DNA of 57,536 bases from NCBI GenBank assembly GCA_017623675.1, contig JAGAOO010000070.1:1-57536 (forward strand), in the 5' to 3' direction. Within the stretch, counting starts at the first letter, position 1. Each line of letters starts with the position of its first letter. The notes under the pieces were generated by a model. That model saw nothing but the letters and a program-made list of their open reading frames with translations, was not told where the DNA came from and did no database searches. The position numbers were made by a program, and so were the translations under genes. Origin of the DNA: Lachnospiraceae bacterium (GTDB lineage: Bacteria; Bacillota; Clostridia; Lachnospirales; Lachnospiraceae). Positions 1 through 57,536 of this stretch are shown one piece after another.

Positions 1-38
1 TGGAACGGAATAAGTAAAGAATAAGTAATGAATGGATG

Positions 39-84
39 TTTCGGAGGAGTGCTTCTTTTGAGAAGTGCTTCTCCGAATTTTTTT
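39..84 (+). terminator. Rho-independent terminator of a gene left of the window
   Basis: A long near-perfect stem (about 17 paired positions, starting TTCGGAG and ending CTCCGAA) with a TTTG loop is followed by seven T residues. It should end transcription entering from the left edge and insulate the segregation pair. Confidence 0.85.
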
Positions 85-95
85 ATGTATAAATG

Positions 96-126
96 TTGGC
101 TTTTACATATTCTGTGCGTATATAAC
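96..126 (+). promoter_or_regulatory. Putative promoter of the parM-like gene
   Basis: TTGGCT at 96-101 is followed after 17 bases by TATATA at 119-124 (TATAAC overlaps it). It lies between the preceding terminator and the parM-like start. The match to sigma-A is moderate. Confidence 0.5.
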
Positions 127-155
127 AGTAAATAAGAAAAAAGGAGCTGTTTATT

Positions 156-1082
156 ATGAATCAGAAACTTACAGTAGCCGTGGATCACGGTAACAGAAAC
201 ATGAAAACCAGCCAGTTTGTATTTACTTCCGGTATTATTGAAAGTGACTGCAGACCGGTGCTGGGAGAGTTTTTATTTTACAACGGCCATTATTACACCT
301 TATCCGAGCAGAGAATTCCGTATATGAGAGATAAGACAATGGACAACCGGTTCTTTATCCTGACTTTGTTTGCGATTGCAATGGAAGCAGAACGCAGAGG
401 AGTGGCTTCGGATAACGTACTTCTTACCGTGGACCTTCCGGTAGGGCTTCCGCCAAAGCATTACGGAGCATTACATAAAAAGTTCCAGGAATATTTTACA
501 GACAGGGGAATCCAGATCTTTACCTACCAGGGACATAATTACCACGTACTGATTGAAAATGCCATTGCATTTCCACAGGATTATGCAGCAGCCATGACCA
601 TATATCCGGAGATTTCCGAATACAGCAAGGTAACAACTGTAGATATTGGTGGTTTTACCCTGGATTATCTTCTGATGCGAAACGGGGCACCGGATTTGTC
701 CGTGTGTGAGTCTTTGGAAAAGGGTGTCATTCCGCTTTATAATTCCATTATCTCCCGCGTGAATTCAGAATATGATATTCTGCTGGATGATACGGATGTT
801 GACAGCATTATCCGCAATAAGAAAACTGATTATGACAGCACCATCATTAACATGGTAAAAGAAATGACCAAGACGTATGTGGATGACATACTCGGAACCC
901 TGCGAGAACGCGGCCTTGATTTGAAAACAGGCTGCGTTGTATTTATCGGCGGCGGGGCGATGCTCCTTCGGGAGTACCTGGAAGTATCCGGCAAAATCGG
1001 AAAGTGTATCTTTATCGAAGACATCAGTGCCAATGCAAGAGGATATGAGCTGCTTTATGAGGTACAAAAGAGAGGCAGGTAA
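156..1082 (+). CDS. ParM/StbA-like actin-family plasmid segregation protein
   Basis: Actin-like ATPase of 308 residues, the usual ParM length. The phosphate-1 loop VDHGN lies near residue 9, the phosphate-2 motif VDIGGFT near 162 and the adenosine-binding IGGGA near 266. ParM proteins polymerise and push replicated plasmid copies apart when bound to ParR on parC. The ATG follows AAGGAG at a good distance. The next gene starts 7 bases downstream and should encode the ParR-like adaptor. Assignment to the ParM family is firm; the plasmid role is inferred from family and neighbour, because actin-like proteins also occur on phages and integrative elements. Confidence 0.88.
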   Translation: MNQKLTVAVDHGNRNMKTSQFVFTSGIIESDCRPVLGEFLFYNGHYYTLSEQRIPYMRDKTMDNRFFILTLFAIAMEAERRGVASDNVLLTVDLPVGLPPKHYGALHKKFQEYFTDRGIQIFTYQGHNYHVLIENAIAFPQDYAAAMTIYPEISEYSKVTTVDIGGFTLDYLLMRNGAPDLSVCESLEKGVIPLYNSIISRVNSEYDILLDDTDVDSIIRNKKTDYDSTIINMVKEMTKTYVDDILGTLRERGLDLKTGCVVFIGGGAMLLREYLEVSGKIGKCIFIEDISANARGYELLYEVQKRGR

Positions 1083-1088
1083 GTCTTA

Positions 1089-1481
1089 GTGGAAAAAAAG
1101 AATCCTTATGTAACTACAGTGGGGTTTAATAAAGACGACCCCGACCATGTGCGGGTGGCAGAGCTTCTTAACTCTATGGGAAGAAGCAAAGCACAATACA
1201 TTGTAAAAGCCGTCCTTGGATATCAGAACATGTTAGCAAACGGAGGGGAGGGCTTAGGAAGTCCATCCGGCTCCGGTGCAGATTATGATACCGTGAAGCG
1301 GATGGTGTATCAGATTTTAAAAGAACTGAAACAGGACGGCAATGAACTGGTAAGAGATATACCTCAGGAAAAGACAGAACCGGAGGCACCGCAGGAACCG
1401 GAAGACAGCATTTTAAGCAGTTTGGATGAAAATGCGATGAATGGCATCTTAGCATCCATTGCAGCATTCCAGTCCCAGTAA
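1089..1481 (+). CDS. ParR/StbB-like adaptor (segregation pair partner)
   Basis: A 130-residue protein starting at GTG, 7 bases after the ParM-like gene, so the two form one operon. The N-terminal half (VRVAELLNSMGRSKAQYIVKA) looks like a short ribbon-helix-helix type DNA-binding region. The C-terminal half is acidic and proline-rich (EKTEPEAPQEPED), as in the flexible tails of ParR proteins. It probably binds a centromere repeat and couples it to the filament. The call rests mostly on size, position and this layout. No obvious parC repeat array was found in the flanks. Confidence 0.6.
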   Translation: MEKKNPYVTTVGFNKDDPDHVRVAELLNSMGRSKAQYIVKAVLGYQNMLANGGEGLGSPSGSGADYDTVKRMVYQILKELKQDGNELVRDIPQEKTEPEAPQEPEDSILSSLDENAMNGILASIAAFQSQ

Positions 1482-1504
1482 GTAAAAAATATTTTTCAAA
1501 ACAT

Positions 1505-1536
1505 AAACCACAGGTCAGAAGGTTGACTTGTGGTTT
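1505..1536 (+). terminator. Terminator after the ParM/ParR pair
   Basis: A stem of AAACCACA plus GTCA pairs with TGAC plus TGTGGTTT around a short loop. A T-rich stretch (ATTCCTTTTCTTC) follows. It separates the segregation operon from the recombinase. Confidence 0.7.
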
Positions 1537-1600
1537 ATTCCTTTTCTTCAAATCTTTTTCTATAATCACCTCAAAGAAAAAAAGGAGAGGTGATATCCCC

Positions 1601-3451
1601 ATGAATGAAACTACACAGAAAAATATGTCTGTGAGTGAGAGAAAAGCACGTATCAGGCAGCGGTATAAAGGCAGGAACATGGACCATGTGCAGATTATAC
1701 CGGCGCAGCTGCCGGCGAGTATTTTTGATGAAACAGAAGTAAAAAGAGTGGCTGTTTATGCCAGAGTATCGACCGATGATCCGAACCAGACTTCTTCCTA
1801 CGAACTGCAGAAGAATTATTATGAGGATTTGGTGTCGAAACATCCAAACTGGACTTTGGTCAGCATTTATGCAGATGAAGGTATTTCCGGAACATCCTTA
1901 AACCACCGGGATGATTTCATGCGGCTGATGGAGGACTGCCGGAAAGGCCTGATTGACCTGGTGCTGACAAAATCGGTATCCCGTTTTGCGCGAAATGTGG
2001 AAGACTGCATTCATTATTCCAGGGAATTAAAGTCACTAAAACCTGCAGTAGGAATCCTGTATGAAACGGAAAATATTTATACCCTGGATCCAAACAGTGA
2101 GATGCAGCTGGCATTTCTTGCAACGCTTGCACAGGAAGAGAGCCATATCAAGAGTGAAGGTATGAACCGTTCCATTGAAATGAGATTTGAGAGAGGAATT
2201 TTCCTGACACCGGTGTCTCTTGGGTTTGACCATGATGAAGAAGGCAACTTAATCCTGAATAGCAGTGAGGGAAGAACACTCCGTCTTATGTATCTGTTAT
2301 GTCTCGGAAGATATAGTCTGGAGGAAATCGCAAAAATGCTTACAGTGCTTGGACGGAAGACAAAGATTGGTAATACGGAATGGAATCCGGGGAGCGTATA
2401 CGGAGTATTAAGAAATGAAAAGAACTGCGGGGATATACGAGCAAGAAAAACATTTACGCCGAACTTTTTAAACCATAAATCTGTAAGAAACAGAGGAGAA
2501 CGAACCCAGTATTACGAAAAAGACCATCATCCGGGCCACATATCCCGTGAAATGTTTGTTGCGGTACAGAAAATGTTAGACCAGATGAAATACCGGTTCC
2601 GCACTATCACACCGGAGCTTAAGGTGATTGATAAAGGTGTACTAAAGGGATTTGTCCAGGTCAATCCCTGCTGGATGGGATTTGACGGAGATGATTACCT
2701 GGATGCCAGCCACAGTGTATTGGATGATGCGGATTATCTGAAACCGTCGCTGATTGTCAGAAAGCGGCGGGGAGAAATGGATCTTAGGAAATATCAGGTT
2801 ACGAGAGGGCAGTTTGTGCCGTCAGCAAGAAGAATCAGTGTATCCATATCTGCAGAAACCATGAAGTTCAGTTATGATGCGATTAAGGAAATGGAGGATA
2901 TGTTTTATGTGGAATTATTATATCATCCGCTGCTGGAACTGCTGGTTGTCCGTAAAGGGGATAAGAATGACCCGCATGCGGTCAAATGGGCTACTTATGC
3001 AAAAGACAGACGGGTGGCAAGAACCATAAGGAGCCGGAGTTTTATTCCGATTCTTTATGAACTTTGCGGCTGGAAGGAAGAACTCGGATATACGGTAACC
3101 GGTTATGTAAAAAAGCAGGGAAATGAAAAAGTACTGCTTTTTTACATGAGTGAGCCTGAGATACGGAAATGGGCAGACGACAGGCAGGTTACTATGTATC
3201 CTGCAGAATGGAAGGATGAATTTGGCGACTACTATCATGTCCATCAGGCAAAATCCATATCGGTTTTTTCAAAAGACAGGGACTGGATGTTAAATACACC
3301 GGGAGTGATTGCGGTTCTTCCGGAGTTTACGACATTTTCGGATACATGGATTGCTGAAGAAATAGAAAAAGTGATGGCAGAGATTGAAGCGGAAAGAGAG
3401 GAAGAAAGAAATGGAAGAGAACATGATACCGTTACAGCCGGGGAGGCTTAA
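1601..3451 (+). CDS. Large serine recombinase (site-specific integrase/resolvase)
   Basis: 616 residues from the ATG that follows AAGGAGAGGTG. The resolvase catalytic domain starts with VYARVST, with nucleophile Ser57 inside it, and SRFARN carries the conserved arginine region. It is followed by a recombinase domain (near 190-290, VYGVLRNEKNCGD) and a zinc-ribbon/C-terminal part. Large serine recombinases cut and exchange DNA at short att sites to integrate or excise elements. The canonical CxxC zinc ribbon is not evident; the last 200 residues instead form an accessory domain that resembles the next gene product. It is likely the integrase of this element or of a nested one; no att repeats were identified. 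Confidence 0.9.
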   Translation: MNETTQKNMSVSERKARIRQRYKGRNMDHVQIIPAQLPASIFDETEVKRVAVYARVSTDDPNQTSSYELQKNYYEDLVSKHPNWTLVSIYADEGISGTSLNHRDDFMRLMEDCRKGLIDLVLTKSVSRFARNVEDCIHYSRELKSLKPAVGILYETENIYTLDPNSEMQLAFLATLAQEESHIKSEGMNRSIEMRFERGIFLTPVSLGFDHDEEGNLILNSSEGRTLRLMYLLCLGRYSLEEIAKMLTVLGRKTKIGNTEWNPGSVYGVLRNEKNCGDIRARKTFTPNFLNHKSVRNRGERTQYYEKDHHPGHISREMFVAVQKMLDQMKYRFRTITPELKVIDKGVLKGFVQVNPCWMGFDGDDYLDASHSVLDDADYLKPSLIVRKRRGEMDLRKYQVTRGQFVPSARRISVSISAETMKFSYDAIKEMEDMFYVELLYHPLLELLVVRKGDKNDPHAVKWATYAKDRRVARTIRSRSFIPILYELCGWKEELGYTVTGYVKKQGNEKVLLFYMSEPEIRKWADDRQVTMYPAEWKDEFGDYYHVHQAKSISVFSKDRDWMLNTPGVIAVLPEFTTFSDTWIAEEIEKVMAEIEAEREEERNGREHDTVTAGEA

Positions 3452-4091
3452 TCTGGAAGTGGTACGCCAGGACTATTTTGTAAGCCAGGAGGAGCCGCAG
3501 TTTACATTCAAAAAGGGGAAAGCCTATATCAATTCTGCGGGTCTTAGAATGTTTCCAGATCAGGACTATATCCAGATATTAGTGGATAAGGAAGAAAAAG
3601 TACTGATTATCAAACCATTGAGGGAAAAGGCCAAGGATTCTTTCCGGTGGAGTGCCGGAAAGAAACGGCAGCCAAGACATATGCGTTGTGTGCCGCTTTA
3701 TTACATGATCTACCGGATGATGGGATGGAACTTAAATGCCAGATACCGGATAACCGGAACAAAACTGGAATACGGCTCCGCTACCGTTTTGTTTTTCCGG
3801 CTGTCGGAAGCTGTCTGCTATGTTACAGAAGATACCCTGGATGAGAATGGTAAGCCGGTTGTGCAGGAACTGTTTCCAAAGGAATGGGAAATGAAATTTG
3901 GCATTGCTGAGGCAGAGCATGAAGAAAAAGATGTTGTAACGGTATATGAAGAAGACGGCCTGTTTGAAATAAAACTTCCAGTGAAGGAAGACAACCTGAA
4001 TCGGATGATGGAACTGGCAGTAGAGAAAATGAGTACCGGAGGTAATGAGGAAGCGTATGAAAAAGATAGAGCAGATGGAGAAAACAGGTAG
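3411..4091 (+). CDS. Stand-alone homologue of the recombinase C-terminal domain
   Basis: 226 residues from the ATG after GAGAGGAAGAAAG; the start overlaps the recombinase end by 41 bases. No catalytic resolvase motif is present. Residues about 50-170 line up by eye with the C-terminal part of the preceding recombinase: a beta-rich stretch, then a GW motif followed by an arginine/tyrosine strand (MMGWNLNARYRITG against CGWKEELGYTVTG), then FPKEWEMKFG against YPAEWKDEFG. It may be a DNA-binding partner or directionality factor for the recombinase. Function is unknown. The similarity is what I see; the partnership is inferred from overlap and shared domain. Confidence 0.65.
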   Translation: MEENMIPLQPGRLNLEVVRQDYFVSQEEPQFTFKKGKAYINSAGLRMFPDQDYIQILVDKEEKVLIIKPLREKAKDSFRWSAGKKRQPRHMRCVPLYYMIYRMMGWNLNARYRITGTKLEYGSATVLFFRLSEAVCYVTEDTLDENGKPVVQELFPKEWEMKFGIAEAEHEEKDVVTVYEEDGLFEIKLPVKEDNLNRMMELAVEKMSTGGNEEAYEKDRADGENR

Positions 4092-4428
4092 TGCAATACA
4101 GAAAGATATTTCCCCTGCCATGAGAAAGTATCTGATCGGGAAAGAGTATTACCGGAGGGTTACAGAAGCGGAAGACCGGTATATTCAGGCGGCTAAGGAA
4201 CAGGATGAGGAATATATCCGTACCCACAAGATGAACTGTAAGCAGGCAATAGCTGAGCGGCTTGCAAAAGAATGCCACTTGTCAAAAAGCACGGTAATCA
4301 GTTATGCCTGCTACAGCGAAGTGGTGGATGAAGTCAGTAAAAAGAATGAACAGCTGGCAGAACAGATTCTTTCCGGAGAAACCAAGATGGGGTACCGGGA
4401 ATTAAAACAGCTGATTAAGGTGTTATAA
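4057..4428 (+). CDS. Small HTH-like protein of the recombinase operon
   Basis: About 123 residues, basic and helical. The segment KQAIAERLAKECHLSKSTVISYACYSEVVD looks like a helix-turn-helix (KECHLSKSTVISYA), so DNA binding is likely. The start is ambiguous: ATG at 4045 or 4057. I prefer 4057 because GAGGA lies five bases upstream. It overlaps the end of the preceding gene and precedes the ParB-like gene by about 30 bases, so all are probably co-transcribed. The exact family was not recognised. Confidence 0.6.
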   Translation: MKKIEQMEKTGSAIQKDISPAMRKYLIGKEYYRRVTEAEDRYIQAAKEQDEEYIRTHKMNCKQAIAERLAKECHLSKSTVISYACYSEVVDEVSKKNEQLAEQILSGETKMGYRELKQLIKVL

Positions 4429-4457
4429 AATTCGATACAAGGAGGAAGGGTATAATT

Positions 4458-5393
4458 ATGTACGAAACAGAAACACAGGAATTAAAGGGATATCTTCCAC
4501 GGGTTTCTTTTGAAGCGATCCCGATAAACAGACTGGTATCCAACCAGGAATACCAGAGAAACAAATCGGAAAGGCATATCAAAAATGCTGCTGCAAATTT
4601 TGACGTCTATCAGTTGAATCCGGTAAAAGTCAGCCGCAGGGATGGCATCAATTATGTAGTAAACGGCCAGCATACCATGGAGATTGTTGCCACAGTATCC
4701 GGAAGCAGGGAAACACCGGTCTGGTGCATGGTATATGATGATCTGGAATATAAGAGGGAAGCAGATATTTTTGCGAACCAGCAGAAGTATGTAAAGGTAC
4801 TGACACCGTATGAAATCTTTATTGCCAATATTGAAGCGGGAAATGATAAGCAGCTGCTCATCCGGGACTTGGTAGAATCGTATGGCCTTTCCCTTTCACC
4901 GGTCAGCAAGCCGTGCTGTATCTGTGCTGTCGGTGCACTGGAGTATTTATATGACCGGTATGGATATGAACTGTTAAGCAGAACCATCCGGATTATAATT
5001 GGGGCATGGGAAGGAAACCAGCAGTCCCTTGGTGCCAGTGTGTTAAAAGGTGTTGCAAAGGTGCTGACTGTATATGGAACAGAAATACGTGATGATGCGC
5101 TGAAAGAGAAGCTTTCCATGGTATCCATCCGGGAAATCCTGCGCTGCGCAAGGGAGAGAAAGGGAGGAACTACCGGATGTGCAGAAGCAATTTTGATGAT
5201 ATATAACCGGAAACTGCATAATCCGCTTTCTATGGAGAAGCTTCATGAGCGTAATTCTGCAAAAACTTTGAAACATCTTCCAAAAACTCCGGAAGATATT
5301 TTAACAGAACGGCCCGTTCTTCCGGAGAACAGCCAGCAAACAGAGCATCTGCGCACTGTTTATTATGAGAGGAAGGAGACAATGTACCAGTAA
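4458..5393 (+). CDS. ParB/sulfiredoxin-fold protein (DUF6551-like)
   Basis: 311 residues with AAGGAGGAAGG before the ATG. The N-terminal 100 residues have a ParB-type layout: IPINRLVSNQEYQR, then VNGQHTMEIV (in place of the GHRR motif), then EYKREADIFANQQK. This is typical of plasmid/phage DUF6551 proteins, a ParB-like nucleotide-binding fold. The rest is helical and unrecognised. The last ~54 codons lie antisense to the C-terminus of the XRE gene on the other strand, an unusually long convergent overlap. The role may be partition or DNA modification control; it is not known. Confidence 0.65.
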   Translation: MYETETQELKGYLPRVSFEAIPINRLVSNQEYQRNKSERHIKNAAANFDVYQLNPVKVSRRDGINYVVNGQHTMEIVATVSGSRETPVWCMVYDDLEYKREADIFANQQKYVKVLTPYEIFIANIEAGNDKQLLIRDLVESYGLSLSPVSKPCCICAVGALEYLYDRYGYELLSRTIRIIIGAWEGNQQSLGASVLKGVAKVLTVYGTEIRDDALKEKLSMVSIREILRCARERKGGTTGCAEAILMIYNRKLHNPLSMEKLHERNSAKTLKHLPKTPEDILTERPVLPENSQQTEHLRTVYYERKETMYQ

Positions 5394-5595
5394 GAAGATT
5401 ATCAATGGTGGTATTAAGTGCCTGTGCAATCGAGAGCAGGCAGGAAAGGCCGGGGCTTTTCTTGCCTGTCTCAATATAGCTGATATAAGATACGGATAAT
5501 TCAGTCCGTTCCGCCAGTTCAATCTGTGTCAGATGGAGCTGTTTCCGGCGCTTGCGGATTCGAAGTCCTAACAGCTTGTAATTGATATCTGCCAT
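5230..5595 (-). CDS. XRE-family repressor-like regulator
   Basis: 121 residues; the start at 5595 is preferred over GTG 5604 because AGGAAG then has correct spacing. The N-terminal HTH_3 domain is clear (LGLRIRKRRKQLHLTQIELA, then SVSYISYIETGKKSP and a typical final helix). The C-terminal 45 residues may mediate oligomerisation. It is divergent from a second XRE gene, and both promoters lie among two 16-bp inverted repeats, so it likely represses itself and the neighbour. Its 3' end overlaps the convergent ParB-like gene by about 160 bases. Confidence 0.88.
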   Translation of the reverse strand: MADINYKLLGLRIRKRRKQLHLTQIELAERTELSVSYISYIETGKKSPGLSCLLSIAQALNTTIDNLLTGTLSPSSHNKQCADALFAGCSPEERAVLLKYLPEFLEDVSKFLQNYAHEASP

Positions 5596-5627
5596 GGTGT
5601 TCACTTCCTACAAATTATTTTCTGCGT

Positions 5628-5643
5628 GTTCCAAAAATGGAAC
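5628..5643. promoter_or_regulatory. Operator 1: GTTCC-N6-GGAAC inverted repeat
   Basis: Perfect palindromic half-sites GTTCC and GGAAC around AAAAAT. It lies just downstream of the minus-strand -10 box, where a bound repressor would block transcription of the XRE gene at 5230-5595. Confidence 0.75.
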
Positions 5644-5649
5644 AAAATA

Positions 5650-5678
5650 ATCATAACATTTTTTTATAATAAAATCAA
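5650..5678 (-). promoter_or_regulatory. Sigma-A-type promoter of the leftward XRE gene
   Basis: On the minus strand TTGATT (5678-5673) is followed after exactly 17 bases by TATGAT (5655-5650). Operator 1 sits just downstream and operator 2 touches the upstream edge. Confidence 0.65.
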
Positions 5679-5694
5679 GTTCCAAAAACGGAAC
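5679..5694. promoter_or_regulatory. Operator 2: GTTCC-N6-GGAAC inverted repeat
   Basis: Same half-sites as operator 1 with spacer AAAAAC (one base different). The two sites are 51 bp apart centre to centre, close to five helical turns, so they could be bridged by one regulator complex. Confidence 0.75.
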
Positions 5695-5704
5695 AGATAG
5701 AAAG

Positions 5705-5956
5705 ATGTGGTGTAAGATGCAGAAAATAAAATCAGATAATACAATTATGGTAGGAAAAAATATCAGTAAGTTACGCCAGAGCAAAGGCATGACCCAGGAA
5801 GACATGACCAGGGAACTGCAACTGCGTGGAATATCTATTTTCCGTGCGGCGTATGCGAAGATAGAAATTGGAACACACACCATTGCAGCAAGTACCCTGG
5901 AAGCAATCCGGGATATCCTTGACACTACCTATGATGAGCTTTTTAAAAGAACATAG
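5705..5956 (+). CDS. Small XRE-family regulator
   Basis: Up to 83 residues; ATG 5717 (79 residues) is an equally good start and neither has a strong ribosome binding site. The HTH reads VGKNISKLRQSKGMTQEDMT, then AYAKIEIGTHTIAASTLEAI, then ILDTTYDELF, a complete HTH_3 domain. It is transcribed away from the other XRE gene and directly precedes the HA-repeat genes, so it may control them. Confidence 0.82.
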   Translation: MWCKMQKIKSDNTIMVGKNISKLRQSKGMTQEDMTRELQLRGISIFRAAYAKIEIGTHTIAASTLEAIRDILDTTYDELFKRT

Positions 5957-5974
5957 CTGGTACTGTAATCATCT

Positions 5975-6412
5975 ATGGAAAAAAACAACCGAATATTATA
6001 TGGAGAAATGCCCAGAGCATATTTTAATCATGGCTATGCGCAGATTATGATGCATTTAACAAATCATCCGGACCTCGATATACCGGAGGATAAGGTGATG
6101 CCGGATGGCTTTCCTTTAGGCAGGTGGCTTAAGGAAGTCAGAACCGGTTTGCAGAATCATGCGTTTGATGAAAAGCAGACAGCCAGGTTAGAAACTCTGG
6201 GCATTTCTTATGAGGAAAAAGAGCAGACCTGGGAATCCATGTACCGGATGGCACTGGAGTATTTTACGAGAAATGGCAACGTCTGCATGCGGCCCGGATA
6301 CTGTACGGAAGACGGCGTAATGCTGGGAGCATGGCTGGACAGGCAGAGAAGATACTATATGGATCTGAGTGAGGAGCAGAAGGAAAAGCTTGGGGTACTG
6401 GGGGTAGAGTAA
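5975..6412 (+). CDS. Two-repeat helicase-associated (HA) domain protein
   Basis: 145 residues with no helicase motif. Two copies of the HA module can be read: near residues 12-60 (PDGFPLGRWLKEVR ... RLETLGISY) and near 75-145 (YCTEDGVMLGAWLDRQR ... KLGVLGVE). HA modules are small three-helix domains with a central G-x-W pattern, thought to bind nucleic acid. The stop overlaps the start of the large helicase gene (TAATG), so translation is probably coupled and the two proteins likely work together. It could also be a split-off end of an ancestral longer helicase. Confidence 0.75.
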   Translation: MEKNNRILYGEMPRAYFNHGYAQIMMHLTNHPDLDIPEDKVMPDGFPLGRWLKEVRTGLQNHAFDEKQTARLETLGISYEEKEQTWESMYRMALEYFTRNGNVCMRPGYCTEDGVMLGAWLDRQRRYYMDLSEEQKEKLGVLGVE

Positions 6413-9222
6413 TGGGAATTCAGCTTTATAAGCATAATCAGGAAGCTTATACAAAAGTAAAAGCAACACTTGCCGAAAAACGAAAAGCATGTGTAGTTCA
6501 TCCAACCGGAACGGGAAAGTCATATATCGCCTTTAAACTGATAGAAGACCACCCGGTGGAAAAATTTTTGTGGCTTGGACCAAGTGAATATATTTACCGC
6601 CTTCAGGTGGAAAAATTAAAGCGGAAGCAGGGGATTGCTTTTGATAATGTGGAATTTCATACCTATGCGTGGCTTATGAGAAACAAGGATGCTTTGGATA
6701 AACTGCATCCGGATTATATTATCCTGGATGAATTTCACCGGTGCGGGGCGAAATACTGGGGTAATAGTATTAGTAAGCTGCTGGAACTCTATCCGGATGC
6801 ATGCTTATTTGGTATGACTGCCACAAACATCCGTTATCTGGATAAGCGCAGGAATATGGCAGAAGAACTGTTTGACGGTAACATCTGCTCTGAATTTGAC
6901 CTGGTGGAGGCTATGGTAAGGGGATACCTTCCTGTACCGACTTATGTGGTGTGTGCTTATTACTACCAGGAAAAGTTAAAAGAATATGAGGAGCGCATCA
7001 GTAAACAGCAGAATGCAGTCCTTAAGCAGGAAAACGTCCGGGTATTGGAAAAACTCCGCAGTTCCGTTGAACAGGCGCAGGACATGAGCCGGGTATTTGC
7101 AAAGCATATCAAAAAGAAAAACGGCAGGTTTATTGTGTTCTGCACAAACCTTGATAAAATGTATGAAATGATGACCCGGGTACCGGAATGGTTTGCGGAA
7201 ATAGACCGGCTTCCACATGTATACTGCGTGCATTGCTATAATGTGGATGCAGATGCTGACTTTAAGGCATTTCAGGAGGACGACAGTGACCATATTAAGT
7301 TATTGTTTACGATTGATATGCTGAATGAAGGTATCCATGTGGATGATGTGGATGGTGTCATCCTGTTACGTCCTACCATATCTCCAATCATTTATAAGCA
7401 GCAGATTGGCCGTGCGCTGGCTTCAGATGCAAAGGGCAGCCCGCTTATCTTTGATATGGTCAACAATTTCGACAGTCTGTATAACATTCGCGACCTGCAG
7501 CATGAATTTACTGCGCTCCGGAAAAAGCTTGCAGTACAGGGAGAATATGTAGTTTATGACGATTTTAATGTGATTGATGAGTTAAGGGACAGCAGAGAAC
7601 TGTTTTCTGTACTTGTGAAGAACCTGGAGTCATCCTGGGAACGGTATTATCAGGAACTGGTGCATTATAAGGCAGTTAACGGGCATGTGAAACTTCCAAG
7701 ACGCTATGTGACAGAAGATGGACTTGCGCTTGGTAAGTGGCTGAACCGCCAAAGGAGCACCTGCCGGGCAGGAAAGCTTCCGGAAGAAAAGGCATCACTT
7801 CTTGCGGAGCTGGGCGTAGACTTTCGGACGGATAAAGAGGTAAATTTTGAGGGATGGTATAATGACCTGGTACGGTATAAAATAGAGCACGGACATCTGC
7901 TGGTTCCCGGTTCGTATGTAACACCGGAAGGAAAGAAACTTGGTTTATATGTCTGTAATACAAGAACAGCTTATCATCAAAAGAAACTTACCAAACATCA
8001 GATAGAGCGTTTGGAAGCTATTGGCTTTTCATGGAGTGCACTGGACAGCCTCTGGGAAAGAAATTATAAACTGGCTGAGGCATTCTATAAAACTCATGGA
8101 CATTTGAAGATTGGAAGAAAATATAAAACGGAAGATGGTATCAATCTTGGCGCATGGATAGCAACGCAGCGGAATGTGTACCTGGGAAAAATAAGAGGAA
8201 TATTGACAAAGGAACAGAAGGAGAAATTGGATAAGCTGCATATGATATGGGAGCCGGTATCAGAGGAGGAGTTATTTGAAACTAAGTTAAAAGCTTTGGT
8301 GCAGTACAGGATAGATAACGGGGACACACTGGTAAGAAAGACATATGTAACAAAAGATGGTGTCGCTCTTGGACAATGGGTGTTGACGCTCAGGTCAAAA
8401 TACTCGCACAATAAGCTGCAGAGGCTGCTGCCTGAAGGCGCGGAATGCCCTAAGTGTTTTATAACCATAGAGCAGGAACAGAAATTAAATGATGCTGGTA
8501 TGATATGGAAAGTGAATGATACTCTGTGGGAGGAAATGTATGAGGAGGCAAAGCATTACTATGAAGTACATGGGCATCTGCTTCCGGTTCCGGCGGCATT
8601 AAAAGGACCAAGGGGCAGGGGACTATTTGAATGGCTTACATCACAACAGGATGCTTACCGCAGAAATGGCAGGAACCGCAGGCTACTTACTAAGGACCAA
8701 ATAGAAAAGCTGCAGGCAATTGGACTGGAGTGGGAGTTAAAATCTGATACATATTTTGAAAAAGGTATGGAAGAATTGAAAAAATATAAAAAAGAACACC
8801 ATTCACTGCTGATTCCGGTCAGTTATATAACTGAGGATGGATATCTGCTTGGTAAATGGGCAGCAAGGCAGCGGAGTCTGAAACGGAAAAATAAATTAGC
8901 ACCTGACAGAGAGCAACACTTGAATAAGTGCGGTTTTATCTGGGACTATACGGAGCATTACTGGAACAGGATGTATGAAGAAATGAAAAACTATTACCAG
9001 TGCCATGGCAGTTTGGAAATGCCTGTGGACTATACCACTCGGACAGGAGAAAAACTGTGGCAGTGGAAAATGGATATGCGGAAACGTTATAAGAACAATA
9101 ATCCTAAAGAAAGAAAAATTACAGAGGAACAGATAAAAAAGTTGGAGACGATTGGAATGGTTTGGTATGAAAAGAGGGATAAACAAACTATAGGAGAAAA
9201 AAATCAAAACATAACGAAATGA
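6412..9222 (+). CDS. SF2 DEAD/DEAH-type helicase with seven C-terminal HA repeats
   Basis: 936 residues. Superfamily 2 motifs: Walker A HPTGTGKS (residues 30-37), DEFH at 106-109, MTAT in motif III, and a C-terminal helicase lobe with QQIGRAL. From about residue 405 to the end there are seven tandem HA modules of 65-80 residues. Each starts with W/Y-rich helix 1, has a G-x-x-L/W core (for example LGKWLNRQR, LGAWIATQR, LGQWVLTLR) and ends in L..IG-F-W. Such proteins occur on mobile elements and are presumed to translocate on nucleic acid; the substrate is unknown. One HA repeat (near residue 670) carries an inserted AECPKCF segment. No nuclease motif was seen. Confidence 0.9.
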   Translation: MGIQLYKHNQEAYTKVKATLAEKRKACVVHPTGTGKSYIAFKLIEDHPVEKFLWLGPSEYIYRLQVEKLKRKQGIAFDNVEFHTYAWLMRNKDALDKLHPDYIILDEFHRCGAKYWGNSISKLLELYPDACLFGMTATNIRYLDKRRNMAEELFDGNICSEFDLVEAMVRGYLPVPTYVVCAYYYQEKLKEYEERISKQQNAVLKQENVRVLEKLRSSVEQAQDMSRVFAKHIKKKNGRFIVFCTNLDKMYEMMTRVPEWFAEIDRLPHVYCVHCYNVDADADFKAFQEDDSDHIKLLFTIDMLNEGIHVDDVDGVILLRPTISPIIYKQQIGRALASDAKGSPLIFDMVNNFDSLYNIRDLQHEFTALRKKLAVQGEYVVYDDFNVIDELRDSRELFSVLVKNLESSWERYYQELVHYKAVNGHVKLPRRYVTEDGLALGKWLNRQRSTCRAGKLPEEKASLLAELGVDFRTDKEVNFEGWYNDLVRYKIEHGHLLVPGSYVTPEGKKLGLYVCNTRTAYHQKKLTKHQIERLEAIGFSWSALDSLWERNYKLAEAFYKTHGHLKIGRKYKTEDGINLGAWIATQRNVYLGKIRGILTKEQKEKLDKLHMIWEPVSEEELFETKLKALVQYRIDNGDTLVRKTYVTKDGVALGQWVLTLRSKYSHNKLQRLLPEGAECPKCFITIEQEQKLNDAGMIWKVNDTLWEEMYEEAKHYYEVHGHLLPVPAALKGPRGRGLFEWLTSQQDAYRRNGRNRRLLTKDQIEKLQAIGLEWELKSDTYFEKGMEELKKYKKEHHSLLIPVSYITEDGYLLGKWAARQRSLKRKNKLAPDREQHLNKCGFIWDYTEHYWNRMYEEMKNYYQCHGSLEMPVDYTTRTGEKLWQWKMDMRKRYKNNNPKERKITEEQIKKLETIGMVWYEKRDKQTIGEKNQNITK

Positions 9223-9269
9223 CCAAAAATGACCAAAAAGAAAAAAGAAGAAAAAGCCGATTTTATGGA

Positions 9270-9298
9270 TTGACCACTGCTATGGGGTGTGGTATAAT
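9270..9298 (+). promoter_or_regulatory. Strong promoter of the polysaccharide operon
   Basis: TTGACC (9270-9275), 17-base spacer, perfect TATAAT (9293-9298). It is the only convincing promoter ahead of a run of genes reaching to about 33.5 kb that are mostly tightly spaced in one direction. The preceding 70 bases hold an A-rich stretch with the repeat GACCAAAAAT/GACCAAAAAG. Confidence 0.8.
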
Positions 9299-9342
9299 CA
9301 AAAGGATTATAGGCTTTAATTTATAAGGAGAGGTATGTCATC

Positions 9343-10023
9343 TTGGAAACAAAGAAATTAAAAGGTGTATACAAACGGAATGATGGACGCTGGGAAGCCA
9401 GATATGTCAAGGGCTATTCTGCAAACGGGCGGGCTGTGTATGGCGCAGTTTACGGCCAGTCGGAGGAAGAGGTTATAAAAAAGCGAAATGAGCTTTTTTC
9501 AATAACTGAAGAAGTAAAACCCGCACCGGTTAAAATGAACCTCCTTATACTAGGAGCCGGGAGCCATGGACGGAGCGTAAAGGAGATAGCAGAATCCCTT
9601 CGGGTGTTCCAAAAGATATCTTTCCTGGATGATAACGAAACCGGAGAGGACATCATAGGTAAATGCTCCGAAGCACTTAATTTTAAATACGAATACCCAT
9701 GTGCTTTTGTGGCAATTGGTAACAATGAAATAAGAAAGAAGTATGCTAATTTCCTAAAGGAATGCAATTTCTTAATACCAAACATCATATCTCCTGCAGC
9801 AAATATATCAAAGGATGCGAAAATAGGTGAAGGAGTAGCCATAATGCCGCAGAGTACTGTTAATAATGCTGAGATAGGAAATTTCTGCATATTAGCATCG
9901 AATAGTTTGGTTAATTATGGTTGTACTATAGGTAGCTATTCTCACATTGATTGTGGGGGAATAATTCAAAAAGGTAAAAAGTTACCAGATGGTTTTATGG
10001 TTGGAAGCCGAGATGTTTTTTGA
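9343..10023 (+). CDS. Integrase arm-domain fused to a PglD/NeuD-type sugar O/N-acetyltransferase
   Basis: 226 residues from a TTG start with AAGGAGAGG upstream. Residues 5-50 (GVYKRNDGRWEARYVKGYS, then AVYGQSEEEVIKKRNEL) match the arm-type/AP2-like DNA-binding domain of clostridial tyrosine integrases. Residue 64 is a methionine that begins a complete PglD/NeuD protein: Rossmann part MNLLILGAGSHGRS, then left-handed beta-helix hexapeptide repeats (AKIGEGVAIMPQSTVNNAEIG and on), ending VGSRDVF. PglD transfers acetyl from acetyl-CoA to the C4 amine of UDP-4-amino sugars (bacillosamine pathway). With the downstream aminotransferase and the distant dehydratase it may make UDP-diacetylbacillosamine. 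The fusion point sits exactly at the likely original start codon. Confidence 0.85.
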   Translation: METKKLKGVYKRNDGRWEARYVKGYSANGRAVYGAVYGQSEEEVIKKRNELFSITEEVKPAPVKMNLLILGAGSHGRSVKEIAESLRVFQKISFLDDNETGEDIIGKCSEALNFKYEYPCAFVAIGNNEIRKKYANFLKECNFLIPNIISPAANISKDAKIGEGVAIMPQSTVNNAEIGNFCILASNSLVNYGCTIGSYSHIDCGGIIQKGKKLPDGFMVGSRDVF

Positions 10024-10064
10024 ATATTAATTATATGCTGTGCATATAAGAGGAGGACTGTGCA

Positions 10065-11012
10065 ATGCTTAATAAAAAAAAGAAATCAAATAAAAGCTTA
10101 CGTTTTTTTAATAGTATTACGAAGAGCGTACCAAAGCAACTTATTTTTTTTGTGATTTCAATGTTGGTATTAGTTGTAGTATATGTGCCAAGTATAACAT
10201 ATCTACAACGAAGATATGATGTAGTACAGGATAATTTTTCGTGGGTGTATCAAATTGACAAAATGTATGAAGATGAAGGAAAGGTATTTATAAAAGGATG
10301 GGCATTTAAAGAAGGAATGGATTCATCTAATGAAGCATTTGATATAATCTTAGAAAATATTGAGACAAAAGAGCGATTTTATCCTAAAATGGAGTATTCT
10401 AAAAATGATAATGTAAATGATTATTTTAAGTGTGAGTACGATTATAAATATTCGGGCTTTTTGGCAAGTATATCTACAAGAAAGTTAGATTTGGATGGAA
10501 ATACATATACAATTATATTACGTCCAAAGAACAGTAGATTAGGGTATTATACGGGACTTTATTATTCAGAGAATGAGTTGAGTTGCGTAAATCCTAATGA
10601 GTTTTGTGAGCCAGAAATAGAAGGAACGGATTTGGAACGAATTATAAGACTTGGAAAAGTTCGTTATTATAATAAAAATAAATGTGTGTACATATATCAA
10701 TATGAAAATGACTTATATTGGATTATTGATGGTGAATTTCAATTTTTAAAGGGAAATACTGATGTGCAATATCAAATGAGTACAACACAGATTGACAAAT
10801 TACCTTCTGAACGCTTGGAAAATAATTGGCTCTGGGATAATAGAAGCTTTAAATTTGAAGAGAATGAATTATTAACTTGGAACACAGGAAAATATCGCGT
10901 TGCTAAATGTTCATTACCAACAGAATATGCTGTTACAAAAATATGGACAGGTTATTATGTTGACGAGTGGATATGGAGAGCGGATTTCCGCCCGTGGTAT
11001 AATCTAGAGTGA
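10065..11012 (+). CDS. Membrane-anchored protein of unknown function in the polysaccharide operon
   Basis: 315 residues, AGGAGGA before the ATG. A basic N-terminus is followed by one hydrophobic segment (about residues 26-45, LIFFVISMLVLVVVYV). The rest would then be extracytoplasmic. That part is rich in Tyr, Trp and acidic residues and has beta-type patterns (KGWAFKEGMDSS, YTIILRPKNSRLGYYTGLYY) that may be carbohydrate-binding-like, but I recognise no family. It could act in polymer modification, export or attachment. AT-rich codon use matches the genes that follow. Confidence 0.7.
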   Translation: MLNKKKKSNKSLRFFNSITKSVPKQLIFFVISMLVLVVVYVPSITYLQRRYDVVQDNFSWVYQIDKMYEDEGKVFIKGWAFKEGMDSSNEAFDIILENIETKERFYPKMEYSKNDNVNDYFKCEYDYKYSGFLASISTRKLDLDGNTYTIILRPKNSRLGYYTGLYYSENELSCVNPNEFCEPEIEGTDLERIIRLGKVRYYNKNKCVYIYQYENDLYWIIDGEFQFLKGNTDVQYQMSTTQIDKLPSERLENNWLWDNRSFKFEENELLTWNTGKYRVAKCSLPTEYAVTKIWTGYYVDEWIWRADFRPWYNLE

Positions 11013-11142
11013 TTTATAAAATATTATTAAGTTGATGATTTGTTTTATGTTTTTTACTACTAAAATACTACATTGAAACGTATTTTTCGTGCTTTGTAAG
11101 CACCTATTTATATGATTTTATTTTTGAAAGGAGAAAAAGATT

Positions 11143-12360
11143 ATGAAAGTTATGTTTTCACCGCCAGATATTGGAAATGAGGAAATTATCGAAATAGGAG
11201 AAGTGTTAAAATCCGGATGGATTACCACCGGACCAAAGACAAAAGAATTTGAAAGAATTATAGCAAATTATTGTGGAACTAATAGGGCTGTATGTCTTAA
11301 CTCTGCGACAGCATGCATGGAATTGACATTGCGGATATTGGGAGTTAAAGCCGGTGATGAAGTTATAGTTCCAGCCTATACATATACAGCGACAGCAAGT
11401 GTAGTATGTCATGTGGGAGCAACACCAGTATTCGTGGATAGTGCAAATGATTCGCTTGAAATGGATTACGAAAAATTGGAAAGTTTGATAACAGAAAAAA
11501 CGAAAGTTATTATTCCTGTGGATTTAGCAGGAATAGTATGTGATTATCAAAAGATATATGACATTGTAGAGAAAAAGAAATACTTATTTACTCCGGAGAC
11601 AAGTATTCAAGAAAAATTTGGCAGAATAGTTATTATGGCAGACGCAGCACATGCATATGGTGCATATATTAAGGATATGGCTGGAAATAAAGTTATGTGT
11701 GGAGCAATTGCAGATTTTACTAGCTTTTCATTTCATGCTGTTAAAAATTTAACTACTGCTGAGGGCGGAGCAATAACATGGAAGAAGAATTCGGCAATAA
11801 GTGATGATGAACTGTATGGACAGTATATGTTATTGTCACTACATGGACAGTCGAAGGATGCTTTGGCAAAAACTAAATTAGGAGCATGGGAGTATGATAT
11901 TGTAGCACCGTATTATAAGTGTAATATGACAGATATCGCTGCTGCGGTAGGAATTGCACAGCAGAGAAAGTATGATAGCTTGTTAATGAGAAGAAAGGAA
12001 ATTATTGAAAAATATAATGAGCAATTTATTCCTTTGGGAATAGAAGTATTACCACATTATGAAAAAGACAGGTATTCATCGGGACATCTTTATATTACTA
12101 AAATTCCGGGAATAAACGAGGAACAGCGAAATGCTATTATATTAGAAATGGCAGAAAGGGAGATAGCTTGTAATGTACATTATAAGCCATTGCCTATGAT
12201 GACGGCTTATAAAGCTTACGGCTTAGATATAAAAGATTTCCCGAATGCTTATATGCATTTTGCTAAAGAAATTACTTTGCCATTGCATACTTGTTTAACA
12301 AATGAAGAAATAGAGTATGTAATTAGTACATATTGTGAAATTGTAGGAAGATATTTATGA
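11143..12360 (+). CDS. DegT/DnrJ/EryC1 PLP-dependent sugar aminotransferase
   Basis: 405 residues, AAAGGAGAAAAAG upstream. Fold type I sugar aminotransferase with GWITTGPKTKEFE near residue 25, NSATACMELTL near 53, PAYTYTATAS near 77, the DAAHAYGA motif near 167 and the PLP lysine K201 in SFHAVKNLTTAEGG. It probably transfers an amino group to a UDP-4-keto sugar. By context it fits PglE/PseC/LegC-type chemistry, using the 4-keto product of the CapD/PglF-type dehydratase at the end of the locus. The exact substrate cannot be read from sequence. Confidence 0.9.
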   Translation: MKVMFSPPDIGNEEIIEIGEVLKSGWITTGPKTKEFERIIANYCGTNRAVCLNSATACMELTLRILGVKAGDEVIVPAYTYTATASVVCHVGATPVFVDSANDSLEMDYEKLESLITEKTKVIIPVDLAGIVCDYQKIYDIVEKKKYLFTPETSIQEKFGRIVIMADAAHAYGAYIKDMAGNKVMCGAIADFTSFSFHAVKNLTTAEGGAITWKKNSAISDDELYGQYMLLSLHGQSKDALAKTKLGAWEYDIVAPYYKCNMTDIAAAVGIAQQRKYDSLLMRRKEIIEKYNEQFIPLGIEVLPHYEKDRYSSGHLYITKIPGINEEQRNAIILEMAEREIACNVHYKPLPMMTAYKAYGLDIKDFPNAYMHFAKEITLPLHTCLTNEEIEYVISTYCEIVGRYL

Positions 12361-13058
12361 GATTAGTAGAGTGGGAAGAGTTGCCAGTACAAATGCAATC
12401 TGATGAAGTAAAAGAATATTACATGATATTAAGAAGAAGAAAAGGAAGTTTGTTGCTTAAACGAGCTTTTGATGTAGTAGTATCTTTTTTATTATTAGTC
12501 ATTTGTTCTCCGGTATTTGTGATATTAGCAGTTGCAATAAAAATTGATTCTAAGGGACCAGTATTTTATAGGCAAGAGCGAGTGACACAATATGGCAAGA
12601 CATTTAGAATATTTAAGTTCCGGACGATGGTACAAAATGCAGATGGTGGCATGCATATTACTGTTGACAATGATACTCGTATTACTCGTGTAGGAAAGAA
12701 AATTCGTAAGTTAAGACTTGATGAGTTAGGGCAGTTGATTGATGTGTTAAGAGGAACTATGACATTTGTAGGAACAAGGCCTGAAGCTGTTAAATATGTT
12801 GAACATTATTCTAAGAGCATGTGGGCTACACTGCTCTTGCCAGCTGGAATTACTTCTGAAGCAAGCATTAAGTATAAGGATGAAGATAAAATGTTAACCA
12901 GTGCAGCTGATGCTGAAAATGTATATATTCATCAAATACTTCCGCAGAAAATGAAATATAATCTTGCGGCAATGCGAAAGTTTAGCCTGATCAATGATGT
13001 AAAAATTATGTTTCAAACAGTATTTACGGTATTGGGCAAAGATTTCTCTGAAGAATGA
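12357..13058 (+). CDS. Polyprenyl-phosphate sugar-1-phosphate transferase (PglC/WcaJ C-terminal type)
   Basis: 233 residues, start overlapping the aminotransferase stop (ATGA). It is a short monotopic phosphoglycosyl transferase: one membrane-inserted helix (about 38-62), basic face, then FRIFKFRTMVQNAD, the LDELGQL motif and VGTRPEA. It loads the first sugar phosphate on undecaprenyl phosphate at the cytoplasmic membrane, starting each repeat unit. Small size and genes next to it (aminotransferase, PglD-like) suggest UDP-diacetylbacillosamine or a related sugar as donor; this is inference. Confidence 0.9.
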   Translation: MRLVEWEELPVQMQSDEVKEYYMILRRRKGSLLLKRAFDVVVSFLLLVICSPVFVILAVAIKIDSKGPVFYRQERVTQYGKTFRIFKFRTMVQNADGGMHITVDNDTRITRVGKKIRKLRLDELGQLIDVLRGTMTFVGTRPEAVKYVEHYSKSMWATLLLPAGITSEASIKYKDEDKMLTSAADAENVYIHQILPQKMKYNLAAMRKFSLINDVKIMFQTVFTVLGKDFSEE

Positions 13059-13221
13059 ATGTCACGTTTAGGTAATTATCAGGTTGAAGGGAAATGGTTT
13101 ATATTATTTTTTTGATTTGTGATGAAGATAAGTCTTCTTAATTACAATAAACAAACCTCTGCTCTCTGATAAGCGAATCATTTTGCAACACATATAACAT
13201 TTAGAATGAGGGTGATGCGTA

Positions 13222-13974
13222 ATGGAAAAAGATCTTGTATCGGTTATTATGCCTACTTATAATTGTGGGAATTTTATTGCGGAAACTATCGAAAGTGTAT
13301 TAGCACAGACTTATCAAAATTGGGAAATTATTATTGTGGATGATTGCTCGAATGATAATACAAAACAAATTGTCAGTAAATTTTTAGAAGTAGACAATAG
13401 AATAAAGTATATTTGTTTACAAGAAAATTCTGGCGCTGCAATTGCAAGGACTGAGGCTATGAAAAATGCTAATGGCGAATATATGGCCTTTTTAGATAGC
13501 GATGATTTGTGGTTGCCGGATAAATTGGACAAGCAAATATCTTTTATGAAATTGAATAATTATAATTTTACGTGTACTGCGTATGAGCAAATTGATGAAA
13601 CCGGTAAGGCTAATGGACGAATTATTAAGACTGTAAAGAGGACAAATTATAATCGTTTGTTATTGGATTGTCCCGTAGGAAATTCTACAGTGGTTTATAA
13701 TGTAGGACAAATGGGAAAGTTTGAAGTTCCGAATATTCGAAAAAGAAACGATGATGCATTGTGGCTACAAATGTTAAAAAAGGAAAAATATATATATGGA
13801 ATGCCAGAAGTGCTAATGAAATATCGAGTACGGAAAAATTCCATATCAAGTAATAAACTTAAGGTAGTAAAGTATCATTGGATTTTGTACCGTGAAATAG
13901 AGCATTTGAGTGTTCCACGTTCGATATTTCACATTTGTTTTTGGGTTGTATTAAAAGTTTTTCGCATAAAGTGA
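13222..13974 (+). CDS. Family 2 glycosyltransferase
   Basis: 250 residues with GAGGGTGATG upstream. GT-A fold: VSVIMPTYNCGNFIAETIES at the N-terminus, IVDDCSND near 37, and the metal-binding DSDDLW near 93. Cytoplasmic, probably adds one sugar to the lipid-linked repeat. A gap of 160 bases before it holds only a small hairpin and AT-rich DNA. Confidence 0.92.
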   Translation: MEKDLVSVIMPTYNCGNFIAETIESVLAQTYQNWEIIIVDDCSNDNTKQIVSKFLEVDNRIKYICLQENSGAAIARTEAMKNANGEYMAFLDSDDLWLPDKLDKQISFMKLNNYNFTCTAYEQIDETGKANGRIIKTVKRTNYNRLLLDCPVGNSTVVYNVGQMGKFEVPNIRKRNDDALWLQMLKKEKYIYGMPEVLMKYRVRKNSISSNKLKVVKYHWILYREIEHLSVPRSIFHICFWVVLKVFRIK

Positions 13975-13984
13975 GGAGTTAATA

Positions 13985-14755
13985 ATGATTACAGTGCAAG
14001 TGCTCGTAGCAACTATGAAACAAGATGACCATTCTCTACTTGATAAGATGAATATTCAAACAGATGCGCTGATAGGTAATCAATGTGATAAAAGTTTCAT
14101 CGAAAATTTTTCATGGAACGGGAAGAATATTACATATTTTAATTTTGAGGAACGCGGAGTAGGATTAAATCGAAATAATACACTTATGAGGGCTGATGCA
14201 GATGTTTGTTTATTTGCTGATGATGATATGGTGTATGTGGATGGATACGATAAAATAGTGGATAAAGCATTTGAGGAATGTAAGGATGCAGATGTCATTA
14301 TATTTAATTTGCATGAGGAAAATAGTTCTAGATATATTATTAAAAATAAACATAGGGTAAGATATTATAACTATTTACGTTATGGGACTGCGCGAGTAGC
14401 TGTTAGAACAAATAGCGTTAAGAAAAATGCCATATATTTTAATCAGTGTTTTGGCGGAGGAACCTCTTATTGTCATGGTGAAGATAATCTTTTCCTGACG
14501 GAGTGTTTAAAGAAAGGGTTAAAAATATATGCAGTTCCGTATTACATAGCTAAATTAACAGATGAGCGTTTATCTACATGGAATAATGGATATGATCAAA
14601 AATATATTAACGACCAAGGTGTGCTTTATAGAGCTATATCAAAGCATTGGTGGAGAATATTATGCTTGCAAGATGCACTTAGAAAACATAATAGCTATGG
14701 TATGAATTGGTGGAATGCCTTTAGAATTATGATTGAAGGTGGAAAAAGCTTTTAG
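13985..14755 (+). CDS. GT-A glycosyltransferase (family 2-like)
   Basis: 256 residues. After a divergent start (VQVLVATMKQDD) the GT-A pattern appears as RGVGLNRNNTLMRADADVCLFADDDM, with the DDD metal motif, followed by FGGGTSYCHGEDNLFL, which resembles the acceptor/base region of family 2 enzymes. It resembles short galactosyltransferase-like family 2 proteins of streptococcal capsule loci. It begins 10 bases after the preceding gene. Confidence 0.8.
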   Translation: MITVQVLVATMKQDDHSLLDKMNIQTDALIGNQCDKSFIENFSWNGKNITYFNFEERGVGLNRNNTLMRADADVCLFADDDMVYVDGYDKIVDKAFEECKDADVIIFNLHEENSSRYIIKNKHRVRYYNYLRYGTARVAVRTNSVKKNAIYFNQCFGGGTSYCHGEDNLFLTECLKKGLKIYAVPYYIAKLTDERLSTWNNGYDQKYINDQGVLYRAISKHWWRILCLQDALRKHNSYGMNWWNAFRIMIEGGKSF

Positions 14756-14790
14756 TTGACACTAATACTTAATGTAATGGAGAAAAAAGT

Positions 14791-15963
14791 ATGAAGATTT
14801 TATTAGTAATGATGGCACCGGTAGAAAATTTATCCTCAGCTGTTTTGCGTACACTTGCAGTGGTTAAGGGGTTAGTGGATTTAAATCATGATGTTACAAT
14901 ATTATGTTTAGAAAATGCATCTGGAAGTACTTATGTAAATGTTGAAAAATATAAGTTTTTAAAAGATGTTAAAATAATTAGAATTCCACAAAGTAAATTA
15001 AGAGATAAAATTTGGACAGATCCTAAAAAAACAACTCTTAAGGCACGTATAGTTAATGTATTGAGGAAAGTTTATCATTCATTGTTTATTTTGGGTTCGA
15101 CAGAAAATATTGCTAAAAATGTAAAAATAGAGCTTCTAGAAGGGGAAATAGAATATGAATATGTTATTTCCTCGTCTGATCCTAAAACTGCGCATATTGC
15201 AGTAAGACAGCTTATAAGCCAAGGTTTAAGGTATAACAGGTGGGTACAATATTGGGGAGATCCCCTTGCGTATGATATGACTAAAAATTATATTTATCCG
15301 CGGTGCATTGTTAAAATGATAGAAAGAAGACTTATTGGAAATGCGGATAAAGTTGTTTATGTGTCGCCGTTTACATTAGATTTACAAAAAAAGAGTTTTA
15401 AGAATCTAGTGGATAAAATGTTTTTCTTACCAATTCCGTATATTGAGAAAAAAGAAAGTCTACAGGAACGTAATGAGAAATTTGTTATAAGTTATATTGG
15501 GGCATATAATAGTAAAGTTAGAGATATAATGCCTTTGTATGAGGCGCTTGTAACAATGGGGGATTCTATTGAAGCGTATATTGTTGGGGATACTGATTTG
15601 AATTTGCAGGAAACTTCTTTTATTCATGTATTACCTCGCGGCGATGCCGATGAGATAGAAAAAAAGAGTGATTTAATAGTATGTGTGTTAAACAAATCTG
15701 GAACCCAAATACCTGGTAAAATTTATCATAGTGCAGCAACTGATAAAGCAATCTTGATTGTTTTAGATGGAGAAAAACAAAATGAAATGAGAATCTATTT
15801 TGAAAAGTATAAGCGCTTCTATATGTGCGAAAATGAATTAGGAAGTATTAGCAATGCTATACTTGAAATTTCAGAAAAACGTGAAAAGTTTAAACCAAGT
15901 GATGAATTTGCACCGTCAGTAGTTGCGAGCGCGCTAATAGAAGAAAGGAGCATGCATAACTAA
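14791..15963 (+). CDS. GT-B glycosyltransferase (family 4-like)
   Basis: 390 residues, GGAGAAAAAAG before the ATG. The N-terminal lobe starts KILLVMMAPVENLSSAVLRT and the hinge region contains NRWVQYWGDPLAY. The C-terminal lobe has FVISYIGAYNSKVRDIMPLYEAL and a PGKIYHSAATDKAILIV segment in place of the usual GT4 E-x7-E. It likely extends the repeat unit. The stop codon overlaps the next start. Confidence 0.78.
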   Translation: MKILLVMMAPVENLSSAVLRTLAVVKGLVDLNHDVTILCLENASGSTYVNVEKYKFLKDVKIIRIPQSKLRDKIWTDPKKTTLKARIVNVLRKVYHSLFILGSTENIAKNVKIELLEGEIEYEYVISSSDPKTAHIAVRQLISQGLRYNRWVQYWGDPLAYDMTKNYIYPRCIVKMIERRLIGNADKVVYVSPFTLDLQKKSFKNLVDKMFFLPIPYIEKKESLQERNEKFVISYIGAYNSKVRDIMPLYEALVTMGDSIEAYIVGDTDLNLQETSFIHVLPRGDADEIEKKSDLIVCVLNKSGTQIPGKIYHSAATDKAILIVLDGEKQNEMRIYFEKYKRFYMCENELGSISNAILEISEKREKFKPSDEFAPSVVASALIEERSMHN

Positions 15964-17216
15964 TGAATAGAATGATAGCTGTTCTTTCTGAGCATGATGC
16001 ACACGATCAAATGAATTCAAAAAATAAGATGACTCAAAAAGAGATAATAGTATTGTGTTGTCTGATTGTTTTATCATTAGAATATGTTTTGCATTATTAC
16101 ATTGACTTGGGTATTCTTCCTAAAATGCTAATCTATGTTAATACTTTTGCAGCTGTTATTATGCCGGTTTATTCTTTTTTTGTAAAAAGAAAAAATCTGA
16201 AATTTTCAGCATATTCGACTGTCCTATTATGTTATTTTATTGCAATGTTAGGCTATACAGTAGTATTGATGAAATATAGCGGAAGAATGTCTAGGGATGT
16301 AGTTTGCATTACCATCTATTTGCAAATTTTAAGTGCAATATTGTTACAGGATTTGAAATTGGAATATTTGAACAGATTTTTTAAAATTCTGGGGTGCTTA
16401 TCTATTATTGGATTCATATATTGTTTTTTCAGTTTCAATATAGATATAGAGGTAGCAATTAATAGAGGATATCAATATGAAGAGATTTTTTATTATGCTG
16501 CTTTATTTTGGTCAGCTGTTCCGTTCGTTTTAATTGCTTTTATAAAGAAAAAGAATTATTTTTTACCAATTGCATGTTTAGCTCTAGAAGTTATTATCAA
16601 TTTGATTATTGTTAAAAGAATGATATTAGTACAAGTGCTTGTACTATCTATTGTGCTAATTGTAGCTTTAGTTTTGGATAAACGAGCCAAGGGAAAAGGA
16701 AAGAATATTATAAAAATAGTTTGTGCAATAGGTATTGCTTTGTTGCTGATGAGATGCTTCATGTGGGATACAATAGTTAAACTTTTTGAAAGCATTTTGG
16801 AAAGAACAAAAGATGTAACTGAAAATCTAAGTAACTTTAATAGATTTGTCGAAAGTAAGAATTATTATAAAGATGCTACGTTGTTACAGATTATTTTTGG
16901 AAAGGGGTTTGGTGGAACTCATAAAGGATTAGGGACAGTTTCGGAGGCACTGCATGTGGGATGGGCTAATTTAGGATTAAAAGGCGGCTTGATTCTAATT
17001 GCGTTAGTAATTATTCCTTATGTAAAGATGTTAGTAATAGCAGGTAAATATCGAAATTTTCCAGATGAAATAAAATTTTCCTTTTTATATTTACTGTATA
17101 TGGGCCCAATGCTTTTTTTAATTAATATGCACAGTTTTAATCCACAAATGTTTTTGTTTTTTTATTGTTGTATAAAAATTATGAATTATAGGTATTCTGC
17201 ATTAAATAATCTATAA
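15963..17216 (+). CDS. Wzy-type polysaccharide polymerase (membrane)
   Basis: 417 residues, hydrophobic over most of its length with about ten predicted membrane spans. A large polar loop lies in the second half, near residues 270-320 (LERTKDVTENLSNFNRFVESKN, then GKGFGGTHKG), as is usual for Wzy and O-antigen ligase-type proteins. It should join lipid-linked repeat units on the outer face of the membrane. The family is diverse, so the call rests on topology and neighbours. Confidence 0.78.
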   Translation: MNRMIAVLSEHDAHDQMNSKNKMTQKEIIVLCCLIVLSLEYVLHYYIDLGILPKMLIYVNTFAAVIMPVYSFFVKRKNLKFSAYSTVLLCYFIAMLGYTVVLMKYSGRMSRDVVCITIYLQILSAILLQDLKLEYLNRFFKILGCLSIIGFIYCFFSFNIDIEVAINRGYQYEEIFYYAALFWSAVPFVLIAFIKKKNYFLPIACLALEVIINLIIVKRMILVQVLVLSIVLIVALVLDKRAKGKGKNIIKIVCAIGIALLLMRCFMWDTIVKLFESILERTKDVTENLSNFNRFVESKNYYKDATLLQIIFGKGFGGTHKGLGTVSEALHVGWANLGLKGGLILIALVIIPYVKMLVIAGKYRNFPDEIKFSFLYLLYMGPMLFLINMHSFNPQMFLFFYCCIKIMNYRYSALNNL

Positions 17217-17274
17217 CTTAAGTAGACTTATAAAAAATATTAGGTATGCACTAGATGATAATGGAGACATGATC

Positions 17275-18975
17275 ATGAAATTATGGATAGTATTAGATGA
17301 AAAAATAAATAAGCTTGATATTAAAAATGGGGATAGTGTCTTTCTTTCTAGTGTTAGAAAAGAACAGATAAATTCTGGAATAAAGGCATATTACTTTGAT
17401 ATATTTTTTAATTCAGAAGATGAAAAATTAGCAAATTCAGTGAATGATTTGTTTACAACTATACCAAGTAAATGGCATGTAATGAAAAATACTTGTTATA
17501 ATTTGATTTTTTTGCCAGTTATATCTGTAATTCACCAACTTGATGATATAATTGAAAAGAACAGGATTTGTGAAATTGTATTAGTGGGTGGTAGCATGCA
17601 TCCATTTTTTACAATGACAAAAGGTGATGGTGAAGGAGAAAAAAAATTATATAAGTCTAATTGGTTATTTAATTATTTTATTTATTTATATTTTTCTACT
17701 AACAATAAATTAAAATTAACATGGGTAAAAAAGCACAAGAAAATAAATTTTATTATATTACAGTACTTTCGTGAGATAATGTTTTTTGTCAGAGGGTGTG
17801 TTGCTGAATTGAGTCGGTATTTAAGAAACGTAAAAAAGGATTCAGTAGAAACTGAATCCTTAAATCAAGCAGCGATCCCGGTTAAGTTAAATCTGCAGAT
17901 GAGACACATGAATCAATTGCTAGAAAATCAAAATGTTATAAATCCTGTTTATTTGGTTCCAGCCAATATAAGCATCGATGATGATATTTCGGGCGACTAT
18001 ATAAAATTGCGACCATGTAACGTGAAAGAATTGTATATAGTAATAAAAGAAAGTATTTCTTGTGGAAAAGTATGTAAAAAGGGTGCTTTTTATTATGGGG
18101 ATTTCAAATTTGAAATTCCTATGATGGCTTTAATAAGAGCTATGGTACCAGAATATTTTCGTGAGAGTTGTTTCACGTATCAAGTAGAGAAAATAATTAA
18201 AGAGCAAAAAAATATTGTATATTTGCTTACTGATTTTACATATGGGGTTGCTCTTAAAAAGCTACACGAATTTGCTCATGAAGCTGATTTAAAACATTAT
18301 AATTTTCAATATGTGTCGATGCAGAAAGTTTTGTTACCTGATTTGAAACTGGCTGATAGATATTATTTACATACAAAGTCAACCTATGATCTGTATAAAA
18401 AATATAATTCATCATATTTGTTTTATATGCCTGTTATTAGAACAGATGACATGGTTCATGGAGATAGGGTAAATGTTGTTACATTTTTTTTGCAACCTGA
18501 TAAATATGCAATGAGATATTATAATATATTAACAGAATTACTTGATGAGATTCAAAAAAGAGATATTAGTTTAAAAGTAATTATTAAACCACATTATCGA
18601 CAGAATATGCTAGAAATTTTTGAAAAATTAGCAAAATCATATGAATTTTGTAGTTTGGCGATGAAAGATGAGTCTGTTGCGGAGTTGTTAGATAACTCTG
18701 ATATAATGTTGAGTATGACATCTTCTGTGTTGTTTGAGAGTGTAATGAGAAATGTTCCTGGTATAATTATGGATATAGATGGACAGGATGAAGAATTGAT
18801 TAATAATAATGACTCATTTTTAAAGGAGGTCAATTATAGGGCAAAAAGTTGTGAAGAAATATTGGAGATATTCGCAGATATAAGTAGCTTTAAAAAAACA
18901 TACAGTATGCGTCGTAATGTGTATTTGAAACAATTTGATAATGTTGGAATAACAAATGAGGTCTTTAATGCATAG
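17275..18975 (+). CDS. Probable GT-B-like glycosyltransferase of the polysaccharide locus
   Basis: 566 residues from ATG 17275, which has GGAG at better spacing than ATG 17269. There are no membrane spans of usual length. The C-terminal 200 residues resemble capsule/sialyl- or glycerolphosphotransferase-like GT-B proteins: NVVTFFLQPDKYAM, ISLKVIIKPHYRQNMLE, then ELLDNSDIMLSMTSSVLFESVMRN, a donor-site pattern (serine-rich turn followed by E). A role in transfer of the nonulosonic acid made by the downstream module is possible but unproven. Its end overlaps the heparinase-like gene. Confidence 0.55.
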   Translation: MKLWIVLDEKINKLDIKNGDSVFLSSVRKEQINSGIKAYYFDIFFNSEDEKLANSVNDLFTTIPSKWHVMKNTCYNLIFLPVISVIHQLDDIIEKNRICEIVLVGGSMHPFFTMTKGDGEGEKKLYKSNWLFNYFIYLYFSTNNKLKLTWVKKHKKINFIILQYFREIMFFVRGCVAELSRYLRNVKKDSVETESLNQAAIPVKLNLQMRHMNQLLENQNVINPVYLVPANISIDDDISGDYIKLRPCNVKELYIVIKESISCGKVCKKGAFYYGDFKFEIPMMALIRAMVPEYFRESCFTYQVEKIIKEQKNIVYLLTDFTYGVALKKLHEFAHEADLKHYNFQYVSMQKVLLPDLKLADRYYLHTKSTYDLYKKYNSSYLFYMPVIRTDDMVHGDRVNVVTFFLQPDKYAMRYYNILTELLDEIQKRDISLKVIIKPHYRQNMLEIFEKLAKSYEFCSLAMKDESVAELLDNSDIMLSMTSSVLFESVMRNVPGIIMDIDGQDEELINNNDSFLKEVNYRAKSCEEILEIFADISSFKKTYSMRRNVYLKQFDNVGITNEVFNA

Positions 18976-20638
18976 AATAGTATCTTTTTTAAAAAAATAC
19001 GGTTTTTGTAATGGAATAATAGGTGTGTTGCGTTTTTTGTGTAGTACTACTATTATGCGTATTGCAGCACGTATATTAGATTTTATGCCGGAAAATTATT
19101 TTAGATGCCATGCTAATAATAAGAAAATTAATTTATATGAAGGAAATATAGAAGCTGACGCCAAAAGAATTCTTTCAGGGGAAAAGAAGCTATTATTCTA
19201 TAATCCAATTGACCCAAATATAGCAGAGGACATTAAGTATAAATGGGAAGATGAACGTCTGCATGATATATATATATTGGCACAGGCGGATAATGCCGAA
19301 GCAAGAAAAAAGTATGAAATGATTCTGGATGATTATAATGTTGTTACTATACATCCAGATGATATAGCGATGGAGGTTTCAATTCGAGCAATTAATATAA
19401 TTGAATCTGCTAAATTTTATAAAGGAAACATAAATGAAAAGAATGTAGTTACTAAATTTTTAAAGAGTGCACTCATATATATTTTACGAAATCCAGAAAG
19501 AGGAGTAATTTATTCTGGCAATCATTATTTTTTTAATTTATTAGGAATTTTATGGATATTAGAAAATATAGAGGGGAATTGGATTATCAATGGATTACAT
19601 CGATTTAGCAAAAAGAGGCTTATTGTGTTGCTTAAGCAGATAATTCTTAAAGATGGTGCATTATATGAAAATTCAACGCATTATCATAAATATGTAACAG
19701 AATCTTATTTGTTATATCTAGCATCTACGGGAAAAAAAACAAATAAAGTGATGCTGAGCTTCGCTGAGAAAATGTGGTCATTTTGTGAATTTATGGCAAC
19801 AGAGGGGAAAATTATTGGAATTGGAGATAATGATTCTGGTCGTATACTTCCTCTGCCGAATTATTATCAGTATTCATCAGTTGATATTACAGTAATAAGA
19901 AAATTGGCAAAACAATTGAATTTGAAGAAGATTATAGGTAATGGGGATGAATTTGGAATATTTGTATTACAGAATAGAACATGGAAGTGTTATCTTAGAT
20001 GCGATTTAGTACGAGATGCAAAAAAAAATCGCACGATAGGTAATCATGCTCATAATGATCAATTATCGGTGTATTTATGGTATTGTAATATACCGGTTTT
20101 TATTGATCGAGGGACATACATGTATATTTTAAAAGAAGATATTCGAAAAAATAATATGCTCACTAAGCATCATAATACGGTAAGTATTGGCCGGTATGAA
20201 CAAAATAAGTTACCAGAAGGGTTTACGTATTTTGAGAGAACTGCAAAAGGCACAATTATTGAGAAAACTACAACTAGTATGACAGCTGAAATAACTGGTT
20301 ATTACGAGCATATTCATAAGCGAAAGATAAGCGTTATTGAAAGTGGAATAGAGATTATTGATACGATAGAGAATGCAGGTAACCAATCTCAAAGTTCAGA
20401 AATACATTTTTGTATTGCACCAATATGGAAGGTTCAACAAATCTCTGCTAATATATGTATGTTGAAATGTGATAATAACAGTATTATTATGAAATCTCAA
20501 AATCCGATTTCTATAAGAGAAGGTGAGGTTTTCCCTGAATATGGGGAAATAGTTAAAGTGAAATGTGTTGATATTGAACTTGCTAGCGTTGGTGTGAATC
20601 ATGTACAAATATGTGAACAGTTGGAGGAAACATTATGA
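18968..20638 (+). CDS. Heparinase II/III-like protein
   Basis: 556 residues from ATG 18968 (preferred over 18956 because GAGGT then lies five bases upstream). The first half is a helical toroid-like region (NPERGVIYSGNHYFFNLLGILWI, then LYENSTHYHKYVTESYLLYLAS, with the conserved S-T-H-Y-H). The second half has the heparinase II/III signature: NHAHNDQLSVYLWYCNIPVFIDRGTYMY and HHNTVSIGRYEQ. These enzymes cleave uronic-acid polysaccharides by beta-elimination, or act as glycan-trimming/assembly factors in capsule loci. No signal peptide is visible, which fits a cytoplasmic role or unusual export. Confidence 0.85.
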   Translation: MHRIVSFLKKYGFCNGIIGVLRFLCSTTIMRIAARILDFMPENYFRCHANNKKINLYEGNIEADAKRILSGEKKLLFYNPIDPNIAEDIKYKWEDERLHDIYILAQADNAEARKKYEMILDDYNVVTIHPDDIAMEVSIRAINIIESAKFYKGNINEKNVVTKFLKSALIYILRNPERGVIYSGNHYFFNLLGILWILENIEGNWIINGLHRFSKKRLIVLLKQIILKDGALYENSTHYHKYVTESYLLYLASTGKKTNKVMLSFAEKMWSFCEFMATEGKIIGIGDNDSGRILPLPNYYQYSSVDITVIRKLAKQLNLKKIIGNGDEFGIFVLQNRTWKCYLRCDLVRDAKKNRTIGNHAHNDQLSVYLWYCNIPVFIDRGTYMYILKEDIRKNNMLTKHHNTVSIGRYEQNKLPEGFTYFERTAKGTIIEKTTTSMTAEITGYYEHIHKRKISVIESGIEIIDTIENAGNQSQSSEIHFCIAPIWKVQQISANICMLKCDNNSIIMKSQNPISIREGEVFPEYGEIVKVKCVDIELASVGVNHVQICEQLEETL

Positions 20639-22047
20639 ATAATAAGCTAAAGATAATAGTCAAAGACATATTTCGGTATGCTTATAATAAATTACCAATG
20701 AATATTAGAACATCTTCATTGTATAGAAAGACATATGAAGAAACATATAATTTTTTAGAGGAATCTGAGTATTGGTCAAAAGAAAAGATGCAAAAATATC
20801 AAAATGAAAAATTGCATGATTTGATTTTGTACGCCTATAATAATGTTCCATATTATAAAAAATTATTTGATGATTTGGCTATTGATCCGGATTCTATAAC
20901 GGATACTGAAAGTCTAAAAAAAGTTCCATATCTGACTAAAGATATAATCAAAGAAGAAGGAGAACGGATGCTTTCTACTGCCGTGCACAAAAATAAAAGA
21001 ATACGGCATGAAACAGGTGGATCATCAGGAAAACCTATCTCCATATGGTATGAGAAGGATATAGTAAAAGCGAAAGAAGATGCGTTTGTTGCAAGAATAT
21101 GGGGCAGAATAGGGTATAATGATACGGATAGAATTGCGATATTCAGAGATATTAATTTCATTAGAGAAATGGAGATGGTAGATAAGAATATTGTATACAA
21201 GAGAATGCCAGGTACAAATAAGTTTTATTTTTCTTTTGGTAATTTAAGGAAAGAAACCATTCAAAAATATAGAGAGGCTATCATTAAGATAAAACCGCAG
21301 TGGATAATTGCATATCCAGCAAGTTTATACTATTTAGTGCAATTACTGGATGTTAACATGGAGTCACCATTTGATTCGTTGAAAGGTATAATTTTTATGT
21401 CAGAGACATTATATCCTCATCAAATCAAGGTGTTTAAAAAATTTTTCAATGTTAAAATGTTACATGCGTATGGACACACTGAAAAAGCTTGCTTGGCTGG
21501 AACGTGTGAAGAGTCAATGCGTTTTCATATACAGCCTGAATATGGAATTGCAGAGTTTATTGAAAATGACGGAATGATGGAATTAGTCGCTACAGGATTT
21601 ATTAATAATTGCATGCCATTGATAAGATATAAAACACAAGATTTATTTGTTTTGTCGAGTGAAAAATGTTCTTGTGGCAGGGAACATCAGCTGATTGAAT
21701 CAATAGAAGGAAGAACTGGCGATAGAATATATTTGAGCGATGGTAGTATCGTGACAGATACATATTGCGATTTTGCTATAAGCCAATCAATATGGCAGAG
21801 CAAAGTGGAGCAGTTTCAAGTAAGACAAGACAAAGTAGGATTTTGTGAGATATGGTATATTCCACTAAGTGATAAAGAGGATATTCACAAATTAGAGGCA
21901 GAAATAAAATCCGATTGTGAAAACTATTTATACAATAAAATAATTGTTACACCTAAAAAAGTAGATAATATACCAAGAACGATAAGAGGAAAACAGAAGC
22001 TTATTGTATCAGCTATAGGGTGTGATAAAGAAAGTAAAACTAATTAG
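20635..22047 (+). CDS. CapK/PaaK-like adenylate-forming enzyme
   Basis: 470 residues with GGAGGAAAC before the start; ATGA overlap with the previous gene. Phenylacetate-CoA ligase-like fold: YNNVPYYKKLFD near residue 70, the AMP-binding loop HETGGSSGKPISIWYE near 123, LHAYGHTEKACLAGTC near 277, and the R-Y-K-T-x-D motif near 330. Members in capsule clusters (CapK) are thought to activate an acid that decorates the glycan. No partner acyltransferase is obvious apart from the GNAT and hexapeptide proteins downstream. Confidence 0.88.
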   Translation: MNNKLKIIVKDIFRYAYNKLPMNIRTSSLYRKTYEETYNFLEESEYWSKEKMQKYQNEKLHDLILYAYNNVPYYKKLFDDLAIDPDSITDTESLKKVPYLTKDIIKEEGERMLSTAVHKNKRIRHETGGSSGKPISIWYEKDIVKAKEDAFVARIWGRIGYNDTDRIAIFRDINFIREMEMVDKNIVYKRMPGTNKFYFSFGNLRKETIQKYREAIIKIKPQWIIAYPASLYYLVQLLDVNMESPFDSLKGIIFMSETLYPHQIKVFKKFFNVKMLHAYGHTEKACLAGTCEESMRFHIQPEYGIAEFIENDGMMELVATGFINNCMPLIRYKTQDLFVLSSEKCSCGREHQLIESIEGRTGDRIYLSDGSIVTDTYCDFAISQSIWQSKVEQFQVRQDKVGFCEIWYIPLSDKEDIHKLEAEIKSDCENYLYNKIIVTPKKVDNIPRTIRGKQKLIVSAIGCDKESKTN

Positions 22048-22056
22048 AATGAGGTG

Positions 22057-23529
22057 ATGGAGAAATTGCTAGAAAAATGTAACGCAATATTAAAAGAGAT
22101 CAAAGCAAATAAATTTTTTGCAAATTCAATATTATATATAGCTGCTTCGTTTCTAATAAAAGGAATATCTTTTTTGACAACACCTATATTTACACGACTA
22201 ATGGGAACTGCTGATTATGGAATTGTATCTAATTTTACAATGTGGGCAAATTTTTTTGCAGTTTTTATCTGCCTGCAGATGACGGCAGGTATTGTGGCCG
22301 CAAAAGTTACACGTTCAGTTGAGGAATTAGATGTCTATGTTGCAAGAATTACAAGGATGTGCATTGCTTTTGCATTAGTGATAGGCTGTTTCATATTTTT
22401 GTTTAGAAATTTCATTTCAAATATAACAGAAATAGATAGTATATATTTATTGCCGATGCTTATAGTAGCATATGGACATTCTGCAATTAATTTATATTCT
22501 AGCTATTGTATCGCACAAGAAAGGCCTAAAGCTAAGGTTAAATTTTCAACAATAAATTCATTATTTATTACTTTGTGTGGTGTAATGATGGTTTTATTTT
22601 TCGCTGACAAGAGCCAAGGAAGAATAATTGGTTTTGTAGTGGCGTATGGTCTTGTTGCATTATATGTTTCAGTGCGTTTTGCTTTTATAAAAACTAAAGG
22701 TGTTGGTTCAGGGAAAAAGGATGTTATGTATGCACTGACATTTGGAATTCCACTTATACCGCATCTTTTAGCTAACATGGTTAATGGAAATGCCGATAGA
22801 GTATTTATTATTAAGTTGTTTGGTGAGAATGAAGCAGGTATATATAGTGTTGCATATAGCATAGGAGCAATTGCACTTACATTTGCAGATGCATGTACAG
22901 ATGCATGGACTCCATGGTATTTTAGTGAGACAAAATGCAAAAACAAAGAACAAGTTAATCGTTATTTAAAGTTTTATTCTTTTACTATTGCAATGTGCTT
23001 TTTTGGAGTAATGATGCTAGCTCCAGAAATTATGAAAATAATGGCCGATGAAACGTATTATACCGGTATGCCATGTATAAAATATGTTGCTTTAGGAATA
23101 TGTTTTTTGTTTTTATATAGATTTCCATTATGTTATGAGCAGTATAATGGAAATACGAAATTTGTTGCACCTGCAACAGTGATTTGTGCAGCGATTAATA
23201 TAATATTAAATTCAATATTTGTACCGAAATATGGAATAGAAGGAGCTGCATTTACAACATTGTTATCGTATATTATATTATGGATATTGCATGAAATTGT
23301 TGTAAGGTTTATTATTAAGAATTATAATATTGATTTTAAAAGCTATTTGCCGGCTATAGTAATTTCATGTATCGGATTTGTTTTATCAGATATGTTGTCA
23401 GAAAAGTTTTTTCTTAGATATTTTATTATTGCAATATTTTGTATAAGTTATCTTTTTTATGCGGGTAATATACTAAAATATAAGAAGAAAAACAGTGTTA
23501 AGAGGAATGATGATTATGATAAAAGATAA
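22057..23529 (+). CDS. Wzx-type repeat-unit flippase
   Basis: About 490 residues with some twelve hydrophobic segments; GTG 22054 is an alternative start one codon earlier. Features typical of the polysaccharide transporter family are LYIAASFLIKGISFLTTPIFTRLMG at the N-terminus, ADRVFIIKLFGENEAGIYSVAYSIG in the middle and YGIEGAAFTTLLSYIILW near the end. It moves undecaprenyl-linked repeats across the membrane before Wzy acts. Confidence 0.9.
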   Translation: MEKLLEKCNAILKEIKANKFFANSILYIAASFLIKGISFLTTPIFTRLMGTADYGIVSNFTMWANFFAVFICLQMTAGIVAAKVTRSVEELDVYVARITRMCIAFALVIGCFIFLFRNFISNITEIDSIYLLPMLIVAYGHSAINLYSSYCIAQERPKAKVKFSTINSLFITLCGVMMVLFFADKSQGRIIGFVVAYGLVALYVSVRFAFIKTKGVGSGKKDVMYALTFGIPLIPHLLANMVNGNADRVFIIKLFGENEAGIYSVAYSIGAIALTFADACTDAWTPWYFSETKCKNKEQVNRYLKFYSFTIAMCFFGVMMLAPEIMKIMADETYYTGMPCIKYVALGICFLFLYRFPLCYEQYNGNTKFVAPATVICAAINIILNSIFVPKYGIEGAAFTTLLSYIILWILHEIVVRFIIKNYNIDFKSYLPAIVISCIGFVLSDMLSEKFFLRYFIIAIFCISYLFYAGNILKYKKKNSVKRNDDYDKR

Positions 23530-24067
23530 AAAAGAATTGAAAAGATACTTAGAAGCCGATAAAAAAGCACTCAAAAAAATGTATAACCATCCTAGAGTGT
23601 TTGGGGATGAAGAATGGAAATATGAGATTTGTCTACGCAAGTATGAGTATTATTATAATACTAAATCAAATAAGATAATGTATGCGTGGTATAAGTGGCT
23701 ACATCATAGATTAGGGATGAAATATTCATTTTCTATTCCTGCAAATGTATTTGGAGCTGGTTTAAGAATTAATCATATTTGCGGTGGAATAATTATCAAT
23801 CCAAATTGTAAAATTGGGGATTGGTGTGACATTCATCAGGGAGTAAATATAGGACAAAGTATTGATGGAAAATGTCCGGAAATTGGTTCTAATGTATATA
23901 TTGGTCCTGGAGCAAAGATATTTGGAAATATATGCATTGCTGATGATGTGATGATTGGAGCGAATGCAGTAGTGACTAAATCTATTTATGAGAAAGGAGC
24001 TGTCGTGGGAGGAGTTCCGGCAAAGCTTATTTCTGTCAATGAGAAAAATCCTTTGCATAGGGAGTAA
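23516..24067 (+). CDS. Serine acetyltransferase-like hexapeptide acetyltransferase
   Basis: About 183 residues. The start at 23516 is chosen because AAGAGG lies ten bases upstream; earlier in-frame ATGs overlap that site. The left-handed beta-helix region starts at IPANVFGAGLRINHICGGIIINPN and shows the CysE-like GDWCDIHQGVNIG and VIGANAVVTKSI motifs. In glycan loci such proteins O-acetylate sugars rather than serine. The start overlaps the flippase end. Confidence 0.82.
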   Translation: MIKDKKELKRYLEADKKALKKMYNHPRVFGDEEWKYEICLRKYEYYYNTKSNKIMYAWYKWLHHRLGMKYSFSIPANVFGAGLRINHICGGIIINPNCKIGDWCDIHQGVNIGQSIDGKCPEIGSNVYIGPGAKIFGNICIADDVMIGANAVVTKSIYEKGAVVGGVPAKLISVNEKNPLHRE

Positions 24068-24168
24068 TAGTAATGATTATTTCGGTTGTCTACATACTGA
24101 AGTAAAAAACAAAATTATATAAAAGAAAGGAAATACGATTTTATTTAGAATTGTATGAGGTAGAAAAG

Positions 24169-25389
24169 ATGATTAATGTAGTAGGATTAGGTTATATCGG
24201 TTTACCAACAGCGCTTATGCTTGCGTCTCATGGTGTTGAAGTAATTGGTACGGATTATAACAAGGAGGTAGTAAAAACTCTTAATGAAGGTAAAACAACT
24301 TTTAAAGAAAAAGGGTTAGATGAATTATTTGCTGAAGCTGTAAAATCTGGAATTAAATTTACAACAGAATATCAAGTAACAGATACCTATATTGTGTCAG
24401 TTCCAACGCCGTATGATAAATTTAGCAAGAAAGTGGATGCAGGATATGTTGTTGCAGCAGTGAAAACAATAATGGGAGTATGTCCAAAAGGTGCAACTGT
24501 AGTTGTTGAATCTACGGTTTCTCCTGGTACAATTGATAAGTTTATACGACCAGTTATTGAAGAAAATGGGTTTAAAATTGGTGAAGATATTAATTTGGTT
24601 CATGCTCCGGAACGTATTATTCCAGGAAATATGGTATATGAACTTTTACATAATAATAGAACGATTGGTGCTGATAGTAAAGAAATAGGAGAAAAAATCA
24701 AAAAGATATATGCATCTTTTTGCCAAGGTGATATTATTGTGACAGATATAAGAACAGCGGAAATGACAAAGGTAGTTGAAAATACATTCAGAGCTGTAAA
24801 TATTGCATTTGCAAATGAACTGGCGAAAATTTGTCGTCACGATAATATGGATGTTTATGAAATTATAAAGATATGTAATATGCATCCAAGGGTAAATATT
24901 TTACAACCTGGACCAGGTGTTGGTGGGCATTGCATTTCTGTAGACCCATGGTTCCTTGTTGGGGATTATCCTAGCCTTGCAAAAGTAATTGATGAGTCCA
25001 TGAAAACAAATGATGGCATGCCAGATTTTGTGCTTAATAGGATTTATGAGATTATGAAAGAAAATAATATTCATGACTTTTCTAAAGTGGGACTATATGG
25101 ATTGTCATATAAGGAGAATGTTGATGATCCACGAGAATCTCCGACAATTCAACTTTTAGAGAGTCAAGAACGTCATTTAGCAGAGCCATTGAAAACATAT
25201 GATCCTTATTTTGAAAAGGATTTGGTCCCTAATCAATATCATGACTTTGATAAATTTTTAGAAGATACAGAATTGGTTGTAATCATGGTAAATCACGATC
25301 ATATTAAAGAAAATATGAGTAAATTAGAAGGGAAAATTGTATTTGATACTCGGAAATGCTGTGATTTGCCAGGCACTTATAGATTGTAA
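24169..25389 (+). CDS. wecC: UDP-N-acetyl-D-mannosamine dehydrogenase
   Basis: 406 residues from ATG 24169 (GAGGTAG upstream). The NAD Rossmann motif is VVGLGYIGLPTALML, followed by VESTVSPGT. The catalytic cysteine is in GPGVGGHCISVDPWF near residue 254, and the C-terminal domain includes LYGLSYKENVDDPRESP. It oxidises UDP-ManNAc to UDP-ManNAcA, pairing with the epimerase encoded next. The GGHCISVDPWF variant is characteristic of WecC rather than UDP-glucose dehydrogenase. Confidence 0.93.
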   Translation: MINVVGLGYIGLPTALMLASHGVEVIGTDYNKEVVKTLNEGKTTFKEKGLDELFAEAVKSGIKFTTEYQVTDTYIVSVPTPYDKFSKKVDAGYVVAAVKTIMGVCPKGATVVVESTVSPGTIDKFIRPVIEENGFKIGEDINLVHAPERIIPGNMVYELLHNNRTIGADSKEIGEKIKKIYASFCQGDIIVTDIRTAEMTKVVENTFRAVNIAFANELAKICRHDNMDVYEIIKICNMHPRVNILQPGPGVGGHCISVDPWFLVGDYPSLAKVIDESMKTNDGMPDFVLNRIYEIMKENNIHDFSKVGLYGLSYKENVDDPRESPTIQLLESQERHLAEPLKTYDPYFEKDLVPNQYHDFDKFLEDTELVVIMVNHDHIKENMSKLEGKIVFDTRKCCDLPGTYRL

Positions 25390-25408
25390 GTAAGAGGTAG
25401 GTGGTAAA

Positions 25409-26500
25409 ATGAAAAAAGTAATGCTTGTGTTTGGTACTCGTCCAGAAGCGATAAAAATGTGTCCGTTGGTAAAAGAATTAAAAAAAAGAGAATCACTCAA
25501 TACTGTTGTTTGTGTGACAGGACAGCATCGACAGATGTTAGATCAAGTGCTTAATGCATTTGAAGTAATCCCAGATTATGACCTGTCAATTATGAAGGAC
25601 AAGCAGACCTTATTCGATGTGACAACGAATATTTTAACAAAAATTAAGCAAGTGCTAGAAAAAGAAATGCCAGATGTTGTCTTGGTTCATGGAGACACTT
25701 CTACAACTTTTGTTACAGCATTAGCCTGTTTTTATATGCAAATACCAGTAGGTCATGTTGAAGCAGGATTGAGAACGTATAATATATATAGTCCATATCC
25801 AGAGGAGTTCAATAGACAAGCAGTATCAATAATTTCTTCGTATAATTTTGCGCCAACAGAATTGTCTAAGGAGAATTTATTAAAGGAAGGAAAGAATCCT
25901 GCTACTATTTTTGTTACTGGAAACACTGCAATAGATGCATTAAAAACAACTGTTAAAGAGAATTATGTTCATCCTGAATTGGAATGGGCAAAAGATAGCC
26001 GATTAATTATGATAACAGCACATAGACGAGAAAATCTAGGAGCTCCAATGCATAATATGTTTCGTGCTATTCGACGTGTGATGGACGAGCATTCAGACGT
26101 AAAGGCTATATATCCAATACATATGAATCCAGTAGTTAGACAAGCTGCAGATGAAGAATTAGGAGATTGTGAACGAATTAGGATTATTGAACCCTTAGAA
26201 GTATTAGACTTTCATAATTTCTTAGCTAGGAGTTACTTGATTTTGACTGATAGTGGTGGGATACAAGAGGAAGCTCCATCTTTAGGAAAACCTGTTCTTG
26301 TAATGCGTGATACTACTGAGAGACCAGAAGGTATACAGGCGGGTACGTTAAAACTTGTTGGAACCGAGGAGGAATCAATTTATAGTAGTTTTAAGCTTTT
26401 ATTAGAAGACAGTCAAGAGTATGAAAAAATGTCTAAAGCAAGCAATCCGTATGGTGATGGAAATGCATCTAAACGAATAGCTGATATTTTAGAAAAATAA
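25409..26500 (+). CDS. wecB: UDP-N-acetylglucosamine 2-epimerase (non-hydrolysing)
   Basis: 363 residues, the usual length. Motifs are VFGTRPEAIKMCPLV at the N-terminus, VHGDTSTTF near 94, GHVEAGLRTYNIYSPYPEE near 113, TAHRRENLGAPM near 205, and LTDSGGIQEEAPSLGKPVLVMRDTTERPEG near 280. It interconverts UDP-GlcNAc and UDP-ManNAc in the cytoplasm and feeds WecC. A hairpin follows the stop codon. Confidence 0.95.
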   Translation: MKKVMLVFGTRPEAIKMCPLVKELKKRESLNTVVCVTGQHRQMLDQVLNAFEVIPDYDLSIMKDKQTLFDVTTNILTKIKQVLEKEMPDVVLVHGDTSTTFVTALACFYMQIPVGHVEAGLRTYNIYSPYPEEFNRQAVSIISSYNFAPTELSKENLLKEGKNPATIFVTGNTAIDALKTTVKENYVHPELEWAKDSRLIMITAHRRENLGAPMHNMFRAIRRVMDEHSDVKAIYPIHMNPVVRQAADEELGDCERIRIIEPLEVLDFHNFLARSYLILTDSGGIQEEAPSLGKPVLVMRDTTERPEGIQAGTLKLVGTEEESIYSSFKLLLEDSQEYEKMSKASNPYGDGNASKRIADILEK

Positions 26501-26507
26501 AGAATAA

Positions 26508-26553
26508 ACACATCATATTTGCACTATATGCAGTGAGAGCAAATATGATGTGT
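26508..26553 (+). other. Fifteen-bp perfect hairpin between wecB and the nonulosonate module
   Basis: ACACATCATATTTGC at 26508-26522 pairs fully with 26539-26553 across a 16-base loop. No T-run follows, so it is not a standard terminator. It may be an RNA processing or stability element, an attenuator, or a scar of cassette joining. Confidence 0.7.
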
Positions 26554-26566
26554 TAAGAGGGCAGAT

Positions 26567-27538
26567 ATGGATATACTTATTTGGACCATGGGTGGCCATG
26601 ATATAGGAATGGGGCATATTTTTAGGCAGATTAATTTGTTTCATAAATTGAGTAAAATATACCAAGTTTGTTTTGCTATTAATGATGATCTTGAAACAAA
26701 AGAATTACTAAAGTTTAATGAAATCCCGTATGTAGTGTATAATGAGTTTAATGATGTGTTAGCTTATCTTAAAAATAATAAACCAAAATTATTAGTGATA
26801 GATAGATTAGACACTGATAGTAAGGAAATTGTCATAATAAAAAAATACATAGACACGGTAATTTCTTTTGATGATAGAGGAAGTGGTGTTTCGAATGTAG
26901 ATGTTGTAATTAATGCAATCGTACCATCTTTGCCAGAAACCAAAAAACTATTAAAAGGTCATGAATATATGATATTCACAAAAAATGTTGAAAATAGGGC
27001 AAAAATGAAAAAGTTAATAAATGATAGAATAGAAAAAGTATTAGTAACATTTGGCGGTTCAGATCCTAAAGAATACACTTTAAAATTAGAATTCCTTTTT
27101 AGCAAATATCCTAGTGTTCAGTTTTTTGTGGTTATCGGTCCAAACTATCAAAATAAAGAGAAAATAAAATCTTTTGGACAGATGTACAAGAATGTGCAGG
27201 TGTTAGAAAATTGTAATGATTTATCTGAATATTTATATTCGGCAGATATAGCGCTAATATCTGGGGGAATTACTTTATTTGAAGCAGCATATATAGGAAC
27301 ACCATGCATTGTATTATGTCAAGTAGAGCATCAGAATATAACGGCAAAAAAATTTTTTGATGAGGGTGCATGTGAATTTATAAATTGTGCTGAAACAGAG
27401 TTGGAAGAAGCAGTTGTTAAATTATTTAATAAAATAAAGAAACAAGAAGTAAGATTACAAATGAGTAATTTGCAGAAAAAGTATGTTTCTGTCAATGGTA
27501 TTGAAAATGTATTGAATGTTATTAAACAATTGCTATAG
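26567..27538 (+). CDS. PseG/SpsG-like nucleotide-sugar hydrolase or transferase
   Basis: 323 residues, GT-B-like MurG-related fold. The N-terminal MGGHDIGMGHIFRQINL matches the PseG G-x-G-H-x-x-R pattern; LVIDRLDTDSKE and VISFDDRGSG follow. The C-terminal lobe has VLVTFGGSDPKEYTLK and ALISGGITLFEAAYIGTPCIVL. PseG removes UDP from 6-deoxy-di-N-acetyl sugars before condensation with PEP; SpsG is its spore-coat homologue. Next to SpsF- and SpsE/NeuB-like genes, it fits a nonulosonic-acid precursor step. Confidence 0.82.
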   Translation: MDILIWTMGGHDIGMGHIFRQINLFHKLSKIYQVCFAINDDLETKELLKFNEIPYVVYNEFNDVLAYLKNNKPKLLVIDRLDTDSKEIVIIKKYIDTVISFDDRGSGVSNVDVVINAIVPSLPETKKLLKGHEYMIFTKNVENRAKMKKLINDRIEKVLVTFGGSDPKEYTLKLEFLFSKYPSVQFFVVIGPNYQNKEKIKSFGQMYKNVQVLENCNDLSEYLYSADIALISGGITLFEAAYIGTPCIVLCQVEHQNITAKKFFDEGACEFINCAETELEEAVVKLFNKIKKQEVRLQMSNLQKKYVSVNGIENVLNVIKQLL

Positions 27539-27551
27539 GAGGCAGATGAGA

Positions 27552-28289
27552 ATGGAAAATAATAATTTAGATGAAATACATGAATTAGAGTGGGATACAG
27601 ATTTTTTTGGAATAGATTCATATAAATGTACAATTTCAGAGATCGAGCAATTGGAGAAAATCGTTGACTTCGTAAATGATAAAGATAGATTATTTTTTAC
27701 GGTTATTAATCAAGATAATCAAAATTGTATTAACTATAAAATTCCTCAATTATTAGGAAAATATTCTTTTCTAGCAGATATAAATATGAATTTGAAAAAA
27801 AATATTGAAAAACACAACTTGAATTTAAGAGATGATATAACTATTGAAATAACAAATAACCTTGAGCCTAATGAACAAGTAGTTAGTTTGGCTCAAAATT
27901 TTAAGTACTCCCGTTTCTTTAATGATGAGCGACTGGGAGAACAGCGATTTAAACTTTATCATAATTGGATTGCTAATGCATTTCGTAAAGAAGATAAATA
28001 TTATGTATTAGCAAAGGTTGATGAAAAAATTGTTGGGTTTATTTTGTTTTCGCACAATGGTAATGAGTCGGTTACAATTGAGCTAACAGTTGTAAACAAA
28101 AATTATCAAAGTAAGGGAATTGGTAATTATATGTTTACTGCTTTAGATAATTATTTGAACGGTAAAGGTGTCCCTATTGTGTATGTTGGAACGCAAGTTT
28201 CTAATATAGCAGCGATAAATTTTTATTTTAAGCAAGGGTTTAAGATTAATAAGATTAATAGTATTTATCATATTGTAAAGAAAGGATAA
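27552..28289 (+). CDS. GNAT-family N-acetyltransferase (PseH/WecD-like)
   Basis: About 245 residues; ATG 27552 is preferred to 27546 because AGGAGG then has 9-base spacing. The C-terminal GNAT core reads VGFILFSHNGNESVTIELTV, then the acetyl-CoA loop YQSKGIGNYMFTAL, then VPIVYVGTQVSNIAAINFYFKQGFK. The N-terminal half, with ELEWDTDFFGIDSYK, resembles WecD/dTDP-fucosamine acetyltransferase proteins. It probably N-acetylates an amino sugar in the nonulosonate pathway. Confidence 0.82.
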   Translation: MENNNLDEIHELEWDTDFFGIDSYKCTISEIEQLEKIVDFVNDKDRLFFTVINQDNQNCINYKIPQLLGKYSFLADINMNLKKNIEKHNLNLRDDITIEITNNLEPNEQVVSLAQNFKYSRFFNDERLGEQRFKLYHNWIANAFRKEDKYYVLAKVDEKIVGFILFSHNGNESVTIELTVVNKNYQSKGIGNYMFTALDNYLNGKGVPIVYVGTQVSNIAAINFYFKQGFKINKINSIYHIVKKG

Positions 28290-28293
28290 ATCA

Positions 28294-29022
28294 ATGAAAA
28301 CACATATAGTTATTCAGGCAAGAATGGGTTCCACTAGGTTACCAGGTAAAATATTAAAACCATTATGTGGACTTCCTATGTTGGAGCAGATTGTAGAACG
28401 TGCTAAGAAATGTAATAATGTTGATGAAGTTATTGTAGCAACTTCGGATTCCTTGGCAGATGATGTTGTACAAGAATTTTGTGAAATAAGAAATTATAAG
28501 TATTTTAGAGGTAGTGAAAAAGATGTGTTAGATCGTTTTTACAAATGTACAACAGAATATAAATCGGAATTGATAATTAGAATGACAGCTGATAATGCTT
28601 TGTTTGATCCGAGTATTATTGACGAAGGTATAGAATATTATATGTCAAACTCTTATGATTATGTTTATTATGCGCAAGGTATGCCGTTAGGCACGGCTAT
28701 AGAACTATTTAGTTATGAGGCATTAAGTAGCGCTTGGCGAGAAGCTGTGGATGATGAATGTAGAGAGCATGTTACACTATTTATGTATCGATCCGGAAAT
28801 AAATTTAAGTGGAATAAACCGCAGTCAGGTAAGTACAACCATGAGAATATTCGGCTAACCACAGATACAGAAGAAGATTACAGGTTGGTAAAAGAAATAT
28901 ATGAAGCTCTTTATCCAATAAATTCAGATTTTACGCTGGATGATGTCTTACAGTATATATCTGATAATCCAACCGTTTTGGAGAGTAATAAACATGTAAA
29001 GCAAAAAGTAACAAATTATTAA
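28294..29022 (+). CDS. SpsF/NeuA-like cytidylyltransferase family protein
   Basis: 242 residues. The nucleotidyltransferase signature is IVIQARMGSTRLPGKILKPL at the N-terminus, followed by VIVATSDSLADD, RGSEKDVLDRFY and RMTADNALFDPSII. This is the SpsF pattern of Bacillus spore-coat glycan clusters and of other nonulosonate loci. It likely activates the nonulosonic acid as a CMP sugar, though SpsF members are biochemically less well defined than NeuA or PseF. Confidence 0.85.
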   Translation: MKTHIVIQARMGSTRLPGKILKPLCGLPMLEQIVERAKKCNNVDEVIVATSDSLADDVVQEFCEIRNYKYFRGSEKDVLDRFYKCTTEYKSELIIRMTADNALFDPSIIDEGIEYYMSNSYDYVYYAQGMPLGTAIELFSYEALSSAWREAVDDECREHVTLFMYRSGNKFKWNKPQSGKYNHENIRLTTDTEEDYRLVKEIYEALYPINSDFTLDDVLQYISDNPTVLESNKHVKQKVTNY

Positions 29023-29037
29023 GTGGAGAATTTAATT

Positions 29038-30147
29038 ATGAAAGAACTAATTATTGGTGGTAAAAAAGTTTCAAATAACAGTAGAACACTTATTATAGCT
29101 GAAGCAGGAATAAATCATGATGGGAAATATGATCAGGCACTTCAATTAATAGATGTAGCAGTCGCCGCAAAGGCTGATATTGTTAAGTTTCAGTTATTTA
29201 GGGCAGATAAAATGTATACACCTAATGCGGGAGATTATACAACTGCTGCAGGTCAGGTAAAGCCAATTAATGAGATATTAAAAGGTACTGAATTGCCATA
29301 TGAATGGATTCCCAAGCTTATGCAGTATTGTGATTCTAAAGGAATTGGTTTTTTATGTACCGTTTGCGACGAAGATGGAGCGGATATATTAAATAATCAA
29401 AATGTTGATTCATTTAAGATGGCTTCATATGCAATTACTCATATTCCTTTGTTAAAACATGTTGCTAAATATAAAAAACCAGTTATTTTTTCATCAGCAG
29501 GTGCATACTTGTCGGATGTAGATATCGCAATTCGTGCTATAAGTGAAGTAGGAAATGATAAGATTGGATTAATGCATTGTGTTGCAAAGTATCCAACACC
29601 GTTAAGTGAGTGTAATTTACGCATAATTCAAATGTATAAGCAAGCTTTTCCAAATGTAATTATTGGTTATTCGGATCATACAGAAGATCCGGTTGCAGCA
29701 CCTGTGACTGCGGTGGCGTTAGGAGCCAAAATTATCGAAAAGCATTTTACTATTGACAAAAATTTACCAGGAGCAGATCATTCCTTTGCTGTTAATCCTG
29801 AACAGTTAGCCGAAATGTGTTTAGCAATAAGAAAAGTAGAAAATATGTCTGATGATGAAAAACAACAATTTATTCATCAAGAAACATTAGGAACTTCACA
29901 AAAGATGGTAATTGAAGTAGAAGAAAATTTGAGAAAATATGCGTATAGATGTGTTTTCGCAACTGAAGATTTGCGCGCAGGAGATGTAATTAGTACACAA
30001 AATACAGCTATTTTAAGACCAGGAAATGAAAGTAGAGGTATTGAACCTATACATTATGAAATGTTATTAAATAATCATGTAAGGGTTGTTAAGGCTGTAA
30101 AAAAGGGATGTTCCATTAAATGGGAAGATATCCTAACAATGGATTAA
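29038..30147 (+). CDS. NeuB/PseI/SpsE-family nonulosonic acid synthase
   Basis: 369 residues from ATG 29038 (GGAGAA upstream; GTG 29023 rejected). The TIM-barrel domain starts IIAEAGINHDGKYDQALQLID and has ADIVKFQLF, KMASYAITHIPLL, HCVAKYPTP, IGYSDHTEDP and EKHFTIDKNLPGADHSFA. Residues from about 300 form the antifreeze-like SAF domain (FATEDLRAGDVIS). It condenses PEP with a six-carbon amino sugar to give a sialic-acid-like nine-carbon sugar. Whether it makes pseudaminic, legionaminic or another acid cannot be told from sequence. Confidence 0.92.
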   Translation: MKELIIGGKKVSNNSRTLIIAEAGINHDGKYDQALQLIDVAVAAKADIVKFQLFRADKMYTPNAGDYTTAAGQVKPINEILKGTELPYEWIPKLMQYCDSKGIGFLCTVCDEDGADILNNQNVDSFKMASYAITHIPLLKHVAKYKKPVIFSSAGAYLSDVDIAIRAISEVGNDKIGLMHCVAKYPTPLSECNLRIIQMYKQAFPNVIIGYSDHTEDPVAAPVTAVALGAKIIEKHFTIDKNLPGADHSFAVNPEQLAEMCLAIRKVENMSDDEKQQFIHQETLGTSQKMVIEVEENLRKYAYRCVFATEDLRAGDVISTQNTAILRPGNESRGIEPIHYEMLLNNHVRVVKAVKKGCSIKWEDILTMD

Positions 30148-30211
30148 AAATAATTAGTATGATGTAATAAAGCATAAAAACACAAATAGTTGAGTAAAGG
30201 AGAGTAAACGA

Positions 30212-31459
30212 ATGTCCAACTACAAAATCGCAGTTGCCGGCACCGGTTACGTCGGTCTTTCCATTGCTACCTTGTTGGCTCAGCATAATCAGGTTATGGC
30301 TGTGGATATTGTACCGGAAAAAGTAGAGTTAATAAACAATAAGAAATCACCGATTCAGGATGATTATATTGAAGAATATTTGGCCACCAAGGATTTAAAT
30401 CTGGTAGCAACCTTAGATGCGAAGGAAGCTTACACAGATGCCGATTTCGTTGTGATTGCGGCTCCTACCAACTACGACAGTGCGAAGAATTATTTCGACA
30501 CTTCTGCAGTAGAAGCGGTTATCAAGCTGGTTATGGAGTATAATCCAGATGCTATCATGGTAATCAAGTCTACCATTCCGGTGGGGTATACCGAGAGCAT
30601 CCGTAAGAAGACCGGCTGCAAGAACATTCTGTTCAGTCCGGAGTTCCTGCGTGAGAGCAAGGCACTGTACGACAACCTGTATCCGTCCCGTATTATTGTG
30701 GGTACCGACCTTAACGATGAGCGGCTGGTAAAGGCTGCACATATTTTTGCAGAGCTTCTGCAACAGGGTGCTATCAAACAAGACATCGACACATTGTTTA
30801 TGGGATTTACCGAGGCGGAAGCAGTAAAACTGTTTGCAAATACATACCTGGCGCTTCGTGTCAGCTTTTTCAATGAGTTGGACACCTATGCTGAGATGAA
30901 GGGACTTAATACTCGCCAGATTATCGCCGGTGTGGGTCTTGACCCGCGTATTGGCAGCCATTACAACAATCCTTCTTTTGGTTACGGTGGCTACTGTCTG
31001 CCCAAGGACACCAAGCAACTGCTTGCCAACTACGAGAACGTGCCACAGAACATGATTGGTGCCATCGTAGAGTCCAACCGCACCCGTAAGGATTTTATTG
31101 CTGACCGTATTCTTCAAAAGGCTGGTGCGTACTCCTATGAGGGTGCCAACGCTTATGATGCAGCGTTGGAGAAGCCGGTTATCGTGGGTGTTTTTCGTCT
31201 TACCATGAAGGCAAACTCGGATAACTTCCGTCAGTCCTCCATTCAGGGCGTCATGAAGCGCATCAAGGCCAAGGGCGCAGAGGTTATTATTTATGAGCCG
31301 ACCCTGGAGAATGGAACCACTTTCTTCGGCTCCCTTGTGGTCAACGATTTAGCGGAGTTCAAGCACCGTTCCGATGTTATCGTGGCAAATCGTTACGAGG
31401 ATATTCTGGCGGATGTAGAAGAAAAGGTTTACACCAGAGACTTATTCAGAAGAGATTAG
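30212..31459 (+). CDS. ugd: UDP-glucose 6-dehydrogenase
   Basis: 415 residues, AAAGGAGAGTAAACG upstream. Rossmann motif [50 protein letters not shown], catalytic cysteine in [14 protein letters not shown], and a shorter C-terminal domain. It makes UDP-glucuronate. Codon use turns visibly more GC-rich here than in the upstream operon, so this gene and the next belong to an older or different segment. Confidence 0.94.
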
Positions 31460-31594
31460 TATATAGGTAATAGTTGGTTTAATGAACAGAGCAAATAGTA
31501 AGGATATAATGAGCTTTACTAGGAATAAATGTAATATTGTGATGGTAATTTACTAACTGATGCGTAATCTATGGATTTTATTCGGAGGGAAAAA

Positions 31595-33463
31595 ATGTTG
31601 AGATGGATAAAAGAAAAAGAAAATATTTTTCAGCAACTTTTCTTTATTATGTTAGATGGAATATCAGTTTTTGTAGCATCTATCATGGCGTTATGGATCC
31701 GCTTTGATTTTTCCATCACAAAAATAGACAAGATTTATTTGGATAATGTATGGCGTACTATGCCGCTAAACATAATTATGGTGCTGGCAGTATACTGGCT
31801 GTTCCGTTTATACCGCAGTGTATGGAAGTATGCCAGCTGGTATGAACTGCAACGTATTATTCTGGCAGGTGTTACCGCAACCTTAATCCAGCTGCTGGGT
31901 CTTACTCTGGCAGATATCAAAATGCCGCGCAGCTACTGGTTTTTATATGCCGGAATTTTAGTCGGAGCAACGGTTTGTACCCGTTTTGCATACCGCATTC
32001 TGCGCCGTATTAAGAGCAAGTGGGACGATAAAAAGCGCGGAGACCTTTCACGCGTTATGATTGTAGGTGCCGGTTCCGCCGCAGATTTATTAATCCGCGA
32101 AATTAAGACAAGCCAGTACTTACATAAGGAAATCGGCTGTATCATCGACGACAATCCGGAATTAAAGGGCAAGAGCATCAGCGGCTTCCCGATTGTCGGC
32201 GGAAGAAATTCCATCATTGAGGCTGCCAGCCGTTACAACATCGACGAAATTATCATTGCCATGCCATCGGTTTCCCGTAAAGAAACTGCAGAAATTGCTA
32301 CCATCTGCAACCAGACCGGCTGCGAAATCAAAATGGTGCCGGGCATGTACCAGTTTGTAAATAACGAGCTCCGCGTCAGCAAGCTCCGTCATGTAGAAAT
32401 TGAAGACTTACTCGGCAGAGAGCCGGTTAAGGTAGACATGAAAAAGGTTACTGCCTTTGTAAAGAACCAGACCGTTTTAGTTACCGGCGGTGGCGGAAGC
32501 ATCGGCAGCGAGCTTTGCCGTCAGATTGCGGCAGCAGGTCCCAAAAAACTGATTATTGTAGATATTTATGAAAACAACGCTTATGAAATCCAGCAGGAAT
32601 TAAAGCGTAAGTATCCAAAACTGAACCTGATTGTATTAATTGCTTCGGTTCGTAACACTAACCGTATTAACAAAATTTTTGAAACCTACCTGCCAAATAT
32701 TGTGTTCCATGCAGCGGCACACAAGCATGTTCCTTTAATGGAAGACAGCCCGAACGAGGCAATCAAGAACAACGTATTCGGAACACTCAAAACCGTGCAG
32801 GCAGCCGACAAATACGGCGTAGAGCGTTTTGTTCTCATTTCCACCGACAAGGCGGTAAACCCAACCAATATCATGGGTGCCAGCAAGCGTATCTGCGAAA
32901 TGATTGTACAGGCCTACAGCCGCCGCTCCAAAACACAGTTTGTGGCGGTGCGTTTTGGTAACGTGCTCGGCAGCAACGGCAGTGTAATTCCGCTGTTCAA
33001 AAAGCAGATTAAAGAGGGCGGTCCGGTAACCGTAACCCATCCGGACATCATCCGTTACTTCATGACCATTCCGGAAGCGGTTTCCCTGGTACTCGAAGCA
33101 GGCGCGTTTGCAGAGGGCGGAGAAATCTTCGTTCTGGATATGGGTGAACCGGTAAAGATTGTGGACCTCGCCAAGAACTTAATCCGTCTTTCCGGTTATG
33201 TACCAAATGAAGACATTATGATTGAATATACCGGCTTAAGACCGGGCGAAAAGCTTTACGAAGAGCGCCTGATGGAAGAGGAAGGCTTAAAAACCACCGA
33301 AAACAACCGTATTTCCGTGGCACGTCCGATCGAAATGGACGATATTGCATTCTTTGATGCCCTGATGGAATTAAAGGATGCCGTATATGATGAAACCGGA
33401 AGCGTTAGGGAAATGGTAAAGGATATTGTACCAACCTATAAAATTCCGTTCGGGAAGAAATGA
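31595..33463 (+). CDS. CapD/PglF/WbpM-type UDP-N-acetylglucosamine 4,6-dehydratase, membrane-bound
   Basis: 622 residues from ATG 31595 (CGGAGGG upstream). Four N-terminal membrane segments (to about 140) are followed by a CoA-binding-like Rossmann region (MIVGAGSAADLLIREI) and the catalytic short-chain dehydratase domain with TGGGGSIGSELCRQ near 298 and the SDR motif ISTDKAVNPTNIMGASK. The usual S-Y-K triad is altered to S-M-x3-K (NIMGASK), which is known for this long-chain branch. It supplies a UDP-4-keto-6-deoxy sugar, substrate for the DegT aminotransferase. Low AT bias links it with ugd. Confidence 0.93.
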   Translation: MLRWIKEKENIFQQLFFIMLDGISVFVASIMALWIRFDFSITKIDKIYLDNVWRTMPLNIIMVLAVYWLFRLYRSVWKYASWYELQRIILAGVTATLIQLLGLTLADIKMPRSYWFLYAGILVGATVCTRFAYRILRRIKSKWDDKKRGDLSRVMIVGAGSAADLLIREIKTSQYLHKEIGCIIDDNPELKGKSISGFPIVGGRNSIIEAASRYNIDEIIIAMPSVSRKETAEIATICNQTGCEIKMVPGMYQFVNNELRVSKLRHVEIEDLLGREPVKVDMKKVTAFVKNQTVLVTGGGGSIGSELCRQIAAAGPKKLIIVDIYENNAYEIQQELKRKYPKLNLIVLIASVRNTNRINKIFETYLPNIVFHAAAHKHVPLMEDSPNEAIKNNVFGTLKTVQAADKYGVERFVLISTDKAVNPTNIMGASKRICEMIVQAYSRRSKTQFVAVRFGNVLGSNGSVIPLFKKQIKEGGPVTVTHPDIIRYFMTIPEAVSLVLEAGAFAEGGEIFVLDMGEPVKIVDLAKNLIRLSGYVPNEDIMIEYTGLRPGEKLYEERLMEEEGLKTTENNRISVARPIEMDDIAFFDALMELKDAVYDETGSVREMVKDIVPTYKIPFGKK

Positions 33464-33625
33464 ATATAAGATGAATGAAAGTTAGTGTATATATCATTTT
33501 TGCAGTTAGATATTATAGGAGTTATGCAATAATGAAGAATACTAAACAAGGAGCAAGTATTTATTTTAATAACTTCCCATATCTTTATCCCTGCCTTTCG
33601 GTAGAAAAAGGTGATATGGAACCTG

Positions 33626-33658
33626 ATGGCCTGCGACATATAGAAGCAGGCCATTTTT
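33626..33658 (+). terminator. Terminator-like hairpin after the polysaccharide operon
   Basis: ATGGCCTGC (33626-33634) pairs perfectly with GCAGGCCAT (33646-33654), followed by TTTTT on the plus strand. It can end the capD-side transcript. The same DNA read leftward is part of the hairpin run behind the dead TnpB gene. Confidence 0.75.
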
Positions 33659-33712
33659 ACTGTTTCCAGTAATGTATGAAGAAGCCCGAAGGCTAACTTC
33701 CGGAAGTGGTCT
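33626..33712 (-). ncRNA. Candidate omega-RNA-like structured RNA downstream of the dead TnpB gene
   Basis: Read on the minus strand right after the TnpB-like stop there are four stem-loops in about 85 bases: palindrome ACTTCCGGAAGT (33707-33696), AGCC-TTCG-GGCT (33694-33683, a canonical cUUCGg tetraloop), TTACTG-GAAA-CAGTAA (33672-33657, GNRA-type loop) and a 9-bp stem with 11-base loop (33654-33626). In TnpB elements the guide RNA scaffold is encoded at the 3' end of tnpB and downstream, exactly this position. The 3' end and guide are unknown. After the last stem the minus strand reads CAGGTTCCATATCACC and then TTTTT. Alternative: unrelated terminators. Confidence 0.5.
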
Positions 33713-33713
33713 G

Positions 33714-34985
33714 TTATTTGCTCATGGTACTTAAAAAGTTTTTGGCAACATTCATGGCAGAATTGAAATAAGAATTACCTTTGTGGTCATTAGGGCAGAT
33801 GAAGTTTTTGCCACCGTAAAAATTGATGCCGGGTTTGTGATTCTTATTGTATTTTTTTAGTTTGCCGCCACACTTATAGCAGCAGGATGCAATATCCTTG
33901 GTGCTTGCTGTGGCAGTAACAATACCTGCAGCAAATGATTTATACTTTACATAGGAGATAATTCTGCGTCCAATCCAGTCGTAACTGGAACTAGGAACAT
34001 ATCCTACGGTGTTAAAGTTCATGGACTGTATATAATTAGGTGCAACAATGATGCTGACCTCATTTTCTATGCAGAAATCAATTATTTCTTTGCTTGCCTT
34101 GTGGGCTGCATTATCCGTGATATGATGTATCTTCTCACGGATGGCTTTGTTATCATCAGCAGGAATTGAACCATGAGATTCTATCCATTCTTCTTTGGCA
34201 CCTTTGCCATATCCCATGCTTTTTCTGTTTTTCTCTATACGGTCGAGAAGTGTCTGCTTTCGATGGGCTAATTCGTCTCCGCCTCCGATAAATTTGCTCT
34301 TGATAAAGTTTCCTTCCGCATCCACAATAACCATGGCTGCCAGGGTATCACTGTTAGGACAATAAATAGCACAGAGCTTTTCTTTGTTTGCCAGACGTTC
34401 TTTTGCCGGTCGCACATCATCCACATCCTGCTTTACTGGAATATGAAGCATGGCCCTGTCTTTTTCAAGTACAATGATTGGGGACATAATCCGGTCAGCC
34501 TCCGGCATGGTTCTGCCACAGGTATCAATTTCGCAGTGCTGCCAGATCCATTTTGCGCCATTGTAGAGTTTTAAGTTAATGGAGGTAGAAGTAAACTCTT
34601 TATACATACCCTTATAGTAGATAGGGGAGGCATCAAAGTTTAAAGCTTCTTTGGTACCGCTGTCTTCACCGGAGCGGAAACTGCCCTGGAGCCGTATGGC
34701 ATCATTGATGGCAGCTCTGCGGAAATACAGGGGTACTTTCTCAAAAGGAAAAGGATATTTGGTGTCATCGCTGGATTCCCCTCTGGAACCGATAGTCAGA
34801 AGCTCCAGTTCACGCATCATCTGAAGCTTTGGTACATTCCAGATAGCCGGTTCTTTACGGATAACATCATAGTAAAATTTCAGTACCCGGTTGTACATGA
34901 GCTTTGTTTCACGAAGCAGCTGCATATTGTCGCAGTACAAGCGGAAGCGGTATGTAGTTGTACAAAATCCGGGTTTCTTATTCAT
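33714..34985 (-). CDS. Nuclease-dead TnpB-family protein (TldR-like candidate)
   Basis: 423 residues, TnpB length. The N-terminal YRFRLYCDNMQLLRETKLMYNRVL and SPIIVLEKDRAMLHIPV are the WED-type parts; RuvC and a zinc ribbon (CYKCG at 369-373, then CPNDH at 397-401) follow. All three RuvC acids are replaced by eye alignment: motif I GIDLG is AIYCP (D to Y208), motif II VIEDL is IVAPN (E to A315), motif III DVNAAxNI is YFNSAMNV (D to Y406). The rest is well kept, so this is not random decay. Known dead TnpBs (TldRs) are RNA-guided repressors. It sits 67 bases behind an unknown gene, probably in one operon. No TnpA or transposon ends are visible. Confidence 0.8.
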   Translation of the reverse strand: MNKKPGFCTTTYRFRLYCDNMQLLRETKLMYNRVLKFYYDVIRKEPAIWNVPKLQMMRELELLTIGSRGESSDDTKYPFPFEKVPLYFRRAAINDAIRLQGSFRSGEDSGTKEALNFDASPIYYKGMYKEFTSTSINLKLYNGAKWIWQHCEIDTCGRTMPEADRIMSPIIVLEKDRAMLHIPVKQDVDDVRPAKERLANKEKLCAIYCPNSDTLAAMVIVDAEGNFIKSKFIGGGDELAHRKQTLLDRIEKNRKSMGYGKGAKEEWIESHGSIPADDNKAIREKIHHITDNAAHKASKEIIDFCIENEVSIIVAPNYIQSMNFNTVGYVPSSSYDWIGRRIISYVKYKSFAAGIVTATASTKDIASCCYKCGGKLKKYNKNHKPGINFYGGKNFICPNDHKGNSYFNSAMNVAKNFLSTMSK

Positions 34986-35020
34986 AATGATGCTCCTGTC
35001 TGTATGTAGGCAGTATAGTG

Positions 35021-35049
35021 ATTTTACATGACGAAATTTGATGCGTCAA
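35021..35049 (-). promoter_or_regulatory. Possible promoter ahead of the dead TnpB gene
   Basis: On the minus strand TTGACG (35049-35044) is followed after 17 bases by TAAAAT (35026-35021). It would allow the TnpB-like gene its own transcript besides read-through from the partner gene. Confidence 0.5.
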
Positions 35050-35052
35050 CGC

Positions 35053-35688
35053 CTAATACGGATTATAAAGTGATAATTTATATTCCTCTGCCTGCTGATA
35101 GCATTCTTCCGTGTATCCGTGGTAAATGATATGGTATTCTTCTAATACTTGCATAACCGAGGCAACGATATGTTTAGCCAGTTTTGCAGTGTCAGCTGCA
35201 GTTTCCTCATCAACTAATACCTGGCTGGTATACGAATAATCCAGTTCTGCAGGAAGGTATGTTTTGCAGGTATGATGCCAAAGAGGGTAGTTATTTTTCT
35301 TTAACTCGCTCTTGGCAGCTTTCTCATAAGATTTTAGCGGTTCTTCCCATGCGGATGGGAGTGATTGGTTTTTGACCGATACCATGGCATGTGAATAAGC
35401 GGCTAAAATGACATCCGGAAGAAGCTGCTGCTCCTTGTTTTTCGGAATGTAGTGTAGAAGCCGTACCGTGTGGCTGGCACCAGCAGGCATAACGCAGTCG
35501 CTATCCGATTCTCCTATCTTATGAAAACTGTAATGAGTCGGCAGGGGCTCCTTGTATGGATCAATGTTTACCATGGAAGGAACGAAAGTATTTTCAAGAT
35601 ACTCTAAAATTAAAGTTCCGTTGGTAAGCTTCTCCGGAAGAAAATTGTAAACCGCTTTATGAAGTTCTTCATAAGATGGATATGACAT
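35053..35688 (-). CDS. Unknown protein co-transcribed with the dead TnpB
   Basis: 211 residues from ATG 35688, preceded by GGGAGGAAGC (an upstream TTG would overlap that site). I do not recognise a family. It has no signal peptide, membrane span or HTH. It is mixed alpha/beta and has several His/Cys/Tyr-rich patches (PLWHHTCKTYLPAELDYSY; YHIIYHGYTEECYQQ) and a helical C-terminus. A strong promoter lies upstream and the TnpB-like gene 67 bases downstream, so the two are likely an operon. It may be a partner or the controlled gene of the RNA-guided system; this is inference from position only. Confidence 0.7.
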   Translation of the reverse strand: MSYPSYEELHKAVYNFLPEKLTNGTLILEYLENTFVPSMVNIDPYKEPLPTHYSFHKIGESDSDCVMPAGASHTVRLLHYIPKNKEQQLLPDVILAAYSHAMVSVKNQSLPSAWEEPLKSYEKAAKSELKKNNYPLWHHTCKTYLPAELDYSYTSQVLVDEETAADTAKLAKHIVASVMQVLEEYHIIYHGYTEECYQQAEEYKLSLYNPY

Positions 35689-35731
35689 TTTGCTTCCTCC
35701 CAAAGTGTAGTAATGTATAATTACTTATCTA

Positions 35732-35760
35732 ATTATAGTGTGCAGCATGTAATTTTGCAA
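35732..35760 (-). promoter_or_regulatory. Sigma-A promoter of the unknown gene/dead TnpB operon
   Basis: Minus strand TTGCAA (35760-35755), 17-base spacer, perfect TATAAT (35737-35732). It is back-to-back with the integrase promoter. Confidence 0.75.
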
Positions 35761-35790
35761 CTGGAAATTAAGAAATAAGAAGTGAATTTG

Positions 35791-35819
35791 TTGTACTGCA
35801 TAGAATCGTGTTGTATAAT
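35791..35819 (+). promoter_or_regulatory. Sigma-A promoter of the small tyrosine recombinase
   Basis: TTGTAC (35791-35796), 17-base spacer, perfect TATAAT (35814-35819), about 50 bases before the start codon. Divergent from the dead TnpB operon promoter, with -35 boxes only 30 bases apart. Confidence 0.8.
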
Positions 35820-35870
35820 AAATATGTGGTCCTTATGGGGATGATAAAAGAGTAAAGGAGTAATTACAGT

Positions 35871-36449
35871 ATGGCAAAGACACAACCGATAAAAGAATTA
35901 GAGCAGATTTTTGCACTGAAGAATTACTTCCTTGAACGTAAGGAATTTCGAAATTACACATTAATTGTATTTGGCTTAAATACTTCGTTGCGTATCAGTG
36001 ATATCTTGCAGCTCCGGTGGGCGGATGTGTTTAATTTTCAAACCGGTATGTACCGGCAGCATATTTCAATAAAAGAGAAGAAAACGGGAAAAAGTAATAT
36101 AGTTGCTATCAATTCTGCCATAAAAGACGCTTTAGAATTATATTGTCTGCAGGGGGCGGTGGTATCTCCGGAGTTGTTTGTTTTCCGTAGCCAGAAGGGA
36201 GAGAATCAGCACATTAGCAGAAACTATGCCTTTACTATTATAAAAAATGCAGCCAGGGAATTAGGTTTTGAAGATAATATCTCCTGCCATTCCTTGCGAA
36301 AGACATTTGGCTACCAGGCATGGAAACAGGGTGTACAGCCGGCGTTATTAATGTCTATCTATAATCATTCCAATTATGAGATTACGAAACGGTACTTGGG
36401 AATTACACAGGATGAGCGTGATGAGGTATTTATGAATATAACACTGTGA
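35871..36449 (+). CDS. Small tyrosine recombinase (integrase catalytic domain)
   Basis: 192 residues, AAAGGAG upstream. Essentially only the catalytic domain: SLRISDIL (Arg I), KKTGKSN (Lys), CHSLRKTFGY (His-x-x-Arg), NHSNYEIT and the nucleophile tyrosine in TKRYLGI. It lacks the arm-binding domain, and only a short helical segment precedes the catalytic core. Comparable short integrases invert or resolve DNA. All catalytic residues are present, so it is probably active. It is divergent from the dead TnpB operon and followed by a membrane protein gene. Confidence 0.9.
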   Translation: MAKTQPIKELEQIFALKNYFLERKEFRNYTLIVFGLNTSLRISDILQLRWADVFNFQTGMYRQHISIKEKKTGKSNIVAINSAIKDALELYCLQGAVVSPELFVFRSQKGENQHISRNYAFTIIKNAARELGFEDNISCHSLRKTFGYQAWKQGVQPALLMSIYNHSNYEITKRYLGITQDERDEVFMNITL

Positions 36450-36501
36450 GGGAGAGTGTTATCAATTACAGTTGATACAAAGGGAAATGGGGAGACAAAA
36501 G

Positions 36502-37662
36502 ATGAGCAGTATAGAAGAGTCTATCAGATTGCATAACAGTATAGCAGAACAGTTTAGTGTAACAAATGCTGTGTCTGCATTTATAAATAGCAGTGGTGCG
36601 GCAGCGTATTTGAATGCAGTGAATGAATTTAAACAGAATCTTCATTTGCAGCCTGCCTTTTTAGAATTTCAGCAGGAAATGAAAGGATTTTATAGAGCAC
36701 AGGAATCAGTATTCCAGGGGATATCTGCATTTCATAACATGATACAACCGGTACTGCAGGAATACCAGGTGGTGGCAGGAATTACAAACTTTGTTAGCCA
36801 GGTTCAGGCTTCTATGCAGCCAATAAGAAGCTGCCTGCAGACAATTCAGCCTATTCTGCAGGAATCGCAGGCATTTGCCCAGTTAACCGAAATACGTAAC
36901 CAGGTAATGCTGAATCCGTCTTTATTGACCGGATTACAACAGGCATTAGAGGAACAAATCGATGCATCTGTCTGGGAAGTTGGGGAAGAACAGGATACCT
37001 GGGAACAAAACATCGAAGAAGAAATGTGTGAGGAAATACTGCGTCTGACTGAATGCGAAGATAAGTCCGGTGCAATAAATCAGTTCCTTGCTAAGTGGGG
37101 TGAAAAAGGGAAAAGGTTATTGATAGAACTGGTGAAATGGCTGACAGCTGCTTTTTTTGGTGGCTGGATATCTTATGCGTGTGAGCCAGTATATAAGGTC
37201 ATTATCCCAACTATCTGTCTGCAGGAAGAGAATTCTGAAACTGCTGAGAAAAAAGAGATCCCAGTTAATACGGAAATCCATGTGTGGAATGAGATTACCA
37301 ATAATTATATTGAGGTCACATATAAAGTAGATGATGTAGAGCATCAGGGATATATTACTCAGGAAGAACTCAATACTAATACGGAACTGATATCAGGTGA
37401 GGTGGAACTGGAGCATATTGTGTTCATCAATAACGTAACAAATCTGCTTGCGGCACGATGGGAAATGGATCCGGAGCAGGTGTATGCATTTTTGAAGGAT
37501 GATGCAGATTTGATTAACGGATACTTGCTGAAACATTATGATGTCCTGTCTTTGCTGGATGAGGATAGTTTCATGGAAACATTGGAAGCATATTGTGCGA
37601 AGGAAGGAATTGAACTTCCGAAGGAGGAAGAAAAGCCGGAACTGGCATTTGATCAGGAGTAA
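36502..37662 (+). CDS. Membrane protein with helical N-terminus and DUF3791-like C-terminus
   Basis: 386 residues from ATG 36502 (GGGGAGACAAAAG upstream). The first 160 residues are Gln-rich and helical (FVSQVQASMQPIRS, IQPILQESQAF), then an acidic linker and one hydrophobic segment near 220-240 (LVKWLTAAFFGGWISYA). A beta-rich, SH3-like stretch follows (IHVWNEITNNYIEVTYK). The last 70 residues, with AARWEMDPEQVYAFL and LLKHYDVLSLLDE, resemble DUF3791, a domain often found next to toxin-like proteins. Function unknown; it could be an envelope sensor or part of a toxin-antitoxin-like unit. Confidence 0.65.
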   Translation: MSSIEESIRLHNSIAEQFSVTNAVSAFINSSGAAAYLNAVNEFKQNLHLQPAFLEFQQEMKGFYRAQESVFQGISAFHNMIQPVLQEYQVVAGITNFVSQVQASMQPIRSCLQTIQPILQESQAFAQLTEIRNQVMLNPSLLTGLQQALEEQIDASVWEVGEEQDTWEQNIEEEMCEEILRLTECEDKSGAINQFLAKWGEKGKRLLIELVKWLTAAFFGGWISYACEPVYKVIIPTICLQEENSETAEKKEIPVNTEIHVWNEITNNYIEVTYKVDDVEHQGYITQEELNTNTELISGEVELEHIVFINNVTNLLAARWEMDPEQVYAFLKDDADLINGYLLKHYDVLSLLDEDSFMETLEAYCAKEGIELPKEEEKPELAFDQE

Positions 37663-37696
37663 ATACGAAAGGAAAGCATACAGAAGGAGAGTACAG

Positions 37697-38119
37697 ATGA
37701 TATTGCAATGTCCTCACTGTGGCAGTGAGAAAGGATATTACACACTGAATGATTATATTAATGTGCCTATTTATTACTCTTTTGATAATACTGTGGTTAA
37801 AGCTGATTTTGAAGTAAGTAATGTAACCCACATTCACAAGAATGCATATTGCATACAATGCGGCTATGTGATATCTACACTGAAAGAATTAAAAAAGAAA
37901 CAAAAACTAGATGTTCAGAAGAATCCGATAGCGGTATATCGAAAGAAGAAAGGATTAACCCAGGAAAAGCTTGCAGCTTATCTTGGATGTTCCAGAGGGG
38001 CAGTTGCTTTGTGGGAATCACAAGGAGCAAAACCAAAGAAATATGATCATATCCGGAAAATGGGTGAGCTGTTTGGGAAAACATTTATGAAAAAGTTAGA
38101 CGCATATTATAGGAAGTAA
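37697..38119 (+). CDS. Zinc-ribbon plus XRE HTH regulator
   Basis: 140 residues from ATG 37697 (AGAAGGAGAG upstream). The N-terminus has a CPHCGSEKGYY knuckle and a second CIQCGYV pair near residue 55, making a four-cysteine zinc ribbon. The C-terminus is an HTH: IAVYRKKKGLTQEKLAAYLGC, SRGAVALWESQG. It is a probable DNA-binding regulator. Translation beyond the upstream boundary in the same frame is not supported by any ribosome binding site. A terminator follows. Confidence 0.82.
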   Translation: MILQCPHCGSEKGYYTLNDYINVPIYYSFDNTVVKADFEVSNVTHIHKNAYCIQCGYVISTLKELKKKQKLDVQKNPIAVYRKKKGLTQEKLAAYLGCSRGAVALWESQGAKPKKYDHIRKMGELFGKTFMKKLDAYYRK

Positions 38120-38130
38120 ATTATACGAAA

Positions 38131-38160
38131 AAAAGCGTTGGAAATGTCCAATGCTTTTTT
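38131..38160 (+). terminator. Rho-independent terminator
   Basis: AAAAGCGTTGG (38131-38141) pairs with CCAATGCTTTT (38148-38158) with one G-T pair, then a T tract. It ends the zinc-ribbon regulator gene. Confidence 0.85.
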
Positions 38161-38316
38161 TATGCCATTTTTTGTGAAAATATTGTATTTCTGCTTGACT
38201 TAGGTGATTTGGCTAACACGATAATGAGTAGAACAGTAAAAGAAAGGAGTGCTGTCCGGATAAAAGAATAATGGAAACGGGGGATGTGATGAAAGAAATC
38301 TTATCCTGAAAATTTT

Positions 38317-38393
38317 ACATTCGGCTGCTATGCCGAATGTAGGGGACCTCCCTGCTTGATTTTAGTACGAAACAACGAATCAAGTAAAGGAGG
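38317..38393 (+). promoter_or_regulatory. Structured leader of the sigma-like gene with a possible anti-Shine-Dalgarno
   Basis: Three consecutive stems: 38317-38340 (perfect 9 bp, ACATTCGGC/GCCGAATGT), 38341-38353 (AGGG/CCCT) and 38355-38384 (CTTGATT/AATCAAG). CCTCC at 38347-38351 is complementary to the Shine-Dalgarno GGAGG at 38389-38393, so the leader could switch between exposing and hiding it. The 150 bases before it contain TTGACT and GATAAT at wide (19-base) spacing, a poor promoter candidate. Confidence 0.5.
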
Positions 38394-38400
38394 AAGTATA

Positions 38401-38835
38401 ATGAAATCAGATAAGAGCAGCAACATCCAGAATAGATTTACCAAATACCTTGTAATTGCGGTGGAGCGCAGAAGGATAAAATATCTGCAGAAGCTTCAGC
38501 AAAGAGCGAATAATGAAGTGGGTTTCCCGGATAACGTGAAAGATGAACCAAGAATTGATTTTGAGGAGTTGCATAACCGATTTATTGTGGAAAGAACGGA
38601 GTATGCAGCAGAGCACTGGGAAAAGATGCAGGAATTCTTGCAGCTGATTGATGAAACCAAACTGGTGAATGCTATTACAAAACTGAAGGAAACGGAAAGG
38701 ATACTTCTGTTCGGCAGAATAATGGGCGAGCTGACTTTCGAAGAGTTGGGAAAGAAAATCGGGGTAAGTTCGCAACAAGCGCAGCAAGCATTTTTTTATG
38801 TACTTAGGAAATTAAGAAAGGAGCTGAAAAAATAG
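38401..38835 (+). CDS. Sigma-70-region-4-like regulator (Tn916 Orf7-like)
   Basis: 144 residues, AAAGGAGGAAG upstream of ATG 38401. The first 90 residues are basic helices (FTKYLVIAVERRRIKYLQKLQQ). The C-terminus is a sigma region 4 HTH: AITKLKETERILLFGRIMGELTFEELGKKIG followed by SSQQAQQAFFYVLRKLRK. Such small proteins regulate transfer genes in Tn916-type elements. It is followed immediately by a second short HTH gene, as in those elements. Confidence 0.8.
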   Translation: MKSDKSSNIQNRFTKYLVIAVERRRIKYLQKLQQRANNEVGFPDNVKDEPRIDFEELHNRFIVERTEYAAEHWEKMQEFLQLIDETKLVNAITKLKETERILLFGRIMGELTFEELGKKIGVSSQQAQQAFFYVLRKLRKELKK

Positions 38836-38836
38836 A

Positions 38837-39031
38837 ATGGGAAATGCAATGGAATTTATTGATTTATTGCTGGCGGCCAAACAGGGAGAGAAAGAAGCTG
38901 TGCTAGAATTGATTCGGATGTATAATCCGCTTCTTACAAAAAACTCAATAGTAAAAAATGTTTTTGATGCGGATTTGTATCAGGAACTTTGTTTGGTACT
39001 GATGGAATGTATCCGGCTCTATGAAATTTGA
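38837..39031 (+). CDS. Short HTH protein of Tn916 Orf8 type
   Basis: 64 residues starting two bases after the preceding stop. The sequence FIDLLLAAKQGEKEAVLELIRMYNPLL is typical of the HTH_16-like helix-turn-helix found with conjugative sigma-like proteins, followed by VFDADLYQELCLVLMECIRLYEI. Together with the preceding gene it forms a sigma region 2 / region 4 split pair. Alternative start at 38849. Confidence 0.78.
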   Translation: MGNAMEFIDLLLAAKQGEKEAVLELIRMYNPLLTKNSIVKNVFDADLYQELCLVLMECIRLYEI

Positions 39032-39055
39032 TCCTTGTACAACTAAGCAACCGCA

Positions 39056-39193
39056 ATACATTGTTGGATGTTGAAAACAGTGTATCGCATAAGGTTAGCA
39101 TTTTATTATGCGATGTCGTAAACGTTCTTTTGAACCTTTAGCGACAGGCAAAAGGAAGGAAAACGCCTTTTGAGGGAATATCTCAAAAGGCGT
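39056..39193. ncRNA. Hairpin-rich non-coding region, possible RNA or DNA structural site
   Basis: The gap of about 490 bases after the HTH gene holds three successive inverted repeats: 39056-39065/39076-39085 (9 of 10 paired), 39085-39092/39106-39113 (8 bp, TCGCATAA/TTATGCGA), and 39163-39174/39182-39193 (perfect 12 bp, ACGCCTTTTGAG). The last may extend with GGAAGGAAA/TTTCC flanks. No open frame and no T-run follows. It could be a small RNA, a transfer origin or a replication site. The remaining 39200-39460 is AT-rich without recognised features. Confidence 0.4.
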
Positions 39194-39464
39194 ACCTTTC
39201 CAGACATTTGCGGCATGGCATAATAGAATGCTGATTTATATGACCTCTTTGTTAAAGCAAACAGAACACAGTCAGATTATTCTGCAGAGAATACTTTGGA
39301 TTCTAATAAGAGCAGAGAAGAATTTGCTATTATTTCTGTTCTCATAGTTTTCTGATTTTCTTCTTAAAAATATATTTTATATGTTGGCATCAAATAAGAA
39401 AACTGACAGAAATTGAGATGAAAGAGAATTACGGTCTTTTATTGTATAAAATAATACGAACTGC

Positions 39465-39493
39465 TTGATAAATATGCCTTCTGAAGTTATAAT
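39465..39493 (+). promoter_or_regulatory. Promoter of two small unknown genes
   Basis: TTGATA (39465-39470), 17 bases, perfect TATAAT (39488-39493), 30 bases before a 58-codon gene with a perfect AGGAGGTGA site. Confidence 0.8.
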
Positions 39494-39523
39494 TAATAAA
39501 AGGAATTACATAGGAGGTGATTT

Positions 39524-39700
39524 ATGTACAGATACAGAATTGCAGTTACATATTCAAGAACAAAAATCGTTTGGTCAACCGTAAATGTTACTGTAACAGC
39601 TGATAATGACGCTGATGCGATTCGCCAAGCGAAAAGCAAGTATCCAAATGTGAAACAAACAAAAATTATTTCAAAAAGCGTTACGGGAACAAGATATTAA
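39524..39700 (+). CDS. Small 58-residue protein of unknown function
   Basis: Starts ATG behind TAGGAGGTGATTT, the strongest ribosome binding site in this region, with a promoter 30 bases upstream. The product begins MYRYRIAVTYSRTKIV, is basic and is rich in Val/Thr beta-type residues (STVNVTVTADNDADAIRQ) and ends KSVTGTRY. No membrane span, no recognised family. The next gene begins 20 bases downstream with its own GGAGG, so the two probably form an operon. Confidence 0.75.
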   Translation: MYRYRIAVTYSRTKIVWSTVNVTVTADNDADAIRQAKSKYPNVKQTKIISKSVTGTRY

Positions 39701-39720
39701 ATATTGAACGGAGGTATACA

Positions 39721-40236
39721 ATGAGCAGTTATGAGAGAAAAGTAACAGAGATTTATTCATTACAAGCCAGAAATATATTAACCGAAGAAGAGGCAAAAAA
39801 ATGTATAAGAATTATTGATTCTATGCAGTATGATAATGGTAGAGATATGGAGCTGATTTATTCAAATGAACTGATAAATATGTATATAACCGACATTGGT
39901 CGTTTTAATAATAATATAATTTTATATTTTGAAATAGAAAATAAAAGTGCTTCTTATACGGTATCGTTAGTTACTAGAGATACAGAAGTTGATGGTTACA
40001 ATTTTTGTGGAATAGGCGGTTGTGAACTTTATGGATGCAAAGTAAAACCGAAAAAACGCATAACAACCCGTATGGATCTATCTGAGGGCGCTTTTTCAGG
40101 AAATTTCGAATCTGTAAAAATCTGTTGTACGACAGTTCATTGCACTTATTGGGAGCAGGAACGTGAGGAGAATGAGATTTCTGAGGAAATTATAATAGAT
40201 TTAGAAACTTTGTTGAAAAAATATACTCAAGAATAG
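39721..40236 (+). CDS. Unknown soluble protein, second gene of the small operon
   Basis: 171 residues with ACGGAGG before the ATG. A helical N-terminus (ARNILTEEEAKKCIRIIDS) is followed by a beta-rich, Tyr/Asn/Cys-containing middle (NNNIILYFEIENKSASYTVSL, FCGIGGCELYGCKVKPKK) and a region with CCTTVHCTYW. Six or more cysteines suggest metal binding or disulfide chemistry, but there is no signal peptide. Not recognised. Confidence 0.7.
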   Translation: MSSYERKVTEIYSLQARNILTEEEAKKCIRIIDSMQYDNGRDMELIYSNELINMYITDIGRFNNNIILYFEIENKSASYTVSLVTRDTEVDGYNFCGIGGCELYGCKVKPKKRITTRMDLSEGAFSGNFESVKICCTTVHCTYWEQEREENEISEEIIIDLETLLKKYTQE

Positions 40237-40361
40237 GATGACTTTGCCGAATAAGGAGGCTTAGAAGATAGCGTAGAAGGAATTGTTTGGCTATACTGAT
40301 ACAAACCAAAGATAGAATATTGATAAGGTCTATGCTAGAATACGTTTTTTTAGTAATATTG

Positions 40362-40397
40362 ACAAGAGCTGCTCTTCGAGAGAAGGACAGCTCTTGT
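40362..40397 (+). terminator. Terminator of the small operon
   Basis: ACAAGAGCTG (40362-40371) pairs perfectly with CAGCTCTTGT (40388-40397); ACTTTTATCAATTTTTTG follows. Confidence 0.7.
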
Positions 40398-40482
40398 ACT
40401 TTTATCAATTTTTTGTTATAAATTAGTATAACAGTACAATGCCAGTGAATAGATGCTAATGTAATAAGCATATAAATAAAAA

Positions 40483-40513
40483 CGCCTATCCTGTTTGTAT
40501 CGCAGGATAGGCG
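40483..40513 (-). terminator. Terminator of the leftward resolvase genes
   Basis: CGCCTATCCTG (40483-40493) pairs with CAGGATAGGCG (40503-40513), and on the minus strand a TTTTTATTTATATG tail follows. It ends the operon 41871-40554. Confidence 0.8.
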
Positions 40514-40553
40514 GTATCCGTAGGGAAATTTAAGAACAGCCGGTAATCTGTTT

Positions 40554-40853
40554 TTAAAGGTTATTTTTACTTAAATAGGAGTTGAAATCAATCTTATTTT
40601 CTCCTTCATAAAGGGTGATGTTTTTTAATTGCATTTCTGTAATGATATTTCGTAAAGTCGTTGGGTCGGATGAAATTCTGTCAAAATCAACGACATGGAT
40701 GGAGTCGCCTTCTTTTGCGTTTGCCAGCATTTTTAGGAATTGTTCACCGGTATCTTCTTCGATAAGCTGTCCGGCAAACTCCGCTAATTCTTTGTTCTGG
40801 GATTCAAGCGCATTAGGACTCTTTGTACTTTTTCTGATATAAAAACTATTCAT
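40554..40853 (-). CDS. Miniature serine-recombinase catalytic-domain protein
   Basis: 99 residues from ATG 40853 (AAAGGAG upstream). It is a compact copy of the resolvase N-terminal domain: SFYIRKST (usual YxRVST with the catalytic serine kept) and the VDFDRISSDPTTLR box with conserved Arg. The region before about residue 45 is shortened, and both the dimer helix E and the DNA-binding HTH are missing. A stand-alone domain like this cannot recombine alone; it may be an inhibitor or remnant. It is downstream of a full resolvase gene. Confidence 0.72.
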   Translation of the reverse strand: MNSFYIRKSTKSPNALESQNKELAEFAGQLIEEDTGEQFLKMLANAKEGDSIHVVDFDRISSDPTTLRNIITEMQLKNITLYEGENKIDFNSYLSKNNL

Positions 40854-40961
40854 TAGAGCTCCTTTCATATATGTAAGTGTCAGATATGAGCGTAGTATAT
40901 AAGTTAGGGTAATTATAACATGGATTGGATGTTTTTTTCAATAATACGCTTAAGTTACTGT

Positions 40962-41195
40962 TTATGGAATTCTTGCCAGCAGACCTTCAATTTCCAAACC
41001 GGGTAAGCCCACCAAATACCAGTTTCTGCTGGCATCCATTTCAATCCTGGTAACAATCCAGGTGCCATTGAGCTGTACTTCAAAGCAATCTCCACAGTGG
41101 AAGCCACCCGGACTTGTGTCGTATCCTTCTTCGGTGGTGTAATTAAAAGTGTAGCGGCCATCTTCAGGGTCAAAAAATAGTGTTCCTTGTTTCAT
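40962..41195 (-). CDS. DUF5348 family small protein
   Basis: 77 residues from ATG 41195 preceded by GGAGGTACTGCACG. The pattern MKQGTLFFDPEDGRYTFNY, then GGFHCGDCFEVQLNGTWIVTRIE and NWYLVGLPGLEIEGL is that of DUF5348, common on clostridial mobile elements. Function unknown; probably a small beta protein. It lies between two resolvase-type genes, in the same orientation. Confidence 0.85.
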   Translation of the reverse strand: MKQGTLFFDPEDGRYTFNYTTEEGYDTSPGGFHCGDCFEVQLNGTWIVTRIEMDASRNWYLVGLPGLEIEGLLARIP

Positions 41196-41241
41196 CGTGC
41201 AGTACCTCCAAAATTTTTCTCTATAATTAATAAATATCCGG

Positions 41242-41871
41242 TTATGGCTCAAAACTTGAATTATTTGATAAAAGATTTTTATTTTCATGATTTTTTGCCA
41301 ATCGGTAGAAGCTGTCTTTCTTTAAATTCATCTGCTGCATGGCTTCGCGAGCGGTAATTTTTCCTGCTTTCCAGTTGGAGTAACAGGTGTCCCAGTTCTC
41401 CGGAAACTGAATTTTTGGCCGGCCAAGATGTTTTCCTTTTTCTTTTGCTACAGCAATTCCCTGGCGTTGCAGCTCATGACGCTCCTCCCAGTCGCCTTCT
41501 GCTACATAAGCAAGCAGGGCAAGTACAACATCTGTGATTACCTGGCCAAGAAGATCTTTGTTAAGGGAAGTGTCCAGTATCTTCATGTCTACTACTCGGA
41601 TATCCATCTGCAGCTCTTTAGTAATGTGATGCCACTCACGATATATTTCTTTATAGTTTCTACCGAATCTTTTTAACTCGGTGACAGTCAGTCGGTCTCC
41701 CGGCCGCATGATATGGTTGACTAACATATCATAGGTTTCTCTGTTGAAATTATGACCGGACTTTTTCTCCACATAGATGTTTCGCTCTTCAATACCAAGC
41801 TCCAACATGATTTTTATCTGACGGTCCGGATTCTGGTCTTTTGTTGATACTCTTACATATCCGAAATCCAT
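41242..41871 (-). CDS. Small serine recombinase (resolvase/invertase)
   Basis: 209 residues with GAAGGAGGTGATTCC upstream. The catalytic domain reads DFGYVRVSTKDQNPDRQ with the catalytic serine, LTVTELKRFGRNYKEI, then the E-helix region (LLGQVITDVVLALLAYVAEGDWEERHELQRQGIAVAKEKG) and the GRPKI linker to an HTH (GKITAREAMQQMNLKKDSFYRLAK). It resolves or inverts DNA at short sites. The usual AEMER motif is AEGDWEER. Likely active on this element. Confidence 0.92.
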   Translation of the reverse strand: MDFGYVRVSTKDQNPDRQIKIMLELGIEERNIYVEKKSGHNFNRETYDMLVNHIMRPGDRLTVTELKRFGRNYKEIYREWHHITKELQMDIRVVDMKILDTSLNKDLLGQVITDVVLALLAYVAEGDWEERHELQRQGIAVAKEKGKHLGRPKIQFPENWDTCYSNWKAGKITAREAMQQMNLKKDSFYRLAKNHENKNLLSNNSSFEP

Positions 41872-42025
41872 TCGGAATCACCTCCTTCATATGGATAGTA
41901 GCTTGCTGTTACTGTAGTCATGTCGCAGTAAGCTGCTGAATTAAGATATAGTGTTATATACGAAGCCGGAGAAAAAAATACAACAAACTGGGAGGGAAGA
42001 TTAACAGAATCTCTGTGGATGTTTC

Positions 42026-42054
42026 TTGAATGCAGGCGTGAGGTTTGCTATAAT
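42026..42054 (+). promoter_or_regulatory. Promoter of the small Cys protein / SRAP genes
   Basis: TTGAAT (42026-42031), 17 bases, perfect TATAAT (42049-42054), about 60 bases ahead of the first gene. The divergent resolvase promoter should lie in the 41.88-42.02 kb gap, where no clear box was seen. Confidence 0.75.
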
Positions 42055-42115
42055 AAAAATAGTAACAGAATTGCTGATGGTGATTATTGAGTAATGACAT
42101 CAGGGAAAGAACAGG

Positions 42116-42376
42116 ATGAGAGAAATGCAAAAGTATTATTATCAGTCGGGAAGATGTGAAGCGAGCAGCTACCAGGGATTATACCCTGTACTTTGTGAAT
42201 CAACAGATGTAAAGAATGAATATAAGAAAGTGCGGATGGTTTGTAAAGGCTGGAAAGATGGTCATGCAACAGAGCCATCCTGTCCAATGGCGGAGAGCTG
42301 CAGTGTTTACATAAATACGCCGGACATTATTGAAGATAAAGGTATGGCACTTAGGGATAAGAAGTTAGGTGAGTAG
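42116..42376 (+). CDS. Small cysteine-containing protein of unknown function
   Basis: 86 residues (ATG 42125 is an alternative start). Five cysteines are spread through the protein (GRCEASS, YPVLCEST, VRMVCKGW, SCPMAESCSV), suggesting a metal site. A short charged tail follows. The gene is 20 bases before the SRAP gene and shares its promoter, so it may belong to a DNA-repair operon. Not recognised. Confidence 0.62.
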   Translation: MREMQKYYYQSGRCEASSYQGLYPVLCESTDVKNEYKKVRMVCKGWKDGHATEPSCPMAESCSVYINTPDIIEDKGMALRDKKLGE

Positions 42377-42396
42377 GGAAGGAACGATGGTACTGT

Positions 42397-42975
42397 ATGT
42401 GCGGCAGATATTATGTAGATGATGAAACTGCAAAGGAAATTGAAAAGATTGTTCGCAGTGTTGATGAGCAGTTGAAGAGGGAGGCAAAAGACATACATCC
42501 CACTGAAAGTGCTCCGGTTCTGGTATCATCGGAGTCGGGAATAAAGTGTGAATATTATAAATGGGGATTCCCTGGAATTATGGATAAATCATTAGTAATT
42601 AATGCAAGAAGTGAGTCTGCCATAGAAAAGAAAATGTTTAGTGAAGCAGTTGAACACAGAAGAATTGTGATACCGGCAGCGGGATTTTACGAGTGGAACA
42701 AGCATAAAGAAAAGAGTACTTTTACCCGAAGGGATAGTAAGGTTCTCTACATGGCAGGAGTTTACAGCAGGTATGACGATGGAAACAGATTTGTTATTCT
42801 TACGACTGCAGCAAATGAATCGATGAAGCCGGTACATGACAGAATGCCGTTGATTCTTGATAAGGATGACATAGTACCATGGCTAACAGAACGCAGTAAG
42901 ACGGAAGCGTTTCTTGCCAAGGTTCCCTGCCAGCTGGAACGAACAACAGAATTTGAGCAGATGACATTGTTCTGA
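42397..42975 (+). CDS. SOS response-associated peptidase (SRAP/HMCES/YedK family)
   Basis: 192 residues. Starts MCGRYYVDD, so the catalytic cysteine becomes residue 2 and N-terminal after methionine removal. VINARSES (near 66-73), GFYEWNKHK (near 95), and VHDRMP (near 148) supply the other active-site residues. The protein crosslinks to abasic sites in single-stranded DNA and shields them. Mobile elements often carry it next to translesion polymerases, as here 3 kb away. Confidence 0.92.
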   Translation: MCGRYYVDDETAKEIEKIVRSVDEQLKREAKDIHPTESAPVLVSSESGIKCEYYKWGFPGIMDKSLVINARSESAIEKKMFSEAVEHRRIVIPAAGFYEWNKHKEKSTFTRRDSKVLYMAGVYSRYDDGNRFVILTTAANESMKPVHDRMPLILDKDDIVPWLTERSKTEAFLAKVPCQLERTTEFEQMTLF

Positions 42976-43129
42976 TGCATCTGCTCAAAATGTGCAAACG
43001 TATAAACGTAAAAAGGTGATGCGCCAATTATTCAGACACTGGGAGTCTGTGAATCATATTTAAATTTACGATGCGATTGTCATATAATAGTATGTGAAAA
43101 ACATAAGAAAAACAGAGGAGAAGTGAAAA

Positions 43130-45676
43130 ATGTCAAATTTTGAATTTGTAAATAATCCAGCATTTTTGAGTTATCCTTCATGCAAACGAATATATGAATA
43201 TGCAATGCAAGTTGAATGCAACTTTTATTCAGATCATATAAAAAGTGCATTAAATGTACGTTTTTTTCTTGAACAATATTGCATTTTTGTGTCTGAACTA
43301 AAAAATGCCAAATATCCGGGGAAAATAGTAGTGCTTGGTGATTATTGGAATAGAAATAATTTTATCGAATTTGGGCGGGTGTTTGGAAAAGAAAAAACTG
43401 ATATAATAAAAGAATTAAACATAACTTCTCGTTCTTATGCGCATAGTGAACTAGAAGATAGAGAGGACTTATATCCCAATATTGTACGACACATATATGT
43501 GCTGTTATTGTGGTTATATAAAGATTTAGGCTTGCAAACTGATTTGTTATATACGGATTATTCTGAAAGTAAAATATGTAAAAACAGTGATGGTGTTGTA
43601 TCTCCAGAAGGTGTATATTTTTCATCTGAACAAATGAGGAATAATATATCTAAGTTTTTCCCTGATTGTAACGAACAGGCGCAATATACTGTCGAAAAAA
43701 TGGGGGAGAAGTATGTTATTAGAGATAATAAAAATCAGGTAATTGAAGAACTAGTACCACCAAAAGCTCCTAATGTGTCAGAAGAAGATATTTCTAAAAT
43801 GCAGGAGGATTTAGGTAATAAAGCAAAAGAAATAGAAACCTTAAGGGCAAAACTTACCAATGAAAAAAAGAAATATGAAACTCAGATAGATAAATTGCAA
43901 GATGAACTAGCTGAATTATCAATGAGAGGAAATAGTTCTATTGATTCTTTAAAGCGCCAGCTAGAGGAAGTTGAGCGAGAAGGAAGCCGAAAGGAAAAGC
44001 AGTATCAGGATAAAATCAGGGGATTGCAAAAGGACTACAGCAGTTTATATGAAAAATATGAGCAATTAGTACCAGAACAGAAATTACGGGAAGAGTTGCA
44101 GCAGAGAATTAAGAAACTGGCAAAGGAGAGAACAGAATTAAGAAGAAATTTTTCTGTAGCGCAGGAAAAGTTATTAACAGAAATTGAACAGATGCAAAAG
44201 AGATTATCAGGAGCAAATGATGCACTGGTTTCTGTAAATGCATCTATGAGTGAACGAGATTCTGTAATAAAGAAGCTACAGAATGAATTGCATGAGAAAG
44301 AAATTCTATTATTGAATGTGCAAAACGAAGCGGCTTCTATATTTGATAGGCTACAGGGTGAAACGAATGAGCTGACTAAAAAATATGCGTCGAAGGTAAA
44401 TAATCTTGAGATTATTCTATTAGAGATTGAGAAAGAAAATCTAAGATATAAAGAACAATTGGCTAAGATGAATAAGACTCAAGAAATAAAGCTGAGTTTG
44501 CGAGTTGTAAGATGTGGTATTGCAAGATTAGAGGAAGGATATTCGCTATATCGAACTAATGCAAATGAGCAAAAACTAAGAGCATTACTATTGCAGGTTA
44601 AGGATTATTATGAAAGTCAAATTGATGAACTAAAAGAAAAATTAGATGAGAAGGAAAAAGAATTAGAAGAAACACGAAAAAGTAAGGAAATAATTGTTGA
44701 ACAGTTTCAAGAGTTAGGAAAAGAAGAGGAAGCTGTCACGAAAGAAATACTGTCTTCACATAAGCTGATTTTTGTTTTGGCACTTTGTGCAATTATACTA
44801 TTTGGAGGTGTTGCATTCTTACTCGGTAAACTTAATGGTATAGAGGATAAAGAATTAAGTAATAGCTCTGGACAGGCTAACAATTCCGATGGAATGGTGG
44901 TTGATAATTCATACACTCCAGTTCCACAAATGACAAATACACCAATACCAATTATTTCAGATACACCAATCCCAACAGCAACAGATACACCAATCCCAAC
45001 AGCAACAGATACGCCAATCCCAACGACAACGAATACGCCAATGCCAACGGCAACGAATACGCCAATGCCGACGGCAACGAATACGCCAATCCCAACGGCA
45101 ACGAATACACCAATGCCAACGGCAACGAATACACCTATACCATCAAAGTTGCAGGAATTGATTGGCAATAGAGAATGGGCTAATAGTAGACCCAAAAATT
45201 TAGCTGAGATTCAGGGGATTGATAAATCGCTGCTCAAACTTATCGAATCAGAAGTTGTTTTAAGTGACTATAATACTTTTTATAATAGCTTAGAATATTT
45301 AGGAGAAGCGGATATATATAGTGTTGCAAATAAAGATGCACGTATTTTTACTGCCAATGAGTATCCGTGGCTAACATTCTGTTGGACATCTTCTAAACAA
45401 AAGGCGTCTACTGTTATTTTCTATGTGGAACCTGCAATAATATCATCATATATTAGTAGGGAAACTTTAAAAAGTGAAATTATTGAATTTCTCGGCGAAC
45501 CTACAAATATTTATGGAGGAATTGGATGGAGTGATTTTAACTTTTTTGATAACACAGAAGAAGTTGAGGATTATGAATGGGTGTATGAAAAAGATAAGTA
45601 TGATATTAGGTTGAGATTTTTCTTCTGTGGAGAAAGAATTATAGATTATTGTCAAGTAATAATTGATGTAGACTAA
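43130..45676 (+). CDS. Large protein: DUF4145-like domain, coiled coil, membrane span, extracellular PT-repeat stalk
   Basis: 848 residues, GAGGAGAAGTG upstream. Residues 1-140 (FVNNPAFLSYPSCKRIYEYAM, YPGKIVVLGDYWNRN, IYVLLLWLYKDLG) resemble DUF4145, a domain of DNA-processing and signalling proteins. About 195-540 is a long coiled coil (heptads of E/K/L, KLQDELAEL, RQLEEVEREG). One hydrophobic span lies near 548-565 (LIFVLALCAIILFGGVAFLL). Then nine 8-residue TPxP-type repeats form a stalk, and about 170 residues remain as an external domain. Orientation predicts inside coiled coil and outside sensor. Role unknown. Confidence 0.75.
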   Translation: MSNFEFVNNPAFLSYPSCKRIYEYAMQVECNFYSDHIKSALNVRFFLEQYCIFVSELKNAKYPGKIVVLGDYWNRNNFIEFGRVFGKEKTDIIKELNITSRSYAHSELEDREDLYPNIVRHIYVLLLWLYKDLGLQTDLLYTDYSESKICKNSDGVVSPEGVYFSSEQMRNNISKFFPDCNEQAQYTVEKMGEKYVIRDNKNQVIEELVPPKAPNVSEEDISKMQEDLGNKAKEIETLRAKLTNEKKKYETQIDKLQDELAELSMRGNSSIDSLKRQLEEVEREGSRKEKQYQDKIRGLQKDYSSLYEKYEQLVPEQKLREELQQRIKKLAKERTELRRNFSVAQEKLLTEIEQMQKRLSGANDALVSVNASMSERDSVIKKLQNELHEKEILLLNVQNEAASIFDRLQGETNELTKKYASKVNNLEIILLEIEKENLRYKEQLAKMNKTQEIKLSLRVVRCGIARLEEGYSLYRTNANEQKLRALLLQVKDYYESQIDELKEKLDEKEKELEETRKSKEIIVEQFQELGKEEEAVTKEILSSHKLIFVLALCAIILFGGVAFLLGKLNGIEDKELSNSSGQANNSDGMVVDNSYTPVPQMTNTPIPIISDTPIPTATDTPIPTATDTPIPTTTNTPMPTATNTPMPTATNTPIPTATNTPMPTATNTPIPSKLQELIGNREWANSRPKNLAEIQGIDKSLLKLIESEVVLSDYNTFYNSLEYLGEADIYSVANKDARIFTANEYPWLTFCWTSSKQKASTVIFYVEPAIISSYISRETLKSEIIEFLGEPTNIYGGIGWSDFNFFDNTEEVEDYEWVYEKDKYDIRLRFFFCGERIIDYCQVIIDVD
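44934..45143 (+). repeat. Tandem 24-bp coding repeats (TPIPTATN/D units)
   Basis: About nine units of eight codons, most matching ACACCAATCCCAACAGCAACAGAT with third-base changes. The DNA repeats can expand or shrink by slippage without changing frame, which would vary stalk length. Confidence 0.85.
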
Positions 45677-45683
45677 AATTAGG

Positions 45684-45720
45684 AAAAAGTGGCAGAACAC
45701 GTATGGTTCTGTCGCTTTTT
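45684..45720 (+). terminator. Terminator of the coiled-coil membrane protein gene
   Basis: AAAAAGTGGCAGAAC and GTTCTGTCGCTTTTT form a stem with two mismatches around a short loop, ending in a T-run. Confidence 0.8.
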
Positions 45721-45790
45721 TGCTATAATAAGGGGTTCATTTTACAGGCTGCTTGCAGCTTGTGGAAGATATGCCATAAAATGTTCTGAC

Positions 45791-45819
45791 TTGACATATC
45801 GAACATTTGTTTGTATAAT
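45791..45819 (+). promoter_or_regulatory. Promoter of the Y-family polymerase with an embedded LexA-box-like site
   Basis: Perfect TTGACA (45791-45796), 17-base spacer, perfect TATAAT (45814-45819). The spacer contains CGAACATTTGTTTG (45800-45813), which resembles the Gram-positive LexA/DinR box (CGAAC-N4-GTTYG/C). A LexA dimer there would cover the promoter, giving DNA-damage induction. The polymerase start codon lies 25 bases downstream. Confidence 0.8.
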
Positions 45820-45843
45820 TTCACACACAGGGAGGCTATGTGT

Positions 45844-47109
45844 ATGACAGATAGTATCATTTTTCATATTGATGTCAACAGTGCTTTTCTAAGCTGGGAA
45901 GCATGTTATCGCATCCACCATTTGGGAGGGAAGGTTGATCTTAGGACTCAGGTTGCTGCTGTGGGTGGTGATATGACCATGCGGCATGGGATTATTCTTG
46001 CGAAATCTATTCCTGCCAAGAAATATAACATCCAAACAGGAGAAACAATTCTTGAGGCACAGCAAAAATGTCCGGAACTGATTTTAGTTCCTCCAAATTA
46101 TGGACTGTATGAGCAGTGTTCCGCTGCTTTTATGGAAATACTACGGGAATACTCGGATGTGGTTGAACAGTACAGCATCGATGAAGCTTTTGTTGATATG
46201 ACCAACACCTGCCACTTGTTTGGAACGGCAGAGGAAACAGCAGAACTGATAAAGAACCGCATTCGTGATGAACTTGGTTTCACAGTGAATGTGGGTATAT
46301 CCAGAAATAAACTCCTGGCAAAGATGGCTTCCGATTTTAAGAAGCCGGACCGGGTGCATACACTGTATCCGGAAGAAATAGAGAAAAAAATGTGGCCTTT
46401 GGCGGTATCGGATCTGTTCTTTGTAGGTCGGGCAACTGCAAAGAAATTATTTACTATGGGCATCCGGACGATAGGCGAGTTGGCCAACTGTGATCCAAAG
46501 TGGCTTAAGACTATTCTAAAAAAACAGGGCGAGATTATTTGGGGATTTGCTAATGGGATAGACTGTTCTCCGGTACTTTCACAGGCGGCTCCTAATAAGG
46601 GATATGGGAATAGTACCACAACACCTTTTGATGTGGTAGATATACTAAATGCGAAGAAAGTACTGCTTGCTTTGGCTGAGACCGTGGGGAATAGGCTTCG
46701 TGCGGATCTGGTTCAGGTAGAGGTGGTGGCGGTAGGTATCCGGTATTCGGATTTATCTTATGTGTCACACCAGAAGCGCCTGCGTTCCAGTACAAATCTG
46801 ACTTTAGAGATATATGAGGCGGCCTGTGAATTGTTTTTAGAACTATGGAATGGTGCTGCAATTCGTCATCTGGGGATTCATACCAGCAGAGTACAGGATG
46901 ATAATTTTATACGTCAATTGCTACTTTTTGATGATACGGATTATGATAAGCTTGCAAAGGTAGATGATATGGTGGACCGCATCAGGGAACGGTTCGGGAT
47001 AGATGCCGTGAAGAGAGCGGTATTTGTGGACCAGCCGATTGATCACATGTGCGGCGGGATTTCCAGAGAAAAAAGAACGGTAGATTACAGTAAATTGCAG
47101 ATTCAGTAG
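45844..47109 (+). CDS. Y-family DNA polymerase (DinB/UvrX-like, translesion)
   Basis: 421 residues from ATG 45844 (GGGAGG at good distance; ATG 45838 two codons upstream is an alternative). The polymerase core starts IIFHIDVNSAFLSWEA, with the catalytic aspartate in HIDVNSA; SIDEAFVDMT carries the second DE pair near residue 110; a helix-hairpin-helix-like LFTMGIRTIGELAN follows. The little-finger domain comes from about 240. It copies damaged DNA with low fidelity. Promoter and LexA-like box support SOS control, and a YolD gene follows directly. Confidence 0.93.
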   Translation: MTDSIIFHIDVNSAFLSWEACYRIHHLGGKVDLRTQVAAVGGDMTMRHGIILAKSIPAKKYNIQTGETILEAQQKCPELILVPPNYGLYEQCSAAFMEILREYSDVVEQYSIDEAFVDMTNTCHLFGTAEETAELIKNRIRDELGFTVNVGISRNKLLAKMASDFKKPDRVHTLYPEEIEKKMWPLAVSDLFFVGRATAKKLFTMGIRTIGELANCDPKWLKTILKKQGEIIWGFANGIDCSPVLSQAAPNKGYGNSTTTPFDVVDILNAKKVLLALAETVGNRLRADLVQVEVVAVGIRYSDLSYVSHQKRLRSSTNLTLEIYEAACELFLELWNGAAIRHLGIHTSRVQDDNFIRQLLLFDDTDYDKLAKVDDMVDRIRERFGIDAVKRAVFVDQPIDHMCGGISREKRTVDYSKLQIQ

Positions 47110-47127
47110 CAGGAGAGGAGGGGAACA

Positions 47128-47439
47128 ATGGCATTTGGTATTGGGACTAATACAAAGGAGCTGGACGCAGGAGAAGTAACCGGCACTCAAATAGAAGTGG
47201 CATGCGAATGTTGGTTTACCAGTAATGGCAAGATGATTCCCCTGATGCTGAAGGTTCAGGATGATGATGGTGAAATGCATATTATTAAGAAAATAGAAGT
47301 GCATAGCCGCGATAATAAAAAATATGCAGGAATTCCATCGATTGAATTTGACTGTACCATTACTATGTTGGAGAAGTCCTTCCGGGCAAAGTTGATTTTC
47401 TATCAGACAGAAAGCCGGTGGGTGTTGAACTTGAAATAG
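47128..47439 (+). CDS. YolD-like protein
   Basis: 103 residues, GAGGAGGGG before the ATG. The sequence MAFGIGTNTKELDAGEVTGT and VACECWFTSNGKMIPLMLKVQDD is compatible with YolD-like/SH3-fold proteins that sit next to UvrX-type polymerases in Firmicutes elements; they are proposed polymerase partners. Similarity is only moderate, so assignment rests partly on its place 19 bases after the polymerase stop. A hairpin at 47453-47487 (AATAAGCTGTCC/GGGCAGCTTATT, no T-run) follows. Confidence 0.6.
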   Translation: MAFGIGTNTKELDAGEVTGTQIEVACECWFTSNGKMIPLMLKVQDDDGEMHIIKKIEVHSRDNKKYAGIPSIEFDCTITMLEKSFRAKLIFYQTESRWVLNLK

Positions 47440-47524
47440 GTCTTTATGACAGAATAAGCTGTCCTCCGGTAAGGTGGGCAGCTTATTGTATGTAGGAGTT
47501 ATTTAGTCGTATTTGATTTTGTAC

Positions 47525-47585
47525 TTGACAATTATCGGAAAACTTGGTAAAACGTATATATAAACTATATCGGAAAACTTGGTAA
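47525..47585 (+). promoter_or_regulatory. Promoter region with two 18-bp direct repeats (putative operator)
   Basis: TATCGGAAAACTTGGTAA occurs at 47533-47550 and again at 47568-47585, 35 bases apart. Perfect TTGACA (47525-47530) is followed after 17 bases by TAAAAC within the first repeat. The pair looks like a repressor binding site, most simply for the XRE protein encoded at 47916. Confidence 0.7.
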
Positions 47586-47598
47586 GGGAGAATGGACT

Positions 47599-47919
47599 AT
47601 GACAAAAGAAGAAATTTTAAAAGCAGCTCAAGCAGAATCAGATGGCAGGGGTGAGTACGAAAATGCTGTAGAAAAAAGAGCGGTAAATGTGGGAACAATG
47701 TTAGGCGTAATATTATGTACTATCCTTGTTTTATTGGAATACTTCCTGACAAAATCGTTTGACTTTGGGAAAGTAGCCATCATATTTACAATGGCTGGAG
47801 CATCGAATCTGTATGAAGGTTTACAGCGCAAGAAAAAGATGAAGGTTATTGCAGGAGCATTGGAAAGTGTAATAGCATTATTTTTTATATTTTTATCTAT
47901 AGGAGTTTTACTGATATGA
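47599..47919 (+). CDS. Small membrane protein (DUF6442-like)
   Basis: 106 residues, AAGGGAGAATGG upstream. A charged N-terminus (TKEEILKAAQAESDGRGEYENAVEKRA) is followed by three hydrophobic segments, near 32-49 (MLGVILCTILVLLEYFL), 58-74 and 85-106. This matches DUF6442 proteins that often precede a short XRE gene. The next gene starts inside its last codons (ATGA-type overlap), so translation is coupled. Function unknown. Confidence 0.75.
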   Translation: MTKEEILKAAQAESDGRGEYENAVEKRAVNVGTMLGVILCTILVLLEYFLTKSFDFGKVAIIFTMAGASNLYEGLQRKKKMKVIAGALESVIALFFIFLSIGVLLI

Positions 47920-48134
47920 ATTCTCATTTGAAGCTAAAAAACAGAATTAAAGAAAAACGATTAGAGAAGGGGCTGTCGCAGACAGCTTTGGCAAAGATGG
48001 CAGGAACAACACAAAATACAATTAGTTCGTTAGAAACAGGCCAATATTCGCCCACTGCTTACCTGTCAGGCCTTATATGTATAGCGCTTGATTGCAAGTG
48101 GGAAGAGTGTTTTTACTATGAAACAGAAGAATAA
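47916..48134 (+). CDS. Short XRE-type regulator
   Basis: 72 residues, start overlapping the preceding stop. The HTH domain covers nearly the whole protein: LKNRIKEKRLEKGLSQTALA, KMAGTTQNTISSLETGQYSP, with CIALDCKWEECF as the last helix. It probably represses its own operon through the two direct repeats at 47533-47585. Confidence 0.88.
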   Translation: MNSHLKLKNRIKEKRLEKGLSQTALAKMAGTTQNTISSLETGQYSPTAYLSGLICIALDCKWEECFYYETEE

Positions 48135-48155
48135 GTATTATGGGGGGAATTTGAT

Positions 48156-48692
48156 ATGGAAACATTACTTTTTATTGTAATTATTTTATTGGCTGCATAT
48201 GTGGTTTATACGAAGTTTTTTGAAAAGAAACGGGAAGGTGTTTCAGCAGATAGCTGTGAAGAACCGAAGCAGGAACAGCAATACCCGTATGAACGGAAGA
48301 ATTTACTTACTAAAACGGAGTATACGTTCTTTAAGGCTTTGAAGTTATTTTGTGATGAGAATCAGCTGTTATTTTGTCCGAAAGTCCGTATGGAAGATTT
48401 CATTTCTGTAACAGATAAGCAGAATAATACAAAGTACCGTGGATACATTAAATCCCGACATATTGATTTTATGTTATGTGATGAACAACTGCATATACTT
48501 TGTGGAATCGAATTAGATGATAAGAGTCATAATACGCAAAAGGCTCAAAAAACAGACGACTTTAAAAATAAGGTATTTGCGCAAATCAATATACCGCTAT
48601 TCCGAATTTCGACAACGAGCAATTATCGGGAAGAATTACGGAAAATCTATAAGAAACTATATCCGGAAAAATCGCAGGATGATATAAAATAA
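48156..48692 (+). CDS. DUF2726 protein with N-terminal membrane anchor
   Basis: 178 residues, GGGGGGAATTTG upstream. A transmembrane segment lies at residues 3-20 (TLLFIVIILLAAYVVYTKFF). The rest is a DUF2726 domain, related to PD-(D/E)xK nucleases: LTKTEYTFFKALK, IDFMLCDEQLHILCGIELDDKSH, and NIPLFRISTTSNYR. The IELDDKSH pattern keeps a plausible E-x-D metal site. Membrane-anchored DUF2726 proteins are of unknown role; DNA damage or mobile-element defence has been suggested for the fold. Confidence 0.85.
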   Translation: METLLFIVIILLAAYVVYTKFFEKKREGVSADSCEEPKQEQQYPYERKNLLTKTEYTFFKALKLFCDENQLLFCPKVRMEDFISVTDKQNNTKYRGYIKSRHIDFMLCDEQLHILCGIELDDKSHNTQKAQKTDDFKNKVFAQINIPLFRISTTSNYREELRKIYKKLYPEKSQDDIK

Positions 48693-48751
48693 GAGATGCG
48701 GTGGAATGTTGCTGATAATAAGCATTGTTCATAAGATGGTGGTGAAAGAAA

Positions 48752-49645
48752 ATGATAAAACGGCCTGTTGCTTTATGGAAAAACCGGATGATCAGAATAG
48801 AAAGTATTTATACTGTATGTGATGGAAAGCAAATCAATATTGAAGGAAAAGTAGAGGAAATTCGTGCATTGGGGCAAAATAAAGAACTATTTTGTCCTTG
48901 CCGATGCGGAAAAAACTTAATCTTGATTGCCAGCGACAGAAACTTAAAAACACAGCATTTTAGGATACTGGATGGTAAAGAGTCAGAAAATTGTACTTGG
49001 GTGCCGGAAAGTAAGAATTCAGTAGATGCAAAAGTGACGCTAAAATGCTGGTTAGATGATAAGCTGAAAACTGATGATGTGGAAGCAGAGGTGCCGATTT
49101 GTACGGTCGAAGACAATTCCAGAAAATATGAGTTTACTTTTTTATCGGAAAAGAAACAAGTGGCACTCAGTTATTGTCAGGAGAGAACAAATCTTTCTGA
49201 TGAAAAAATAAATATACTTGAAGAAAACAGTCAGGGGATTCATCTTCTCTATGTGGTGGATAGGAAGAATATTCATAACCAGGGGCAGTATCCGGAATGG
49301 CTGATGAAAATTCAACGTAAGCAAGGATTTTGCCTGTTCCTTTCAGCGAAGAGCCGGGATTACTACTCGGCAGTCTTGACGGTGGCATATTATGAGATTG
49401 AGGAAAATGGGCAATGGAAGGAATATATTATAGAAGAGCAGTTATTGAATGAATTTGATATAAATTCTAATGGGCAGCTTACAATCAAGGACAGGTCTTT
49501 GCAGGAAATGACAGGGCAGGTAGTAAATAAGATAAGATTGGAAAAACAAAAAAGAGAAGACAGCTATAATCAGTTGTTTCAGAAATGGAAAGAGAAAGGA
49601 ATTGATATTCGTGTACCTGAGCATGCTCGGCGGACTGGAATATAG
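48752..49645 (+). CDS. Unknown protein with a zinc-knuckle-like N-terminus (CoiA-like possible)
   Basis: 297 residues. Near residue 45 it has CPCRCGKNLILIAS, a likely zinc site, then KTQHFRILDGKESENC, reminiscent of the N-terminus of CoiA-like/DUF6035 proteins. Beyond residue 140 it is mixed alpha/beta (GIHLLYVVDRKNIHNQGQYPEWLMKIQRKQGFCLFLSAKS) with a helical, basic end. A nuclease core like that of CoiA is not clearly seen. Its neighbour is the DUF2726 gene, so a DNA-related role is conceivable. Uncertain. Confidence 0.55.
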   Translation: MIKRPVALWKNRMIRIESIYTVCDGKQINIEGKVEEIRALGQNKELFCPCRCGKNLILIASDRNLKTQHFRILDGKESENCTWVPESKNSVDAKVTLKCWLDDKLKTDDVEAEVPICTVEDNSRKYEFTFLSEKKQVALSYCQERTNLSDEKINILEENSQGIHLLYVVDRKNIHNQGQYPEWLMKIQRKQGFCLFLSAKSRDYYSAVLTVAYYEIEENGQWKEYIIEEQLLNEFDINSNGQLTIKDRSLQEMTGQVVNKIRLEKQKREDSYNQLFQKWKEKGIDIRVPEHARRTGI

Positions 49646-49659
49646 GTTGGAGGAAGTGT

Positions 49660-50121
49660 ATGAATATTAAAGAATATATGTGTCCATATGAGCTGTGCAT
49701 AAAAATGATTAAAGAAGGAATCAATCGATACAAAAAGGAGGAAATGTACTCTTTGATAGATAATCATGGAATTTCTTCTAGTATAAGCAAGATGATACGT
49801 CATAGATTTTGCTGTTCTAATGTGGATGAATACGGAACTGTATATTTGTACGATGAACTTAATCCGCAAAAAATTACAGAGTATTTTTTGGGAATGGGTT
49901 ATCAAATAAAAGAAGATGTTTTATATGCATATGTATGTCAAGTTTTAATGAGCGAGATCAATGCGTTTTATAAAGAATTGGATATTTATAAGAATGAGAG
50001 GGAACTTATTCTTACAGTGGGTGACCATGATAAAATAAATAGAAAAAAATACTTTAAGCTATATTTAAACGCAGTAGAAAAACGCATTAGTACTGGCTAC
50101 AAACGAATTAGAAGAAATTGA
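49660..50121 (+). CDS. Unknown 153-residue protein
   Basis: Begins 14 bases after the preceding stop, with TTGGAGGAAG upstream, so it is in the same operon. Helical N-terminus (CPYELCIKMIKEGINRYKKEEMYSL), a middle part with CCSNVDEYGTVYLYDELNP, and a basic C-terminus (KRISTGYKRIRRN). No family recognised. It ends shortly before a bidirectional terminator. Confidence 0.6.
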   Translation: MNIKEYMCPYELCIKMIKEGINRYKKEEMYSLIDNHGISSSISKMIRHRFCCSNVDEYGTVYLYDELNPQKITEYFLGMGYQIKEDVLYAYVCQVLMSEINAFYKELDIYKNERELILTVGDHDKINRKKYFKLYLNAVEKRISTGYKRIRRN

Positions 50122-50133
50122 GTTTTATGAAAA

Positions 50134-50172
50134 GAAGCTGTCCCTCGACAAGGAGGGGCAGCTTCGGTTTTT
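50134..50172. terminator. Bidirectional terminator between converging operons
   Basis: A 13-bp stem (GAAGCTGTCCCTC at 50134-50146 with GAGGGGCAGCTTC at 50153-50165, one T-G pair) is followed by GGTTTTT on the plus strand and TTTTCATAAA on the minus strand. It serves the unknown 49660 gene and the leftward ParB operon. Confidence 0.85.
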
Positions 50173-50180
50173 GTGAGACA

Positions 50181-51623
50181 TTATGCAGCAAGAGCAACAG
50201 AAGCAGAAGGTTCTTCTTCTGGCTTTGGTGCTTTCTTTTCTACATACAGTTCGCTGGTACCACTGATAATCTTTTGTTCCGTTTCATCCTCAAAGGACCA
50301 ACCATATTTTTCAAATATGCCATAGACTTGTCTAGCCTTCAGACCGTATGATTCCCGGTATATTCCGTAATAATCAAAGGGTTCTTCGCGACTGATGACA
50401 TGGTCAAGTATGATCAGCATCTGATGAAGTACACTTAATTGGTCAACTTGTTTCTGGATGGTTTCGCGTTCTTCCGTAGTAAGACGGTACTCCTCTTTAT
50501 CTGCAAAAAAGCTGCGTAAAGTAGAAGGGTATACGCTGGCACCATACTGGATGAAAATTTGCCAAATGCTATCTTTTACTTCGGAAACTGCTTGGGCGCT
50601 TAAAGCAGGGATTTTTCCGGAAAGAATGTCACAAAGGAAAGAGTGGCGTGTGGTATCAATCTTTTTTACGATATCTTTGATGGTACGCTTGTTTTTCTCA
50701 ATTCGATCACGTTCCAATTGCTCCGGTGTTTTTGCTTTCTTTTCCTGCTTTTGTTTTGTGATAACCCGGATACCGTTCCAGTAAGGGGAGAAATAAATCG
50801 GTTCAGCCTGCTTCGGAAGTTTGATATCCTTTGGAACCTCTTCATTAAAAGAAATCTCTTTAAGAATCTTCCATTTAGAAGAATACATTTCCTTGGCATA
50901 AGAATCAGGTGCGACACTTACTCCTTTCTTGAACAGTAAATCCACAATTGCTTTTTCTTTTGCTTTCCGTTCTGCAGCTTCCACTGCGCGCTGAGCACGG
51001 AATGCTAAATTTTTGGAATCGGTAGCTTCCTGGAGAATCTTATTTCTTGTTTCGATATCTGCGATTTTCTCCAGTTCATATAAATCAGTGAGGGTCATCT
51101 GGAACCCATTCTGCTGTTCCTTTTCCTTTAATACATCCGGATCCAGTTTTGCGATGTTTAACCGTCTGCGTATAGTGGCTTTGCAAAAACCGGTCTTTTC
51201 AGCAATGGAATCCTCAGTTTCTCCAAGGTCAAGCATCATTTGAAAGCCCTGCGCCTGTTCATACACGGTAAGGTCATTACGCTGCATGTTTTCCTCTAAC
51301 ATGATACCAAGCTGTTCTTTAAGGGAAATTTTACTGATGATTTTACACGGAAGTTCGGTCACACCGGCAAGTTTTGCCGCAGCCAGTCTCCGATGACCTA
51401 TGAGAACATGAAAATCACTGAGCAGGGAAATGTTATCCGGTTCTGGCTGTTGTTCCGGTTCCTCGGTTAGCGAGGATAATGGTATTACAGTAAGGTTTTG
51501 CATGACGCCATTTTTCTGTATGGAATCGGCCAGTTCTTCTAACGAACCCAGCTCTTTTCGCGGGTTGTTCGGATGAGGATACAAGTTATTGACATTGATA
51601 TTGACTATAGTATTATTTTCCAT
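50181..51623 (-). CDS. ParB-family protein
   Basis: 480 residues from ATG 51623 (AAGGAGGAC upstream). The ParB nuclease/CTPase-like N-terminus has NLYPHPNNPRKELGSLEELADSI and IGHRRLAAAKLAG (ParB box). The HTH follows near 140 (GETEDSIAEKTGFCKATIRRRLNIAKL). A long basic and glutamate-rich C-terminus is distinct from chromosomal Spo0J. These proteins bind centromere-like sites or act as transcription/replication control on plasmids and phages. It ends the minus-strand operon; no ParA was found in the window. Confidence 0.9.
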   Translation of the reverse strand: MENNTIVNINVNNLYPHPNNPRKELGSLEELADSIQKNGVMQNLTVIPLSSLTEEPEQQPEPDNISLLSDFHVLIGHRRLAAAKLAGVTELPCKIISKISLKEQLGIMLEENMQRNDLTVYEQAQGFQMMLDLGETEDSIAEKTGFCKATIRRRLNIAKLDPDVLKEKEQQNGFQMTLTDLYELEKIADIETRNKILQEATDSKNLAFRAQRAVEAAERKAKEKAIVDLLFKKGVSVAPDSYAKEMYSSKWKILKEISFNEEVPKDIKLPKQAEPIYFSPYWNGIRVITKQKQEKKAKTPEQLERDRIEKNKRTIKDIVKKIDTTRHSFLCDILSGKIPALSAQAVSEVKDSIWQIFIQYGASVYPSTLRSFFADKEEYRLTTEERETIQKQVDQLSVLHQMLIILDHVISREEPFDYYGIYRESYGLKARQVYGIFEKYGWSFEDETEQKIISGTSELYVEKKAPKPEEEPSASVALAA

Positions 51624-51634
51624 GATAGTCCTCC

Positions 51635-51886
51635 TTAGTTGACTGTGTTTTGTAATTTCTTCCTTGGGCACCATGCAGGAGCAGTTTTTAAGGGTACTGT
51701 ATCAGAAAGTGCTTCTCCAAAACCAAGAAATCCATGCATTTTCTTAATGCGATGCTGTGCAAAGTAGGCACTGATATAAGACTGCTCAGGATGCATACAG
51801 AAATAATTGGTTCGTGTGTTTTTGGAAGGCCGAAGTCCCTCACAGTAACTGCAGGTGCTGCATGTAATAGTATTATTTGTTCCCAT
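51635..51886 (-). CDS. Small Cys-rich zinc-finger-like protein
   Basis: 83 residues, AAGGAACTTATT before the ATG. Starts MGTNNTITCSTCSYCEGLR and continues RTNYFCMHPEQSYISAYF, then WCPRKK, giving about five cysteines and a His that could form a zinc finger. Such small proteins commonly accompany RecD and ParB genes in clostridial mobile elements. It probably binds nucleic acid or a partner protein; no known family is assigned. Confidence 0.72.
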   Translation of the reverse strand: MGTNNTITCSTCSYCEGLRPSKNTRTNYFCMHPEQSYISAYFAQHRIKKMHGFLGFGEALSDTVPLKTAPAWCPRKKLQNTVN

Positions 51887-51901
51887 AATAAGTTCCTTTC
51901 T

Positions 51902-54115
51902 TTAGACTGCTATCTTTTTCTCTGCAAGCATCCGGTGGTATTCTTTTGTAATGCGTTCGCCAAGCCTGGTGTTGCGGTTGTCGCTTTCTGTATTGTGGAT
52001 GGCCTGGTAAATGGCCCGTTTGCTTCCGACGATGATTACTTTTTCCTTTGCTCTTGTAACCGCAGTGTAGAGAATATTGCGGCGGAGCATTTTGTAGAAC
52101 ATTGGAAGCCATGGAAGGATAACAACCGGATACTCGGATCCTTGGCTCTTATGAATGGTAGTAGCATAAGCATGCTCAATCATATCAAGGTCATCTGTGG
52201 TATAATCCACAATACGTCCTTCTGAAAATGTGAGCTTTACATGCGGTGTTCCATCCTCATCTTCCTGAATAGTTCCGAGGTAACCAACATCACCGTTGCT
52301 GACTTCGTTCCGGTTCTTATTTTGAATAATCCTGTCGCCGGTACGGAAGGTACGCTTGCCGGTTTTGATTTCTGCTTTTTCCAAAGAGGCAGGATTTACA
52401 ATATCCCAGAGTCTTGCATTTAAGGAATCCACACTGGCATCTCCGCGTTTGCGGAAGGGAGTCAGTACCTGAACTTTGTCTACACCAAGCCGGGAGACTT
52501 CTTCTCGGTATGCTTTTTCGACAATGGCTGCAGCTTCTTCAGCTGTCGCAACTTCTACTAATTCAAAACCGGTACCGTAATCAAGCATAGCATTGTTTTC
52601 CTGCATCCGGTGGGCATTGACTGCAATTCTGCTGTTTTCAGCCTGCCGGAATACCATATCAAGAACAGTAACAGGAATGACGCCGCATTGGATGAGTTCA
52701 CGGAACACATTGCCGGGGCCGACACTTGGGAGCTGGTTGATATCTCCTACAAGAACCAGTCGGGTGCCCGGGGAAATGTGATTGAAGAATTCATAAGAAA
52801 GCCTCATGTCTGCCATGGTATATTCATCTGCAATGATGAAATCTGCTTCCAGCATGTCAGGAAGGGCTTCACAGTCTTCATCGTTGGTAAGCCCCATCGC
52901 ACTGTGCATGGTAACAGCCTCGGAATGCCCGGTGCTTTCCGCCATCCGCCTGCTGGCCCGCCCGGTTGGGGCGGTCAGCAGTACGTTCTTTTCTCCAAGC
53001 TTTTCGCTGATATATAAAAGAACTTTTTGAATGGTGGTTTTACCGGTTCCGGGACCACCGGTAATAATACTTACCAGATTGGTAAAGGCCTTCTTGACAC
53101 CTTCTGCCTGCTTGGCTGATAACAGGATGCCGAGTTCACGCTGGGCTTCTGCAATCAGGGAATCAATACCTGTGGCAGGCGTTGATTCCTGAGTGAGCAG
53201 TGCAGCTAACTTATTTGCTGCACCGCATTCGTAACCGTAAAGCTTTGCAGGATACAGGGCATTTCCTTCATAATAAAGTGCCTTGTTTTGTACCAGCCGG
53301 TACAACTCCTGATAAACCTCTCGCTCAGAAACAACTTCGGTATTATAGCCATGGTTTAGTTGTTCATAGACTTTTTTCTGGAACAGGTTTTTGTCCTGGT
53401 ATAAATGTCCTTCCTGCATTTCAAGTTCCATACAGTAATGGATGCAGCCTTCGATGCGCATCGGATCATTTAGCCGGCATCGGTTGGCCTTTGCTATCTC
53501 ATCTACGGTAAGGAAACCGAAACCGCTGATCTGGCAGAGGGCAAATGGCTGGTTCTTGACTGTATCCAGCGCATTACTGCCGAAAGCCTCGTGGATTTTT
53601 TTGATTTTATTTGGGGTTACGTGGAATGGGGTCAGATAGGCAGCCAGGTCACGAAGAGCATGACTGCTCTGATAGGAAGAAAGAATAGTGGAAAGCTTGC
53701 CGGGAGTAATCCCTTTGATATCCAGCAGACTGTTGGGGTAACGGTCCAGAATTTCAAAAGTTCGTGTTCCGTATCGGTCAACAATCAGTCTTGCGGTCTT
53801 TGGACCAATGCCTTTAATCATACCTGAAGAAAGATAACCAATGATGCCTTCTTCCGTGCGGGGAAGGATTTCTTCATAGGTATCTACCTGCAGCTGCATG
53901 CCATGACTGTTCTTTATCCACTTGCCCTGAATGTCGATTTCAATTTTATCGGTGTCCGGAAGGTTATTTCCGATAGCTGTGAACTGACAGCCGCTTCCTT
54001 TATAGAAGGAGTTTTGTGCCTGAGCCGGGACACTGGTATCTTCCGTATGATACAGGAAAATACAGTAACCATTGTCTCTGTTTTGATAGATTGGTTTTAC
54101 AAACCTGCATTTCAT
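51902..54115 (-). CDS. RecD2-type SF1B helicase (ATP-dependent 5'-3' DNA helicase)
   Basis: 737 residues from ATG 54115 (AGGAAAGGAACAAG upstream). The N-terminal helix-hairpin-helix region (GMIKGIGPKTARLI, YLTPFHVTPNKIKK) is typical of RecD2. The helicase motifs follow: ITGGPGTGKTT (Walker A), FIIADEYTMAD (Walker B), LVGDINQLPSVGPGNV (motif III), and in the 2B/SH3 half GDRIIQNKNRNEVSNGDVG, YATTIHKSQGSEYPVVILP and LYTAVTRAKEKVIIVG (motif VI). Works 5'-3' on DNA in repair or replication. Its neighbour is a YqaJ exonuclease, as in phage/plasmid recombination sets. Confidence 0.93.
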   Translation of the reverse strand: MKCRFVKPIYQNRDNGYCIFLYHTEDTSVPAQAQNSFYKGSGCQFTAIGNNLPDTDKIEIDIQGKWIKNSHGMQLQVDTYEEILPRTEEGIIGYLSSGMIKGIGPKTARLIVDRYGTRTFEILDRYPNSLLDIKGITPGKLSTILSSYQSSHALRDLAAYLTPFHVTPNKIKKIHEAFGSNALDTVKNQPFALCQISGFGFLTVDEIAKANRCRLNDPMRIEGCIHYCMELEMQEGHLYQDKNLFQKKVYEQLNHGYNTEVVSEREVYQELYRLVQNKALYYEGNALYPAKLYGYECGAANKLAALLTQESTPATGIDSLIAEAQRELGILLSAKQAEGVKKAFTNLVSIITGGPGTGKTTIQKVLLYISEKLGEKNVLLTAPTGRASRRMAESTGHSEAVTMHSAMGLTNDEDCEALPDMLEADFIIADEYTMADMRLSYEFFNHISPGTRLVLVGDINQLPSVGPGNVFRELIQCGVIPVTVLDMVFRQAENSRIAVNAHRMQENNAMLDYGTGFELVEVATAEEAAAIVEKAYREEVSRLGVDKVQVLTPFRKRGDASVDSLNARLWDIVNPASLEKAEIKTGKRTFRTGDRIIQNKNRNEVSNGDVGYLGTIQEDEDGTPHVKLTFSEGRIVDYTTDDLDMIEHAYATTIHKSQGSEYPVVILPWLPMFYKMLRRNILYTAVTRAKEKVIIVGSKRAIYQAIHNTESDNRNTRLGERITKEYHRMLAEKKIAV

Positions 54116-54134
54116 AAACTTGTTCCTTTCCTGA

Positions 54135-55172
54135 TTATGCAGCAATCTTTTTGATGGAAAAACGTCTGCTTTCAGAAGTACTGACATAATCATCATAAAC
54201 ATCCGGATGATTAATTTTTAACCGTTCCAGATTTTTCTTGTCTATGGTGGTACGGTATGACGGATTATAGGTAATGATATATTCGGTGTCTCCATCATTT
54301 ATAACGCCGGTACAACTGATACCTAACTCTTCAACAATAGCCGTGTAAGAGTCTTTCATCAGTTCTTCCAGTTTTTTTGCTTCACTCTCCAAAGCTGCCT
54401 TCTGCTCCTTCAGTTCCATATACTTCTGGATGTTGGTAAGATGTCTGCGGCTCAGTCTGATTTTGTCCGCATCCTTGTCAGCAGGACCGAAATGTTTCCG
54501 GATACTTTCCAATACCAGGTCCGGTTTCTCGGTGTAAGGAGGTTCAACCTTAGCAAGAACATTGTCTTTCCAGAAAAATTCTTCCTCGGCAATTAAGTCC
54601 TCTTCAAGTTCAAAATCCCGTTCCATAAAACGGATGAAAAACTCGTCCTCGTTATTTCCGTACAGGCAGGCAAAATAGACTTTGTCTACATTCATGACTG
54701 CCATATAATGGCGTCCCTGGTATTCATAATTGACCGGAGTAGAGTTGTTTGCCCACTTGTTCTGGCAGTTATAGTTGGTTGTCTTGCATTCCAGGATTCC
54801 GATAGAACCATCCGGGAATTCAATAAAAAAGTCTACATCTGCCAGCATGAACGGATACAGCGGGTGACGGAACATTTTCCGGATAGGGAAAACACGAAGG
54901 CCTGTCTTTTTTGAGAAGATTTCAGCTACTAAATCTTCCAGACGGTGTCCAACCTCCTTGGCTACCCAGTTACTTTCTTCTTCCTCCATAGCCGGAGTGA
55001 TACCACACTTATCATAATATAAGTCCCGCTTGGTACAGAATGGAGATACCCCCATGATAGCAGCGGCATCGCTTCCGCCAATTCCAAGCCTTCTGTACTT
55101 CAGCCAGTCTTCCCGACTTAACGTATCTGTATCAACAACCACTTCTGCTTTGTAATTCAAATCTAATCTCAT
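54135..55172 (-). CDS. YqaJ-family viral recombinase (lambda exonuclease-like)
   Basis: 345 residues, GGAAAGGAAG upstream. The domain starts SREDWLKYRRLGIGGSDAAAIMGVSPF, followed by EVGHRLEDLVAEIF and FMLADVDFFIEFPDGSIGILECKTT, giving the D...E-x-K nuclease site. It digests 5' ends to leave 3' single strands for annealing. The last 90 residues add a helical part (EQKAALESEAKKLEELMK) and a beta tail. No annealase (RecT/Bet) gene is present in the window. Adjacent to RecD2. Confidence 0.92.
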   Translation of the reverse strand: MRLDLNYKAEVVVDTDTLSREDWLKYRRLGIGGSDAAAIMGVSPFCTKRDLYYDKCGITPAMEEEESNWVAKEVGHRLEDLVAEIFSKKTGLRVFPIRKMFRHPLYPFMLADVDFFIEFPDGSIGILECKTTNYNCQNKWANNSTPVNYEYQGRHYMAVMNVDKVYFACLYGNNEDEFFIRFMERDFELEEDLIAEEEFFWKDNVLAKVEPPYTEKPDLVLESIRKHFGPADKDADKIRLSRRHLTNIQKYMELKEQKAALESEAKKLEELMKDSYTAIVEELGISCTGVINDGDTEYIITYNPSYRTTIDKKNLERLKINHPDVYDDYVSTSESRRFSIKKIAA

Positions 55173-55258
55173 AATTCTTCCTTTCCGACAGAAAAAAGAG
55201 AAGGAACTGTTTTTTCCTCCTCACCTGTCGTTAATTATTATTCTATTTTGTTTACAGC

Positions 55259-56191
55259 TTAAAGCTCCGCTAAGGAAATTCCTTGATGAAGAATGCTAAT
55301 TTCCTTCAGGTGACGGTCATACAGATACACGTTGTTGGAAAGACGGTCTTCGGGCGAAACATTATAGCGGTTAATATGTGCAATATCTCGCGGAAGAAGT
55401 CTGAGCGTCTGCAAATCTGATTCAAATGTTATCAGACATTCATGGATACTGGACGGATAAATGATTAAGTTATCATCATGAGCAGTTGCAAATTGATGCA
55501 GGGCTGCTTTGTTTAATAACATATTTGCTCCAAAGTGCCGTTCGGTATTTGTTAGCACATACAGATGCCCTTTTAAGGATGCATGCTCTGTAAAAAGATC
55601 AAAAAGATTTTCTTCTTCGACCGGGCACACTAACATGGATAGCATGTCCTGCATGTCACAAATGAGTGTATATTCCTTGCGCAGCAGGGTGTCCATACTG
55701 TCTTTGATAAATATATCTGTATCAATATTCCATTTGTGGAGTATCTGATTTGTAACAAGAAATGTTCCTTTAGTGTCATGAGAAATATCGAAACAGACAT
55801 AAAAAGCTGCTGCTAAATCAAGCAACCGCAGATGCGGTGCATCACTCAGCAGTTCTTTGTTTGCTTCATAATTGATCAGCTTGATGCGGATGTTGGCTTT
55901 TGATGTTTCGTACTGCTCAATCATGCTGGTATCCAATGTGAAATGGATAGGATTTAGAACCTCGTGTTCCAAAGTGGATGCACATTCGTCAAGAGTTCGG
56001 ATTCCCTGTTCATATTCCTTGAAAATGTTTTCTACATAAAATACCGGACAGACCCGACTATCTTTTTGCTTAATCTGGATGCCGATGAGCTTGCGATTGT
56101 TATTTTTTATGCTGGTTACCTGTTCTAAAGAATAGGTGTCGCCTAAACGCTTCTGTACTTCATTCATAAGTTTCATAATAAATTCATTCAT
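55259..56191 (-). CDS. DUF5688 family protein
   Basis: 310 residues from ATG 56191 (AAAGGAGAAAAAATC upstream). The pattern is typical of DUF5688: MNEFIMKLMNEVQKRLGDTY, KNNNRKLIGIQIKQKDSRVCPVFYVENIF, VRIKLINYEANKELL, CFDISHDTKGTFLVTNQILHKWNI, and the final IIYPSSIHECLITFE. These proteins are frequent on clostridial plasmids and conjugative elements; function unknown. Confidence 0.88.
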   Translation of the reverse strand: MNEFIMKLMNEVQKRLGDTYSLEQVTSIKNNNRKLIGIQIKQKDSRVCPVFYVENIFKEYEQGIRTLDECASTLEHEVLNPIHFTLDTSMIEQYETSKANIRIKLINYEANKELLSDAPHLRLLDLAAAFYVCFDISHDTKGTFLVTNQILHKWNIDTDIFIKDSMDTLLRKEYTLICDMQDMLSMLVCPVEEENLFDLFTEHASLKGHLYVLTNTERHFGANMLLNKAALHQFATAHDDNLIIYPSSIHECLITFESDLQTLRLLPRDIAHINRYNVSPEDRLSNNVYLYDRHLKEISILHQGISLAEL

Positions 56192-56210
56192 GATTTTTTC
56201 TCCTTTAATT

Positions 56211-57356
56211 CTAAATTGTTTCCGGAACATCATAGTCAGTCCAGTTAAAGGACAATGCCCGCGCGATATTTTCTTCCATGTGTGCAATCCGGCTTCCTTC
56301 TTCCCCGTCGCAGGCAAGCATATAGAGGATTTCGGAAATTCCATAGTAAATGTCATGCGCTGTACAGAAATCCAAATCATATTGTGCCTGGAACAGCTCA
56401 AGAGCTTCCGCCTGATATTTCTTCGGAATCTTTAACTTATCCATGACATTTTTCATACAGCCAATAGGATGCAAAATATCAATCTGCAGAAGATTGATGA
56501 GCTTGCCGGTAGCCTGCTGGAATTTCCCGTACAACTGATTCAGCTGCTTGTCAAATTCCTGAATGTCATTTCCGTGACGGTGTTCTAACCGAAGCGGACT
56601 GCCAAGATTGATGGTAAGACTACCTTTATTGGACAACAGCATTGGAAAGATATTTGCTCCTCCGGAACCGGTGTCTGACGTGGTAATTCTTACTACGGGC
56701 TTCATGTCGCCGATAGATTTGCCATGCATACGGATTTCGTCACGGTATGCTTTGAGCAGTTCATCTTCACCGGTTAATTCCCATAGTGCTGATACCATGT
56801 TGTGTTCATAGAATCCACCGAGGTACTGGCAATCTTTAAAGTTGTCGGTCAGATACTCAACAGCGTGGTGAAATAGTTCTTCCATGTCAAGAATGGAATA
56901 GTCATTACAGTCACCACTGAGAACTGCGGATACTTTACCGACAGAAAACCGGATGAGGGCTTCGCCTTGTGCTACCTTGAGACAGTCATTCAGAATACGT
57001 GCATAGACGTTCTTTTCGACACGGCGAAGGGCATTTCCCTGGATGCCTGCACGATCAAGAATACTTTTGATGGCACAGCTTCGGACAGGATAATATTCAT
57101 TCCTATCTTTAAGAAGAAGGCCGGTATTAAGAATCGTGTCTGTGATGATGTCTTCATCCAAGCCGGAGTCAGTGTACTTGGCTTTCATTTCTTCAGCCAA
57201 CTCACTTCCTTTTACGAGAGGAATCAGACGAAGATTCTTTGCCTTTTGCCTGCGCCAGAAGGAATTCTCTCCAATGCGCCTTAGGCAGGATAGGAAAGCA
57301 TCCTGGTCCCGGAAGACTCCATGATAGCAATCCATAAATACTTTGGGTTCATTCAT
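56211..57356 (-). CDS. Unknown phage/plasmid protein (possible DUF932-like)
   Basis: 381 residues from ATG 57356, with GAAAGGTGGAAC upstream; earlier in-frame codons have no ribosome binding site. Features: N-terminal LRLIPLVKGSELAEEM, mid RFSVGKVSAVLSGDCNDYSILDMEELF, KPVVRITTSDTGSGGANIFPMLL, then helices and the end FNWTDYDVPETI. The arrangement is reminiscent of DUF932-type proteins of phages and plasmids, but I am not sure. First gene of the minus-strand operon; stop is 20 bases before the DUF5688 start. Confidence 0.55.
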   Translation of the reverse strand: MNEPKVFMDCYHGVFRDQDAFLSCLRRIGENSFWRRQKAKNLRLIPLVKGSELAEEMKAKYTDSGLDEDIITDTILNTGLLLKDRNEYYPVRSCAIKSILDRAGIQGNALRRVEKNVYARILNDCLKVAQGEALIRFSVGKVSAVLSGDCNDYSILDMEELFHHAVEYLTDNFKDCQYLGGFYEHNMVSALWELTGEDELLKAYRDEIRMHGKSIGDMKPVVRITTSDTGSGGANIFPMLLSNKGSLTINLGSPLRLEHRHGNDIQEFDKQLNQLYGKFQQATGKLINLLQIDILHPIGCMKNVMDKLKIPKKYQAEALELFQAQYDLDFCTAHDIYYGISEILYMLACDGEEGSRIAHMEENIARALSFNWTDYDVPETI

Positions 57357-57443
57357 TTTTTGTTCCACCTTTCTTTCTCCCACTGTGGGGATTATTTTTA
57401 TCCAGCCGCTTATGCGGAAAAAGCCCGAAGGCATTACTGGCAA

Positions 57444-57476
57444 TAAAAAAGGAATGGTTCGCTTAGAATCCATTCC
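57444..57476 (-). terminator. Rho-independent terminator of a leftward gene right of the window
   Basis: On the minus strand GGAATGG, a 12-base loop, CCATTCC, then TTTTTT. It should end transcription entering from the right edge, so the ParB/RecD/YqaJ operon needs its own promoter in 57357-57443. No clear -35/-10 pair was seen there. Confidence 0.85.
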
Positions 57477-57536
57477 TGACTGTGTGTGGTACATCCACAA
57501 AATAACTTTTTTATCTGAACTGCAAACTGCAGAAAA

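Follow-up and report, generated by a model that had tools for sequence, protein, structure and literature searches.

A nuclease-dead TnpB and its RNA in front of polysaccharide operons of gut Firmicutes: probably a dedicated RNA-carrying switch for sugar-coat clusters

Introduction

What can a TnpB be for, once it has lost the acids of its RuvC nuclease? The question is raised by a stretch of 57,536 nucleotides from a Lachnospiraceae bacterium (the window, by which we mean that whole stretch), in which the gene for such a protein stands at the end of a polysaccharide locus, and which an original prediction, made from the letters of the sequence, had taken for a candidate RNA-guided repressor. 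The natural reference is the dead TnpBs named TldRs, which have been tied to oligopeptide uptake. Flagellin is the other function with which they have been connected until now, and it is established that in TnpB as in TldR the guide follows the scaffold (for TldR, see the accessible part of PMC13418256). Inactivation of RuvC is described as a repeated event in type V systems in the available portion of the updated CRISPR classification (PMC12669027). In the open-licence literature, a scope that lies apart from the founding TldR paper, we found no paper pairing TnpB with capsular polysaccharide and a guide RNA, or TldR with polysaccharide. With a dead clade placed before the polysaccharide operons of gut Firmicutes, RNA-directed regulation would come to include the coats of the cell surface, and these coats govern the encounters of the cell with phages and with the immune system. 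We shall argue, from comparison of sequences, that sugar-coat clusters probably have in the TnpB-RNA pair a switch of their own, one that carries an RNA.

A TnpB fold deprived of its catalytic acids

33714..34985, minus strand: nuclease-dead TnpB/Cas12f-type protein, 423 aa, with Y208, P316 and Y406 at the RuvC positions and a zinc finger made of C369/C372/C397/H401
35021..35049, minus strand: possible tnpB promoter, TTGACG-17-TAAAAT; a scan found such sites no commoner than in shuffles

Alignment of the window protein with an intact relative (L031) places Tyr208 at the first catalytic aspartate, Pro316 at the glutamate and Tyr406 at the third acid. No RuvC acid is left in 33714-34985 (minus strand), as had been predicted, and the two tyrosines are those named at the outset; the glutamate site had been placed one residue early, at A315, while the facing of ..VIVFEHL in L031 with ..IIVAPNY in the window protein gives position 316, a proline in all 29 members of the clade described below. 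In the predicted structure residue 208 ends the strand 204-208, residue 316 ends the strand 312-316 and residue 406 starts the last helix, 405-422. The predicted fold is that of Cas12f and TnpB, and this structural check, proposed with the original prediction, did not refute a dead site. Structure comparison gives AsCas12f as the closest solved fold; the Cas12f proteins are CRISPR effectors, from which the dead clade differs by its lack of RuvC acids.

One domain, the Cas12f1-like TNB, is all that Pfam gives for the protein up to E 1. The protein belongs to the TnpB superfamily, as TldRs do. Against NF040570, the model of active TnpB, it scores 46.9 bits for a curated cut-off of 100 and, the RuvC triad being absent, it is not an active TnpB. 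That the first zinc knuckle had been kept was rightly seen and understated: C369, C372, C397 and H401 are all invariant in the first alignment of 11 members, together with the pair R89-R90 (L069, a later addition, has N at the H401 position).

A sparse clade of single origin

A scan of a contig collection recovered three loci: L001, which is the same sequence as the window, in a Lachnospiraceae MAG obtained from the rectum of a water deer (100% identical, it is excluded from all counts); L002, the nearest relative, with a protein about 53-54% identical to the window TnpB; and L003, in Eubacterium callanderi FD, at 36% identity. Strong matches (E < 1e-50) were present in 5 of 392 genomes of the order, and any match at 0.001 in 15; among 397 genomes of the family 11 matched at 1e-20, nine with the dead clade and two (G535, G693) with intact relatives; among 391 genomes of the class four matched at 1e-15, two dead, one intact and one a fragment, the dead carriers being the window's own genome and G1084 (four copies). 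Eight genomes (G173, G269, G364, G404, G589, G715, G716, G1084) hold three to four copies each. The distribution of the clade is sparse, with at most four copies per genome, and extends over Lachnospiraceae and Eubacterium, which supports the expected placement in Firmicutes. Phages gave no homologue, plasmids only weak matches to records annotated TnpB or transposase, and viral contigs none by a search with the single protein and one intact relative (L031) by a search with an alignment.

The loss of the acids is common to the whole clade. Asp1 is missing in 29 of 29 members, Glu is replaced by Pro in 29 of 29, and Asp3 is missing in all 28 that can be read (in L062 an in-frame stop precedes the site), whereas relatives outside the clade keep Asp1 in 12/12, Glu in 9/9 and Asp3 in 9/9 readable cases. 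In a tree of 28 dead and nine intact proteins (L062, with its stop, and the partial L010, L022 and L027 were left out) the dead ones stand on one side of a branch supported at 100/99, recovered in all of 200 bootstrap trees. The ratio dN/dS is 0.08-0.17 in six of the eight pairs tried and saturated in the other two, one of which is the window with L002. Tree and ratios show a single origin and purifying selection. Common to a monophyletic and selected clade, the loss of RuvC is no effect of chance or decay; the view that this was loss with retention, and not decay, withstood comparison with homologues, where the change is clade-wide and not scattered. TldRs, too, have lost their RuvC acids at the level of a clade.

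One might nevertheless take the gene for a neutral relic heading for loss, and single copies of dead tnpB do decay: L062 (6769-8001) carries a single in-frame stop, and in L072 (7362-7739) and L009 (1501-1827) the gene is reduced to fragments, the latter still carrying its RNA. This reading is contradicted already by the dN/dS values, by the invariant residues and by the covarying RNA presented in the next section, and we find it scarcely credible.

An RNA paired with the gene

33566..33713, minus strand: RNA region in full, between the tnpB stop and a point slightly beyond the end of the scaffold; it folds at -50.9 kcal/mol, shuffles at -31.9 (z = -5.4)
33569..33623, minus strand: omegaRNA-like RNA core, GGNN-[6 nt]-CRCC ... 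[6 nt]-NRAGNTAT; model R1, this copy being among those it was made from, scores it at 45.2 bits
33614..33619, minus strand: CCATAT, 5' arm of the covarying 6-bp closing helix
33577..33582, minus strand: ATATGG, 3' arm of the closing helix

The same core, or a close variant of it, lies 3' of tnpB in 27 of the 27 loci that were found through tnpB and have their 3' side covered (a first set of 21, then L104, L105 and L132-L135). It lies 48-171 nt past the tnpB stop in the first 21 loci and up to 189 nt in the later ones; the C-terminal gene fragment L009 is also followed by it, at 60 bits. In the first 21 loci the closing helix forms 125 of 126 possible pairs, with two to four pair types per position, while arms cross-paired between loci form 69% and slid arms 25-71 of 126. 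When two helices are counted, 95.2% of 207 cells are paired, ten of ten pairs show changes on both sides, and the covariation score is 0.834; shuffles give 68.7% and 0.310, with 0 of 500 reaching as high, and sliding gives 26-50%. The RNA ends of the first 21 loci were picked by eye from the motif, which makes the helix count partly circular, but this is answered by the slid and shuffled controls and by the blind matches of a covariance model. RNAalifold, applied to a first loose alignment, gave only eight pairs; the closing helix was spotted by eye and then counted. Rfam holds no known family for this RNA, its one match being at chance level.

Run on 13 genomes, the covariance model returned known loci together with L098-L102. 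Directly upstream of four of these blind matches lies a dead TnpB (L099, 7.5e-132; L100, 9.6e-125; L101, 1.7e-149; L102, 4.7e-159), and the fifth, L098, sits at a contig edge beyond which tnpB itself would fall. The weakest match, G000:C48, in the window's own genome (25.7 bits), has no dead TnpB and was rejected as a false positive. The first-look filter of that search missed the window, L001, L002, L056 and L062, which score 39.5-48 bits when measured directly, so that the absence of the RNA elsewhere is a soft result. With strict filters, all 12 RNA matches in 299 genomes of the family fell in five genomes known to carry the protein (the window copy was missed again). Adding L009 and the five loci found through their RNA to the 27, a scaffold-like RNA follows the gene directly on its 3' side, as it does in TldRs.

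The dead clade shares a homologous protein with the TnpB of IS200/IS605 elements, which come with an omegaRNA (L136, L138-L140 and L031 here). Unlike it, these intact relatives keep Asp, Glu and Asp, and in L136-L140 (four intact relatives and a fragment) the best that the RNA model could reach was E 0.066, at a site away from the gene; downstream of L136 and L139 the hairpin end, read by eye, is different. L138 and L139 are away from polysaccharide genes, and L136 stands about 2.3 kb before such genes.

At the front of polysaccharide operons

9343..33463, plus strand: polysaccharide locus (PglD, DegT, sugar transferase, GT2, flippase, epimerase, GT, cytidylyltransferase, NeuB, PglF and unknowns)
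31571..33463, plus strand: gene for polysaccharide biosynthesis, of the PglF/FlaA1 type, convergent with tnpB

That the gene sits at the end of a polysaccharide locus had been noted from the window, and the link proves much stronger than could be seen there: a polysaccharide operon lies downstream and in the same direction in 27 of 32 dead-TnpB loci (the fragments L009, L053 and L072 are not among the 32). Twenty-three of the 27 were counted by an above-cut-off Pfam match in the first listed gene, L058 because its DNA is homologous to that of L054 (82.5% over 4973 nt), and three by later genes of the same run (L057 and L059 by clustering of open reading frames, L099 by a below-cut-off match and reading by eye). 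L105 is followed by a phosphoglucomutase gene; in L070 the tnpB-RNA unit is divergent from a glycosyltransferase operon; the contigs of L061 and L064 end too early for a downstream operon to be judged, L064 showing an epimerase-like partial frame at the contig end, 1.7 kb off. In many loci about 14-90 nt separate the RNA from the first gene listed; in L055, L056 and L071 the first listed frame of the operon lies about 830, 540 and 790 nt off. In the leaders of L133 and L135 a second hairpin-like stretch was noticed by eye between the RNA and the first gene, before the start codon (GGAACGCTG...CAGCGTTCC in L133). In genome G404 (L065, L066, L104) some stretches lying upstream of tnpB recur elsewhere in its polysaccharide loci.

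The window copy is atypical in this family. In L002 the PglF gene lies 251 nt past the tnpB stop, co-directional with it; in the window it is 250 nt from the TnpB gene but reads toward it. We understand the window copy as a rearranged member, its RNA intact, facing away from its own polysaccharide locus.

UpxY, like LoaP, is a NusG paralogue of the kind that heads operons for polysaccharides or antibiotics. The dead clade resembles LoaP in position and as a presumed operon-specific factor making use of an RNA element of the leader (for LoaP, see the accessible part of PMC12691694). It differs from both in belonging to an unrelated protein family, the window protein showing no NusG-like identity (Pfam to E 1, and a Cas12f fold). 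This likeness introduces what we rank as the main alternative in the discussion of mechanism: the dead TnpB would bind the nascent leader RNA and ride RNA polymerase through the long operon in the manner of LoaP or UpxY, with no targeting of DNA. The first-gene position before polysaccharide operons, with the RNA in the presumed leader, is what such a factor would display, and LoaP antitermination needs a leader hairpin, according to the available text of PMC12691694. Yet the short distance from RNA to first gene leaves, in many loci, little room for a leader terminator, the residues presumed to bind a target (R89 R90, the TNB zinc finger) have been kept, and the window and L070 have preserved their RNA although it leads into no operon of the same direction. 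We consider this alternative possible, if unlikely.

A guide position filled by the operon

33553..33568, minus strand: segment at the guide position, the first 16 nt after ...GAAGTTAT; its only match in its own genome with 0-1 mismatch is itself

If the RNA is read as a TnpB scaffold, the sequence that follows it would stand where a guide is expected. For the most part this sequence is rich in A, and several loci have it passing directly into the region where the first gene of the operon starts. Genome-wide searches covered five of 31 segments (window, L060, L061, L105, L132): the own locus was the only perfect match, and there was no convincing target in trans for these five, in a search that took no TAM as fixed and that guides of 6 nt would escape. 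Near matches, set against a reversed-pattern control, numbered 9 v 8 for the window (all nine non-self matches having two mismatches), 4 v 4 for L132, 11 v 5 for L061, 41 v 29 for L105 and, for L060, 6 v 1 (G269) and 4 v 4 (G173); the excess in three of the searches is small, and it counts against the reading that we favour below. Sites with one mismatch exist for L060 only, three in G269 and G173 taken together; two of them were examined and stand, as read by eye, among housekeeping genes; L061, L105 and L132 have no non-self match with 0-1 mismatch. Comparison of loci of the same genome with the segments gave A-rich matches only, 14-16 of 18. The scaffold ends in G-N-T-N-T in 31 loci (GTTAT 16, GTTTT 7, GGTAT 3, GTTGT 3, GATAT 2), a count that is not independent, the ends having been found by eye or with a pattern requiring the motif (L104 was missed by the pattern). 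GTTAT is what we take to be a known TAM of TldRs. None of the 32 matches listed, out of 75 non-self ones, has G-N-T-N-T before it.

These data bear on the view that we are dealing with ordinary TldRs acting in trans, the short guide directing the protein to promoters or genes elsewhere, for example those of competing polysaccharide operons, so that the cell would wear one coat only. The parts are the same, a dead TnpB and a scaffold RNA behind its gene; several copies stand in one genome, each at its own operon, and near matches exceed the reversed control for three of the five segments. The accessible part of PMC13418256 describes TldRs that repress a competing flagellin, puts the length of a sufficient guide at 6 nt, and gives four loci with predicted cross-targeting for a strain of Oscillibacter. 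The searches just described run against this view, from the window's nine non-self matches for eight in the control to the housekeeping surroundings of the L060 sites and the missing motif, and so does the fact that the segment goes with the operon and not with the RNA. We rank it third and regard it as improbable, without being far-fetched.

This last fact needs to be set out. Alignments of paralogues stop 0-9 nt from the RNA end in several pairs. In L061 and L105 the cores are 95% identical and the next 20 nt agree at 5/20, whereas in L003 and L134, both heading an operon of an epimerase and a UDP-sugar dehydrogenase, the cores are 60% identical and the next 20 nt agree at 20/20. Because identities of core and flank disagree in this way, it seems that tnpB-RNA modules have been exchanged and that the sequence at the guide position was kept by the operon; the 3' border of the module is the RNA end, the guide position being filled by the operon's own leader. 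In L003, L132, L134, L135 and L101 (genomes G715 and G1084), the tnpB phylogeny and the identity of the operon disagree, and modules appear to have been exchanged there.

Such a border, like the right end of a transposon, also evokes an IS200/IS605-type element still mobile, or recently so, with an inactive TnpB, the link with polysaccharides reflecting a preference of insertion. The patchy distribution, with modules at different operons, would agree with this; a Y1-transposase-like frame lies just upstream of the intact L136, L139 and L140 (read by eye), and what L136 precedes, at about 2.3 kb, are DegT- and UDP-sugar-dehydrogenase-like frames (also by eye). Beside dead members, however, a Y1-like frame was read by eye only at L057, with another TnpB-like frame upstream, and the neighbours of the window copy include none, again by eye. 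In 27 loci the module is turned the same way with respect to the operon, and the RNA has been kept over an old divergence (in the first alignment, dead members are 33-54% identical to the window protein). A mobile element appears to us very improbable.

Candidate invertible promoters

Inverted repeats of 20-52 nt, spaced by 86-342 nt (60-450 allowed), were found upstream of dead tnpB in 16 of 26 cases, against 6 of 219 control frames. The controls are mechanical open reading frames of at least 200 aa from the same loci, some of which are not genes, and two of the six control matches, those in L055 and L056, fall in the stretch that separates RNA and operon; the count left out L069, whose upstream is short, and L071, L098, L100, L104 and L105, which have no upstream sequence. 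Such repeats are typical of invertible promoters. Opposite orientations were seen in none of the strain pairs compared, and inversion itself is presumed. The closest described parallel is that of the csrA-linked TldRs, which adjoin hin and invertible DNA (in the part accessible of PMC13418256). A preprint on Eggerthella links megabase inversions, LoaP and capsule loci, and the available portion of its text makes no mention of TnpB (PMC13174815). Should the present association hold, RNA-directed regulation and promoter inversion would be joined in one switch.

The window has no upstream repeats in the allowed range and nothing convincing over its whole length. A pair at 33548-33568 and 35814-35834 (21 nt, 81%) flanks the RNA, tnpB and a 216-aa frame, next to a recombinase; it was rejected, the value of 17/21 being reached by 9 of 60 shuffles, and also because inversion would not put the RNA before the polysaccharide genes.

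Several neighbouring observations deserve record. In L070, inverted repeats of 35 nt, whose positions counted from the start of tnpB are -69 and +1548, surround the whole tnpB-RNA unit, and its inversion would make it face the glycosyltransferase operon in the usual order. L056 has a second inverted repeat, of 22 nt with a gap of 89 nt, at +1607/+1718 from the start of the frame; it comes after the RNA and before the operon's first gene. In L063 a tyrosine-recombinase-like frame (4575-5597), a candidate invertase, lies upstream of a dead tnpB with promoter-flanking repeats of 26 nt. The motif TGGTCA occurs 47 times in 26 upstream regions of 450 nt, for 3.4 expected from first-order shuffles (at most 8 in 200 of them); there are three to four copies in each of 13 loci, one in L003 and none in 12, over two bacterial families (L054-L056, L058-L060, L064, L003, L101, L102, L132-L135). 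These may be operators or arm sites of a recombinase.

A probable switch acting on the linked operon

What sequence comparison provides is a dead site of single origin under purifying selection, a structured RNA and a position at the front of operons, often behind candidate invertible promoters. The explanation that we favour, and consider rather likely, is that a domesticated dead TnpB would form with its own RNA a ribonucleoprotein particle (RNP), the dedicated regulator of the linked polysaccharide operon. The protein would bind the omegaRNA-like RNA encoded directly behind its gene, as suggested by covariation and by the strict pairing of gene and RNA; the RNP would bind nucleic acid, because the Cas12f fold, R89-R90 and the zinc finger are kept, with roles presumed from relatives; and it would alter transcription of the polysaccharide operon behind the RNA, in view of its position before operons. 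The effect would be exerted in cis, on the linked operon, which is probable because the sequence at the guide position stays with the operon when modules are exchanged and because there is no other good match in the five cases searched. Two modes, which we rate about equal, may be envisaged: a roadblock on DNA or occlusion of the promoter by self-targeting, or control of elongation by the tethered RNP. Against this dedicated regulator stand the window and L070, whose RNA has no co-directional operon behind it, and L055, L056 and L071, where the first frame of the operon is far from the RNA; the intact RNA of the window and L070 would in turn indicate that the RNP is selected as such, and not as a mere leader element.

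A more specific form of the first mode is a self-targeting RNA-guided switch, in which the scaffold end, G-N-T-N-T, would itself serve as target-adjacent motif. The RNP would then always recognise the leader DNA from which its RNA was copied, and a module moved before any polysaccharide operon would be programmed at once, with no evolution of a guide; a phase-variable coat would in this way come under control by feedback or by a bistable state. This could be possible because the nuclease is dead; an active TnpB would cut its own locus. We hold this proposal to be rather doubtful; if true, it would represent the use of an RNA guide without any evolved guide.

With the fliC- and csrA-linked TldRs the dead clade shares the TnpB fold, the loss of the RuvC acids, a scaffold RNA 3' of the gene and domestication beside surface-structure genes. 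It departs from them in heading polysaccharide operons, in having no guide target in trans in the five cases searched, in a guide-position sequence that goes with the operon, and in its occurrence in Lachnospiraceae and Eubacterium. It may be said to work like a TldR by parts, three of five defining features being found, and we do not call it a member.

Surroundings of the window copy

The two other neighbours noted in the original prediction, an unknown gene and an integrase, have not turned out to be partners. The 216-aa frame (35053-35703) has no homologue among the frames of other loci, apart from the identical sequence of L001, and was dropped as a part of the system. The tyrosine recombinase (35871-36449) was dropped likewise: recombinase-like frames stand beside only L063, where the homologue is weak (25% identity to that of the window, E 1.6e-5), and L059, whose unrelated-looking neighbour, a Pfam Phage_integrase, is on the other strand. 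Around the polysaccharide locus (1523-9222 and 38837-55172) the window carries genes of the kind found in mobile elements: two serine recombinases, a helicase with seven HA repeats, HTH_16, an ImpB-type polymerase, ParB, a RecD2-like helicase and a YqaJ recombinase. At 36472-37662 a DUF3791 protein matches the PADLOC model PDC-M13A (E 9.7e-8) and is a candidate component of defence.
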